A stretch of DNA of 64,000 bases from Phoenix dactylifera (Eukaryota; Streptophyta; Magnoliopsida; Arecales; Arecaceae). The DNA lies in NCBI RefSeq assembly GCF_009389715.1, contig NW_024067995.1, positions 124,001 through 188,000 of the forward strand, written 5' to 3'. Below, in pieces: positions 1 through 64,000 of the stretch. The notes below the pieces were generated by a model. The model ran no database searches and was not told where the DNA came from. It worked only from the letters and a program-made list of their open reading frames with translations. The translations under genes and the position numbers were made by a program. Within the stretch, counting starts at the first letter, position 1. Each line of letters begins with the position of its first letter.

Positions 1-14
1 TGGATAAATTTGTA

Positions 15-2280
15 GTGGTCTTTATTGATGACATCTTGATCTATTCTACGAGTCAGGCGGAGCACGAGCAGCATTTGAGGTTAGTACTGGAAACCCTAAG
101 GCAAGAGCAGTTGTATGGTAAGTTGAAGAAAAGTGAATTTTGGCTGGACAGTGTAATGTTCCTAGGGCATGTAATATCTAAAGAGGGTATCTATGTGGAT
201 CCAAAGAAGATCGAGGCAGTGGTCAACTGGAGCAGGCCCAACAGTGTTACTGAGATTCGCAGTTTCTTGGATCTAGCAGGATATTATAGACGATTTGTTG
301 AGGGTTTTTCCTCTATTGCTGCACCTTTAACTCGACTAACTCGTAAAGGAGTTAAGTTTGAGTGGTCAGATAAATGTGAACAGAGCTTCCAGGAGCTTAA
401 ACAACGTTTGGTGTCAGTTCCCATCCTTACCCTTCCTTCTAGTGGTGAAGGTTATACCATCTACAGTGATGCCTCAAAAAAAGGATTGGGTTGTGTGCTG
501 ATGCAGAATGATAAGGTGATTGCTTATGCTTCCCGACAATTATAGTCATATGAGGAGAACTACCCTGTTCATGATCTTGAACTTGCAGCTGTTGTGTTTG
601 CATTAAAAATTTGGAGACACTATTTATATGGTGAATCTTGTAAGGTGTACACTGATCACAAAAGTTTGAAATATCTTTTTACCCAGAAGGAACTAAACAT
701 GAGACAGAGAAGATGATTAGAGTTACTGAAAGATTATGATTTGTCTATTCATTACCATCCGGGAAAAGCTAATGTGGTAGCAGATGCACTGAGCAGAAAA
801 TCCACTGGTAGTGTTGCTGCCTTACTCACCTCTCAGAGGAGAATTCTGGAAGATCTGAGGAGAGCAGAAATTGAGGTATGTTGGCATGATCCTGATGTAC
901 AATTGACAAACCTACGTGTCCAACCTACCTTGATAGAAAGGATCAGGATTGCTCAAACAGATGATCCTCAGTTGCAAAAGCTTAGAAGTGATATCGAATC
1001 AGGTTCTCAGACAGAGTTCAGACTTCATGAGGGGATCATTGAGATACAGGAACAGAATTTGTATTCCAAATGACTCTGATTTAAAGAATGAAATTATGAG
1101 GGAAGCTCATAGTACTGGATATACAGTACATCCTGGGGGTACTAAGATGTATAAGGATTTGAAAGGTACATTTTGGTGGAATAATATGAAGAGAGAAATT
1201 GCACAATTTGTGGCTCGATGTTTGACATGTCAACAAGTTAAAGCAGAGCATCAAAGACCGGCAGGGTTGTTGCAGCCCCTACCACTTCCTGAATGGAAGT
1301 GGGAACACATCACTATGGATTTCGTCTCCAAGTTGCCTCGCACTCCTAAAGGTTATGATGCTATATGGATGATTGTGGACAGATTGACAAAGTCGGCACA
1401 CTTTTTGGCATTCAAAGTAGGAATGACCTTGGAAAAGTTTGCAGAGCTCTACATTGAACAAATAGTGAGGTTGCATGGAGTACCCGTATCCATTGTTTCC
1501 GACAGGGACTCGCGGTTTGTATCTCACTTTTGGGGTAGTTTGCATAAAGCTTTGGGGACCACTCTGAGCTTCAGTACAGCTTTCCACCCTTAGACTGATG
1601 GCCAATCAGAAAGAACTATTCAGACCTTGGAGGATATGCTAAAAGCTTGTGTAATGGATATGAAGGGTTCTTGGGTCCGTCACTTGCCTTTGGTTGAGTT
1701 TGCATATAATAACAGTTACCAGGCAAGAAAAATTATGGGCCCCGAGATTGTACAACAAACAGTAGAGAAGATCCAGCTGATCAGGGAACGCCTCCGGATA
1801 GCTCAGAGCAGACAGAAAAGTTATGCAGATAATAGAAGAAGGGAATTGGAATTTCAGGTCGGAGATCATGTGTTTCTGAAAGTGTCTCCTACTAAAGGGG
1901 TGATGCGATTTGGAATACGCGGAAAACTCAGTCCACGCTATGTGGGCCCCTTTGAGATTCTGGAAAGAGTAGGAGCTGTGGCATACAAATTGGCACTTCC
2001 ACCTTCACTATCCGGAGTTCACAATGTTTTTCATGTTTCTATGTTGAGAAAGTATATTCCAGATATGAGCCATGTGATTGAAGTGGCTCTCCTGCAGCTT
2101 AGAGAAGATTTGACATATCCTGAGCAACCTGTACGTGTGGTTGATAGAAAAGAACAAGTGTTGAGGAGGCGCACGATTCCTTATGTTAAGATTCAGTGGA
2201 GTAATCAATCAGAACGAGAGGCTACGTGGGAGTTGGAGGACAACATGAAGAAAAAATATCCGAACCTTTTTGCAAGCTAA
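15..2280 (+). pseudogene. gypsy pol remnant: RT, RNase H, integrase, chromodomain
   Basis: Translation shows the RT catalytic FIDD (about nt 40-50), the RNase H region, the integrase HHCC and DDE regions and a C-terminal chromodomain-like stretch ending in FAS. Against the intact copy at 37225-41826 I see in-frame stops at about 543, 714 and 1591, and a 2-nt deletion near 1034 that shifts the frame. There is also a 78-bp in-frame deletion at about 1726 in the integrase C-terminal part, with AG microhomology at the junction. The copy cannot make a full polyprotein. Its relatedness to the intact element places both in one family. Confidence 0.92.
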
Positions 2281-2324
2281 GGTATGTTAAATTTCGAGGA
2301 CGAAATTTTTTTTAGGGGGGAGAA

Positions 2325-5238
2325 TGTCAGATACGGGGCTGAAGTCGGCGAAGGCTGCGGGTCCTCTCCAAGAGGAGCCTTAATATTGGTTAATCAGGTC
2401 TTAGTGTTTGCAACTTGAGCCCTTCATAAGAGGTAATCGAACAATTGGCCAGGTAAGCAGGTGGGAGGCTCCCCTTACTCAGAGAGTAAGGTCCTAATTA
2501 AGTAACCACCTTTCATGCTTTCCTAGACACCAATTAGATCAATTAATCTAATATGACTTGCTCATGTCGGTTCACTCTCGACTTGATTGAGGAGGTTTTG
2601 ATTTAGGTCTCAATTGGGTTTGCTACATCACATGTAAACCTATCTACCCGACTCGCATTTACATCACATACAAACGGCACATCACAGGCAGTTATAATCG
2701 CAGCATCAAATTAAAGCTAAACTTTAACTAGGTGATGATTATGGATTCTAATTAGGTCGTATTACAAGCACATGCACATCAATCGATCAAGTGGTCTTCA
2801 ACTCTTGAATTGGTTCCAAGCCTCCTTGATTCGATCCTTGATCAACTCTTGATCCCATCGCCATCAACCGCTTAGATCACCTTTCATCTCATGCCTTTGC
2901 TTCAACTTGATCGTTGATGTACATCACATCACAGAAATACAACCAGATAAAAATAAAAATAATTTACATCTCCTTTTAGGAGGCACGCAGGCCTCTCAAA
3001 ACATCAAACAAGATGCATGCAAGCATCTGAAAAATTACATGACATCGCAGATCACATCGCAGGTCATTACATTTGATACCAAAAGGGTTTGAATCCTATG
3101 ATCATCACCGTATGCAACAATTATAATTTTCAGATCTGAAAACTAACTGATTATATCATGACATAGGTCGCTGATCATGCTAATTATGATTCTAAACTTT
3201 GTAATCCCATTAACAATGCAATTAGAATCATCTTTTTATCACATAAAAATCAGCATGTAAAAAATCAGCACCCCTGGTTGCGAATGTCAATCCAAGAGGA
3301 GCCGGAACAGAATCGCGATCCTCTCCGGCTCCTTTGGGGGACAAACAGGGCAAGGGTGCCGCGGGTATCTCGCGGCAGCCCCCCAGTCCATCCACGGCCA
3401 ATTCACGGCCACGGATCTCGCTCGACCGCCAAGATTTTTGCGGCGGAGGGCTATTACGATGGGGCGATAAAACCCCATCTTTCCTTTCCCTAGGACCGCC
3501 GTCGAGATCCCTCTGCTTCCTCTCTTTCCCCCCCCTCTCCTCTTTCTCCTTCCTCTACCCTTGCTTCCCAAGTAGCTGGCGTGCCGCCGGATCCACCACC
3601 ATCACCACCCGTGCCTCCTCCTATTTCGAGATCTCCTTCCTTCTCGGAAAGCACCGCCGCCACTGCCGCTTGACCACCGGATCGAGCACCGGCGGCCGAG
3701 ATCTTCCTCCCACTGCCTCTGCCACCGCCGGTAAGCCCTCTTTTGCCTTGATTCCATGCCAAATAGCTGCTTTGCTCCCTCTATTTTGGTCCCATGAACC
3801 GAGACCATTCTCGGTTGACTCTCGACCCCGGCCACCGCAACGGCCGCCGGCCGCCACTGCGGCTGGCTGGCCGTCAACCGAGAGGTGCCCTCCGACCACC
3901 TAGGCCGGCCACCCAGCCAGCCCTTTCCCCTCTCCCCTCTTCCTTCTCTTGCTATCCAACTCCCCTGTCCATGGGGAGTTTGGGGAAGATGAAGGCCCAT
4001 CGTGGGCCGAACTGGGCCAACTTGGGCCTGGTTCACTAGGGGCCCAACTTGGGCCCAGTTCAATAGTGTTGGGCCCAGATGGGCCATAAACTTTTTTTGG
4101 CCCAATTTGGGCCCAGTTCAGCCTAGTTTGGGCCCTATTTGGGTCGTACCCTTTTGTGGGCCCAGTCCAAACCCGAAATCCGTTTCGAATCCGAACCCGA
4201 ACCCGAAACCCAATAGTATTAATTTTTATTTTTGCTTAGCTCTGAAATTAACAAAGAAATTAATTAAATGTTAATAGGTGAACCTGATCCGCCTACCTGA
4301 AGTAGGAACTAAGCGAGAAGATGTAAGTAACTTAATATTTCCAGTGAAATTTCCAAATTATTTGATAAATAGGTTAAATTCTGATAAATATTTTGTATTT
4401 GACAAATAGATTAAATTCTGATAAATATTTTGTATTCTGTAAAATGGGTCAGGCATATTAAATATTATTTGAAAATTATGTTATATGCTCTGAAATCCAC
4501 AAAATATGTTTGGATAATTTATGAAATATATTTTTCTATTTATATGCATTCTCAGCATGGCTATGATCTGTTCTGTTCTGTTCTGGACCCGCCAATGAGG
4601 ATTATACGTTGGACTTGTCGACTTGTAATCTGTGAGGAACTGGTTTCGACACCGCGCCACCGGTGATTAGAATAGTGGTTTCTGGACACCGTTGCCACCG
4701 GTGAGTAATAATAGTGGTTTCTGGCACTTTGTGCAACCCATGCCACTGGGTTACGTGGCCGTAGCCTATCATGTTGAGATTATTATATCAGAGTTTTGTA
4801 AAAATGATATTATTTGTGATTTATTCCAGACATTATCCTGTATTTTGATCCGATATGCTCTGACCCCACTCTGGGGTATTTTGTTGCTTACTGGGCTAGT
4901 GTAGCTCATTATTCTGTTTTCTCCATTTTTCAGATCCAGAGGCTTGATCGCACGGGATTGGGGAGTGCGTTAGAGTTTCCGATGATTCTTCAGTTATTGG
5001 CATTTTAGTTAGTTTAGTTTGGACATTTGAATCATGTTAGCATGTGTTATTCTGAAATTTTGTAAGACTGTTTTTGAATGACTTTAAGTATTTTGTCAAT
5101 TTTAAGCATCTGCTTTTAATCCTCAAATAAGTCTTGAACATCTGTATTTGCTTTGATGTAATCCGATGCCTTGCACGCCTGCGCGGCCCACCGTGCGGGC
5201 GTGCGGCGTTTGCCGCGCCTCGGGTTTGGGGCGTGACA
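2325..5238 (+). repeat. 3' LTR of the truncated gypsy element, with an internal insertion
   Basis: It starts TGTCAGATACGG directly after the polypurine tract and ends GGGCGTGACA. Length is 2914 bp, or about 1990 bp without the insertion at 2380-3290 and its duplicated target, which agrees with the 1.94-kb LTRs of the intact relative. It shares the GGGCC-rich block (about 3990-4160) and the CCCGAACCCGAA-type repeats with the other copies. The palindrome cluster of the intact LTR is degraded here, and the TATA hairpin reads GGGGCGATAAAACCCC near 3460. Confidence 0.92.
2380..3290 (-). mobile_element. Copia leader fragment inserted in a gypsy LTR, 13-bp direct repeats
   Basis: This 911-bp block is nearly identical, in reverse complement, to the untranslated leader of the copia element (about 15975-16876). 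It has no counterpart in other LTRs of this gypsy family. It is bounded by a 13-bp direct repeat TCCAAGAGGAGCC at 2367-2379 and 3291-3303, which belongs to the host LTR and looks like a target-site duplication. The fragment has no copia LTR, no primer-binding site and no poly(A). About 13 bases at its right edge (3278-3290) do not match the copia leader. It looks like a retroposed or template-switched piece of copia RNA. Confidence 0.8.
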
Positions 5239-5406
5239 ATACACGTACACCAAACAAATGAACACCTCTAAACCAGCGGGTGTTCTTTTTGGTCGACTAA
5301 ACAGATACCTATTTAACCATATGCCAAAAAATCGCTTTGTGGAAGCAATTCACAAGATGAACCATATGTGCTGACACTTGCACTACGCCGTTTGTGGCCT
5401 TCTTCA

Positions 5407-6165
5407 CTAGTTGTTATCCACCCAGAACTGAGCCTGGAGATACTTGATCGTATCCTTGCCCACTTGGAAGGCCTTGGCCAAAACCGCATCAGAGATGGGT
5501 GGGTTTGATCCAAAGACTGCATTGGCTATAGTGATCACTCCAAGGTTCTGGCTGCTTAGGGCTGCAACGGCCACGGCAGGTGTTGGACCATAGTTGAATT
5601 GGAAATGGATTAGACCTTCGGGAAACACAAAGACATCACCCTTCTTGAGCATCTTAGTGAAGATAAGGTTGCCGTTGTTGGTGTTGGATGTGACAAAGCC
5701 GACATAGAGCGTGCCTTCTAACACTGTAAGGATCTCGGTGGCCCGGGGATGGGTGTGTGGTGGGTTGAGACCGTAAGGTGCATAGTCTATTCGAGCCAAG
5801 GAGATGCCGAGGGTGTTGAGCCCTGCAATTTGGTTCACATTCACCTGCATCACCTTGGACCCAAGCTGGTTCGACGTGTTGCCTGGCATATCGAGGCCGG
5901 AGAAGAAGATGTCGTCCGCTGTCACGTGCATTGGTGGCTTGCAAACCAAACCATTCACAAGGACTGCATCCAAAGGAAGAAGCTAAGCAACAAAGGGTAA
6001 CTCGTAAACCATTATGTTGAAACTAGTAAAAGATAAGAGTGAAGAGTAATTACTAGGGGACTTGAGGTCAGCAACGCAGAAGTCTTGAAGTTGGCTGGGA
6101 TCGGAGGCCATCACACGAGAGGAAGCCAGGGCAAGGAGAGCAAAGAGGAGGATATGGCAAGCCAT
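5407..6165 (-). CDS. Germin-like protein A (secreted cupin)
   Basis: Two exons, 6165..6054 and 5963..5407, give 222 residues, the usual GLP size. The 90-bp intron has GT..AG ends and splits one codon (phase 1). The N-terminus is a hydrophobic signal peptide ([16 protein letters not shown]) followed by DFCVAD, whose Cys should pair with the Cys of LVCKPP. Germin box 1 is [17 protein letters not shown], with both His and the Glu that bind manganese. Box 2 is [18 protein letters not shown], with the third His ligand. GLPs are apoplastic hexameric Mn proteins; some have superoxide dismutase or nucleotide pyrophosphatase activity, and monocot members of this type are linked to defence. No lesion is visible. 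The enzymatic activity of this protein cannot be read from sequence. It is about 96% identical to copy B. Confidence 0.93.
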
Positions 6166-6241
6166 CTCTTTCCTATACGAAATTAAATCTTTAGAGGAAA
6201 TGAGGGTATTTGGCGGCATAAGAAGGCGTGGAGAGGATCGG

Positions 6242-6249
6242 TATATATA
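6242..6249 (-). promoter_or_regulatory. Probable TATA box of GLP A
   Basis: TATATATA lies about 80 bp upstream of the start codon, reading on the minus strand. The same motif is at the same distance in copy B. Position and sequence fit a plant core promoter; the transcription start itself is not seen. Confidence 0.6.
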
Positions 6250-6687
6250 GACCAGGAGATGGAACCAGTCATGCTCTAATAACGCAGTAGAAGAGTCTAT
6301 GAGGTTAGGTATGAAGGTTTCACACAAATTACTTGCTCTGCAGGCCGTAGATGCAGTCTATTGTGTGTATCCAGTCATAGAGATCAAAAGGTTTGATAGT
6401 CTTGGTGTTAGAGCACATGGTCAAAAAAATGTAAATGTATATAAATATATACCCACCTCTGGCAGACCCCAGAACCACAAACTGTTCGCTAGAGGCGGAG
6501 CCATATTGGGTCCTCATATACTTCACGATTTTTTATTTTCCGACACAAAGGCCAGAAATTCTGAGTTCTGGAATATCTCCATTAAAAACAAAGACTCATA
6601 AATTAAAAAAAACTGAAGATTTTTAAAAAATTCTGATGAAAAAGATAGCAAGAATAAAGAATCTAAAATTACGCACTCATGCACATG

Positions 6688-6747
<60 letters not shown>
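6688..6747. repeat. (TA)n(TG)n microsatellite
   Basis: A run of TA units passes directly into a run of TG units. At the equivalent place in segment B (33044-33112) there is a pure AT run, so the locus has changed since the duplication. Confidence 0.97.
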
Positions 6748-6748
<1 letters not shown>

Positions 6749-7348
6749 TATTAAACACTATAAAAGAGTGAATAATCTCTATAGAAATAGATTTCAAAGT
6801 ATTAGATATTCTTTATCTCCCTAAAACCATTCCATTTTGCCTTTACATCTATCTCATTTCCGACCTTTTTATACCGCCCTATTCACCTACATATTAAACC
6901 CATGAAATACCGTTCAACAGCACTTAATCGGATTTGTGATGCCTTTTTATTTAGAGTCAAGAGGAAATTTTATTCATTGGCCCTTCTTCTGAATCCAAAG
7001 AGTAAGGAGTTTTCTATATATTAGCAATTTAAAAAATTGCTTTGATCTAAAGTTCAGTCGTTAGTAAAGAAATTATTACAAATCTAGCTACTTTATTATA
7101 AAGAAAGAAAGGATTCTAGGAAAATTATATTATTGGAAGTTGGAAATAGTCGGGAGGTCATCAATCCTCGCTTTATACAAGCCACTTCTTAGGCTTAAAA
7201 AGAAATTCTATCAATTACCCCTCCAAGGCTTCAAAAGATAAATTGCGCATCGGGACCGACTCACATTCCTTAAAGCAGAACAAACCAACACCCGTTGAGA
7301 AATACAACTCTTGGAGGAAGAACAAGCAGAGCTGGAATGGAATAACAA

Positions 7349-7694
7349 CACTACAGGAAAAGTAGTACATTCTGACTCCCATGTGCTAATGCTAAAAAGA
7401 AGCGTTAGCAATTTAGTCACCTTGCAAAAATTTGCCGACACTTTTTAGTGGCGTCGGGGCAGGAATTACACTAAGACGACGCTTATTAGCACCGTGCGAA
7501 ACCAACCTGCTAATATTGAATTCTGACGATGCTTAAAAGCGTCTTTGGAGACCTAGTCGAAACCACGATGCTTTGAAGTGTCGCCCTAATATTGGCTTCC
7601 AACAATGTTTAAAAGCATCGTCGATAGCCAATCTTAGGACGACACTTCTATGTGTCATCGGAAGCTAGTTTTATTCCCAAATAGCCCGATCACC
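7349..7694 (+). mobile_element. Terminus of an older CACTA-type element (copy in segment A)
   Basis: The block begins CACTACAGGAAAA and is followed by about 330 bp of short repeats such as GACGATGCTT/AAGCGTC in both orientations, the usual subterminal structure of CACTA transposons. No matching TTTTCCTGTAGTG end was found before 12793. Either the far end is lost or it has diverged. A second copy is at 33716-34061, which shows that it pre-dates the segment duplication. Confidence 0.6.
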
Positions 7695-8339
7695 CCTTCC
7701 ATTGACCCTTCTCAGCCCTAAATTGACCCTTCTCAGCCCAAATAACTTTGCCTTCGCCTCCTCCTCGCCGCGTTGGTCCCCATCTCATTTTCCCTCCCTT
7801 AGATGGCCTCCTTCTCCTCCACCCCCTCTTCCTCCTCCTTCTCCTCCTTCTGGCCGGTCTCCTTCTCCTCCTCTCCCTCTTCCTCCTCCTTCCGTCTGCC
7901 CGTACCCACCGCAAAGCTTCCCTGCAGATGTATCGCCTTTTCCTCCTCCCCATCTCCGCTTGCCTTCTCCTCCTCCCCCCCGTCTTCCTCCTCCTTCTCC
8001 TCCTTTTGTCGAAGCCATTTACTGATCCGGTCGACCGCCCTCCTCCGGCTGACCGCCCTTCTCTGCTGCGGATCTCAGCCGGCATACATCCATGCTGGTG
8101 ATTTTGCTTGATGCCTTAATATTCTGTTTATAGCTCTAATTTGTGCTTAATATTTAAACTTGCTCTATGTGCTTAATATTCTGTTTGCCGGCTAATATGT
8201 ATTTAAATTGTACATGTAATTGCGTCTGTTAACAATGCTTATACAGATGTTTTTTTCTTTACTTAATACATTGTTCCATTCCTTTATTAACTTTATCTGA
8301 ATAAATTATCTTTTTTACTTTGGGCTAAATTCTGATCAT
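7695..8339 (+). other. Pyrimidine-rich block, possible captured or ancestral first exon
   Basis: About 7695-8050 is a C/T-rich stretch (CTCCTCC, TCCTCCTTC), followed by a GC-rich end near 8098 and then AT-rich DNA. This shape resembles a plant 5' UTR or first exon followed by an intron, but all open frames here are low-complexity and none matches a family I know. The block recurs at 51972-52361 plus 63630 onward. I do not assign a gene. Confidence 0.4.
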
Positions 8340-8570
8340 GTTTCCATCCCATGACTGGGCAACCAATAGTATCACGTTTTCAGCCTGTAACGGGGCAACC
8401 AATAATATCACATTTTCAGCTTTTGATGGGACAATCAGTAGTTTCACATTTATAGCCTGTGATGGAACAAACAATTGCTTTAGATTTCTAGCCTGTCACG
8501 GCATAAATAGTAGTATCATATTTTCAGCCTGTGACAGGGCAACCAATGATAACGAGATGAGCCCAAAGTC
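8340..8570 (+). repeat. Minisatellite, unit about 35-40 bp
   Basis: About six imperfect units share the core GCCTGTGACGGGGCAACCAA followed by TAGTATCACATTTTCA. Units have diverged by point changes. An isolated related unit (CATCCGTAACGGGGCAATCAA) lies near 8655. The array recurs at the right end of the window (63850-64000), as expected from the duplication. Confidence 0.8.
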
Positions 8571-11171
8571 TTTATTCATTTAATCAAGTTCACATCCATC
8601 CATCAATTTTTTTAAACTCTATTTCTAGCTTTAGACTAACCACGGTCATGTTTTTCATCCGTAACGGGGCAATCAATATTACGTGGTTAGTCCAAAGCAC
8701 CATATCCATTAGTCCTATTATTTAACTATAAATTATGTACATATATGCACCCATTATACTATCAGTCACAAGTAAATATGATCAAAATATAATTTAATAC
8801 CAAAACGATCATAAAATCATTCTTGCTTCTTACTTATCGGATAAAATACATATAGGTACAAAAATATCTATATCATGCAGGTCAGTATACAAAAATTCTT
8901 ACCTCTTTGCTGAGAACCCAGACAGACTACCACAATCTACAAACCGGAGTGCGCAAAATCCTGCTCAATTTCTTCTTGCCCAAAAGATTGTTATCCTATA
9001 GAACCAAACCAACATCAAAAATTACCGAAGATATCTGACAACCTAGAACTCCCTACTGATCCACTAAAGGCTCCTCCATCATGTAGTAATCTAAGACTAC
9101 CCTTTGAGTCCCTTTAACCAAAATTTCTTCGGATCAAGCTAGAGAGAGAAAATACCAAGAGAAAAAAATAAAAAAAGATAGAAACTAGAGTATAAGATCT
9201 TGTCGGGCTTCTTTCTGCTTGGATGACTATAGCCTCATACAAAACCAAGGCTGACCATGAAAATAGAATTGTATAAAAAGATATCCAAAACCTACTAGAT
9301 AACAACGCCCAATTATTTGAATCGGTCAGTGCAATATAATCCAATTCATTTGATCAAGAATCATATATCAAATCAAGAGTATAAATCAAGGGTTATCAAT
9401 TAGAGGTCCAACGGTGGTTAACAATTTGGATGAATAGGGTCGACTAGATGCAGCGTCCGACGATCTGGGTCAATCGGCTCTAGCCAGTCCAACTAGTCAA
9501 ATCATGAAAAGACAATCAAACCATGGTTCATAAAACACAATAGGGATTCATGGTAATAGTGTCCAACGATGCTCAGCAATATTCGGGTTAAGGCTAGCAT
9601 GACGGATGATCGCAGCGACACTAGTTCAGAGCCCTTAACTAGGGTCAACCTTAGTCTATAATGAAAAGAAATTAAGAGAGAGAGGAGAGAGAGAAGAGAG
9701 GAGAGAGAAAGAAGAGAGAAGACTCTCTTCTATCTTCTTAAAATAGGGGAGAGTCAATCCCCCCCTCTCATCTCGAATCAGAGCATTGCAGGCCACTTAG
9801 TCGGCCCAGCCTCGACGATGATAGCCACGGGCGGCCCTTCGGTCGCGGCACCATCGACGATAGTGGTCGGCCGGCGTGAAGAAGGGTAGAAGAAGACGAA
9901 GAAGAGCAAGGGGTGAACAACTCGGCATAGATCGTGGTGGATTCTTTTTTGACCGACGGCCATGCAAAATCGATGATCCCAAGAAATGGCGAAGTTTGGC
10001 TCAAATAAGCCGCCGGTGGTGGTGAACGTGGAAGAAGGATGCCGAAATAGGGCACCCCTATTTTGGATCAAATTTTAGTGATTTTTTCAGTGCAAATCAG
10101 CGTGGCAACAACTCTAAAACTTGAAAAAAAAGAGAAGAAGGCAAGTGAGGTTTCGATGGCCTTTCTGGTGACAAATCGATGAAGAAAATCTGGAAGAAGA
10201 ACTTGGAAATCGGCAGTGATATCTCGGATTTTCGTTGATGACAATCAAAGTGGAAGGAAGGAGTCTTAAATAGATTGAATCTCGAGTCTGGCCAGTGTTG
10301 GGATTGCCTCAGGATTCTCATAGTCCGGTGTTATCAGAGGAGAAAGAAGACTCTGATCGGGAGTCTTCTCCTCCTTCATGTGCAACAAGGCATGCTCGAG
10401 CTTGGGCCTAGCCTCTTCGGGCTGTCCCACAAGCCTGAGGGCTGGACTATTACATATATAGATTGAAAATGACTCTCGGACTAAGTTCACTTCATATGGC
10501 CACATAGTCCTAATTGAACAACATCTAAAATCAGGTTCAGCAAAACCACTAACATCGAGTCATAGCAGTCTTCATGTCATTTATTGACAAAAGATCCTTC
10601 TATAGTTGCAAATATTAGATATGGATCTCGGTAATGTAGTGTGAACTTTGTAATCCTTATGTGACTCTCGGAGCTCTTCCTTGGAGGGGCAGAGCCTCTT
10701 CCTTAGAGTCAAGCTAGGCTGAGTGGAATTGCTTGTCTTTATACTCATTTGTGATAATTTTTGTTTTACTATTGTCACATACGTTTTTACATAAATTTTC
10801 AAGTTAAGGTATTCATTACTTATCGAGCTGTCTAGCTCATTATAGATTTTTTTTATATTTTTAAAGATTTGAACAATTAGCTTGACTCCGGAATTTATCA
10901 TGGATGAGCGACTAGAGATAAAATTTTGACAATCTTTATTTACACTAGATTTTATTTTTGATTTGATGTAAAATTTTGGAATATTATTTATTGTAAGACT
11001 TTTAATTTTATCATTTAAATTAGAATTTGAATGTTAATTATTTAAATTTATTATGCTGGTTGCATATGATATCATATTGAGATACCTTACATGCTTGTGG
11101 AGAGAGGTTTTTATAAGTATGCGGCGGCTGCTGCGATCCCTGACTCACAATCTTAGGTCGGGGGCGTGACA
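8571..11171. other. Old TE-derived region ending in a gypsy-like LTR terminus
   Basis: I see no host gene. 9660-9730 is an AGAGAGG-rich stretch, and 9780-10260 has a G/C-rich, UTR-like composition. The block ends GGTCGGGGGCGTGACA at 11171, the typical 3' terminus of Tekay-like LTRs, and is followed by AGTTT. I could not locate the 5' end of this LTR, so its orientation and extent remain open. Predicted peptides here are short and unrecognised. Confidence 0.45.
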
Positions 11172-12431
11172 AGTTTCTTCACAACCATTGCAAAGTTCAA
11201 AAGTTCACGATCCTTGAATGAGGTTGAACAGTTAGATAAGAGCTTCACAACTTTCCTATCCACCTAATTGCTGAACATTGTAGAGGAAGAATCTAGAGCT
11301 CCATTCCAACCAACATGACCATAAAATAGCTACTACAAGCATGAGAATAATGCATCGCAGGATGGATGAGAATTTCAACTTGCACCAAGTGGAGCAGATA
11401 TCCACCAGATTTGGAGGAACAACTAGATTGCTCTATAAATTATGTTGTTCAAGAAAAACAATTAAAAGCTATAGTTAGATTGGTAATTCATTCAAACAAC
11501 TCCAAGTGCCTAATTAGCCGGTTCTTAGTTGATATGAATTTCCTTTAGAAGGAAAATTATGATTTGAGAGATTGAATTGATTGAAGCATCCTCCCAAGCC
11601 CTTGATGCCTATCCACCTCCTTCTCCACCTCGATGGCTTCTTTCGATGCAGATAAGGATAGGGGATGGCCGGCGGCCAACACTAGCCTACTTTCAAGCAC
11701 CTTAATTGCATCTCTTTTCTCTCTCTCTTTCTTCACATTGCCCGTCGGAGCATAGTCGACAGCTTGTGGGTGTAGCAGCAATATCCATTCCTTCTCTAAC
11801 TTCGATCATATCTGCTGGTCACCTTCCAACCACGTGCATACACCGTGGTCCTAGATTTCTAGCCAGATAAGGATGGATGGATCGAAGTAGACATGAAGGT
11901 CATGAAGAGGATGGAGAGTCTTTGAGATTGGTGAAGTTGGCAAAGGTGCTGACTTTGGTGCAGCAGAGCAATGGGATTGGGGTTTTGACAGAGTTGATCA
12001 GGTTGGATCAGGCAACACCAAATAGGAAAAATCTTTGGCGCTTTAACTTTTTTCTTTATTTGCCATTTATAATTACATATTATTTACTAGATTTATTATT
12101 TGATATTGAAGGTTCCTTGTCTAGAGAATTCAATCTAATTGTCAGATGGTTTTTTATAATTACACATGTGACTCAAAGAGCTGATGTCGTATATATTCTG
12201 CAATTAGAATTTTTATTTGTTCATTTTTTCCCTAATTTGTTTTATGGTTATCTTAGGGTTGGCTAGTCAGTATAGGATGTTATGGATTACGGAGATACAA
12301 TGATTATATTATTGGTAATTTGATATTACTATAGAAAAAGATGAAACAAAATTGCAAGGAAAAATATAGTTAATTTTTAAATTTTAAAAATTTTCTATGT
12401 ATATTCATAAATCTAATTAGTTTGGTGTGTT

Positions 12432-12511
<80 letters not shown>

Positions 12512-12793
12512 TAATAATCTTATACTTATGGGAAACGGGAAAAAAGAACTAAATTGCAAAATAACAAAATCATTTGTTGTTTCCTCTTCCTTTTATGAAA
12601 TCTCTTTTGGGGGATGAGGGTTCTTTAATGCACCCTCTTTCATTTAAAATATTAAAATGATCACACAAGGGGGAAAAAGGCAAAAAATGAAAATATAGGG
12701 AAGGAAAAAACATATGGAAAATGCCCTATTGGGAACTGGAGAGGATCAAAGCCAACCACCAGAAGACACTTGCCCAAGTGAGAGAACATTTGA
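11172..12793. other. Intergenic, AT-rich; one unidentified coding-like stretch
   Basis: 11557-11781, read on the minus strand, gives an open, charged, non-repetitive peptide of 74 residues (it contains NVKKEREKRDAIKVLES). It could be an exon fragment of a host gene, but I do not recognise the family and see no neighbouring exons. The rest is AT-rich without identifiable features. The last bases (TTTGA, 12789-12793) are the target site of the solo LTR that follows. Confidence 0.3.
12440..12505. repeat. (TA)n microsatellite
   Basis: An essentially uninterrupted run of TA dinucleotides in AT-rich intergenic DNA. Confidence 0.97.
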
Positions 12794-13522
12794 TGTCACG
12801 CCCTGAGCCTGAGGCGCGTCAGACGCCGCACGCCCGCACGGCAGGCCGCGCAGCCGTGCAAGGCAGCGGATCACATCAAAGCAAATACGGATGTTCAAAA
12901 CTTATTTGAGGGTAAATCACAGATGCTTAAAATTGACAAAAATACTTAAAGTCATTCAAAGGCAGTCTTACAAAATTTCAAAATAACATTGGCTAACATA
13001 ATTCAAATGTCCAAACTAAACTAACTAAAATGCCAATAACTGAAAAATCATCGAAAAATCTAACACACTTCCCAATCCCGCGCGATCAAGCCTCTGGATC
13101 TGAAAAACAGAGAAAATAAAATAATGAGCTACACTAGCCCAGTAAGCAACAAAATACCCCAAAGTGGGATCAGAGCATATCAGATCAAAATGCAGGATAA
13201 TGTCTGGAATAAATCATAAATAACATCGTTTTACTGTTTTAATAAAACTTATTATCATTTTTTCAAAAAATCTGATACCAGAATCTCAACATGATAGGCT
13301 ACGGCCACGTAACCCAGTGGCATGGATTGCACAAGATGCCAAACACCACTATTATTAAGCACCGGTGGTACGGTGTCCAAATACCACTATTCTAATCACC
13401 GGTGGTACGGTGTCGAAATCGGTTCCTCATAGATACAAGTCGACAGGGTCAACGTATAATCTCCATTGGCAGGGCTAGAACAGAACAGATCATAGCCATG
13501 CTGAGAATGCATATATATATAT

Positions 13523-15858
13523 TGTTAGATGTATGCCCTAAAAGCCAATTTGGCTGACACATTGTTGATTCTAGGGACATAATTTTGTACTTGACTATTT
13601 ATTATTGAATAAATAAAAGGCATCTTTTCATTCATATTGTTTATGTGTCTATGAATCGTCCAAGAAATTAATAAGATGATGATACATATTCTCAAGAGTT
13701 GAGAATTTGAGCCATGTATCATTGGTGATTAATTTCTAAATGCTCCTGATCAATAGATCATCACGAGGACGGTGATCGATCCGATCAGTGCACAGATCAC
13801 TTTCCTTCTGGATGGACGAGACTTGAGTCCACAGTGTAGGGACACTGAAGTAATAGTGCAGGTGCTTGTTAGAGAACAAGGGTACTGAGCGTGACCAAGA
13901 CAAGAAGTCACTTGGATGTCTATCCACTCGTCAGTGACTTGCTTGATGTTGCAGTAGTGTGACTGGTCCTTTGACCTGCGGTGCTTCGGCTACTCACAGT
14001 GAGGTTATTGTAGTTTGACTGCACACATACATGGTCTCTAGCCATATGGGTCCATGCAGTGTAGATTGGCTGCAGTAGGTTCACTGTAGGAGTAGGGTAT
14101 GCACCTATAAGGAATCTATCGACCTTGATAGAAAAGGAGTGATCCTATGTGATTTGTTAGACTGAGTTCTAAGACCTTGGCCAGGGCAGTAATATAAAGT
14201 GAAAAAGAGTTTTCCACTATCGAACTCAAGTCGAACAAATCTTGACATATGACAGACGATGGGGTTTGACGAGTTGTCCATGACCTCCGTCCTGTAGGAA
14301 TCCACGATAGTAGGACTGTATCACACGTTAACTGCACCTAGAGGTTCATCATTCCATTCTGCTGGGTGGCCACTACATGCTGCTAGGTGTCACTGGTGGA
14401 TGGTGGGACTCATAGGGAATATCTTGATGATCGATAAACCCTAATGAGTTGAGTTGGAATCGTTCCAACCCATTGAAAGGAGTTTTCAATGATATAGTGA
14501 TAGAGATCACAATATATCTCACTACCAGTCAGAATAGAACCTATGGGGTCACACACACTAGAAGTATTGACCGATCCGATGGTTGAAATTGTGATTAGGA
14601 ATCACAAGTAATCAATTTGATTGATAAGAAGTTGAAGAAGGAACAAAGAAAATTAATTAATTAGACTTAAACACAAATCCTACTTCGGGTAGGATTCCTA
14701 GAGTCCTAATTGGATTAGGGCTGGAAATCCTAGTTGGAGTAGGACTGGAATTCCTACTTAGAATAGGATTCCTACAATCCTAATGAGATTAGGAATTTTG
14801 AATCAAAATTGGATTCCTACTTGGAGTAGGATTCCTAGAAATCCTAATTGGATTAGGACTACGGATTCAAATAGAGTCCTAATTGGATTAGGACTAAAAT
14901 TAAACAAATCCTAATTGGATTAGGATTCCTTAAGTCTAAATTAATTAATAATCTAATGAATCAACATGACTCCTAATTGGATTAGGATTGAAGAGTTCAA
15001 TTGAGTCATGGTTCATTCAAGTCCTAATTAGATTAGGACTAGCGTAGATTGAACCCAATATGGTCAATCCTAATTAGATTAGGACTTAACCATAAGAGAG
15101 GCACCCAATCCTCTTTGGAAGAGGATTAGGGCATCACAAGAAGGAGGGATCACGCCCCTCCTCCTCTCCTTGTGTGCGGCATGAAGAGAGGGGCCGGCGC
15201 CCCCCTTTCTTAGGCAAGTTGTCATTGGAACTCCTAAAAGTTAGGAGCTCCAATCCCTTTATAAGGAGGACTAGGGGCCGGCGCCCTAAGCAATTGAATC
15301 CTCTTCTCCTTGCTGCCGCCACCCTCTCCCAACTCCCTGGTTCAGCCGCCAACAAGAAGGAAAAAGAAGAGAGCCTTGTCCGCCTCCTCTTCCTCCAATC
15401 CTTCTTCCAACGCGGGGAAAAGAAAGAAGGCTGCAGAAGCTGTGTTCTTCTTCCTTGAGTTCCTTCTTCCTCTTCCTCCTCTCAAGCACAATCAAGGGTT
15501 GATTGAAAGAGAGGAGATCAGCCATCAAAAGAAGTCTTTGCAAGGGAGCTAGCACCCCGGGAAGACAAGAAAGCTTTGATCGGTTCTCTACTTCGTGTGG
15601 ATACCCGTAGAGGCCGGACGTTTGAACGGCTTCAAACGAACCCTCTTCCAAAACCACGAATTCAGATTTGCGGTGATCATCTACCCGCGCAAGGTGAAGA
15701 TTTGATCTTCCTATTAGTTTTAAAAGTTTTAATTCTTACCTAATTACGAAAGGTCTCGAAACAACGTTCATGCGATGAACGTCGATCCCGCACATGCCTC
15801 TTCCGCTGCCATCTGATTTAATTTTTGAAATATCAGCGGCATGGGCGGGTTCCCAACA
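13523..15858 (+). repeat. Copia 5' LTR with an array of short hairpins
   Basis: TG..CA ends with the inverted terminus TGTTAG. Between about 14677 and 15085 lie a dozen imperfect palindromes of the form TCCTAATTGGATTAGGA, most about 17-19 bp long with 7-bp arms. A further one, CTCCTAAAAGTTAGGAG, lies near 15232. The 3' LTR has the same array. Confidence 0.96.
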
Positions 15859-15859
15859 G

Positions 15860-15871
15860 TGGTATCAGAGC
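15860..15871 (+). other. Copia primer-binding site (initiator tRNA-Met)
   Basis: TGGTATCAGAGC starts one base after the 5' LTR. This is the standard complement of the 3' end of plant initiator tRNA-Met and primes minus-strand DNA synthesis. Confidence 0.93.
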
Positions 15872-17415
15872 CTAGGCTTCGTAGATTAAGGTAAGAATTA
15901 AATATCTAAAGGCATATTAGATCTGAAAATTGAATGATTATGCATGCTGAAAAATTCTGCATGCAGATTTTTCAGGGGTGCTGATTTTTTTGCATGCTGA
16001 TTTTTATGTGATAAAATGATGATTCTAATTGCGTTGTTAATGAGATTACAAAGTTTAGAATCATGATTAGCATGATCAGCGACCTATGTCATGATATAAT
16101 CAGTTAGTTTTCAGATCTGAAAATTATAATTGTTGCATACGGTGATGATCATAGGATTCAAACCCTTTTGGTATCAAATGTAATGACCTGCGATGTGATC
16201 TGCGATGTCATGTAATTTTTCAGATGCTTGCATGCATCTTATTTGATGTTTTGAGAGGCCTGCGTGCCTCCTAAAAGGAGATGTAATTTATTTTTATTTT
16301 TATTTTACATCTGGTTGTATTTCTGTGATGTGATGTACATCAACGATCAAGTTGAAGCAAAGGCATGAGATGAAAGGTGATCCAAGCGGTTGATGGCGAT
16401 GGGATCAAGGGTTGATCAAGGATCGAATCAAGGAGGCTTGGAACCAATTCAAGAGTTGAAGACCACTTGATCGATTGATGTGCATGTGCTTGTAATACGA
16501 CCTAATTAGAATCCATGATCATCACCTATTTAAAGTTTAACTTTAATTTGATGCTGCGATTATAACTGCCTGTGATGTGCCGTTTGCATGTGATGTAAAT
16601 GCGAGTCGGGTAGATAGGTTTACATGTGATGTAGCAAACCCAATTGAGACCTAAATCAAAACCTCCTCAATCAAGTCGAGAGTGAACCGACATGAGCAAG
16701 TCATATTAGATTAATTGATCTAATTAGTGTCTAGGAAAGCATGAAAGGTGGTTACTTAATTAGGACCTTACTCTCTGAGTAAGGGGAGCCTCCCACCTGC
16801 TTACCTGGCCAATTGTTCGATTACCTCTTATGAAGGGCTCAAGTTGCAAACACTAAGACCTGATTAACCAATATTAAGTCAATAGGTCTTCCACTGTAGT
16901 AGAGCTGCTAAGGCCTTTCTGATGTTGATTTGTCTCGGCTGGACACAGTGGTCAAGTTGCATCGGAGGGCTGGACCTCTCTATAGACATGAGATGTTGTA
17001 GGGTAAAGGTGGGGTTGGGCACCAATAACTGTTAGGTGAGGACCCAATGACGACTTTATTCCTACGGTTATACGGTGGGTCTGACTTAACTAAGAAATGG
17101 GACCAATAACTGTTAGGTGAGGTCTTCATGGCTTAGAGACCAAGTTACACTGCAACATGCTTGAGAAGCATTGTACAAGAGTTGTACACTCATCCATCTA
17201 TGTGTCACCAATAACTGTTAGGTGAGGTGGCATGTAAATCGGTGGGACCGCAGTACCCACTAGAAACCCTAGTCGTGTGGGATTTCCGTTTTCCTACCAG
17301 GGGAGTGTGAGGAATTCGAGAAAATAGTGGGAGTTACATTTGTTCTAAAAGACCTTAGAACAGATTAGGATCAAGTACAAAAGTCTAACTAGAATCTTTA
17401 CTCTCTGCAGATACA
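15872..17415 (+). other. Copia untranslated leader with three 21-bp repeats
   Basis: A long leader of about 1.5 kb precedes gag. It contains three copies of ACCAATAACTGTTAGGTGAG(G) at 17021, 17102 and 17207. About 15975-16876 is the source-like sequence of the fragment inserted in the gypsy LTR at 2380-3290. I see no open frame of note. Confidence 0.85.
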
Positions 17416-19326
17416 ATGTCAGCTTCAAACCCTTTGACCTGTATTCTTGAGACCAACCGACTGACCGGAACCAATTACAAAGACTGGCTTAGAAATCTCA
17501 AAATAGTTTTGGACTGTGAGAAAATAGGCTACATACTCGATTCAGATATCCCCACACTACCAACACGTCCTACTGATGTTCAGCGTGAGATGCATAAAAA
17601 GTGGTTGGATGATGACATTAGAGTAAAATGCTATATGATGGCATCCATGTCTAATGAACTCCAATGCCAGCATGAAAATATAAAGACTGCTAGGGACATA
17701 CTGGCACACCTGCAAGAGTTGTATGGTGAGCAGAGTCGCACAGCTCGTTTTGAAGTGTCCAAGAGGCTTTTCAAAGCGAAGATGCGCGAGGGGCAGTCTG
17801 TCCATGATCACGGTCTGACCATGATCAAGGACCTAGAGGAGCTTGAGAAGCTCGGTATGGACATGCACAAGGAATTACAAGTGGATTTGATCCTACAGTC
17901 ACTTCCTGATTCATTTGGTCAGTTTATAGTAAACTACCACATGAATAAGATTGAATGCACTAAGACTGAACTAATCAACATGTTGGTAACTGCTGAGGGA
18001 GCCTTGAAAGGTTCAAGGGGCAATGTCCTTGCTGCTGAGTTGACTTCTGGTTCCAAGAGAAAGTCTACTTGGAAGAAAAAGAAGCCTGCTAAGAAGCAGA
18101 AGAAAGACAAGAAGCCAAAGAAGGAAGTTCAAAAGAAAAAGGCTAACGACAAAGGAAAATGTTTCCACTGCAATGTCGAAGGCCACTGGAAGAGAAACTG
18201 TCCTTCATACCTCGAGAGCCTGAAGAACGAGAAAGGTGACACACCTTCAGAAGGTATAGACTTGCTCATAATTGAAACTAATCTAACGGTTTCTTCTACT
18301 TCTAGTTGGGTTATAGATTCTGGTTCTAGTGCTCATCTGTGCACTACCATGCAGGGTCTAAAGAAAAGTAGAAGGCTGGCGGAAGGTGCGGTAACCCTTA
18401 GGGTTGGCAACGGGGCAAAAGTTGCTGCTGTGGCTGTGGGCACCTACCATCTGCGACTACCGTCTGGATTTAGTTTAATACTTAGAGACTGCTATTATGT
18501 ACCTGTTGCTAGCAGAAATTTGATTTCTGTTTCATGTCTAGCACAGGAAGGTCATGTTTTTATATTTGACAAAGACTGCTGTTCTATTTATTTAAGAAAT
18601 AAAATAGTCGCACGTGGTTTCATGATCGACAGTCTCTATCATTTACATATGGATGTATCTGTGAATGTTACCGAGCAAGATATGAGTGCCAAAGGATCCA
18701 AAAGATCCAGAGATGAGATAAACCAAAGATATTTGTGGCACCTCAGACTTGGCCATATTGGAGAGGATAGGATGAACAAAATGGATAAAGATGGGCTTCT
18801 CGGCTCATTGACTTCCGAGTCATATCCAGTTTGCGAGTCCTGTCTTCAAGGAAAAATGGCTAGACTGCCCTTTGTAGGACATGGGGAGAGGACCACTGAA
18901 ATACTTACCCAAGTACATACAGATGTATGTGGCCCATTCGATGTGCTAGCCAGGGGACGTTATTCTTACTTCATTACCTTTATCGATGATTATTCGCGGT
19001 ATGGGTATGTGTATCTTATGAGACACAAGTCTGAATCTTTTGAAAAGTTCAAAGAGTTCAAGAATGAAGTAGAAAAACAAACTGGAAAACCTCTTAAGGC
19101 TCTTCGATCAGATCGAGGAGGAGAATACCTTAGTGGGAAATTCCGGGACTATCTCAAAGAAAACGGCATAGTCTCACAATGGATACCTCCGGGTACACCT
19201 CAACTCAACGGGGTGTCAGAAAGGAGGAATCGGACCCTGTTGGACATGGTCAGGTCCATGATGATTTCACTGATTTACCTATGTTCCTTTGGGGAGATGC
19301 CTTACTCACAGCGATTTATTTATTGA
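17416..19326 (+). pseudogene. Copia gag, protease and N-terminal integrase
   Basis: An ATG start opens a 636-codon frame. A gag domain of the UBN2/retrotran_gag type occupies about residues 15-190, and a lysine-rich linker follows. The zinc knuckle CFHCNVEGHWKRNC has C249, C252, H257 and C262. The aspartic protease signature DSG is at residues 301-303. The integrase zinc finger (about 440-480) and the first part of its DDE core follow. A single-base frameshift near 19250-19275, inside the integrase core, ends this frame early and moves the rest of pol into the overlapping frame. The polyprotein is therefore broken. Confidence 0.92.
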
Positions 19327-20897
19327 ATAGAGTTCCCTCTAAATCCGTTCCTACCACACCGTATGAGATATGGCATGGTAAGAAACCAAGTCTGGGTCAT
19401 CTCAAGATTTGGGGATGTCCGGCCCACGTCAAGCGACTACAGGCGGACAAGTTAGAGGCTAGGACCATAAGTGCTCGTTTTATAGGATATCCTAAAGAGT
19501 CATTAGGATACAATTTCTACATCTCAGAGGATCACAATGTGTTTGTGAGCCGTCATGCCATCTTCTTGGAAAATCAGTTTATCCTTGATAGAGGCAGTGG
19601 GAGGAAAATTGAGCTTGAAGAGAAAGTCTCTGAAAAGCAACGAGTCATGGATCCTATAGAACCCATTCATAAAGAGCCAGTACACGATGTCCCTCAACCA
19701 CCTCGTAGATCTAGTAGGGTCTTCCATCCTCCCGATAGATACTTAGGTATACTAGCAGAGGATACCGAGGAAATGTTCCTAGTGGGAGATAGGGATCACA
19801 TACAGGATCCCAAAACCTACAACGAGGCGATATCTGATATCGATTCCGAGAAATGGCTGGAAGCTATGAAGTCAGAGTTAGACTCCATGCATTCCAACCA
19901 AGTCTGGACCTTAGTAGATCCACCAGAAGGTATTGTACCTATTGGATGCAAATGGATCTACAAAAGGAAGATAGGTTCGGATGGAGAGGTAGAGACCTAT
20001 AAGGCAAGGCTTGTGGCGAAAGGGTATAGTCAGCGCGAAGGCATTGACTATCAGGAGACCTTTTCACCTGTTGCCATGCTAAAATCCATCCGAACATTGC
20101 TTGCCATTGCAGCATTTCATGATTATGAAATTTGGCAGATGGATGTGAAAACTGCTTTCCTGAATGGATATCTTGATGAAGATATCTATATGGAACAGCC
20201 TTTGGGTTTCACTTCCAGTGATGGAGATCACAAGGTCTGCAAGCTGCAAAGGTCCATCTATGGACTAAAGCAAGCATCTCGGAGTTGGAACACTCGTTTC
20301 GATGACGCAATCAAAATGTTTGATTTCATCAAAAACGAAGAGGAACCGTGCGTTTACAAAAAGGTTAGTGGGAGTGCTGTCGTTTTTCTCGTACTGTACG
20401 TAGATGACATTCTCCTAATAGGGAATGATATTCCCATGCTAACCTCGGTTAAGGTCTGGTTGTCAAAAGAATTCTCCATGAAAGACCTTGGGGAAGCATC
20501 CTATATTTTGGGAATAAAGGTCTATAGAGATAGATCTAAAAGGATGCTTGGCCTGTCACAGAAAATGTACATAGAGGAGGTGCTGAAGAGGTTCAGCATG
20601 GAAAACTCCAAGAGGGGTCTCTTACCCCTAAGACATGGAATTCATCTCTCCAAGAAGATGTGCCCCAACACATCTGAAGAGATTCAACGCATGAGCAAGA
20701 TCCCCTATGCATCAGCAATAGGGAGCCTCATGTATGCCATGCTATGTACACGACCTGATATAGCCCTTGCTGTGAGTGTCACAAGCAGATATCAGTCGAA
20801 TCCAGGTGAAGAACACTGGACAGCTGTGAAGAATATTCTTAAGTACTTGAGAAGAACTAAAGATTTATTCTTGGTCTTCGGAGAAGATCAGAGTTGA
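19179..20897 (+). pseudogene. Copia integrase C-terminus and reverse transcriptase (frameshifted)
   Basis: This frame overlaps the previous one and carries genuine similarity from about 19260 on. It gives the integrase C-terminal part ([20 protein letters not shown]), a linker, then the copia reverse transcriptase from about residue 235 with the catalytic YVDD at residues 407-410. It stops at 20897 at the beginning of the RNase H region. RT is complete as far as I can judge. Codon use and composition match the upstream frame, so this is one gene broken by a frameshift. Confidence 0.92.
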
Positions 20898-21338
20898 AGG
20901 TAGAAGGATGCACACATATTGATGATAGAAAGTCTACATCAGAATATGTGCAATTGTGGTTCAGTAAATTGGAAGAGTTCCAAACAACCGATCATTATAG
21001 ATCTACCTTAGAAGCTGAATGTTAAGCCGTATCTAAGGGTGCAGTGGAAACCTTTTGATTAAAAGTTAATTGCAGAGTTAGGTGTAATGTCATTAGATGC
21101 CATAACACTTTACTGCGATAACATTGGCACCATAGCACTAGCTATGGAGCCATGGTCTCATCAAAAGTCCAAGCACATAGAGCGGCGCTTCCATTTCATA
21201 CGCGACTATGATGTAGAGGTACGGAGAGTAGACTCCGCGGATAACGTGGCAGACCCGTTCACTAAGCAGCTGAGTCAGCAAAAGACTGAAGCCCACCTTG
21301 AGAAGATGGGCCTAAGATATATGACCAATTGGCTTTAG
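20898..21338 (+). pseudogene. Copia RNase H remnant
   Basis: The RNase H domain is reduced to fragments with several stops, frame changes and missing stretches (20898-21086). It is followed by an open end (21087-21338) with the conserved C-terminal motif HIERRFHFIRD and ADPFTKQL. Damage here is far heavier than anywhere else in the element or in its LTRs. Without RNase H the element cannot complete reverse transcription by itself. Confidence 0.88.
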
Positions 21339-21340
21339 TG

Positions 21341-21352
21341 CAAGTGGGAGAT
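21341..21352 (+). other. Copia polypurine tract
   Basis: CAAGTGGGAGAT lies immediately before the 3' LTR, the place where plus-strand priming occurs. Confidence 0.85.
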
Positions 21353-23688
21353 TGTTAGATGTATGCCCTAGAAGCCAATTTGGCTGACACATTGTTGATT
21401 CTAGGGACATAATTTTGTACTTGACTATTTATTATTGAATAAATAAAAGGCATCTTTTCATTCATATTGTTTATGTGTCTATGAATCGTCCAAGAAATTA
21501 ATAAGATGATGATACATATTCTCAAGAGTTGAGAATTTGAGCCATGTATCATTGGTGATTAATTTCTAAATGCTCCTGATCAATGGATCATCACGAGGAC
21601 GGTGATCGATCCGATCAGTGCACAGATCACTTTCCTTCTGGATGGACGAGACTTGAGTCCACAGTGTAGGGATACTGAAGTGATAGTGCAGGTGCTTGTT
21701 AGAGAACAAGGGTACTGAGCGTGACCAAGACAAGAAGTCACTTGGATGTCTATCCACTCGTCAGTGACTTGCTTGATGTTGCAGTAGTGTGACTGGTCCT
21801 TTGACCTGCGGTGCTTCGGCTACTCACAGTGAGGTTATTGTAGTTTGACTGCACACATACATGGTCTCTAGCCATATGGGTCCATGCAGTGTAGATTGGC
21901 TGCAGTAGGTTCACTGTAGGAGTAGGGTATGCACCTATAAGGAATCTATCGACCTTGATAGAAAAGGAGTGATCCTATGTGATTTGTTAGACTGAGTTCT
22001 AAGACCTTGGCCAGGGCAGTAATATAAAGTGAAAAAGAGTTTTCCACTATCGAACTCAAGTCGAACAAATCTTGACATATGACAGACGATGGGGTTTGAC
22101 GAGTTGTCCATGACCTCCGTCCTGTAGGGATCCACGATAGTAGGACTGTATCACACGTTAACTGCACCTAGAGGTTCATCATTCCATTCTGCTGGGTGGC
22201 CACTACATGCTGCTAGGTGTCACTGGTGGATGGTGGGACTCATAGGGATTATCTTGATGATCGATAAACCCTAATGAGTTGAGTTGGAATCGTTCCAACC
22301 CATTGAAAGGAGTTTTCAATGATATAGTGATAGAGATCACAATATATCTCACTACTAGTCAGAATAGAACCTATGGGGTCACACACACTAGAAGTATTGA
22401 CCGATCGGATGGTTGAAATTGTGATTAGGAATCACAAGTAATCAATTTGATTGATAAGAAGTTGAAGAAGGAACAAAGGAAATTAATTAATTAGACTTAA
22501 ACACAAATCCTACTTCGGGTAGGATTCCTAGAGTCCTAATTGGATTAGGGCTGGGAATCCTAGTTGGAGTAGGACTGGAATTCCTACTTAGAATAGGATT
22601 CCTACAATCCTAATGAGATTAGGAATTTTGAATCAAAATTGGATTCCTACTTGGAGTAGGATTTCCTAGAAATCCTAATTGGATTAGGACTACGGATTCA
22701 AATAGAGTCCTAATTGGATTAGGACTAAAATTAAGCAAATCCTAATTGGATTAGGATTCCTTAAGTCTAAATTAATTAATAATCTAATGAATCAACATGA
22801 CTCCTAATTGGATTAGGATTGAAGAGTTCAATTGAGTCATGGTTCATTCAAGTCCTAATTGGATTAGGACTAGCGTAGATTGAACCCAATATGGTCAATC
22901 CTAATTAGATTAGGACTTAACCATAAGAGAGGCACCCAATCCTCTTTGGAAGAGGATTAGGGCATCACAAGAAGGAGGGATCACGCCCCTCCTCCTCTCC
23001 TTGTGTGCGGCATGAAGAGAGGGGCCGGCGCCCCCCCTTCTTAGGCAAGTTGTCATTGGAACTCCTAAAAGTTAGGAGCTCCAATCCCTTTATAAGGAGG
23101 ACTAGGGGCCGGCGCCCTAAGCAATTGAATCCTCTTCTCCTTGCTGCCGCCACCCTCTCCCAACTCCCTGGTTCAGCCGCCAACAAGAAGGAAAAAGAAG
23201 AGAGCCTTGTCCGCCTCCTCTTCCTCCAATCCTTCTTCCAACGCGGGGAAAAGAAAGAAGGCTGCAGAAGCTGTGTTCTTCTTCCTTGAGTTCCTTCTTC
23301 CTCTTCCTCCTCTAAGCACAATCAAGGGTTGATTGAAAGAGAGGAGATCAGCCATCAAAAGAAGTCTTTGCAAGGGAGCTAGCACCCCGGGAAGACAAGA
23401 AAGCTTTGATCGGTTCTCTACTTCGTGTGGATACCCGTAGAGGCCGGACGTTTGAACGGCTTCAAACGAACCCTCTTCCAAAACCACGAATTCAGATTTG
23501 CGGTGATCATCTACCCGCGCAAGGTGAAGATTTGATCTTCCTATTAGTTTTAAAAGTTTTAATTCTTACCTAATTACGAAAGGTCTCGAAACAACGTTCA
23601 TGCGATGAACGTCGATCCCGCACATGCCTCTTCTGCTGCCATCTGATTTAATTTTTGAAATATCAGCGGCATGGGCGGGTTCCCAACA
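21353..23688 (+). repeat. Copia 3' LTR
   Basis: It has the same length and ends as the 5' LTR, with about 15 differences including compensating 1-bp indels near 22660 and 23313. It contains the second copy of the hairpin array (about 22507-22916). Confidence 0.96.
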
Positions 23689-25201
23689 TATATATATAAA
23701 ATATATTTCATAAATTGCCCAGTCATAATTTACGGATTTCAGAGCATAATTTTCAAATGAAATTTAACATGCCAAACCCATCTTACTAAATACAAAACGT
23801 ATTTCAAAATTTAAACCGCTAATAATTATTTTACCAAATAATTTAGAAAAATGCACTTTGAAGCATTAAGTTACTTACCTCTTCTCGCTTAATCCCTACT
23901 TCAGATAGGCAGATCAGGTTTACCTGTTTAAATTTAATTAATTTCTTGTTAATTTTAGAGCTAAGCAAAATCCAGAAATAATACTACTAGGCACGACCCA
24001 ACAGAGCCTAAGGCTGGTCCATAATGAACATGGCCCGATAGGGCCCACATCGGACACGGCCCAATGGGCCTACATAGACTTGGCCCAATAGGGCCCTCCC
24101 AAGGTTGGCCTCTAATTTGTTCATTTATGCAATAAAAATTCGTTTCAGGGACCAATGTCTAATTACATAGCACCGTTCTATAATAAAATTTGGGTAAAAG
24201 GACCAAGTAATTATATTTGAGGATCTTTATGTAATAAATTTTTCTTTTAGGGATCAAACATAAATTACAAAAGACCCTTTTGTGAAATAATATACTGTCA
24301 ATGGCTTAACTGCAAAATTTTATTTATTGGCCAAACAACTTTGGGTTTCGGGTTCCGGGTTCCGGGTTTTGGGTATGAACTGGGTTTTGGGTTCGGGTTT
24401 CAGATTTTGGATTCGGAACTAGGCCCAAGTTGAGCCCACAGTGAACCGAGCCTAAGTTGGCCCAATTCGGCCCACGATGGGCCTTCATCTTCCCCAAACT
24501 CCCCATGAACAGGGGAGATGGAAACCGAGAGAAGGTAGAGGGGAGAGGTGAGAGGGCTGGCTAGGTGGTTGGCATGGGCGGCCGGAGGCCACCCCTCGGT
24601 CGACGGCCAGCCGCCCGCTGCGGCGGCTGACGGGGAGGAGAAGCAACCGAAGAGATGATCTCGGTTTGTGGGGCCGAAATAGAGAAAAAAAAGACATGGA
24701 ATAAAGGTTGAGATCGAAGAGCGGAGAAAGCTTACCGGTGGTGGCAGAGGCAGTGGGAGGAAGATCTTGGCCGTGGGTGCTCGATCCGGTGGTCAAGTGG
24801 CGGTGGCGGTGGTGCTTTCCGAAGAAGAAGGAGATCTCGAAACAGATGAGGCTCGGGTGGTGGTGGTGGTAGCCCGAGGCGGCTCACCAGTGACTTGGGA
24901 AGCGGGAGCAGAGGAAGGAGAGGGAGAGGAGAGGGAGGAGAGGAAGAAGAGGGGCTCGGTGGTGATCTGGGAAGGGAAAAGAGGGATTTTTATTATCCCC
25001 TCGTAATGGCTGTCCACCGCGATTTTTGCGGCGGTGGGGCAAAATCAGAGGCCGCTCGTGCGGCCGCGGGGCGGACGCGGGACGACCTCGATGCAGACGC
25101 AGGATGCCCACGGCGTCTCTGCGCCCGGAGAAGATGGAGGGGATCGCGTTTGCGATCCCCTGCTCTGGCCCTTTCCAAAAGGGGCGTTATCTCACATTTG
25201 A

Positions 25202-26660
25202 CGATGCTGAAAATAGTGAGGAAGTGGGGCCATAGAGCAAATAATATTACAGACAACACAACATTAGGAACAAAGATGCAATAGTGAAATAGAGCAACAA
25301 ACAAAACAAAGTAGAGGACCGAAATTCCAGCCTCTACTACAACAAACAATGTCTAGTGACAGAAATTTAGCAACACTTAGCAAAATCCATCAATATAAAT
25401 GTTCTCTAGTAATGATTCTAAGAAATATCAAAACAGATATATAATTTCACAAAGTTTCATCGTGAGAGTTATTAAAAGTTATTATATAGCGAGGGTATCT
25501 TATAACCACTATAAGAAATTGTATTCTATAGTAATAGTTTCAAATATTATCATAAAAGATCTATAATATTGTAATGTTTATAAATGAATGTTTCAAAAAT
25601 TTTATGTTACGATGGTACCTGATAAGTACAACAATTACTAGTGAAATAAAACTTTATTGGTAATATATACAGTTTTATTATAGAATACACGCTATTTATC
25701 GATAAGATAAATTATATCACCTATACATTTTTGTATAACCAATAGTTTTCAATATTGATATTTATTTATGATTTATTTGTGTGACAAATTAGTATGGTTG
25801 TAAATTAATTTGGATTTTTTGCAACAACAGCATCTCATTAGTAAGTATGTCTTTAAATAATTTTCAAAATAGATATTATATTAATCTAATAAATTTTTGA
25901 AGTAATAAGGTTTCAAATCGACTATTATGTATTCTAGTTGTACTTAACAATTTTTGATGAGTTCATCAAGTTATTTTCAACTTTATCTGGCCAGAACTAT
26001 TTACCGAACAAGTCACATGATCAGCCAATTCAGGTAAATAATTGGAAGTTGTTTGGGTTCGGAAATATTGCAAATAATGCACCATAACCAGCCACTAGTC
26101 TAAGATATAATTATTAAAAACTTAAATGGAGATCGATTTAACCAAGATATTGGATCAATAATCCAATTTGATTTGTATTAAAAATATAGGTTTGCTACGC
26201 CTGTTGCGTCCCTTCAACTTTGTTCTTCCTCCAGCCAGGGATAGAGGAGAGATGGAGATAGGAATAGCTGTTTTCCTAATAGTCAAAATTAGAAGTAGCC
26301 TGAGTCCAGACAGAAGCTTAGAAGTAGGTGCTTCTCAAATCTGTGCGGAGGATGTCATACACCACTATTCTGTTTTTGCCAAACTTTTGAAGCCATGGCT
26401 GCTGAAAGACAATCCAGATCCAAATACTTTTCCTTTTTCAGTCCTCCATTCAGTAAAATCCATCTTTTCCTCTATGATGCCTATGGCTTAATTCATCCTA
26501 TCCGCTCACAAACATAAAGTTGGTGGATAAAGGAATAAGCAATTTGTGATATCAAGTCCAACAAACATCTTGACCTAATGTTACAGCAAAAGGAAAAATA
26601 AAAACAGAAGCAAGAAGCACTTTCTCCTACTGGGAAATAAATTGCCTTTATTGCTGTAGA
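25202..26660. other. AT-rich intergenic DNA without recognised genes
   Basis: This continues the sequence left of 12793 if the solo LTR is removed. An open frame at 26168-26491 has no recognisable domain and no plant-gene context. Nothing else could be supported. Confidence 0.5.
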
Positions 26661-26773
26661 ATTGTCAACTCATTGTTTGCTTATTTGTGCTAAAGAATGC
26701 AAATGAATAAGTGTAACAATCAAAATAATACAAATGAATCAGCGGAGCAATCCTTGTAGCAAAGAAAGAGTTA

Positions 26774-27580
26774 TCAGTTGTTGTTGTCCATCCAGAACTG
26801 AGCCTGCAGCCAGTCAATAGTCTTCTTGTCCACCTGAAAGGCCTTTGCAAGAACGTCACGAGAGATGGGCGGCTTCGACCCAAACACCGCATTGGCTACA
26901 GTGATCACACCAGGGTTTTGGCTGCTCAATGCGGCAATAGCAACAGCATTCTTCGTCCCGTAGTTGAACTGGAAGTGAATTAGACCTTGGGGGAACACGA
27001 ACACATCACCCTTGTTGATGACTTTGGCAAAGAGACGGTTGTCCGTGTTGGAAGTCACAAAACCCACATAGAGTGAGCCTTCCAACACCGTCAAAATCTC
27101 TGTCGCCCGAGGGTGGATGTGAGGTGGGTTCAGGCCATAAGGAGCAAAGTCTATGCGAGCCAATGAGATGCCAAGGGTGTTGAGCCCTGCAATTTTCTCC
27201 ACATTAACTAAAGTCACATTCGATCCAAGTTTGTTTGCAGTGTCGCCAGGCCTGTCGAGGCCGGAGAAGAAGAAATCATCAGCTCTGACATCGTTTGGGT
27301 TCTTGCACGCAAGACCGTTGACAAATACTGCACAATAAAAATTAACATAATTCACCAAGGTTGATAGAAAAACTTGAGAAGAACCTCGTTCGAAAGCCTA
27401 CTTATAAGTTTGTGGATGAGTAAGAAATTTTGCGCAACTTGAAAAAACGGAAGAATATATATAATTACCATGGGACGTTTTGTCAGCAACACAGAAGTCC
27501 TGGAGGGGACTAGGATCAGAAGCAATTGCGTGAGAAGAAACCAGCGCAAGGAAAGCAAGGAGGAGGATGCGTGAAGCCAT
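26774..27580 (-). CDS. Germin-like protein C (secreted cupin)
   Basis: Exons 27580..27469 and 27327..26774 give 221 residues. The 141-bp intron has GT..AG ends and, as in copies A and B, splits a codon in phase 1. A signal peptide ([16 protein letters not shown]) precedes DFCVAD, and a second Cys lies in LACKNP. Germin box 1 is [17 protein letters not shown] and box 2 is [18 protein letters not shown], so the three His and one Glu manganese ligands are all present. The C-terminus is [12 protein letters not shown]. It is clearly diverged from A and B and is an older paralogue, lying between them in the same orientation. It looks functional. Confidence 0.93.
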
Positions 27581-27674
27581 GTCTGTTCGGTTAAGCAGGA
27601 GAGAGTGCAGGAGGAATGGAACTCGAGAGTCTAGATCGAAGCTCGATGCGCTGGGATGGCTTGGAGTAGATAGA

Positions 27675-27680
27675 TATATA
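27675..27680 (-). promoter_or_regulatory. Probable TATA box of GLP C
   Basis: TATATA lies about 95 bp upstream of the GLP C start codon, in a spacing similar to that of copies A and B. Confidence 0.5.
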
Positions 27681-28149
27681 GAGAGAGAGTGGAGGGATGA
27701 GGGACCCGGTTTATGCGATGGTTAGACCGTTGAAGTAGTCAGGAAGGGTGGTCGTGATTTGCTCTGTATTGTTTTATAAAGTAGTAATAAAATGGTTTCA
27801 GTTGTCCACCAATTCCAGTAGACCGTGGCCAAAGGCAACGTTCCCAAAGACGAAGTATAACTTTATCTATAACCATATTGATGGTAGGTGAGAAACAGCA
27901 GATGGAATAGATCAATATTCGCCGCCTTTGACGGTACAACGGTTCGGCCAGCTAAATAGATAATAAGGCTTGTTTCGTAGTCTAATCATGAACTAGTCCA
28001 GCCATTTTTATTATAATTTAACCAATTACTTATTTGTTTAATTTTATGCTAGTATGGACATATGTGATGAACATGAAAAAAGTTAATAAATTTAAAGATA
28101 CGGTCATCAATCGTTTATTGAGACATTCCTCCTCCAACTTTATTTTTGT

Positions 28150-29085
28150 TGCCATAGAAAATTGAACAGTTCAAAGAAAGATCCAAAGCTGGGAGCCTTC
28201 ATGAAGTTGTTCGGATACTTGGCCACAATGAGATTTAGCAACTTCAAGATGACCTCTTCCTTCCGTCACAGAAAAGGTCAATGTAGTTATGGTGGCAGCG
28301 AAGAACTTGAATAGTTCTAAATGCAAATACAGGGAATTCTTCATCGAGGTTATCAGCATTGGTTGCACTTATCATAACAACATTGTGAGTTTACTAAACT
28401 TGTGTTCGGACGCATTCACTAGAATTCTCATATATGAGATCATAGTTAATGGATCACTTGAAAAATACATTTATATTAAGCAACAAATTATTCTAGATCT
28501 TGAATGAACGTGAAACAATTGGAGATTGAAATTGGTTAATGCACGAGGCTTAGACTATCTCTACCATGGCTGCAATATCCAAAAATATCTTATTTTCGGC
28601 CAGCTAAAATAGTGTCGCTCGGCTGACAGAATCATATCAAAGGCCAAATCTTGAGGGACTGTAGGCTACATTTATTGCCCTTGAGGTCTTCTCAAGGAAT
28701 TTTAGAGGCATCTCTAGCAAATCCATTGTTTATAGTTATGGGATGATAGTGCTTGAAATGGTTGGGGGAAGAAAAAATATTGAAGTTCAAGTAGACAACA
28801 TCCGTGAGATATCCACTTCTCACATTGGATTTACAAGCATCTCAACTTGGATGAAAATTTGAGAACTTTCACGGCCATGACCCAAGTGGAAGAAGAGATT
28901 GCCAAAGGGATAATTCTAGTAGTTTTATGGTGCATTCAGACTAAGCTAATAAATAGACTCTCGATGGGTAAGGTTCCAGATATGTTAGAAGGAAGGATTT
29001 TAGACTTGCAAATTCCCCCCATGCCAGTTTTATTTTCCCCTCAAGATGAGGGAAGCATTTCTAGACAAATCATTCTCATGAAATA
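28150..29085 (+). pseudogene. LRK10-like receptor kinase pseudogene
   Basis: Translated pieces in several frames follow the order of an LRK10L-type Ser/Thr kinase domain. They are a juxtamembrane/Gly-loop region with the loop lost, then the Lys strand (VAAKNLNSSK), the helix C and hinge region (IVSLLNLC, LIYEIIVNGSLEKYI), LDYLYHGCN, and EVFSRNF near the activation loop. SYGMIVLEMVGGRKN and a C-terminal LRK10L-like tail (IPPMPVLFSP) follow. The catalytic-loop segment carrying the proton-acceptor Asp is destroyed, and several stops and frameshifts are present. LRK10 homologues are linked to rust resistance in cereals; this copy is dead. Confidence 0.78.
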
Positions 29086-29284
29086 GTATCAATAGTCACT
29101 TGTTATAATGGACTCAACATATTTGACCGTATAATAGGTATGTTACCCATAGTGCTGTAGGCATCTCTTAATTTCCTATGTTAGATAAAAATTTAGAGCT
29201 GTGGTTCTAAAGGCTTAATAAATCCTTCAACCTTCAATGGATTTATATTTTACTTTCAATTTAGCAATCATGCAACATAAATGA

Positions 29285-30360
29285 TCCGACGACCCGAGAT
29301 CCGCCACATGGCGGGCCATAAGACGGCCTCAACAAATCTCTCCAAATCGCCCCCACTAAATGCTGATCATTATGGAGGGCACTCCGAAGTTCGAAATACT
29401 GATGGCTGATCTCTCGCATTTCGCCAGACGAGACGCTTCGGAGAAGGGAGCATTAATGGCCAGCTTCTCACGTTTCGCCAGTCGGAGTGCTTCGGGGGAC
29501 GAAAAATTAATGATTGAAACCTCCAGAAAGGAACGCCCACGTGGAACACTGAAAAATTTCTACGGCAGATTCTACTTAAGAAAATCTAGCAGCTCGAACC
29601 TCCCAAGTCCGACGTCGAGCTCTCGGCCAAGAAATATGCCAAGGCATACCCAGTTTGGTACACACCTCTTCTTGCCTATGTGATTGAAGCACTGGATGAT
29701 TAGAAGTCTGCCTAGTTCCATCGTCCGAGCTGCAAGGCAGCTCGACCTCGGAAGTGGGGGGCAAATAATAGGGGAAAAAATGGATCGTCCAGCCCACAAC
29801 TAAAAGGCCGTCCAGTTTCGGCCCAATAAACGTCAACGCCAACCAGTCGAATCCACACTTCTGCCCCGAGTCAGCTCGACTTCGAGACTCCGCCGAAGGC
29901 TCCACCAACTTTAGACATTCACCGACTCCCCCGACCAAGTTTGGGGTGCCTCCAGTATTCGCCGACCCGCCCCAACTAAGCTCGGGCCGCCTACCTCAGC
30001 AGTACGCTCCAACTTTCGAGCTCGGAGCGCTCCACCGAGCACGCCTCGGAACCCGGGAAGCCGAGCTACTCCCATTACCCGTCAAGCCGACCTCTCATGA
30101 TGAGGGCTGACAGTGCCTCTGCCACCTGGGCCACTCTACCGGGACTATAAATAGCTCGGTCAGGTAACTTGTAAAGGACTTTTGGGCTGGACCAAATCTA
30201 CTCCACTCTAACTTGATCGTCGAAGGGCCCTCATCGGAAATACTGATGAAACTTTGTGCAGGTCCGCGGCCGTCGCACAGGAGGTGGCACCTGTCTTCTC
30301 CTTCCAATCACTGGCGGCTCCCTCGACTCCACCAGCATCTCCCTCGGGCCAAATTTGAAC
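29285..30360 (+). mobile_element. LTR-like sequence with promoter, probably gypsy
   Basis: A GC-richer block contains repeated TTTCGCCAG and CTTCGG motifs, TATAAAT at 30146-30152, and downstream GGGCCCTCATCGG...GTGCAGGTCCGCGGCCG, a layout typical of plant LTR R/U5 regions. No coding domains adjoin it and I could not fix termini or a target duplication. Probably a solo or truncated LTR. Confidence 0.45.
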
Positions 30361-30745
30361 CACAATAGTCATAACTCTGTGATTAGTTGGATTGACTTGC
30401 TTCTAAACTACTGGATTGTCAGTCATCTTTGTTTTCGGACTCTTAGTCATCTATGCCTTCAAATGATGATACTTTTAGCCTTCAGCTAGTGCAGGCCAGT
30501 TTTCAACCCTTGATCTCTTTACCCTATTCCTTTTATAAGTCAAGATGGTTCTCTTCCTTCAGTTGATGAAAGCTTGTAATACCTACTCTATCTCGGTTTT
30601 TCTGAAGTTGTATATCTCCACTCTTTGTTACTCCTCCCTCTTAGGTGTAGCAGCAGGAGCATCATCTATTATATCTCCTTTTTCAAATCCTTAATAAAGG
30701 TAGGGTGGTTATTACCTCTCTTATCATAAAAAAAGAGAAAAAAAT
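30361..30745 (+). mobile_element. LINE 3' end fragment
   Basis: The stretch ends TTAATAAAGGTAGGGTGGTTATTACC followed shortly by an A-rich tail with (TCATAAAAAAAGAGAAAA). This resembles the 3' UTR and tail of plant L1-type LINEs. No endonuclease or RT is present, so it would be a 5'-truncated copy. Confidence 0.4.
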
Positions 30746-31593
30746 AGGGAAAAGAGAGACTTTCTTGTAAACTAGAATCTTTCACTACAAATTAAAACAG
30801 AGTTTTTCCTGTCAAATTTGTTGATGGCTGGCCCATAAAAAAATTTTTGGCAAAATACTTTTCTAATAGCTTTATCTAATTTATTCGTATTATAAAATAG
30901 ATAAAAGGTTAAATTAGATGATGTTATGTGATAACTGGGACATCAAAATAAAGCTTGATCTTGGAGTTCAAATAACTGGGACACCAGATAGTGTCCTGAA
31001 TTATGGTACATTAATTGATATAGTACTTAATTTGGAGAAAGGCTAGGAAAGAAGCAAACAACCTGCTTCCTTTAGAAGACAATGACACAGGAGCACTCCC
31101 AGTAATGGCTAGAAAATAGATACTAGTGTTGATTCCAATTGTCCAGCATCAAGATACAGTCGACTAAACAGACTACCAAGTCAAAGTAAACCAGCATCCA
31201 GCAACTCCCTTGTTCAATCTTTGATCATTAAGCTATCACCTCAAGCTGGATTAATCACTTCAAGATGCAACCGAGTTGACAACTTTCTAGGACATATTGC
31301 AGAAGTTAAAATGGCCTTATGGGGTATGTTGGAAGCAGCTACCATTAAAGGTTGGAGCCAGAACCTAGCAAACTTGCCAGCGAGCAAACAGAGCAAGAGA
31401 GAACAATTGATGCATTGCAGAATTGAAAGATGGGTGATCCTTTGAAGATAACGGCTCTGGGCTCTGCACTTTCGATAGGGCCCAATTATTTTTTTATACA
31501 AAATTTCAATAGAAACAATACGTTTATATAAAAAACTCTATAATAAGAAAGAGAAATTTCTAATCCTTATGAAGTTAAATTATATAGAATACG
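30746..31593. other. Intergenic DNA, left flank of segment B
   Basis: AT-rich sequence without recognisable genes. It has no counterpart left of segment A inside the window, because the truncated gypsy element occupies that place. Confidence 0.5.
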
Positions 31594-31761
31594 ATACACG
31601 TACACCAAACAAATGAACACCTCTAAACTAGCGGGTGTTCTTATTGGTCGACTAAACAGACACCTATTTAACCATATGCCAAACAATCGCTTTGTGGAAG
31701 CAATTCACAAGATGAACCATATGTGCTGACACTTGCACTACGCCGTTTGTGGCCTTCTTCA

Positions 31762-32520
31762 CTAGTTGTTATCCACCCAGAACTGAGCCTGGAGATACTT
31801 GATCGTATCCTTGCCCACTTGGAAGGCCTTGGCCAAAACCGCATCAGAGATGGGTGGGTTTGATCCAAAGACTGCATTGGCTATAGTGATCACTCCAGGG
31901 TTCTGGCTGCTTAGGGCTGCAACGGCCACGGCAGGCATTGGACCGTAGTTGAATTGGAAATGGATTAGACCTTCGGGAAACACAAAGACATCACCCTTCT
32001 TGAGCATCTTAGTGAAGAGAAGGTTGCCGTTGTTGGTGTTGGATGTGACAAAGCCGACATAGAGCGTGCCTTCTAACACTGTAAGGATCTCGGTGGCCCG
32101 AGGATGGGTGTGTGGTGGGTTGTGACCGTAAGGTGCATAGTCTATTCGAGCCAAGGAGATGCCGAGGGTGTTGAGCCCTGCAATTTGGTTCACATTCACC
32201 TGCGTCACCTTAGACCCAAGCTGGTTCGACGTGTTGCTAGGCATATCGAGGCCGGAGAAGAAGAAGTCGTCCGCTGTCACGTGCATTGGTGGCGTGCAAA
32301 CAAAACCATTCACAAGGACTGCATCCAAAGGAAGAAGCTAAGCAACAAAGGGTAACTCGTAAACCATTATGTTGAAACTAGTATAAGATAAGAGTGAAGA
32401 GTAATTACTAGGGGACTTGAGGTCAGCAACGCAGAAGTCTTGAAGTTGGCTGGGATCGGAGGCCATCACGCGAGAGGAAGCCAGGGCAAGGAGAGCAAAG
32501 AGGAGGATATGGCAAGCCAT
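31762..32520 (-). CDS. Germin-like protein B (secreted cupin)
   Basis: Exons 32520..32409 and 32318..31762 give 222 residues with the same 90-bp intron as copy A. Signal peptide, the Cys pair, germin box 1 ([17 protein letters not shown]) and box 2 ([18 protein letters not shown]) are intact. About eight or nine residues differ from copy A, among them VCTPP for VCKPP, DDFFF for DDIFF and PYGHNPP for PYGLNPP. None touches a manganese ligand. The promoter TATA is conserved. It is the product of the A/B duplication, and its downstream neighbourhood has since been filled with transposons. Confidence 0.93.
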
Positions 32521-32596
32521 CTCTTTCCTATACGAAATTAAATCTTTAGAGGAAATGAGGGTATTTGGCGGCATAAGAAGGCGTGGAGAGGATCGG

Positions 32597-32604
32597 TATA
32601 TATA
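32597..32604 (-). promoter_or_regulatory. Probable TATA box of GLP B
   Basis: TATATATA in the same position as in copy A, about 80 bp upstream of the start codon. Confidence 0.6.
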
Positions 32605-33042
32605 GACCAGGAGATGGAACCAGTCATGCTCTAATAACGCAGTAGAAGAGTCTATGAGGTTAGGTATGAAGGTTTCACACAAACTACTTGCTCTGCAGGC
32701 CGTAGACGCAGTCTATTGTGTGTATCCAGTCATAGAGATCAAAAGGTTTGATAGTCTTGGTGTTAGAGCACATGGTCAAAAAAATGTACGATCAACATTG
32801 TTTACTTAATAATATATATAAATATATACCCACCTCTGGCAGACCCCAGAACCACAAACCGTTCGCAAGAGGCGGAGCCATGTTGGGTCCTCATATACTT
32901 CACGATTTTTTATTTTCCGACACAAAGTCCAGAAATTCTATGTTCTGAAGACTCATAAATTAAAAAAAACTGAAGATTTTTAAAAAATTCTGACGAAAAA
33001 GATAGCAAGAATAAAGAATCTAAAATTACGCACTCATGCACA

Positions 33043-33043
<1 letters not shown>

Positions 33044-33112
<69 letters not shown>
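33044..33112. repeat. (AT)n microsatellite
   Basis: Counterpart of the (TA)n(TG)n run of segment A; here only AT units are present. Confidence 0.97.
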
Positions 33113-33118
<6 letters not shown>

Positions 33119-33715
33119 TAAACACTATAAAAGAGTGAATAATCTCTATTGAAATAGATTTCAAGCTATTAGATATTCTTTATCTCCCTGAAACCATTCC
33201 ATTTTGCCTTTACATCTATCTCATTTCAGACCTTTTTATACCACCCTATCCACCTACATATTAAACCCATGAAATATCATTCAACAGCACTTAATCGGAT
33301 TTGTGATACCTTTTTATTTAGAGTCAAGAGGAAATTTTATTCATTGGCCCTTCTTCTGAATCCAAAGAGTAAGGAGTTTTCTATATATTAGCAATTTAAA
33401 AAATTGCTTTGATCTAAAGTTCAGTCGTTAGTAAAGAAATTATTACAAATCTATCTACTTTATTATAAAGAAAGAAAGGATTCTAAGAAAATTATATTAT
33501 TGGATGTTGGAAATAGTCGGGAGGTCATCAATCCTCGCTTTATACAAGCCACTTCTTAGGCTTAAAAAGAAATTCTATCAATTACCCCTCCAAGGCCACA
33601 AAAGATAAATTGCGCATCGGGACCGACTCTCATTCCTTAAAGCAGAACAAACCAACACCCGTCGAGAAATACAACTCTTGGAGGAAGAACAAGCAGAGCT
33701 GGAATGGAATAATAA

Positions 33716-34061
33716 CACTACAGGAAAAATAGTACATTCCGACTCTCATGTGCCGATGCTAAAAAAAAGCGTTAGCAATTTAGTCACCCTGCAAAAATTT
33801 GCCGACACTTTTTAGTGGCGTCGGGGCAGGAATTACACTAAGATGACGCTTATTAGCACCGTGCGAAACCAACCTGCTAATATTGAATTCTGACGATGCT
33901 TAAAAGCGTCTTCGGAGACCTAGTCGAAACCACGACGCTTTGAAGTGTCGCCCTAATATTGGCTTCCAACAATGTTTAAAAGCATCGTCGATAGCCAATC
34001 TTAGGACGACACTTCTATGCGTCATCGGAAGCTAGTTTTATTCCCAAATAGCCCGATCACC
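33716..34061 (+). mobile_element. Terminus of the older CACTA-type element (copy in segment B)
   Basis: Starts CACTACAGGAAAA and matches 7349-7694 throughout. The younger 17.9-kb CACTA element inserted into the older element's sequence at 34062. Confidence 0.6.
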
Positions 34062-34150
34062 CACTACAAGAAAATGGGATTTTACCGACCCTTTTTTGCC
34101 GACGCTTTTTACAAGCGTCGGCAATTTTCCGTTCAGCCCCAACATATGCG
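34062..34150 (+). repeat. CACTA 5' terminal and subterminal repeats
   Basis: TIR CACTACAAGAAAA followed by GCCGACGCTTTTTACAAGCG, an inverted pair of the motif repeated at the far end. These are the presumed transposase-binding sites. Confidence 0.85.
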
Positions 34151-34179
34151 TCGGGCCCTTCCCCTCCTCCTTCCTCCTC

Positions 34180-34563
34180 TCCAACGATGAACCGTACATA
34201 TTAATAATTAGTACCTCTTCCCTCCTCGTGCTCGCCTCCATCTTCTTCTTCTACTCCTTCGTCGCCTCTCTCGAGAAGTTCCTCACCTCCCGGCGCCCTG
34301 TCTCCGCCGGATCTTCCTCCGTCGCGGCCGACGCGGGCGGAGCCGCGGTAAAAGCGCTCGATGACAAGATCTGGGGGAAGGAAACAGGGAGGCTTTATGG
34401 GGATCCGGCGGATCCGTGGTCGGGGCTGTCGGTGGTTAGGGTTTATGTGTACGAGATGCCGGCCAAGTTCACCTACGATCTTCTCTGGCTCTTCAGGAAT
34501 ACCTATAAGGAGACGACGAATTTGATGTCCAACGGAAGCCCCGTTCATCGCCTCATCGAACAG
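34180..34563 (+). pseudogene. Captured exon 1 of a GT47 exostosin-family glycosyltransferase
   Basis: The frame encodes a hydrophobic type II membrane anchor (LLVLASIFFFYSFVASL), a stem, and the start of an exostosin domain with RVYVYEMPAKFTYDLLWLF and TYKETTN...GSPVHRLIEQ. This resembles the plant family of Arabidopsis At5g16890, Golgi enzymes of cell-wall glycan synthesis. It ends at a canonical donor CAG|GT at 34563/34564, in phase 0. No in-frame ATG lies upstream of the anchor: the open frame runs back into CACTA subterminal sequence, so the native start was lost. The rest of the catalytic domain is absent from the window. It is a gene fragment, not a functional gene. Confidence 0.82.
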
Positions 34564-35062
34564 GTTTTTTTGCTCTGCCTCTCTTTTTCTTTATCTTGAT
34601 GCTCCAAGAACCCTAGTTCTCAGCTTCTTTTCGGGTTTCTTGTCTTTGCGACGTACGACAAACCCTTGTTTGAGGTTATTGCTTGGTTGTCTTTGTGAAA
34701 TTGCAGTTGTTGGTATGTACTGCTTGTGAGGCCGCAATCAGAGCGGAAAAGAATGAATACTTCAGTCCATACAAGATGAAATGAAAAATCTGCATAGATA
34801 GAGAGGTGCAGAGAAAGGAGGAAAAGAGAAGGAGAAATGGTAGGGATCGTAGCACGCTTCCAAGGCTATATGACGAGACCCCAACCCTCTCTTCTGGTAC
34901 CACTTCTTTCCCTTTTGCTCTCCTTCCTGCATAAAAACAAAAAGCTTTCCTCTGTTCTCTATTCCTCCTTTGTTGAGTCATAAGCAATTAGGAAGTAAGG
35001 TATTACTTCATTCTCTCTCATTCTCAGCTCCAAAACCTTGTGCTCTGGGCAACTTACTGTAA
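34564..35062 (+). other. Captured intron-like DNA between GT47 exon 1 and the gypsy insertion
   Basis: T-rich after the splice donor, then mixed non-coding sequence. I find no further GT47 exon here. The last bases TCACT (35063-35067) are the gypsy target duplication. Confidence 0.5.
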
Positions 35063-35077
35063 TCACTTGTGAGACAT

Positions 35078-35299
35078 GGGGCTGAAGTCGGCAGCCCTCG
35101 CCGACTTCAGCCCCGATTCATTTGGGGAAGGAGCCGGAACAGAGGATCGCTTGGGCGATCCTCTCCGGCTCCTCCGGAGGGGCAAACAAGGCAAGGGCGC
35201 CGCGAGATTCCCGCGGCGCCCCTCCTAGTCCATCCACGGCCGATTCACGGCCGTGAATCGGCCGTGGATCTCGCTTGACCGCCGCGATTTTCGCGGCGG
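35078..35299 (+). promoter_or_regulatory. Cluster of five perfect or near-perfect palindromes in U3
   Basis: Hairpins lie at 35078-35114 (15-bp arms, 7-nt loop) and 35130-35172 (18 paired bases, a 3-nt bulge). Others are at 35196-35220 (9-bp arms), 35232-35269 (a perfect 38-bp palindrome) and 35279-35299 (9-bp arms, 3-nt loop). They stand just upstream of the TATA element. The 3' LTR has all five at a constant offset of 6805, with one change in the 38-bp palindrome. Confidence 0.9.
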
Positions 35300-35311
35300 A
35301 GAACCGTTACG

Positions 35312-35331
35312 ATGGGGCTATAAAGCCCCAT
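35312..35331 (+). promoter_or_regulatory. LTR TATA box in the loop of a hairpin
   Basis: ATGGGGC-TATAAA-GCCCCAT: TATAAA lies between perfect 7-bp inverted arms. The 3' LTR copy is at 42117-42136. The truncated relative has lost the symmetry. This is the probable core promoter of the element. Confidence 0.75.
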
Positions 35332-37014
35332 CTACTTCTTCCCTAGGGCACCACCGAACCCCCTTCCTCTCCTCCTCCTCCCTCTTCTTCCTCTGCTCTT
35401 GCCTCCCAAGTGGCTGGCGGGCCGCCGGATCCACCACCATCACCACCCGTGCCCTCCCCTGTTTTGGGATCCACTTCCCTTTCAGAAAGCGTCGCCGTCG
35501 CCGTTGCCGCTGCTTGACATCGGACCGAGCCTCCCTCGGCTGAGATCCGCCACCTCCGTCGACTGTCGGTAAGCATCCCTCCTCCTTGCTTTCATGGATT
35601 TTGTTCTCCCTATTTCAGCCCCAAGCAACCGAGTCGGTTGCTTCTCCTTCCCGTCGGCCACAGCAACAGTCGCCGGCCGCCATGGCGGCCGGCTGGCCGT
35701 CGACCGAGAGGTGCCCTCCGGCCACCTAGGTCGGCCCCCCAGCCAGCCCTTTCCCCTCTCCCCTCTTCCTTCTCTTGCTATCCAACTCCCCTGTCCATGG
35801 GGAGTTTGGGGAAGATGAAGGCCCATCGTGGGCCGAACTGGGCCAACTTGGGCCTGGTTCACTAGGGGCCCAACTTGGGCCCAGTTCAATAGTGTTGGGC
35901 CCAGATGGGCCATAATCTTTTGTGGGCCCAATTTGGGCCCAGTTCAGCCTAGTTTGGGCCCTATTTGGGTCGTACCCTTTTGTGGGCCCAATCCAAATCC
36001 GAAACCCAGTCCAAACCCGAAACCCGTTTCGAACCCGAACCCGAACCCGAAACCCAATAGTATTATTTTTGATTTTTTGCTTAGCTCTGAAATTAACAAA
36101 GAAATTAATTAAATGTTAACAGGTGAACCTGATCCGCCTACCTGAAGTAGGAATTAAGCGAGAAGAGGTAAGTAACTTAATACTTCAAGTGTGATTTTCA
36201 AATAACTAGATTAAATTCTGAAATATGTTTTGTATTTAGTAAAATGGGTCTGGCATGTTAAATTTCATTTGAAAATTATGCTCTAAAATCCGTAAACTAT
36301 GACTGAAAAATTTATGAAATCTATTTATATATATATATATATATTCTCAGCATGGCTATGATATGTTCTGTTCTATTCTGGCCCCGCCAATGGGGATTAT
36401 ACGTTGGACCTGTCGACTTGTAATCTGTGAGGAACCGGTTTCGACACCGCGCCACCGGTAATTAGAATAGTAGTTTCTGAACACCGTTTCCACCGGTGAC
36501 TAACAATAGTGGTTTCTGGCACTCTGTGCAACCCATGCCACTGGGTTACGTGGCCGTAGCCTATCATGTTGAGATTATGATATTAGAGTTTTATAAAAAC
36601 AAAAATGATATTATTTGTGATTTGTTTCAAACATTGTCCTGTATTTTGATCTGATATGCTCTGACCCCACTCTGGGGTATTTTGTGGCTTGCTGGGCTAG
36701 TGTAGCTCATTATTCTGTTTTCTCCATTTTTCAGATCCAGAGGCTTGATCGCACGGGATTGGGGAGTGCGTTAGAGTTTCCGATGATTCTTCAGTTATTG
36801 GCATTTTAGTTAGTTTAGTTTGGACATTTGAATTATGTTGGCATATGTTATTTTGGAATTTTGTAAGACCGCTTTTGAACAATTTAAATAATTATGTTAT
36901 CTTTGAAAAGCTGTATCTACTTTGATATGATCTGCTGCCTTGCGCACCCGTGCGGCCCGCCGTGTGGGCGTGCGGCGTCTGCCGCGCCTCGGGCTCGGGG
37001 CGTGACAGATTTGG

Positions 37015-37026
37015 TGGTATCAGAGC
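37015..37026 (+). other. Gypsy primer-binding site (initiator tRNA-Met)
   Basis: TGGTATCAGAGC, seven bases after the 5' LTR, matches the initiator tRNA-Met complement typical of Tekay-like chromoviruses. Confidence 0.92.
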
Positions 37027-37224
37027 TTAGGTTTCAGATTCATAGGGATTATGTTTGAAACAGTCATATTTGAGCCTAAGTTTTAAGATCCTTAAGATTC
37101 GTTGGAAAGTTGAGAGATGGGGTAGTAACTAGACAAAGGGATAATGTTCATTTGCTTTGATTATTTTTGTATTATTCTATTTGGATAAATATTTTTAAAA
37201 TTTATATATTTTCATTGAATCAGA

Positions 37225-40200
37225 ATGCCGCCTCGCCGTGTCCGTAGCTTGAATCGGATGGTTGGGCGCTCTCGGGGAAGAGCCCCCACTAACCAAACGG
37301 GCGAGGCATCGCATAACTCAGGGCCCCAGGGTCAATCAACTCCAGAAGCTGCTGCCGGAAATCATACTCGGGTGCTCGAACTGATCGAGGAGGTCGTCGG
37401 GTTAGTACGCCAACAGAGGCAACAACCTCAGCAACCAGTCCAGCAGGATGTTGCTCCTCCTGAGCAAAGAAGGAGTATAGCAGAATTCAAGAGAATGGCA
37501 CCTTCGGCTTTTAAAGGCACCACTAGTCCTCAAGAGGCCGAAACCTGGATAAATGAAATGGAGAAAGCCTTCAGGGCAATGGAGTGCACCGATGAAGAGA
37601 AGGTCAGATTTGCCACCTATATGCTTCAGGACCGAGCTCATCATTGGTGGATGTCTATGGAGCGCACATTGGCACCCGAGCAGGAGGCGCTTACCTGGCA
37701 GAGATTCCGCACAGCATTCTACTCCAAGTATTTTCCATCCAGTCGCCTGAGGGAGCTACAGAGGGAATTTCTCAATCTGAATCAAGGAACTATGACTGTA
37801 GATGAGTATGAGGCAGAGTTTGACAGGCTATCTCGGTTTGCTCCCACCCTCGTCATGGATGCAGAGTCCCGGATGAGGAGATTTGAAGAAGGATTGAAGC
37901 CTCACTTACGTCGGAGTTTGGCCGCAATACACTCGACAAACTATGATGATCTGGTAGACAGGGCTAAGAATCTGGAAATTGTCTGGAAAGAAACCTATGA
38001 TGCCAAAGATAAGAAACAAAAGAAGAGAAGCAGAGATTATGATGCTCGCAGTGGACAAAATTCTAGCAAGACTGCAAAATCACATAACCAATCTTGGCAA
38101 TCAGGGAAGCAAGGATCTGATGGAAAGACTATTCAGCAAGAGAAGCATAAGTGTGATGCATGTGGTGGTATGCATAAGACTGAACACTGTAGACGATTAT
38201 CTGGTGCTTGTTTCAGATGCGGCCAGCAGGGTCATAAGGTAGCTGAGTGTCCTCAACAGGACCTTCGATCAGTTCAGAGGCCTCAAACTTCAAGAAACCA
38301 GCAAGTGCAAGCTTCTCCTGCTCCGGCTCAGTCAGCTCAGCCTTCTTCTCCTAAGCAGCAGAAAGGGGGGAGACTGCGCACACGGGGTCGTATTTATGCA
38401 CTGACTCAGCAGGATGCTCAGGCATCCAACACGGTGGTGTCAGGTACATTGTCAGTTGCTTCTGTTTATGCTTATACACTATTTGATTCTGGTGCTACGC
38501 ATTCCTTTGTGTCATCTACATTTGTGCAAAAACATGACCTGCCTTATGTGCAATTAGAGTATGATCTGCATGTTAGCACTCCTGCCGGGAGCGGGATGAT
38601 TGGTAACCAGGTCTGCAAGACTTGTCCGATTCAGATAGTAGGTAGAGACTTGCCTGCTGATTTGATAGTTATAGATATGCATGACTTTGACATAATCCTC
38701 GGTATGGACTGGTTAGCATCACAATTTGCCACCATTAATTGCCATGAGAAACGGGTAAACTTTCAGATCCCCGGAGATACCGAATTCAGCTTCGTAGGGA
38801 GTGGTGCTTATACCTCCCCTCGAGTTGTCTCCGCTATGCAAATTAAGCGGCTGCTTAGAAAGGGGAGTATGGCGTATATTGCCACAGTGGTTGATACCAG
38901 ACAATCAGATCAAAGATTGGAAGATATTCGAGTAGTGAATGAATACCCTGATGTCTTTCCGGAAGACCTTCCTGGCTTGCCACCAGATAGAGAAATTGAA
39001 TTTGCAATTGATTTAATTCCTGGTACCACACCAATCTCTAAGACCCCCTATAGAATAGCTCCAGCTGAAATGAAGGAATTAAAGGAGCAGTTGCAGGATC
39101 TTCTTGATAAGGGTTTCATCAGACCTAGTGTTTCACCTTGGGGAGCTCCAGTCTTATTTGTAAAGAAGAAGGATGGTAGTATGAGATTATGTATTGATTA
39201 TCGAGAGATAAATAAAGCAACAATAAAGAACAAGTATCCTCTACCAAGAATTGATGACTTATTTGATCAGTTAAAGGGTGCTCAGATATTCTCTAAAATT
39301 GATCTTCGTTCTGGGTACCATCAATTAAAGATAAGGGCTGAAGATGTGCCTAAAACTGCTTTTCGTACTCGTTATGGGCACTATGAATTTTTGGTCATGC
39401 CTTTTGGACTGACAAATGCCCCTGCAGCTTTTATGGATCTGATGAACAGGGTGTTCAGACCCTTTCTGGATAAATTTGTAGTAGTCTTTATTGATGATAT
39501 CTTGATCTATTCTGGGAGCCAGGCCGAGCACGAGCAACATTTGAGGTTAGTACTGGAAACCCTAAGACAAGAGCAGTTGTATGGTAAGTTGAAGAAAAGT
39601 GAATTCTGGCTAGACAGTGTGATGTTCCTAGGGCATGTAATATCTAAAGAGGGTATCTATGTGGATCCAAAGAAGATCGAGGCAGTGGTCAACTGGAGCA
39701 GACCCAATAGTGTTACTGAGATTCGCAGCTTCTTGGGCCTAGCAGGATATTATAGACGATTTGTTGAGGACTTTTTCTCTATTGCTGCATCTTTGACTCG
39801 ACTAACTCGTAAAGGAGTTAAGTTTGAGTGGTCAGATAAATGTGAACAGAGCTTCCAGGAGCTTAAGCAACGTTTGGTGTCCGCTCCCATCCTTACCCTT
39901 CCCTCTAGTGGCGAAGGTTATACCATCTACAGTGATGCCTCAAAGAAAGGATTGGGTTGTGTACTGATGCAGAATGATAAGGTTATTGCATATGCTTCCC
40001 GACAATTAAAGTCATATGAGGAGAACTACCCCGTTCATGATATGGAACTTGCTGCTGTTGTGTTTGCATTAAAAATTTGGAGACATTATTTATATGGTGA
40101 ATCTTGTAAGGTGTACACTGATCACAAAAGTTTGAAATACCTTTTTACCCAGAAGGAACTAAACATGAGACAGAGAAGATGGTTAGAGTTACTGAAGGAT

Positions 40201-41826
40201 TATGATTTGTCTATTCATTACCATCCGGGAAAAGCTAATGTGGTAGCAGATGCACTGAGCAGAAAATCCACTGGTAGTATTGCTGCCTTACTCACCTCTC
40301 AGAGGAAAATTCTGGAAGATCTGAGGAGAGCAGAAATTGAGGTATGTTGGCATGACTCTGATGCACAATTGGCAAACTTACGTGTCCAACCTACCTTGAA
40401 AGAGAGGATCAGGATTGCTCAAGCAGATGACCCTAAGTTGCAAAAGCTTAGAAGTGATATTGAATCAGGTTCTCAATCAGAATTCAGACTTCATGAGGAT
40501 GGATCATTGAGATACAGGAACAGAATGTGTATTCCAAATGACTCCGATTTAAAGAATGAAATTATGAAGGAAGCTCATAATACTGGATATACAGTGCATC
40601 CTGGGGGTACTAAGATGTATAAGGATTTGAAAGGCACATTTTGGTGGAATAATATGAAGAGAGAAATTGCACAATTTGTGGCTCGGTGTTTGACGTGTCA
40701 GCAAGTTAAAGCAGAGCATCAAAGACCGGCAGGGTTGTTGCAGCCCCTACCACTTCCTGAATGGAAGTGGGAACACATCACTATGGACTTTGTCTCCGGG
40801 TTGCCTCGCACTCTTAAAGGTTATGATGCTATATGGGTGATTGTGGACAGATTGACAAAGTTGGCACACTTTTTGGCATTCAAAGTAGGAATGACCTTGG
40901 AAAAGTTTGCAGAGCTCTACATGGAACAAATAGTGAGGTTGCATGGAGTACCCGTATCCATTGTTTCCGATAGGGACTCGCGGTTTGTATCTCACTTTTG
41001 GAATAGTTTGCATAAAGCCTTGGGGACCACTCTGAGCTTCAGCACAGCTTTCCACCCTCAGACTGATGGCCAATCAGAAAGAACCGTTCAGACCTTGGAA
41101 GATATGCTAAGAGCTTGTGTAATGGATATGAAAGGTTCTTGGGACCGTCACTTGCCTTTAGTTGAGTTTGCATATAATAACAGTTACCAGGCAAGTATTC
41201 AAATGGCACCTTATGAGGCTCTATATGGAAGAAAGTGTAGATCACCTATCTGTTGGGATGATGTTGGTGAAAGAAAAATTATGGGCCCCGAGATTGTGCA
41301 ACAAACAGTAGAGAAGATCCAGCTGATCAGGGAACGCCTCCGGATAGCTCAGAGCAGACAGAAAAGTTATGCAGATAATAGAAGAAGGGAATTGGAATTT
41401 CAAGTCGGAGATCATGTGTTTCTGAAAGTGTCTCCTACTAAAGGGGTGATGCGATTTGGAATACGCGGAAAACTTAGTCCACGCTATGTCGGCCCCTTTG
41501 AAATTCTGGAAAGAGTAGGAGCAGTAGCTTACAAATTGGCACTTCCACCTTCACTGTCTGGAGTTCACAATGTTTTTCATGTTTCCATGCTAAGAAAGTA
41601 TATTCCAGATATGAGCCATGTGGTAGAAGTGGCTCCCTTGCAGCTTAGAGAAGATTTGACATATCCTGAGCAGCCTGTACGTGTGGTTGATAGAAAAGAG
41701 CAAGTGTTGAGGAGGCGCACGATTCCTTATGTTAAGATCCAGTGGAGCAATCACTCAGAACGAGAGGCCACGTGGGAGCTGGAGGACGAGATGAAGGAAA
41801 AATATCCGGACCTTTTTGCAAGCTAA
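37225..41826 (+). CDS. Gypsy gag-pol polyprotein, 1533 residues, uninterrupted
   Basis: ATG at 37225 opens one frame to the stop at 41826. Order: retrotransposon gag (about 85-270); two zinc knuckles, [13 protein letters not shown] (310-322) and [14 protein letters not shown] (329-342); protease DSGA (421-424); reverse transcriptase (about 620-800) with FIDD (755-758); RNase H; integrase with an HHCC finger (about 1115-1165) and DDE core (Asp near 1188 and 1249, Glu near 1285); and a C-terminal chromodomain-like stretch ending in EKYPDLFAS. The protease-RT-RNase H-integrase order is that of Ty3/gypsy. I see no stop, frameshift or loss of a catalytic residue. The product would form virus-like particles, copy its RNA and integrate; chromodomains of this clade target chromatin. 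Confidence 0.96.
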
Positions 41827-41860
41827 GGTATGTTAAATTTCGAGGACGAAATTTTTTTTT

Positions 41861-41872
41861 AGGGGGGAAGAA
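41861..41872 (+). other. Gypsy polypurine tract
   Basis: AGGGGGGAAGAA, preceded by a T-run, ends directly at the 3' LTR. Confidence 0.9.
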
Positions 41873-43817
41873 TGTGAGACACGGGGCTGAAGTCGGCAGC
41901 CCTCGCCGACTTCAGCCCCGATTCATTTGGGGAAGGAGCCGGAACAGAGGATCGCGTGGGCGATCCTCTCCGGCTCCTCCGGAGGGGCAAACAAGGCAAG
42001 GGCGCCGCAAGATTCCCGCGGCGCCCCTCCTAGTCCATCCACAGCCGATTCACGGCCGTGAATCGGCCGTGGATCTCGCTTGACCGCCGCGATTTTCGCG
42101 GCGGAGAACCGTTACGATGGGGCTATAAAGCCCCATCTACTTCTTCCCTAGGGCACCACCGAACCCCCCTCCTCTCCTCCTCCTCCCTCTTCTTCCTCTG
42201 CTCTTGCCTCCCAAGTGGCTGGCGGGCCGCCGGATCCACCACCATCACCACCCGTGCCCTCCCCTGTTTTGGGATCCACTTTCCTTTCGGAAAGCGTCGC
42301 CGTCGCCGTTGCCGCTGCTTGACATCGGACCGAGCCTCCCTCGGCCGAGATCCGCCACCTCCGTCGACTGTCGGTAAGCATCCCTCCTCCTTGCTTTCAT
42401 GGATTTTGTTCTCCCTGTTTCAGCCCCAAGCAACCGAGTCGGCTGCTTCTCCTTCCCGTCGGCCACAGCAACAGTCGCCGGCCGCCATGGCGGCCGGCTG
42501 GCCGTCGACCGAGAGGTGCCCTCCGGCCACCTAGGTCGGCCCCCCAGCCAGCCCTTTCCCCTCTCCCCTCTTCCTTCTCTTGCTATCCAACTCCCCTGTC
42601 CATGGGGAGTTTGGGGAAGATGAAGGCCCATCGTGGGCCGAACTGGGCCAACTTGGGCCTGGTTCACTAGGGGCCCAACTTGGGCCCAGTTCAATAGTGT
42701 TGGGCCCAGATGGGCCATAATCTTTTGTGGGCCCAATTTGGGCCCAGTTCAGCCTAGTTTGGGCCCTATTTGGGTCGTACCCTTTTGTGGGCCCAATCCA
42801 AATCCGGAACCCAGTCCAAACCCGAAACCCGTTTCGAACCCGAACCCGAACCCGAAACCCAATAGTATTATTTTTGATTTTTTGCTTAGCTCTGAAATTA
42901 ACAAAGAAATTAATTAAATGTTAACAGGTGAACCTGATCCGCCTACCTGAAGTAGGAATTAAGCGAGAAGAGGTAAGTAACTTAATACTTCAAGTGTGAT
43001 TTTCAAATAACTAGATTAAATTCTGAAATATGTTTTGTATTTAGTAAAATGGGTCTGGCATGTTAAATTTCATTTGAAAATTATGCTCTGAAATCCGTAA
43101 ACTATGACTGAAAAATTTATGAAATCTGTTTTTATATATATATATATATATTCTCAGCATGGCTATGATATGTTCTGTTCTATTCTGGCCCCGCCAATGG
43201 GGATTATACGTTGGACCTGTCGACTTGTAATCTGTGAGGAACCGGTTTCGACACCGCGCCACCGGTGATTAGAATAGTGGTTTCTGGACACCGTTTCCAC
43301 CGGTGACTAACAATAGTGGTTTCTGGCACTCTGTGCAACCCATGCCACTGGGTTACGTGGCCGTAGCCTATCATGTTGAGATTATGATATTAGAGTTTTA
43401 TAAAAACAAAAATGATATTATTTGTGATTTGTTTCAAACATTGTCCTGTATTTTGATCTGATATGCTCTGACCCCACTCTGAGGTATTTTGTGGCTTGCT
43501 GGGCTAGTGTAGCTCATTATTCTGTTTTCTCCATTTTTCAGATCCAGAGGCTTGATCGCACGGGATTGGGGAGTGCGTTAGAGTTTCCGATGATTCTTCA
43601 GTTATTGGCATTTTAGTTAGTTTAGTTTGGACATTTGAATTATGTTGGCATATGTTATTTTGGAATTTTGTAAGACCGCTTTTGAACAATTTAAATAATT
43701 ATGTTATCTTTGAAAAGCTGTATCTGCTTTGATATGATCTGCTGCCTTGCGCACCCATGCGGCCCGCCGTGCGGGCGTGCGGCGTCTGCCGCGCCGAGTC
43801 GGGCTCGGGGCATGACA
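41873..43817 (+). repeat. Gypsy 3' LTR
   Basis: 1945 bp with the same termini as the 5' LTR. It differs by about 20 substitutions, mostly C/T and G/A, plus small indels including 3 bp near 43795. The palindrome cluster is at 41883-42104 and the TATA hairpin at 42117-42136. Confidence 0.96.
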
Positions 43818-43822
43818 TCACT

Positions 43823-44602
43823 GCCACACTTTCTAGGGATTTATCCATACCTTTATTGGGGAATAAGCACTGTAAAGATTAGCTGCCTTAAGTAATCTTT
43901 TCTCAAATTTGGATACTATTACTTTTGTTTATGTCGGAAATTGCATTGAAAAATCTTATGAAAATATGCATGCATTTAATGATCTGCACACTTCTGTACA
44001 TGGTTGTGTATCCATCTGCCATTTATGCTTCCTATTGGTGCTGGATCGCATATTAATTTCTCAAATGGAATTTTGCCTGTATCTAGTCCTGTTACATACT
44101 CCAGTTGATAAATTGTAGTTAATTGTGAGCTTTTTCAAATCCATCGATGCCATAAAGTACAAATTTGATTGGCACAGGTAGTATCACTGTCTGCTGCATA
44201 AAGACACTAACCATGCTATAAATATTATCTGGGTATTCTGAAAGGTTAAAATGTTTTGTCGAGTGAGGAACTTACAAGACCTCTTTCTGCAGGTACTTAA
44301 TTGACAAGTGGTGAAATCTGATTCTGCAACTATTAAGGTACATTTTTGACACTTAGTCACCATACTTTGCTGGTCCAGTGGATTAAGTTAGGAGACTACT
44401 GAAATGGCTCTGGTTGCAATTTGTATGTTTCACTGTTCTTACAAATTTTGTGCTTCTTGTAACTGAGGGTTGACATTGTAATGGAACAAAGTTTTTGATT
44501 GTACCTTAAACCTGTGTTTAGTACTCGAGGAATTATGGGATTCCATTACGTAGTTAGCAGATCCTTTGTTATTCAGTGATCGCTATGGTGTTGTGTCTTG
44601 TT
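43823..44602 (+). other. Captured host DNA between the gypsy and hAT insertions
   Basis: Non-coding and T-rich, like plant intron sequence. A possible short exon CTGCAG|GTACTT...ATTAAG|GTACAT (about 44294-44337) has splice-like edges, but I cannot assign it to a gene. Confidence 0.4.
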
Positions 44603-44662
44603 GTCATGCTTAGAGATGGGCACTGGGCCGGGCCGCCCACGGCCCGGCACGGCACGGCACGA

Positions 44663-44785
44663 AGCGGGCCGTGCCTGGCACGGCCCGCCAGCTACAGTGA
44701 CGGGCCGTGCCTGGCACCGCCCCTTTGATAGGGCCGTGCTGGGCTAGCGAATCCTGGCCAGCGGGCCGTGCCAGGCACGGCCCGC
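44663..44785. repeat. hAT subterminal palindromes, transposase-3' side
   Basis: Units with arms GGGCCGTGCC and GGCACGGCCC around a single central base occur at 44666, 44702 (one arm imperfect) and 44763. The first two are 36 bp apart. Further partial GGCACGGCCCG half-sites follow to 44930. Confidence 0.85.
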
Positions 44786-45260
44786 TTCGGGCCTGGGCCG
44801 GCACGGCCCGGTCTAGGCACGCGGGCCAAGCACGGCACGGCCCGCGTGCCAGCACGGCACGGCCCATAAGGGCCTGGGCCGGGCTGGCACGCGGGCCTGG
44901 CACGGTCCGGGCCTGGGCCCGGCTCGGCCCGATAAAATTTTTTTAATACATTAATAAATTATGAACACTAAGAAATCTTGATTTATGAATATAAAGCCAC
45001 CTTAATGGTGGGGGGTTTGGCATAGACCCCTACCAGTTTATTAATTTCAATCAAAATGGTACATGAAGGGAGGTTTGGACCTTGGTCTGACCTCTAGATT
45101 CTAGAATACAATAAGAAACTAAGAAAGGGCCGAGGTTTGGACCTTGGTCTGACCTCCAGAATACAATAAAAATGTACAATTATAAAAAATTAAGAAATCT
45201 TACTAATCATCAGTGATTCAGTGAATCAGTATTCACTCTTCAGTCTTCAGTCTTCAGTCT

Positions 45261-47285
45261 TCAGTCTTCAGTAGTGTTTGTATCATCATCATCAGAGGAT
45301 GTTGTATTATGTCCACCTTTATCTTGAAGTCTTGCCTCAGCATCCAGCCAATCCTTGAAGCAGAGAAGCATCTCCACCGTTTCGCCCGTCATCCTACTTC
45401 TCTTTTCGTCAAGAACACGCCGACCTGCACTAAAAGCGGATTCCGATGCTACCGTGGACATCGGCACAGCTAAAATATCGCGTGCAATTGCAGACATAAC
45501 AGGATATTGATTTCTAACACTCTTCCACCAAGATAATACATCTAGATTCTCTATTTGATTTTCATCATATGCAGACTGAAGATCATTTCGTAAATAAAAT
45601 TCTAGTTCACTACTTAAAGATGAAGAAGATGAAGAGGAACTTGAAGCATGTGTGTGTCTTCTCTGTGCAATGAATGAAAAAATAGATGACGAACGAGAAC
45701 TACTAGAAGGAGGAATAGAGGTTTGTATTTGTGTTCTAGATCCACGAATTTTTTCATCATATATAGCATAAATATCATAAAGAAGTTGTCTTACCTCATC
45801 TTTAGCAGATTCAGCATCTTGATTCATATTTTCAGCGTATGCATCAAGTAAAATTAGCACGCCATTTAATTTAACTCTAGGATCAAATACAGCAGCTAAG
45901 TTATGCATAGGATATATCCTGTCCCAATACTCATTCCATTTAGATTCCATTAGGTGAATAATAGGCATTAAAACATCATCATATCTATGTTCTGCAAATT
46001 TTTGACTAATTATATATGCTTGTTGTAAAAATGAACATGAAGTAGGGTAATAAATACCAGAAAGAACATTGGTAGCATTATAAAAACTAAGCAAAAAATC
46101 TTCCAAAATTTTTCCTTTATTCCAATCAGTTTCAGTCAATGTAAATCCTAATCCACGATCATTAATATATGCACTTAATAAATTTTTATATGGGTATGCA
46201 TCATGTATCATGCTATATGTGGAGTTCCAACGAGTAATTACATCAAGTTTAAATTTTTTAAAACGTTTACCATGATTTATGCATAATTCCTTAAATTCTT
46301 GAAGTCTTGATCTAGAAGCATGAATAAAAGAAACTGCATTTCTAATTTTTGAAATCACATCTTGAATCATGCCCATGCCAGCTTGAACAGAAAGATTTAA
46401 GATATGACATGCACATCTAATATGCAGTAAATTTCCATCTAATATGGGATGCAATGAGTCTCTTAATAATACAACAGCAGAATTATTATTAGATGCATTA
46501 TCAAAAGTAATAGACATAATTTTATCATTAATATTATATGAACATGCAGTTTGATAAATTATATTTGAAATTTGTTGCCCAGAATGTGGAAAATCAAAAG
46601 CACGAAAAGCAAGAATACGTTTATTTAATTGCCAATCATTATCAATATAATGAGCAGTAATGGCAATAAAAGAATTACTACCTACAGATGCTGACCAAAT
46701 ATCAGAAGTTAATGAAATTTTTACATTTAAAGTAGAAAGTGTTTCAATTAAATTTTGTTTCATTGCTAAAAAATTGGTCATAGCTACTCTTCTAAATGTA
46801 CGCCTACTAGTTCTTTTGTAAGCAGGTTGTAGGTTTAATTGAACATATTCTTCAAAATTAAAAGATTCACATAAACTAAAAGGTAATTCATCCTTGACTA
46901 TCCATTTTACAAGTGCTTTTCTTTGATTTTCATGATTATATGCAAAATTACCTACAAGTAATCCCCCTTGTATATTAAGGCTACTTTGAGTTTGAGCATG
47001 AGAATCATGCATCCTATGACTCTCTTGATGTCTTTTTAAATGCCCTGTTCCCCCACTACTACTACAACTATAAAGTTTGGCACATTTTTTACATTTAGCT
47101 TTCCAGACTCCCTCAACCATAACTCTATCAAATTCATTCCATACAGTACTAGTCCTCTTACGAGAAGAGGTTTGACCTTCACTCGGTTCACCAGTTCTAG
47201 AGGAACTAGGAACAGGGGGTTGGGGATTAGTTTCTTCCCCCTCAGAAACAGGAATGCCAAACTGACTTTCCTCAAAAGATGACAT
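45261..47285 (-). CDS. hAT transposase with BED zinc finger (674 residues)
   Basis: ATG at 47285, 674 residues, within the usual range for this family (Ac/Tam3 and RICESLEEPER-like). The N-terminal BED finger has W49 and W61, C65, C68, H86 and H90. The RNase H-like core has TSDIW (D195), SITFDN (D262), the CACHILNL motif near 291-298 and, after the long helical insert, ASESAFS with E615, giving the D-D-E triad. The C-terminal hAT dimerisation region spans about 580-655 (LSWWKSV, LAVPMSTVASESAFSAGRR). Serine-rich and aspartate-rich stretches lie near 530-570 and at the C-terminus. A (TCTTCAG)n run overlaps the gene's 3' end near 45238-45270. It should bind element ends and catalyse cut-and-paste transposition. 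It could also be a domesticated gene, but intact TIRs and TSD argue for a live or recent transposon. Confidence 0.95.
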   Translation of the reverse strand: MSSFEESQFGIPVSEGEETNPQPPVPSSSRTGEPSEGQTSSRKRTSTVWNEFDRVMVEGVWKAKCKKCAKLYSCSSSGGTGHLKRHQESHRMHDSHAQTQSSLNIQGGLLVGNFAYNHENQRKALVKWIVKDELPFSLCESFNFEEYVQLNLQPAYKRTSRRTFRRVAMTNFLAMKQNLIETLSTLNVKISLTSDIWSASVGSNSFIAITAHYIDNDWQLNKRILAFRAFDFPHSGQQISNIIYQTACSYNINDKIMSITFDNASNNNSAVVLLRDSLHPILDGNLLHIRCACHILNLSVQAGMGMIQDVISKIRNAVSFIHASRSRLQEFKELCINHGKRFKKFKLDVITRWNSTYSMIHDAYPYKNLLSAYINDRGLGFTLTETDWNKGKILEDFLLSFYNATNVLSGIYYPTSCSFLQQAYIISQKFAEHRYDDVLMPIIHLMESKWNEYWDRIYPMHNLAAVFDPRVKLNGVLILLDAYAENMNQDAESAKDEVRQLLYDIYAIYDEKIRGSRTQIQTSIPPSSSSRSSSIFSFIAQRRHTHASSSSSSSSSLSSELEFYLRNDLQSAYDENQIENLDVLSWWKSVRNQYPVMSAIARDILAVPMSTVASESAFSAGRRVLDEKRSRMTGETVEMLLCFKDWLDAEARLQDKGGHNTTSSDDDDTNTTED

Positions 47286-47692
47286 ATCTATGATTAATTC
47301 AAAAAATAAAAACTAACCGCAAGGAGGAATTGAGTAGAGGGTCGGAGGGCAGAGGCAGCGCCGAGATTCCGAGCTTCCTCTTGTGCTCTCAACAGAAGCG
47401 ACCTTCTCTTCTCAACAGGAACCTCCTCTTGTGTAGCACTTGAACAAACTAAAAATTAAATTGCTAGAAGAGCACTTTAGAAGAGAGAAATAATAGCAGT
47501 AGAGAAGGAGAGAATGAGAGGTTTGGTGTGGTGAGAATGAGGGAGGAATGGGCTATTTATAGAAGCCCAAAAAATTTTTTTTCCCAAAATACCCCTCAAT
47601 TCAGCCGTTATAGGACTGTTGGGAGGGCCAAAACCGTCTTTTTCCCGAAAATAGCCGTTGGAAACGGCTATTTTCTTCCCCCCTCTCCAGAC

Positions 47693-48003
47693 GGGCCGTG
47701 CCAGGCACGGCCCGTCTGGAGCCGTTACGGGCCGTGCCAGGCACGGCCCGTTTAGAGACGTTGCGGGCCGTGCCTGGCACGGCCCGTTACCGCCCGTTAC
47801 GGGCCGTGCCTGGCACGGCCCGTGCCGTGCCGTGCCCGGCCCGGCCCACCAATAGAGGGGCCGGGGGCCGGGCCGGGCTTGCCTTCCGTGCCTCACGGGC
47901 CGTGCCAGGCACGGCCCGCTTACCCCGGGCTTGCCTTCCGTGCCTCACGGGCCGTGCCAGGCACGGCCCGCTTCATAAGCGGGCCGTGCCAGGCACGGCC
48001 CGT
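47693..48003. repeat. hAT subterminal palindrome array, promoter side, 36-bp period
   Basis: Seven copies of the 21-bp palindrome (10-bp arms GGGCCGTGCC, single A or T centre) start at 47693, 47729, 47765, 47801, 47897, 47949 and 47981. The first four are spaced exactly 36 bp. The array lies between the transposase start codon and the element end. Confidence 0.92.
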
Positions 48004-48364
48004 TTAGAGTTTTGGCCCGGGGGGCCTGGGCCGGGCCGGCCCGGCACGGCCCGTTGCCCAACTCTAGTCATGCTCTTTGGAACTAGAATGTTTGGTCTTT
48101 ATATGGTTTGGAACTTCAAAAAACAAAATCTTCAATTGTTATTTGATTGAAGAATTAATTATCTTCAACCATTGCTTTTCTTTGGTTTTTTCCTTTTCAT
48201 TTCTAGGTTTGAGTTTGTTCTTTCCTGGATCTCTGTTTCTTCACTATTGTAATCCTCAGACAGGATTACATCATTTTGCATCATTTTCTAATTAAGTATT
48301 TTGCATCATTTTGGTTTTGACATTTAGGGTTATGCTTGTTCTTGTTTCCTACATGCATATGCAG

Positions 48365-50977
48365 GATTAAAAGACGTAAAGTGGAGAGCTTGGAGGGCAT
48401 AAAAGAGCTTCAGGGATCAGTGATGATCGAGACAAATCAAGAAAATATTGGTATTATTGGTTAGTATCTTGATTGTGAAGCAAAAAAAAAATTCTGTTTT
48501 CCAAATATAGGAATCTTTACTTACCAAACACAAAAAGGAAACTCTAAAAATACTGTTTTCAGAAATGAAATCTAGGTTGAGACAATACGTTCATTCAAAA
48601 AATACACATTTGAAGAAATGGAGAAATACCAGAGCAAAATTTGTTAGCCTATGCTAGGATGTTTTTATATTATAGATTGCTTGTTATGATCAAAGATACA
48701 ATAATTTTAGTCAAGAATTGAGTTTAATCATGGAAGGAGAATCAACTTATTGATTAGAATAGAAATATAAAGTACATGTTGCAGCTATTTCAGCTACATA
48801 TAGTAATGTTGAGAATGCTAATTATAAAGATAGGAATGGGTCTTTGCAATTAATAATTTTCATTTTGCATATACTGCTTAAGCCTCTTGGAAGTCGTGCT
48901 TTTCAATTCCCTGTCTACTTTTCCTGCTCGTCCTATACTTATCTTTCCTTACCTGGCCGACCATAATAAGGCCATAGCGAAATGACCTGTAGCCGAAGGT
49001 GTTTACTATTCATATTTGTAATTGATGCGGAGATTTGCAAAAAATTGAGAATGTGGGTTTATAACTTCGTGACATGTCAAACTCTCAAAGAAGAATACTG
49101 CCTTTACTGAAAAATTGGAAGTACTTTTGTAATAAGGAAGTAGATGACAGGGAAGTAATAGCATGTAAATCCATCCCAAATAGTTGGAGGAAACTTATTT
49201 ATGGTTGTGGTTTTGTGGAAATATAGGCAGGGAAGTGGACATCCGCACACACATATACACAGAAACACACACCCAAAAAAAAAAACAAAAAGCAAAAAGA
49301 GGTACTAAGCTAGCAGGTGTGGAAATGGTTTTTGCAGAGATTTCAAAGTGGTTGCAGGACCCTAGATAGCGTTTTCAAGTTCTAGGTTCTATAGGTCCAC
49401 GCATGGTGCCCAAATCCAAAAGACCAGTAGATGTAGTTGAAATAGTTGACATGATGGATCAATTTTTGTGTAACACCTTATTAGAATAACCAGATAAATT
49501 GTTTCTTTTGATTTTTTATCATATTGTATGCAGCATATGGATCCTGTCGTGTTGGAAGTAATGCAGATCCAACTTGTTTGTAGAACAAAAATTATCCCAC
49601 TTTCCTGTTTGTGAATGAGCTTCCTCAAAACCATGATTACTTCAAGCTCCTTCAAATTTAATCATAATATTTAAATATTTAGGAGCCCGATAAGAACCAA
49701 TCTCTTTCACATTGTTAGACTTTGCGGAGGCTATAATCCTTAGCTTTATGAAGACTGAAGGTTTGCTCAAGAATTTGGCAGAGGATGGTCAAACAATTAC
49801 TAACTAATATTTTGTGTTTTGACAATGTCCTATAATCCATTCTACTTTGTGTGCCACTCTTAAGTGCAGAATCTTGGGAAGTACAAAAACATCTATTGTC
49901 TGAAAGTGCATAACTAAGTTCATTGTAGAACACTAAATTGTCCAACCAAAAAAGTGAAAGTTAAAAATTTTGCAGTAAACGAACTTATCTTTCAACATTT
50001 GTTTAGTAACTGTTCCGTGACTTTTTCAGTTATTGGGTTTCAGAGTTCAGATATGATGGTGGTCAAAGACACTTCACCACAGGCTTCCAGACTTAGTCAC
50101 CTGATTAAGAAATCAGAACAGGTCAAAGCTATATGTGATTTGAAAACGAGCCGCTCAAAACAGTCATTGTATGTAACGTAGGAATCATAAAAAGATTTGA
50201 AAAATATTTGAGTCAGAAGGGAAACGGTACTCAGCACTGTTTGATATTCTTATAGCCATGGCCTGCTGAGCATTCCCAAAGCATGTCCCAGGTGTTCCAT
50301 GATTTGGGGAACTAGATTGAGTCATTTTCCAAGATGCATTTCTTAGCATGTAAGGTTTCTGGTAAATATGTTTTTGAATAGTTTTCGAGTTCTATAATAT
50401 CACTATCACGGTGCTGGCTATTTCTAAGGATACTTCATCTTCAAGAAAGCAATTTTTGTCAAAAGAACTTCGACACTATCTTGGTTACGTCCTTTTTTTG
50501 ATTCTTATGGTATAGCATTTGAGCATGCCAAGAATAGATAAATTTCTTAATTTAGTAACAACTTGTCAGTGTACAGCATCAGAAAGGCACTTTGGCATTG
50601 TGCTTTATTTTACCGCCTCAAAATTGATTACTTTTATATGATCTTTTACATTTTAGTTTTTTACTATAAATTCTACTTTTAGTGCTTTAGGAACCTTCAA
50701 CTATTATTTTGCTGCTGTAATTAAACTTTGGGTCATCTATGCTTCTACATCTTAGTAATTGTTAAAGTTTTTACATAGTGATGAGCAAGACTTACACTTT
50801 ATAGTCAACTAAAGCTTACGCAAGCAAACTGAATATTCTACTACAGGTACATCTAAGAAACTGGCAGATGAGGATTCATGCCCTCCACATCCTGGATTTT
50901 ATAAAGGCTTGTGCTTGAGATGTGGTCAGCTAGTGGAGGATGATGGGCCTATGCTTTCACTTGACTACATTACTAAG
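48365..50977 (+). pseudogene. Captured exons of a CPL3/CPL4-like RNA polymerase II CTD phosphatase
   Basis: Exon 48365-48459 (95 nt) follows TATGCAG and ends ATTG|GTTAGT. It encodes IKRRKVESLEGIKELQGSV and more. Exon 50847-50977 (131 nt) follows CTACAG and ends AAG|GTGCAA. It encodes SKKLADEDSCPPHPGFYKGL, CLRCGQLVEDDGPMLSLDYI and TK. Joining them restores a Gly codon, so the reading phase is kept. The CxHPG..xxxC..CGQ pattern is the region just before the FCP1-like catalytic domain of plant CPL3/CPL4 CTD phosphatases. The catalytic DxDxT domain is not in the window. The intron between is 2387 bp. Only the N-terminal part was captured, so no enzyme can result. Confidence 0.8.
48460..50846 (+). 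other. Intron of the captured CPL-like fragment
   Basis: AT- and T-rich, with no TE that I recognise. A stretch at about 50030-50180 is open (LSHLIKKSEQVKAICDLKTS) and lies between splice-like sites, but I could not place it in the CPL family. Confidence 0.5.
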
Positions 50978-51633
50978 GTGCAATGCTCAAAATTATACTA
51001 CAGAGCTGTAATATAATCATGATATAGTAACTTTATGTTTCTTATATAATGCAAATGGTAGTGAGGTGGACTGGGTTAGCAGCTTAATGATGCTTACCTA
51101 GGTGTATAAGCGATGTTTGTCCTCGAAATGGTCTGGAATGTGGATAACTTATTTTCATTTTAGGCTCACATCCTGCTTCCACATATTTAATTCTAAATAA
51201 AATGGTCACATCTTGCATACTGGTGCCAAGAAGTGCCCATTTTTCACAAATTCAGCCTGGTTAGCAGCATGGAGTCGTTGTCAAATTTGAACAGGTTGCA
51301 TCAGAAACCATATGCAGCTGACAATCTGTCATTCTTATTATTCTGAACTCAATCACCACAGGGTCCTGCATCCTGTCAATTTTCTCCTGCATTGTTTTGG
51401 GTTGTGGTGTAATTCTGTGTGCACCATACTTTCATATTCAACCTGTTTGGATGTGATCAGTGTTCAGAAACATGAACCCCAACTCAATTGTACCTAACCC
51501 CTTCTCATACAAATCCTACTTCGTTCAGATTTTTTTTTTAATGTTAGTAATGGTTAAGGGTTCTATGATATGAACCCTTAATTTTTTATAATTTATATTC
51601 GTATTTTTATTTTTTTTAAAAAAATAGCAATCT
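50978..51633 (+). other. Captured intron-like DNA after the last CPL-like exon
   Basis: T-rich non-coding sequence. I searched by eye for the next CPL exon (an FCP1-type DxDxT motif) and found none before the CACTA end. Confidence 0.5.
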
Positions 51634-51968
51634 CGACGCTTTAAAGCGTTGGTAAATAAAAACTGTAGGACGCCCTACGCCGACGCTTTAAAGCGTCGGT
51701 AAACTTGAAGCCTACGCCGACGCGTTGGTAAACTTTTGCCGACGCTTAAAATCGTCGGCAATTCTGTTTTTGCCAACGCTTTTATGAGCGTCGGAAAATC
51801 CCTGTTTTTTCCGACGCTTTGTGTTAGCGTCGGCAAAAACTTTTGCCACTCCGATATCGCCAACGCTTTTGCGACGCTTCTATTTGCGTGGCGGGAACTT
51901 TAGCCGACGCTTATAAGCGTCGGTAAAGATTATAAAAAGCATCGGAAAAGATGAATTTTTTTGTAGTG
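51634..51968 (+). repeat. CACTA 3' subterminal repeats and TIR
   Basis: About ten copies of CGACGCTT or AAGCGTCGG in both orientations, for example GACGCTTTAAAGCGTCGG, end in TTTTTTTGTAGTG. Similar but diverged units form the older CACTA termini at 7349 and 33716. Confidence 0.9.
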
Positions 51969-52361
51969 ACCCCTTCCATTGACCCTTCTCAGCCCTAAAT
52001 TGACCCTTCTCAGCCCAAATAACTCTGCCTTCGCCTCCTCCTCGCCGCATTGGTCCCCATCTTATTTTTCCTCTCTTAGATGGCCTCCTTCTCCTCCACC
52101 CCCTCTTCCTCCTCCTTCTCCTCCTTCTGGCCGCTCTCCTTCTCCTCCTCTCCCTCTTCCTCCTCCTTCCGTCTGCCCGTACCCACCGCAAAGCTTCCCT
52201 GCAGATGTATCGCCTTCTCCTCCTCCCCCCCCTCTTCCTCCTCCTCCTCCTTTTGTCGAAGCCATTTACTGATCCGGTCGACCGCCCTCCTCCGGCTGAC
52301 CGTCCTTCTCTGCTGCGGATCTCAACCGGCATACATCCATGCTGGTGATTTTGCTTGATGC
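51969..52361 (+). repeat. Segment B, second part (pyrimidine-rich block)
   Basis: Starts with the duplicated ACC and matches 7695-8114, with a short deletion in the CTCC-rich stretch. It ends at GATGC, the target duplication of the Athila-like element. Confidence 0.9.
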
Positions 52362-53971
52362 TGGTGCTCTCGAAAAATTGCTCTCCCAAGTGCAGGAGAA
52401 TCGCACAAGTAGTATAACTCGGAAGTCCGAGGTCGATTCCTCAGGGAACGATCTATAGATTATTAGCGTAATTTATAGATGTAATTTTTTTCAATAAACT
52501 TGTAGATTAAGATGATGTTTTGCAAATAGAAAATAAATCAGTCAATAGAGAATCGAAGTTAGGATAGATTAAGATGGTGTAGGGATCCAGAATCTCCTTT
52601 GATAATATCAAATTCATGCGATAAATTCTATGATTCTTTTGTTTTCTTTAAGAATTATAAGCAGATAAAATTTAATTATGAAGTATGTTCTTGATAACAT
52701 GAATTCTTTTTTTAAGCATTCAACGTGCCTTATAACGTCAACGATGAATCAAATAATCGAGAAAGACATGCATCAATAAGCATAAATCATAAAAAATTTT
52801 TCAACATATAAGAATCATGACATAATCAAAAGATAAATCATTTAAAGCAAAGGATTAGAATTTACATCATGAACTTGGTACACCAAATGATTTTCTTTCA
52901 CCCATCACCTAGGACTTTAGCCGATCATCTCCCTCTCTCTTTCTCACTCTTTTTTTTAATAACAGAAACAGGGCATCCCCTGTTTCTTTCTACTTCTTTT
53001 TTTTTTTCCTTTCTACTGCAGCAACCCGGCTCCACTCTTCTTCCCCAAATCGGAGCTCCCTTGAACCGATCCCCCATCTCCTTTTTATAGCTTTCCCGAC
53101 CTATCAAGCAGACATAATCTTCCGCGTGAGAAGATTAGGGCAGAGGAATGGGGCTGGGAGATGATTGCGGCCGGCTGGGGCACTGAGAACGGATGCTGGG
53201 CTGAATGCACGTGGAGATGGAAGAATCACGGACCGCTGAGGAGCTCTGTTCACGGAGCGGACGGATACGGATGGTGTAGAGATGCTGGGATCGTTGGAAT
53301 GGAGGAGGAAAGTGGACGCGGAACCTGCGGGAGCTGATCACGGCCAGATCTGATGCTGAGATCGGACGCGATGGAGGAGGCAGACGGCCGGGAGGTGATC
53401 AGTTGGAATCGATTGAAGAAGAAGGAGCTTTGATCACGGAAGAATTGCTTCGCGAACGCTGTGGAGGACGGGATCAGTGGAGGAGGCGGGCGGACGCGTG
53501 GGAATTGCGATTGCCTTTGCTGGGGGCTGAGATGCTCATGAATGGCTGGAGGCGAGGAAGAAGCGGCCGCTGATCTCGGTTTGCTGGATGGCTGCAGGCG
53601 GGATCAGCGGGATGGGCGTGGGAGAAGAGCGGGAATGATCACGGGTGCAGATGGAATCGGGGATGCTATGGAGGAAGCTGGGAGATCCGATTGCAGATCC
53701 TCTTGGCTTGATGAATCTAAGCCCTTGGATGTGTCATTACGCATTGCCTCCAAATGGCTGTCATGTGTCCCTCAGGTGCAAGTGTGCTTGACCAGGTTCA
53801 ATTCTGTTCTAGTGTAATCAGGCTTGAAGTCGACCAAATGCATATTTAAACTCTGATTTACGATAATCTGTGCCAAATAAAATATAAAATTAATGCAGCC
53901 CTTTTATCATTATTTGTTAGCAATAATATTAATTTAAGCAACGTGTAGAACGCACTTTTGTGCTCTCATCA
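52362..53971 (-). repeat. Athila-like 3' LTR (in element orientation)
   Basis: 1610 bp. The polypurine tract (GTTGGGGGGTG in element orientation) adjoins at 53972-53982. A plus-strand open stretch at 53542-53817 also occurs in the other LTR at 63202-63507 and is not a gene. Confidence 0.94.
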
Positions 53972-55430
53972 CACCCCCCAACTAGCTTATTACTAGTCTC
54001 TAGTAATTAACGAGAAAACTATAATGAGGACACAAAAGATGTGGTCTAACCTATGACTTTTTATTGAAGCTAAAGACACAAGACTAAGATACGTACCCAC
54101 TTTCGTAGGGCATCACGATTGAACTTAGCACGTGCAACAAGCCGTTAAACCCCTAGGTTATCCTAGTGGACGAGTGTTGTCTTGTGAGGGTTTTCAGGAA
54201 TGTTACCCACAAACATCATGAATGATATGACATGAGATCCTAAAAAAATATGAAATAAAATTTAAGCTAATGCACATATAATTAATTAATATATATTTTC
54301 AAGCATGGCAACTATCAAAGCAAGGAAAATATGAAAGTGTAGTGTGCATAAAATAGTATGACTTTCTCGGAATACTACTACCTCCACCACAACATGGCAC
54401 CGCTTGAATTTTAGGTGTACTACTCAAGTTCACAAGTGTTTACTACAGTTTATTAGAGCCTGATCCATCAAATTTTTGGAATATCTCATGTTATCTAAAA
54501 TTGTCAAGAATGGTTTGCATAAAAAGAAGGAGCTATTAATCCTAACTAAATATCCAAAGTACACAAAGGTCCAATACAATGGAGTCAAACAAGCCATTAC
54601 CACATGTCACTGGATTCAGCCCGACCAACCCTATTCATGCTTTTTTTTATTATTATTTTTAAACACATATGGTGATTAAAATAGTCCAACCTCCTTAGGC
54701 TCTAGCAAAGTCCATGTGGCGAGTTTTCGGCCAATGACTCCTGATCCAGTTGGCTCAAGACATTAGGTGAAACACCCCTCGGGCTTAATTACTCGAACCA
54801 GACTACGCCACGAGGTTAGACTTGTCATCTCCTTATTTTTTTTTTTAATCAAAAGAGAAGGTAAACTGAACCATATAATATGACTGCAACGTGACTATAG
54901 ATCAACCAAGGTCGGAACATAAGGCACTTAGATGATCTAGCCGGGATATTCAGCCTCTATCTTTATGTGAAAACCAAATCAAGAACCTTTTAGTACGGAT
55001 AAGGATACTCGTACTTCTTTTACAGATATGGCTTAATAAAAATGCATTAAACAAATGTGAACTCCTGAGGCCTTCCTATAATCATTAAGTACCTGTGCGG
55101 GGATCTAATAATAGGTCTCTGATCAGTCATAATGTGCATGTGTTCCTTGCCTTAATGGTTGCACAAACTCAATATGAAAATACATGTGCATTTGCTTAGA
55201 AAAGAATGCAGAAACTTTTTTTTTTTTTTTTGCAAATTACTTCCCTTCCCCCAACTTAAACATTGCATTGTCCTCAATGTTATAGATACAAGAAAACTAT
55301 AATGAAAGACAATAGAGAAAATAATATTAAAGAGAAGAGGAATATCTTGAGCTGTTGATATCCAGAAAATAAAACCTACAAAACTAGAAAAATAATCCTA
55401 ACTAATATACACATACCTTTGCCTTCATGC
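53972..55430 (-). other. Athila-like region between pol and the 3' LTR
   Basis: About 1.46 kb, where some Athila elements carry an env-like frame. I see no open frame of note; T-runs and stop-rich sequence dominate. Confidence 0.7.
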
Positions 55431-58164
55431 TCAGTCATAAAAAGGCTCCTCCAAGAAAAAGGAGTCCTCTTCATCTGCAAAATTCTCAAAAAAAGGTTTT
55501 AACCTATGTCCATTTACCTTAAAAATTCTACCATCCCGTGGATTCTCAATCTCAACCGCCCCATGTGGAAAAATAGTTTTTATAATGTAAGGACCTGTCC
55601 ATCCCGATCGCAACTTACCAGGAAACAGATGTAAGCAGGAATCATATAAAAAAACTTTTTGCAAAGGTTCAAAAGATTTTTTTTAAAATTGATTTATCAT
55701 GTAAGATTTTCATTCGTTCTTTGCAAATTTTAGCATTGTCATAAGCATCTCTGCGAATCTCATTAAGCTCGTTCAATTGCAATTTTCTAGCTAGACCGGC
55801 ATTTTGTAAATCAAAATTTAATTTTCTAATTGCCCAATACGATTTATGTTCTATTTCTACAGGCAGATGACACGCTTTTCTGTAGACTAGCCGGTAGGGA
55901 GACATGCCAAGAATGGTTTTGTATGCAGTACGGTAAGCCCATAATGCATCTGATAGTTTCAAGGACCAATCTTTCCGTGATGGGTTCACCGTTTTCTCTA
56001 AAATACGCTTGATCTCCCTATTAGCTAACTCTACCTGGCCACTAGTTTGCGGATGATATGGGGTAGCAACTCTATGGGTGACACCATACTTTTTCAATAA
56101 GATCTCGAAAGGCTTATTACAAAAGTGTTTTCCACCGTCACTAATTATAACCTTAGGCATCCCAAATCATGAAAAAATATTTTCTTTTAAAAACTTCAGG
56201 ACAAGTTTGTGATCATTGATCCTACAAGCGACAGCTTCTACCCATTTGGACACATACTCGACCCCAACTAAAATGTACTCATATCCAAAAGATGGTGGGA
56301 ATGGGCCCATAAAATCGATGCCCCAACAATCGAAAATTTCGATAATAGTAATGGGTTGAAGAGGCATCATTTGCCTACGAGTTAGACTTCCAATACGTTG
56401 ACATGGATCACATGTCCTGTAGAACTTGTGGGCATCTTTGAACATAGTAGGCCAATAGAAACCACATTGCAAGACCTTTGCAACAGTTTTCTTAGAGGCA
56501 AAATGTCCACCGCAAGCATCAGTGTGGCAGAAAGAAAGTACGCTTTGTATATCATGATCCGGTATGCATCGTCTAAAGATTTGATCGTTACAATATTTAA
56601 ATAAATAGGGTTCGTCATAGTAATAATTCTTTACTTCGCGCAAGAAAATTTTTCTATCTGTTGACCCCCAATGCTCTGGAATCCGGTTTGTAGCAAGAAA
56701 ATTTACAATATCAGCGTACCATGGCACAGTAGAGAGTGCAAACAACTGCTCTTCAGGGAATGAGTCTTTAATAAGAAACTGTGGCACCGAATCATGAAAA
56801 ACTAGCCGTGATAAATGGTCAGCAACCACATTCTCTACTTTCTTTTTATCTTTGATAGTGATGTCAAATTCTTGGAGTAGAAGTATCCATCGTATTAGGC
56901 ATGGTTTGGCCTCTTTCTTATCCAGCAAATATTTTAGTGCTGCATGGTCCGTAAAGATAACAATAGGAGCACCAAGGATATAGAAACGAAATTTGTCTAA
57001 TGCAAATACTACTGCAAGCAATTTCTTCTCGGTGGTGGTGTAATTCATTTGAGCATCGTTTAAGATTTTGCTTGCATAGTGAATGATATATGGCTTATTA
57101 TCCTTGCGTTGTCCTAAGATAGCTCCTATTGCATAGTCGCTAGCGTCGCACATGATCTCAAAAGGTAATGACCAATCGGGTGGTCGCACGATGGGTGCAG
57201 TGCTAAGCATAGACTTCAACTTTTCGAATGCCTCCTGACAGGTTTCAGTCCAATTGAACGGTGTATCAAAGGATAGGAGGTTACATAATGGTCGAGCTAT
57301 GACACTAAAGTCCTTGATGAACCTCCTGTAAAATCCGGCATGACCCAAAAATGATCTAACATCTCTAACCGTCTTGGGTGCAGGTAGCTTAGCAATTAAA
57401 TCGATCTTAGCTCTATCTACTTTCATGCCCTTTGATGAAACAATATGTCCTAGGACAATTTTCTTTGGCACCATGAAGTGGCATTTCTCCCAATTCAGTA
57501 TCAAATCCTTTTCTATACATCGAGCTAAGACTGCTTATAAATGTGACAGGCAATCATCAAATGAGTTGCCAAAAATGGAGAAGTCGTCCATGAACACTTC
57601 TAAAAATTTTTCGTTCATATCTTCAAAAATACTGAGCATGCATCTTTGGAATGTTGCAGGTGCATTACACAACCCAAATGGCATTCGTCGGAAAGCAAAC
57701 GTGCCAAAAGGACAAGTGAAGGTAGTCTTCTCTTGATCTTCTGGTGAAATTTCAATTTGATAATATTCCGAATAGCCATCGAGAAAACAATACAAATCAT
57801 GCCCTACAACTCTCTCCAACACTTGGTCTAGGAAGGGTAGAGGAAAGTGATCCTTTCGTGTGACCAAATTCAGCTTTCGGTAGTCAACACACATGCGCCA
57901 ACTCGTCGGGACACGAGTTGGAACTAGTTCACCTTATTCATTTTCTACTACCGTCAAACCTGATTTCTTAGGGACACGAGTAGGGCTTACCCACTTGCTG
58001 TCAGAAATTGGATAAATAATACCCACGTCAAGCAACTTGAGGACTTCTGCCTTAACCACATCTCTCATCGTAGGATTTAACCTTCGCTGCATTTGCCTTG
58101 TGGTTTTGGCATTGTCCTCCAAATATATCCGGTGCGTGCAAATTAAGGGGCTAATTCCCTTCAA
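55431..58164 (-). pseudogene. Athila-like pol: RT, RNase H, integrase (broken)
   Basis: In gene order: RT start (58164 down), a stop near 57934, and RT core 57894-57535 with MCVDYRKLN and catalytic FMDD. A stop follows near 57535. The next frame, 57504-56167, holds the RT thumb, RNase H ([10 protein letters not shown]) and the integrase HHCC finger and first Asp region (WGIDFMGPF). A stop near 56166 precedes the integrase second Asp (ISDGGKHF) and Glu (QVELANREI) in 56160-55669. A frameshift near 55668 precedes the C-terminal part ending at 55431. Several stops look like C-to-T changes. The enzyme cannot be made intact. Confidence 0.92.
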
Positions 58165-59459
58165 GTCGGCAATAGACCCCCTAAAGCTCCTTTATGATTC
58201 TTTAGAATACCAACTAATTTTTTTTCTTGGGTATGATCAAGTCCAGATGAGATGATTACAGAAAAAGTATCTTCGGGTCCCAGAAAGGCATACTTAAGTT
58301 CCTTTGGTAAGGGTTTCAATTCGAGCTTGGGTGTTTGCTCATGGGATGGTATTATTTTTGCCTCTCGAGGCGGCAACTGTTCAAATTTTTCTACTTTTGG
58401 TCTCCACCAATTGATCATCATGGTGTTCGAAAAATTCATACTAGGTTTGACCAACAAATCATCTTCATCGGTGCCATTAGAACACCAATCAATTAAACCA
58501 TCGCCGGATGGATCGTTAAATGCTTCAGCTAACAAATATTCCTCCACGATGGTTTCAACCCAATCAACCTTCTTATTCTCTTCGTGATCATTGGGTTGCT
58601 TGCAAATATTAAAAATGTTCAGTTCTAGGGTCATGTTACCAAAAGAAAGCTTCATGACGCCATTCCTACAATTAATCAATGCATTAGAAGTTGCAAGAAA
58701 TGGACGTCCTAAAATGACCGGAATCTGAGACTGTGAGTTCGAAGCCGGATGTGTGTCCAATACGATAAAATCGACAGAAAAGTAGAACTTATCCACTTGG
58801 ACCAATACATCCTCGATAATCCTCCTCGGAATTTTAACTGACCTGTCAGCTAATTGCAAAGTGACGGAGGTTGGCTTCAACTCACCTAAACCAAGATGCT
58901 CATATACAGAATATGGCAACAAATTCACACTCGCCCCTAAATCTAACAATGCTCGCTCTATCCTAAAGTCGCCTATGATGCATGAGATGGTTGGGCAGCC
59001 TGGATCCTTATATTTAGGGAGAATGTTGTGTTGCAAAATAGCACTCACATTCTCAGTTAAAAATGCCTTCTTCTTAACATTTAATCGGCACTTGACAGTA
59101 CACAAGTCCTTCAAAAATTTGGCATATGAGGGTACTTGTTTGATTGCATCAAGAAGAGGTATGTTGATCTTTATTTGCTTAAAAAGCTCAAGAATTTTAG
59201 AATTAGGTTCGAGCTTTTGCAACGGCTTTAACCGTTGTGGAAAAGGTAGAGGAAAAGGACATTCAACTTTCTCGGTAGAAGTTGGAACCTCAACTTTTTC
59301 TTTGTCCCTTTCATCGGTTTTGGGAGCATCAGAATTAGAAGTGACCTGCGGTCTCAATGGAACGGTCTGATTAATGACTTTTTCATTACACAAAGTCATG
59401 ATGCTCTTTGCATGTTCTGTATGCGAACTAGAAGGAGCAGTATTATTACTACCATGCAC
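58161..59459 (-). pseudogene. Athila-like protease region
   Basis: A 432-codon open stretch contains LLDLGASVNLLPYSVYEHLG, where DLGAS is the aspartic protease active-site motif of this lineage, then VILGRPFLATSNALINCRNG. It is continuous with the gag part upstream but separated from it by a frameshift near 59510. Confidence 0.88.
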
Positions 59460-59509
59460 TTGTGGGTTAGGTTGGGGTTGAGCTGGAAGCTTACCCTTCT
59501 CTTGGGTAC

Positions 59510-60913
59510 TTATAGGACGGTAGTCAACATTGACAATTGGTTCCTTATATCTTCAAAATTTCGAGTATTTTGAGCATTGATATTAGCTTGACCTTGTAGA
59601 AAAGTTTGTATAGATTGCAAGGTATCCTCGATATTCGGCTTTTGAGAGGGTGGTGATGCAAAAGTAGGATGTGCAGGTGGAGGAGCTGAATGGTGTGACT
59701 GTTGAGGATGATTATTTTTCCGCCTAAAATTTGGATGATTCTTCCAACCAGGGTTATAGGTATTCGAGTATGAATCGTTATAAGGCTTTTGGTAGGAGTT
59801 CATAGCATTTGCTTGATCGTGCAAGACTTCTTTGAATGCCGGTATGGTGGGGCAATCTGTAGTGGTATGACCCGACATATCGCAGATACCACAACACTCG
59901 TTTCTAAGCTCTATAGTCTTGACAGGCTCAACCTTCCTAAGCTCAATTTCTTCTACTTTCCTAGTGAGGGCTGCCATTTTAGCATGAAGATCATCCTCAG
60001 TTCTGAGGTTGTAAAGGCCTCCCTATACAGAGCTAGTAGGCTTAGGCAAAGACTTATTGTTTCTATCCCCGTTATTCCAAAGTTGGGCAGTCTCAGCAAG
60101 GGAATCCAAATACTCCCATGCCTCATCAGGTTGTTTTTCTAAAAATCTACCATTGCACATGGTCTCTACAAACTGTTTCAACTGTGGAGATAAACCTTCA
60201 TAAAAGAAGCTAATGGTTCTCCAAGTTTCGAACCCGTGATGAGGGCATGAGAGAAGAAGGTCTTTAAATCTTTTCCAACATTCATAAAATATTTCATTAT
60301 CTTTTTGTTGGAAATTGCTAATATGTCTTTTTAAAAAGTTGGTCCTTTGTGTGGGGAAGAACTTCTTTAAAAATTCTCTCTGTATATCTTGCCAAGTTCT
60401 TATTGATCTAGGTCGTAAAGAGTTTAGCCATGTTTTGGCCTTATCCTTTAGAGAGAAAAGAAACAATGTCAACTTGAGGACATCCTCGGTGACGTTTGGT
60501 ACTCTAAATGTAATGCTCAATTCTTCAAAATCCTTTAAATGAAGATACGGACTCTCGGACTCTAACCCGTGAAACTTAGGCAGCAATTGAATTACTCCGG
60601 GTTTGATGTCAAAATGTCCTACATTATCGGAAAAAATTATGCATGAAGGCTGACTAGTCCTAGCCGGTTGTAGGTATTGTCTTAGGGTCATAACATGGGG
60701 TTCACGTTCTCGATCGTGGTGGCTTTCCGCATCTTCATTTAAATCAGCCATCCCACAAGGTGTGAGATACTGCGAAGGAATTTCAAGGACGTGTCCTAAG
60801 GGATGATCTAAAGTTGTACGACTTAATCGACCGGTGTCGTCCCTATTCCACTTTAGCATGCAAATTATTTCCCTCTCTTTTTTTAAAAAAAATAAAATAA
60901 ATATAAGTACCAA
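59510..60913 (-). pseudogene. Athila-like gag (broken)
   Basis: 60913-60023 encodes a retrotransposon gag domain (FPTQRTNFLKRHISNFQQ, YECWKRFKDLLLSCPHHG). A stop near 60022 separates it from 59977-59510, which carries a zinc knuckle-like CCGICDMSGHTTTDCP and a proline-rich linker. Gag forms the particle and binds the element RNA. Confidence 0.9.
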
Positions 60914-62003
60914 CTAAAGATACCCTAAAACGACACCCTAACATAAAAATCTATTCACAATCAAACATGCAACAAAACATTACACCTCAATTTCTAATGT
61001 TTTTCTTAAATTTCTAGACAGCTCCTAACTGGTTTGAAGAGGACACCTAAGCCTCCAATCCGGTCTAATGAATCGAGTTGACCAGGTAAGCTCCCAGGTA
61101 AGTGGAGGGGTCACGATGCGTTCGCAAAGGTCCCACTTAAAATCCACTTGCCTCGAACAGATGAACTGTCTCCCTTATAGGGACAAAGCTTGCCTAGACA
61201 TCAACTAAGCCACGGAGCGAAATTGGTGCAACTTTCGGTGGTCTTCGTCCTATTGAGCTCGAATGTCCTTAGGAGCCAACGTCTAGTTGATTTTAGTTAA
61301 GCTTAGGATATTTATGCACTGGGGTGATTTTTGGGCTAAGGACGAGTGATGAAATCCCGACCTTATCTTTTTAAATGAGTTCAGCCCTTAGAATATTTTA
61401 TGTTGATGCCTTATACTATATGCAACAATCAAGAGATTTTTTTTTTAATGTTTTATGACATGACATTAAATTTCATTGAATAGGTGATCAAGCAAATTAT
61501 TTATTTATTTATTTTTTAATTTTTATGAGTTGAAGTTTGAAATTTGAATTCTGAAATTTGAAATTTGAAATTTGAAATTTTAGGTTTTCCCTCTTTTTTT
61601 TAATTTTTGAATAATCACCCTTTATCTTTTCTTAAAGTTTTTTTCCTAAATTTTCAATTAGCAACAAGGGTTAATGAGATATGATAACAATAAAATTCTG
61701 ATTCTAAAAAAAATTAAATGCAGAAAATTTAAAACAGAAAGCAGCAAGGTTTCGTATTAATCTAATGGTCTCAAAAGTCTCAGAATATCAATCAGACCGT
61801 TCAGATTATTGACAAATGTGTCTTGCATCCGCTGACCAAATTTGAGTCCAATCAGACGGCTAATTTCTATGATATCAGAGTTTGATGCAAACTGTGTAGG
61901 GAATTAAAAATAATAGTAAAGATTTAATTTTTTTTTTCAAAAGAAAAATACTAACTACTAAGGTAAAAATTAAATCTAAAATTATACTAATAACTCGGCC
62001 GTT
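60914..62003 (-). other. Athila-like untranslated leader
   Basis: AT-rich leader between primer-binding site and gag. It includes a short GAAATTTGAAATTT-type tandem repeat near 61530-61585. No genes seen. Confidence 0.75.
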
Positions 62004-62020
62004 CCCCGGCAACGGCGCCA
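62004..62020 (-). other. Athila-like primer-binding site, probably tRNA-Asp
   Basis: The plus strand reads CCCCGGCAACGGCGCCA, the 3' end of a tRNA ending in CCA. In element orientation this is TGGCGCCGTTGCCGGGG, six bases after the 5' LTR, the known tRNA-Asp primer site of Athila-type elements. Confidence 0.85.
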
Positions 62021-62026
62021 AAAACT

Positions 62027-63629
62027 TGGTGCTCTCGAAAAATTGCTCTCCCAAGTGCAGGAGAATCGCACAAGTAGTATAACTCGGAAGTCCGAGGTTG
62101 ATTCCTTAGGAAACGATCTATAGATTATTAGCGTAAATTATAGATGTAATTTTTTTTAATAAAATTGTAGATTAAGATGATGTTTTGCAAATAGAAAATA
62201 AATCAGTCAATAGAGAATCAAAGTTAGGATAGATTAAGATGGTGTAGGGATCCAGAATCTCCTTTGATAATATCAAATTCATGCGATAAATTCTATGATT
62301 CTTTTGTTTTCTTTAAGAATTATAAGCAGATAAAATTTAATTATGGAGTATGTTCTTGATAACATGAATTTTTTTTTTAAGCATTCAATGTGCCTTATAA
62401 CGTCAACGATGAATCAAATAATCGAGAAAGACATGCATCAATAAGCATAAATCATAAAAGAATTTTCAACATATAAGAATCATGACATAATCAAAAGATA
62501 AATCATTTAAAGCAAAGGATTAGAATTTACATCATGAACTTGGTACACCAAATGATTTTCCTTCACCCATCACCTAGGACTTTAGCCGATCATCTCCCTC
62601 TCTCTTTCTCACTCTTTTTTTTAATAACAGAAACAGGGCATCCCCTGTTTCTTTCTACTTCTTTTTTTTTTCCTACTGCAGCAACCCGGCTCCACTCTTC
62701 TTCCCCAAATCGGAGCTCCCTTGAACCGATCCCCCATCTCCTTTTTATAGCTTTCCCGACCTATCAAGCGGACATAATCTTCCGCGTGAGAAGATTAGGG
62801 CGGAGGAATGGGGCTGGGAGATGATTGCGGCCGGCTGGGGCGCTGAGAATGGATGCTGGGCTGAATGCATGTGGAGATGGAAGAATCACGAACCGCTGAG
62901 GAGCTCTGTTCACGGAGCGGACGGATACGGATGGTGTAGAGATGCTGGGATCGTTGGAACTGAGGAGGAAAGTGGACGCGGGACCTGCGGAAGCTGATCA
63001 CGGCCGGATTTGATGCTGAGATCGGACGCGATGGAGGAGGCGGACGGCCGGGAGGTGATCAGCTGGAATCGATTGAAGAAGAAGGAGCTTTGATCACGGA
63101 AGAATTGCTTCGCGAACGCTGTGGAGGACGGGATCAGTGGAGGAGGCGGGCGAACGCGTGGGAATTGCGATTGCCTTTGCTGGGGGCTGAGATGCTCATG
63201 AATGGCTGGAGGCGAGGAAGAAGCGGCCGCTGATCTCGGTTTGCTGGATGGCTGCAGGCGGGATCAGCGGGATGGGCGTGGGAGAAGAGCGGGAATGATC
63301 ACAGGTGCAGATGGAATCGGGGATGCTGTGGAGGAAGCTGGGAGATCCGATTGCAGATCCTCTTGGCTTGATGAATCTAAGCCCTTGGATGTTTCATTGC
63401 GCATTGCCTCCAAATGGCTGTCATGTGTCCCTCGGGTGCAAGTGCTTGACCAGGTTCAATTCTGTTCTAGTGTAATCAGGCTTGAAGTCGACCAAATGCA
63501 TATTTAAACTCTGATTTATGATAATCTGTGCCAAATAAAATATAAAATTAATGCAGCCCTTTTATCATTATTTGTTAGCAATAATATTAATTTAAGCAAC
63601 GTGTAGAACACACTTTTGTGCTCTCATCA
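62027..63629 (-). repeat. Athila-like 5' LTR (in element orientation)
   Basis: 1603 bp, same termini as 52362-53971, about 2% different with small indels in the T-runs. Confidence 0.94.
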
Positions 63630-64000
63630 GATGCCTTAATATTCTGTTTATAGCTCTAATTTGTGCTTAATATTTAAACTTGCTCTATGTGCTTAATATT
63701 CTGTTTGCCGTCTAATATGTATTTAAATTGTACATGTAATTGCGTCTGTTAACAATGCTTATACAGATATTTTTTTCTTTACTTAATACATTATTCCATT
63801 CCTTTTTAACTTTATCTGAATAAATTATCTTTTTTACTTCGGGCTAAATTCTGATCATGTTTCCATCCCATGACAGGGCAACTAATAGTATCACGTTTTT
63901 AGCCTGTAACGGGGCAACCAATAATATCACATTTTTAGCTTTTGATGGGGCAACCAGTAGTTTCACATTTATAGCCTGTGATGGAACAAACAATTGGTTT
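63630..64000 (+). repeat. Segment B, third part, running into the window end
   Basis: Begins with the duplicated GATGC and matches 8110-8481, including the start of the minisatellite (from about 63850). The homology is cut by the window edge. Confidence 0.92.

Follow-up and report, generated by a model that had tools for sequence, protein, structure and literature searches.

A non-autonomous Pack-CACTA element of date palm that probably gained host DNA step by step

We analysed a 64,000-nucleotide stretch of the date palm (Phoenix dactylifera) genome, hereafter the window, in which a CACTA element encloses pieces of an ARAD1-type GT47 gene, of a CPL4 gene and of a third host locus, together with two nested transposons (Table 1). 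The element begins with CACTACAAGAAAAT and ends with TTTTTTTGTAGTG, and its terminal inverted repeats (TIRs; ends CACTACAAGAAAA / CACTACAAAAAAA) start with CACTA as in the CACTA (En/Spm) superfamily. At up to one mismatch, CACTACAARAAAA has four occurrences in the window where 0.28 would be expected, and the two exact ones are the element ends; for GCCGACGCTT the count is 18, with 1.15 expected. Thirteen of these 18 sites fall in 34098-34122 and 51679-51924, and the subterminal units of the right end are both inverted and direct. An earlier note on this DNA had set exactly these bounds from the TIRs, an ACC target site duplication (TSD) and the subterminal repeats. An empty site within the window confirms them: the germin-like-gene unit that flanks the element has a tandem copy with a single ACC at ~7692, and the joined element flanks align to it over the insertion point. 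Some left subterminal repeat units retained at C5, C1769 and L012 are missing from the window copy, which, its left subterminal region being shortened, may itself no longer be able to move.

Table 1. Features of the element and its empty site (window positions)
Feature	Position	Strand	Remarks
Empty paralogous site: germin-like-gene flank unit, tandem copy without the CACTA element	5236..8114	+	
Left TSD ACC	34059..34061	.	
Whole Pack-CACTA element	34062..51968	+	17,907 bp including nested insertions; TIRs, TSD ACC, empty paralogous site in window
Left TIR and subterminal repeat region	34062..34149	+	common to many family copies
Family leader	34150..34212	+	in ARAD1-free copies too; shorter in window copy and C5
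ARAD1-type GT47 exon 1 and ~40 bp of intron 1	34213..34604 (exon about 34213-34563)	+	98% to parent on C12
Family-internal stretch X	34605..34966	+	in copies without ARAD1 too
Third captured piece, part 1	34967..35067	+	matches two C16 loci
Ty3/gypsy LTR retrotransposon	35068..43817	+	LTRs 35068-37007 and 41873-43817; TSD TCACT
Third captured piece, part 2	43818..44610	+	opens with the 5-bp duplicate TCACT
hAT transposon	44611..48066	-	TSD GTCATGCT
Third captured piece, part 3	48067..48262	+	97-98% match with the two C16 loci; opens with the 8-bp duplicate GTCATGCT
21-bp scar	48263..48283	+	templated capture junction remnant and later ~1.1 kb deletion; undeleted arrangement kept in C1769
Captured part of CPL4: two exons plus introns	48284..51588	+	3,305 bp; 99% to intact C51 gene
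CPL4 exon	about 48365..48459	+	AG/GT borders kept; read from sequence, compared with P0123/P0124
Next CPL4 exon, TSKKLADEDSCPPHPGFYKGLCLRCGQLVEDDGPMLSLDYITK	about 50847..50977	+	exon ends read from sequence
Right subterminal repeats and right TIR	51589..51968	+	
Right TSD ACC	51969..51971	.	

The Ty3/gypsy element has one open gag-pol frame (37219-41823), and the hAT element a minus-strand transposase frame (45264-47285, 674 aa) with a hAT dimerisation domain. Both had been taken for later additions, in line with the empty sites that the C5 copy has for the two of them; hAT is also absent from the allelic-looking contig C1530, probably an allelic copy or second haplotype without it. Ty3 and hAT entered the window copy after its formation, hAT after Ty3.

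Outside the nested insertions no transposase was found, as the earlier note had stated: the longest open frame there is that of ARAD1 (178 codons), and a Pfam search of 8 of the 23 other frames of at least 60 codons gave no match. The search for a related autonomous element, which the same note had proposed, had a negative outcome for 150 scored PF02992 matches (among 534 candidates) set against 97 left-end sites. A single PF02992/left-end pair lay within 15 kb (C1059, 8.4 kb), with a three-mismatch end and the transposase on its outer side, and two same-strand pairs lay 22-24 kb apart (C458, C13). Since 150 of the 534 candidates were scored, an autonomous partner may have been overlooked. A 776-aa transposase family at C905 was ruled out as partner, the nearby terminus reading CACTACCAGAAAA, a different end.

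The ARAD1 fragment lacks the start codon along with the first codons, and differs from its parent gene (C12:3445348-3450586) by a 78-bp in-frame deletion common to all ten copies checked (eight elements in one comparison, plus C5 and C1769). Because this deletion is identical in all of them, ARAD1 exon 1 was captured a single time. At the protein level the fragment matches ARAD1 of Cocos and Elaeis (91-92% over 85% of the query); comparison of the GT47 fragment with PDB gave no meaningful match. The CPL4 stretch is colinear with the intact parent gene (C51:998823-1012270), introns included, except for 69 bp absent from the latter, and a 72-residue query spanning both exons matched Phoenix dactylifera CPL4 at 95%. 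K2P values for this piece were 0.0075 against the parent and 0.0024 between window and C5. A Pfam scan of the captured ARAD1 and CPL4 fragments returned 0 families, and GT47 reached merely E 0.057, below the cut-off, in another scan; the names of the fragments hence rest on protein similarity and parent genes, not on Pfam. On this basis the GT47 exon 1 and two CPL exons with retained introns, recognised previously, proved to be ARAD1 and CPL4, with nucleotide-level parents including introns for both. Within the date palm genome the two genes are not adjacent in host order, and the pair is chimeric, as the parents lie on separate contigs, C12 and C51.

That first account of the captured content held for the GT47 and CPL pieces but overlooked the third piece and the older family-internal DNA. 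The latter, stretch X, has lost 366 bp at 34649/34650 when compared with L015. The third piece matches two C16 loci (divergence 0.029 between window and C16a, 0.025 between C16a and C16b), which may not be its direct source. Between window and C5, 6 of 602 sites differ in the C16 piece and 8 of 3304 in the CPL4 piece; as the former is the more diverged here too, its larger divergence may in part reflect a local rate effect. The C16 loci were ruled out as ARAD1 parent, the match starting only at 34967. By these matches, no fewer than three separate host loci contributed pieces to the element, and two of these loci are known genes.

Could the chimera by now be a gene, in which splicing joins the ARAD1 and CPL4 exons to give a new expressed protein, or a regulatory RNA under selection? 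Splice borders are retained, the ARAD1 frame is open, and fragments in the soybean element Tgm-Express1 are spliced into chimeric transcripts, according to part of its description (PMC1947982). However, the ARAD1 frame has no ATG ahead of MPAKF, and joining the ARAD1 exon to the first CPL4 exon leads at once to GAT TAA. Relative to the parent, two nonsynonymous and one synonymous substitutions were counted in 104 codons, too few for a selection test to be feasible. We therefore regard a working gene as very unlikely; the carried exons are probably passengers. Among other copies, the ARAD1 frame of L013 contains one stop. L010, L012 and L016 depart from the ARAD1 exon at 34484, and their nonsynonymous counts, being alignment artefacts, were dropped from the analysis.

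Genome-wide, the 28-base left-end pattern has 97 sites at three mismatches or fewer, 14 of them exact, against 0 for the reversed-pattern control, so other copies with these termini exist, as the earlier note expected of a real element; many of the 55 three-mismatch sites resemble related subfamilies. What had been viewed as a single element is thus real but one of several copies. The chimera is present at C5 with its own TSD, GAA, and without the two nested elements, at C1769 in rearranged form, in part at C686, and probably at C1530 as an allele. Sister elements have the same ends and often the ARAD1 exon, with other genes (amino-acid transporter, PWWP, RGLG), and L018 and L019 are ARAD1-free family members with stretch X. 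Matching 3-bp TSDs flank six of the eight elements for which the two ends were available (window, C5, L011, L012, L015, L016); those at L018 do not match, and L014, whose insertion site is that of L011 with one base offset, was not counted as a match. That there was no insertion, but only neighbouring ordinary host genes or an assembly join, runs against the parents located on C12 and C51; it is already contradicted by the empty site in the window and by the copies at C5, with its own duplication, and C1769. No evidence in its favour was found, and its probability is close to nil. The differing flanks of the copies speak for past movement only, and mobilisation by a transposase acting in trans would be a putative step. 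Altogether, the locus is in all likelihood a non-autonomous date palm Pack-CACTA element that gained host DNA stepwise and spread via cut-and-paste transposition.

The arrangement at C1769 (ARAD1 - X - C16 - X2 - CPL4 - right end) places X2, which occurs in A-type elements as well, between the C16 and CPL4 pieces. These pieces are therefore separate captures, and they replace internal sequence that sister elements retain. The stretch 48263-48283 was ruled out as the original C16/CPL4 junction and is a scar of later deletion, since C1769 holds X2 and ~0.85 kb of further CPL4 intron there. Microhomology was found at the junctions ARAD1|X (2 bp, GA), X|C16 (2 bp, CC), X2|CPL4 (3 bp, CCT) and CPL4|right end (5 bp, TTTTA), while the C16|X2 junction of C1769 carries a 26-bp filler repeating nearby sequence. 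In the window, no inner junction carried a terminal-repeat match, and none were visible at the C1769 junctions examined.

For gene pickup by CACTA elements two models compete, fusion of neighbouring insertions and faulty gap repair. The mechanism of Rubin and Levy is reportedly the latter, with filler DNA. In the fusion model, published for Pack-CACTA and Pack-TYPE elements (excerpts of PMC8903248 and PMC13317346) and proposed for Arabidopsis Pack-CACTA, two family members around a host gene lose their inner ends and move as a unit. As expected under fusion, the captured DNA here lies inside the element and the ends have been conserved; the model also permits deletion of the inner ends. Yet under this model each event should involve a single contiguous flanking locus and would often leave traces of inner ends, whereas the pieces trace to C12, C16 and C51, have taken the place of family-internal sequence and are joined by 2-5 bp microhomology or templated filler; between 34123 and 51678 no end or subterminal pattern was found except for two decamers, each with one mismatch, in the LTRs of Ty3. 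Fusion thus appears unlikely. The short microhomologies, the templated filler and the missing inner ends favour ectopic copying during gap repair, a conclusion based on five junctions.

A history by such copying would start from an ARAD1-free form as the older state. Host DNA would have been copied from an ectopic template, primed by 2-5 bp of microhomology, during repair of an internal gap that excision or breakage had left in the element. ARAD1 exon 1 would thereby have been gained once, and the C16 and CPL4 pieces then in separate events in the window lineage. Mobilised in trans by a putative CACTA transposase, the element would have brought the chimera to several loci (C5, window, C1769). 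An internal deletion took out part of it, and Ty3, then hAT, entered the window copy. There is about an even chance that serial module gain by microhomology-primed template switching in gap repair describes this CACTA family, with RGLG in ARAD1-free forms, then ARAD1, then separate branches (amino-acid transporter, PWWP gene, or C16 locus and CPL4) and intermediates persisting in one genome. If template switching applies, the Pack-CACTA capture mechanism would be readable junction by junction, because these intermediate states persist. A family retaining intermediates, parents and an empty site allows both capture models to be compared at single junctions. The combination of one ARAD1 exon with several partner genes amounts to exon shuffling in progress in a palm, and such copies can mislead gene annotation.

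Gene capture of this type is already known; the stepwise record is unusually complete. The date palm element shows the Pack-CACTA (Pack-TYPE) traits: no transposase in the frames scanned, internal DNA of host-gene origin whose parents are intact at other loci (judged by exon coverage), and a multi-copy family with matching ends, the same chimera recurring at C5 and C1769. Two other systems are related. Tgm-Express1 of soybean, in the portion of its report used here (PMC1947982), is likewise a CACTA element, and its unrelated host gene fragments (five, 5.7 kb) keep exons and introns; genes and species differ, and it was shown to supply spliced exons to transcripts. Chenopodium CACTA elements also contain host fragments, but the corresponding extract (PMC8978399) describes retained transposase domains and single fragments (Neprosin, 80 bp of AP2), unlike the date palm element, and credits the capture mechanism to Rubin and Levy. 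The same class as ours is formed by the Pack-CACTA / Pack-TYPE elements of Arabidopsis, rice and maize, for which the sections drawn on (PMC8903248) report stepwise gain in sister groups, the Pack-PIF and Pack-Mariner clusters. Compared with the Pack-TYPE elements of those sections, the date palm family shows the order of several captures through its sister copies, and its junctions favour microhomology-primed template copying over neighbour fusion.

Comparison of the window with itself aligned 5236-7695 with 31591-34062 and 7692-8114 with 51969-52361, the matching stretches being two copies of one unit holding a germin-like (cupin) frame. The copy at 5236-8114 is without the element and has a single ACC, the other has ACC on either side of the element, and the flanks of the element, once joined, align over the insertion point to the element-free copy. 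This proves the insertion and the exact ends tabulated below, and the empty paralogous site bears out the CACTA element with a 3-bp ACC duplication proposed in the earlier note. Relative to the germin-like frame, the element is ~1.7 kb upstream. The insertion-site sequence starts with CACTACAGGAAAA and contains GACGCTT-type repeats, which suggests that its target may have been the terminus of an older CACTA element; the opposite end of this putative older element was not found.

Features of the element (internal parts from left to right) and of its surroundings, in window positions
Feature	Position	Remarks
CACTA element	34062-51968	
TIR and subterminal region		
Family leader		
ARAD1 exon 1 fragment		
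X		family-internal stretch
C16-matching host piece		
Ty3 retrotransposon	35068-43817	interrupts C16 piece
Site of ~630 bp extra in C16 loci	44418-44421	absent from element
hAT element	44611-48066	interrupts C16 piece
Scar		21 bp
CPL4 stretch		two exons, introns
Right subterminal repeats and TIR		
Germin-like frame	31765-32337	minus strand
Insertion-site sequence	33716-34061; 7349-7694	
LTR retrotransposon	52362-63629	right flank of element; LTR K2P 0.0229
LTR retrotransposon	13521-23688	elsewhere in window; LTR K2P 0.0060

Allowing up to three mismatches, a 28-base pattern of the left end was found at 97 sites of the date palm genome (773 Mb, 2391 contigs; window at C348:124001-188000): 14 exact, 12 with one mismatch, 16 with two and 55 with three, many of the last looking like related subfamilies. 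The reversed pattern, used as control, gave 0 sites in the same genome, and other copies with these termini, on which the earlier note depended, do exist. Eleven copies were fetched, five of them with both ends at the expected places (L011, L012, L014, L015, L016). In L018 both ends are present and the duplications do not match; the right end of the C5 copy (L009) was located in L022, the extreme left bases of the C1769 copy (L017) are gone, and no intact right end was seen within the stretch fetched for L010, L013 and L019. The 3-bp duplications match exactly (ACC, GAA, TCG, ACT, ACG, TAC) in six of the eight elements with both ends in hand (window, C5, L011, L012, L014, L015, L016, L018); L014 occupies the same site as L011, offset by one base. 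Separately, four related left-end matches spaced by ~9.6 kb in one orientation at G000:C11:14025551-14054501 resemble a tandemly repeated CACTA-bearing unit.

Whole-genome search with the Phoenix CPL4 protein, a CTD phosphatase and the best protein match of the CPL fragment, gave one parent locus, C51:998823-1012270 (minus strand), spanning nearly all 482 residues (368-378 fall outside the matches listed there). Both captured exons were found at C348, C1530, C5 and C1769, and one exon at C686. With the Cocos ARAD1 (GT47) protein, one parent gene was covered exon by exon at C12:3445348-3450586 except for residues 223-229, and the exon 1 fragment occurred at 10 element loci (C348, C1, C1809, C1769, C622, C4, C176, C5, C554, C2), among which C554 and C1809 are apparently a single insertion. 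The two parents thus lie elsewhere in this genome and are not adjacent. The fragments of two host genes recognised in the earlier note, neither of which is named by Pfam alone, therefore stand, while a third host piece, matching two C16 loci, had been overlooked. The ARAD1 fragment begins within the coding region, downstream of the ATG, has a 78-bp in-frame deletion and stops ~40 bp into intron 1. This deletion is present in 8/8 elements of one comparison and also in C5 and C1769, which shows a single capture of ARAD1 followed by amplification. An isolated match to ARAD1 residues 487-518 (88%) was observed away from the C12 gene, at G000:C3:16985304-16985399. The deposited Phoenix CPL4 protein (P0123) has residues ahead of the captured exon that read like intron compared with Elaeis P0124, a possible error of the gene model.

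The C1769 copy is without the leader deletion that the window and C5 have in common, and shows the order C16 piece, 26-bp filler, family-internal stretch X2 (99% to L015 positions 1600-1830) and CPL4 with ~0.85 kb of extra 5′ intron, this extended stretch being 99% identical to C51. Since filler, X2 and more CPL4 intron separate them, the C16 and CPL4 pieces entered in separate steps, and ~1.1 kb of intervening sequence was later lost from the window and C5 copies (1,099 bp as measured in C1769, a copy itself rearranged and missing part of the CPL4 stretch). Divergence from the parents (K2P 0.0075 for CPL4, 0.029 for the C16 piece against C16a, one of its two loci; Fisher p = 6e-5) agrees in part only: the C16 piece is also more divergent between window and C5, and separate capture is hence argued from C1769.

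Short overlaps were observed at the ARAD1/X (GA), X/C16 (CC), X2/CPL4 (CCT) and CPL4/right end (TTTTA) junctions. The filler at the C16/X2 junction repeats ATTTTCATAAATTT of the adjoining X2, and its GGATTAC mirrors the GTAATCC immediately before it. Interrupted gap repair with template switching would predict such microhomology or filler, no inner ends and replaced internal sequence. A rival model, in which neighbouring insertions fuse (PMC8903248), is opposed by the overlaps and filler, by the lack of CACTA ends at the inner junctions of the window element (none is visible at the inspected C1769 junctions) and by the captured pieces occupying positions where sister elements hold different internal sequence. 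From this small junction sample, in which 2-3 bp overlaps can be chance, we infer capture by template switching.

Sub-families have common ends and different interiors. The ARAD1 exon is missing from L018 and L019; in L018 there is an RGLG/copine-domain piece (PF07002, 2.4e-9; PDB RGLG5, 9.6e-13), over which L019 is alignable, and the 210 bp around it recur in further copies (40 of 417 candidates scored). ARAD1 is present in L011, L013, L014 and L015, with an amino-acid transporter frame (PF01490, 7e-19) scanned in L015 and alignable in the other three; a candidate source of the stretch including the transporter part is C11:7417907-7418815 (96%). In L010, L012 and L016, ARAD1 continues to 34484 and is followed by a PWWP exon (PF00855, 8.3e-6, just over the cut-off; L012 scanned, L010 and L016 alignable), with a candidate source at C11:2229604-2230082 (93%).

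In the C5 copy, the Ty3 site is empty with a single TCACT and the hAT site with a single GTCATGCT, confirming that two transposons were later added inside the element. C1530 (L021) has the same right flank as the window (99.3% over 1,431 bp, identical in the first 63 bp). Its Ty3 3′ LTR is in the corresponding position too, but its hAT site is empty. Over the right part of the copy, which the comparison covers, C1530 is most simply the other haplotype, and the hAT insertion is therefore probably a polymorphism that postdates the Ty3, whose LTRs diverge by K2P 0.0109 (20 transitions, 1 transversion). The hAT has an open transposase frame of 674 aa and, being missing from the probable second haplotype, may have moved recently. 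The C5 copy (L009 1382-8168) has a different insertion of ~6.8 kb within the ARAD1 exon, with a short end duplication (about ACGATCT).

The CACTA transposase family PF02992 gave 534 first-look candidates in the genome; many of the 150 scored have long open frames. Among these 150, one lies within 15 kb of a left end (C1059, 8.4 kb; the end has three mismatches and the candidate is on its outer side), and in two same-strand pairs the distance is 22-24 kb; an autonomous partner was not identified among them against the 97 left-end sites. On C905 and other contigs, sixteen frames of 776-779 codons for CACTA transposase, one of them with an inner stop, have close scores, which suggests an autonomous family that is young and has different ends; the end near the C905 copy is CACTACCAGAAAA.

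The carried exons most likely have no host function. No start codon precedes MPAKF in the ARAD1 frame, direct splicing of the ARAD1 exon to the CPL4 exon, as read from sequence, gives an immediate stop, and the 3 substitutions in 104 codons are too few for a selection test.

No report of CACTA or Pack-type capture in palms was found, by title and abstract start, among the matches listed from the open-licence literature, subscription papers being mostly outside this scope. Multi-gene Pack-CACTA elements are already known: in maize, single Pack-CACTA elements combine sequence from several loci (PMC8903248), and soybean Tgm-Express1 contains five gene fragments (PMC1947982). The date palm element resembles both in its multi-gene content, and is distinctive in the series of capture steps that it preserves.
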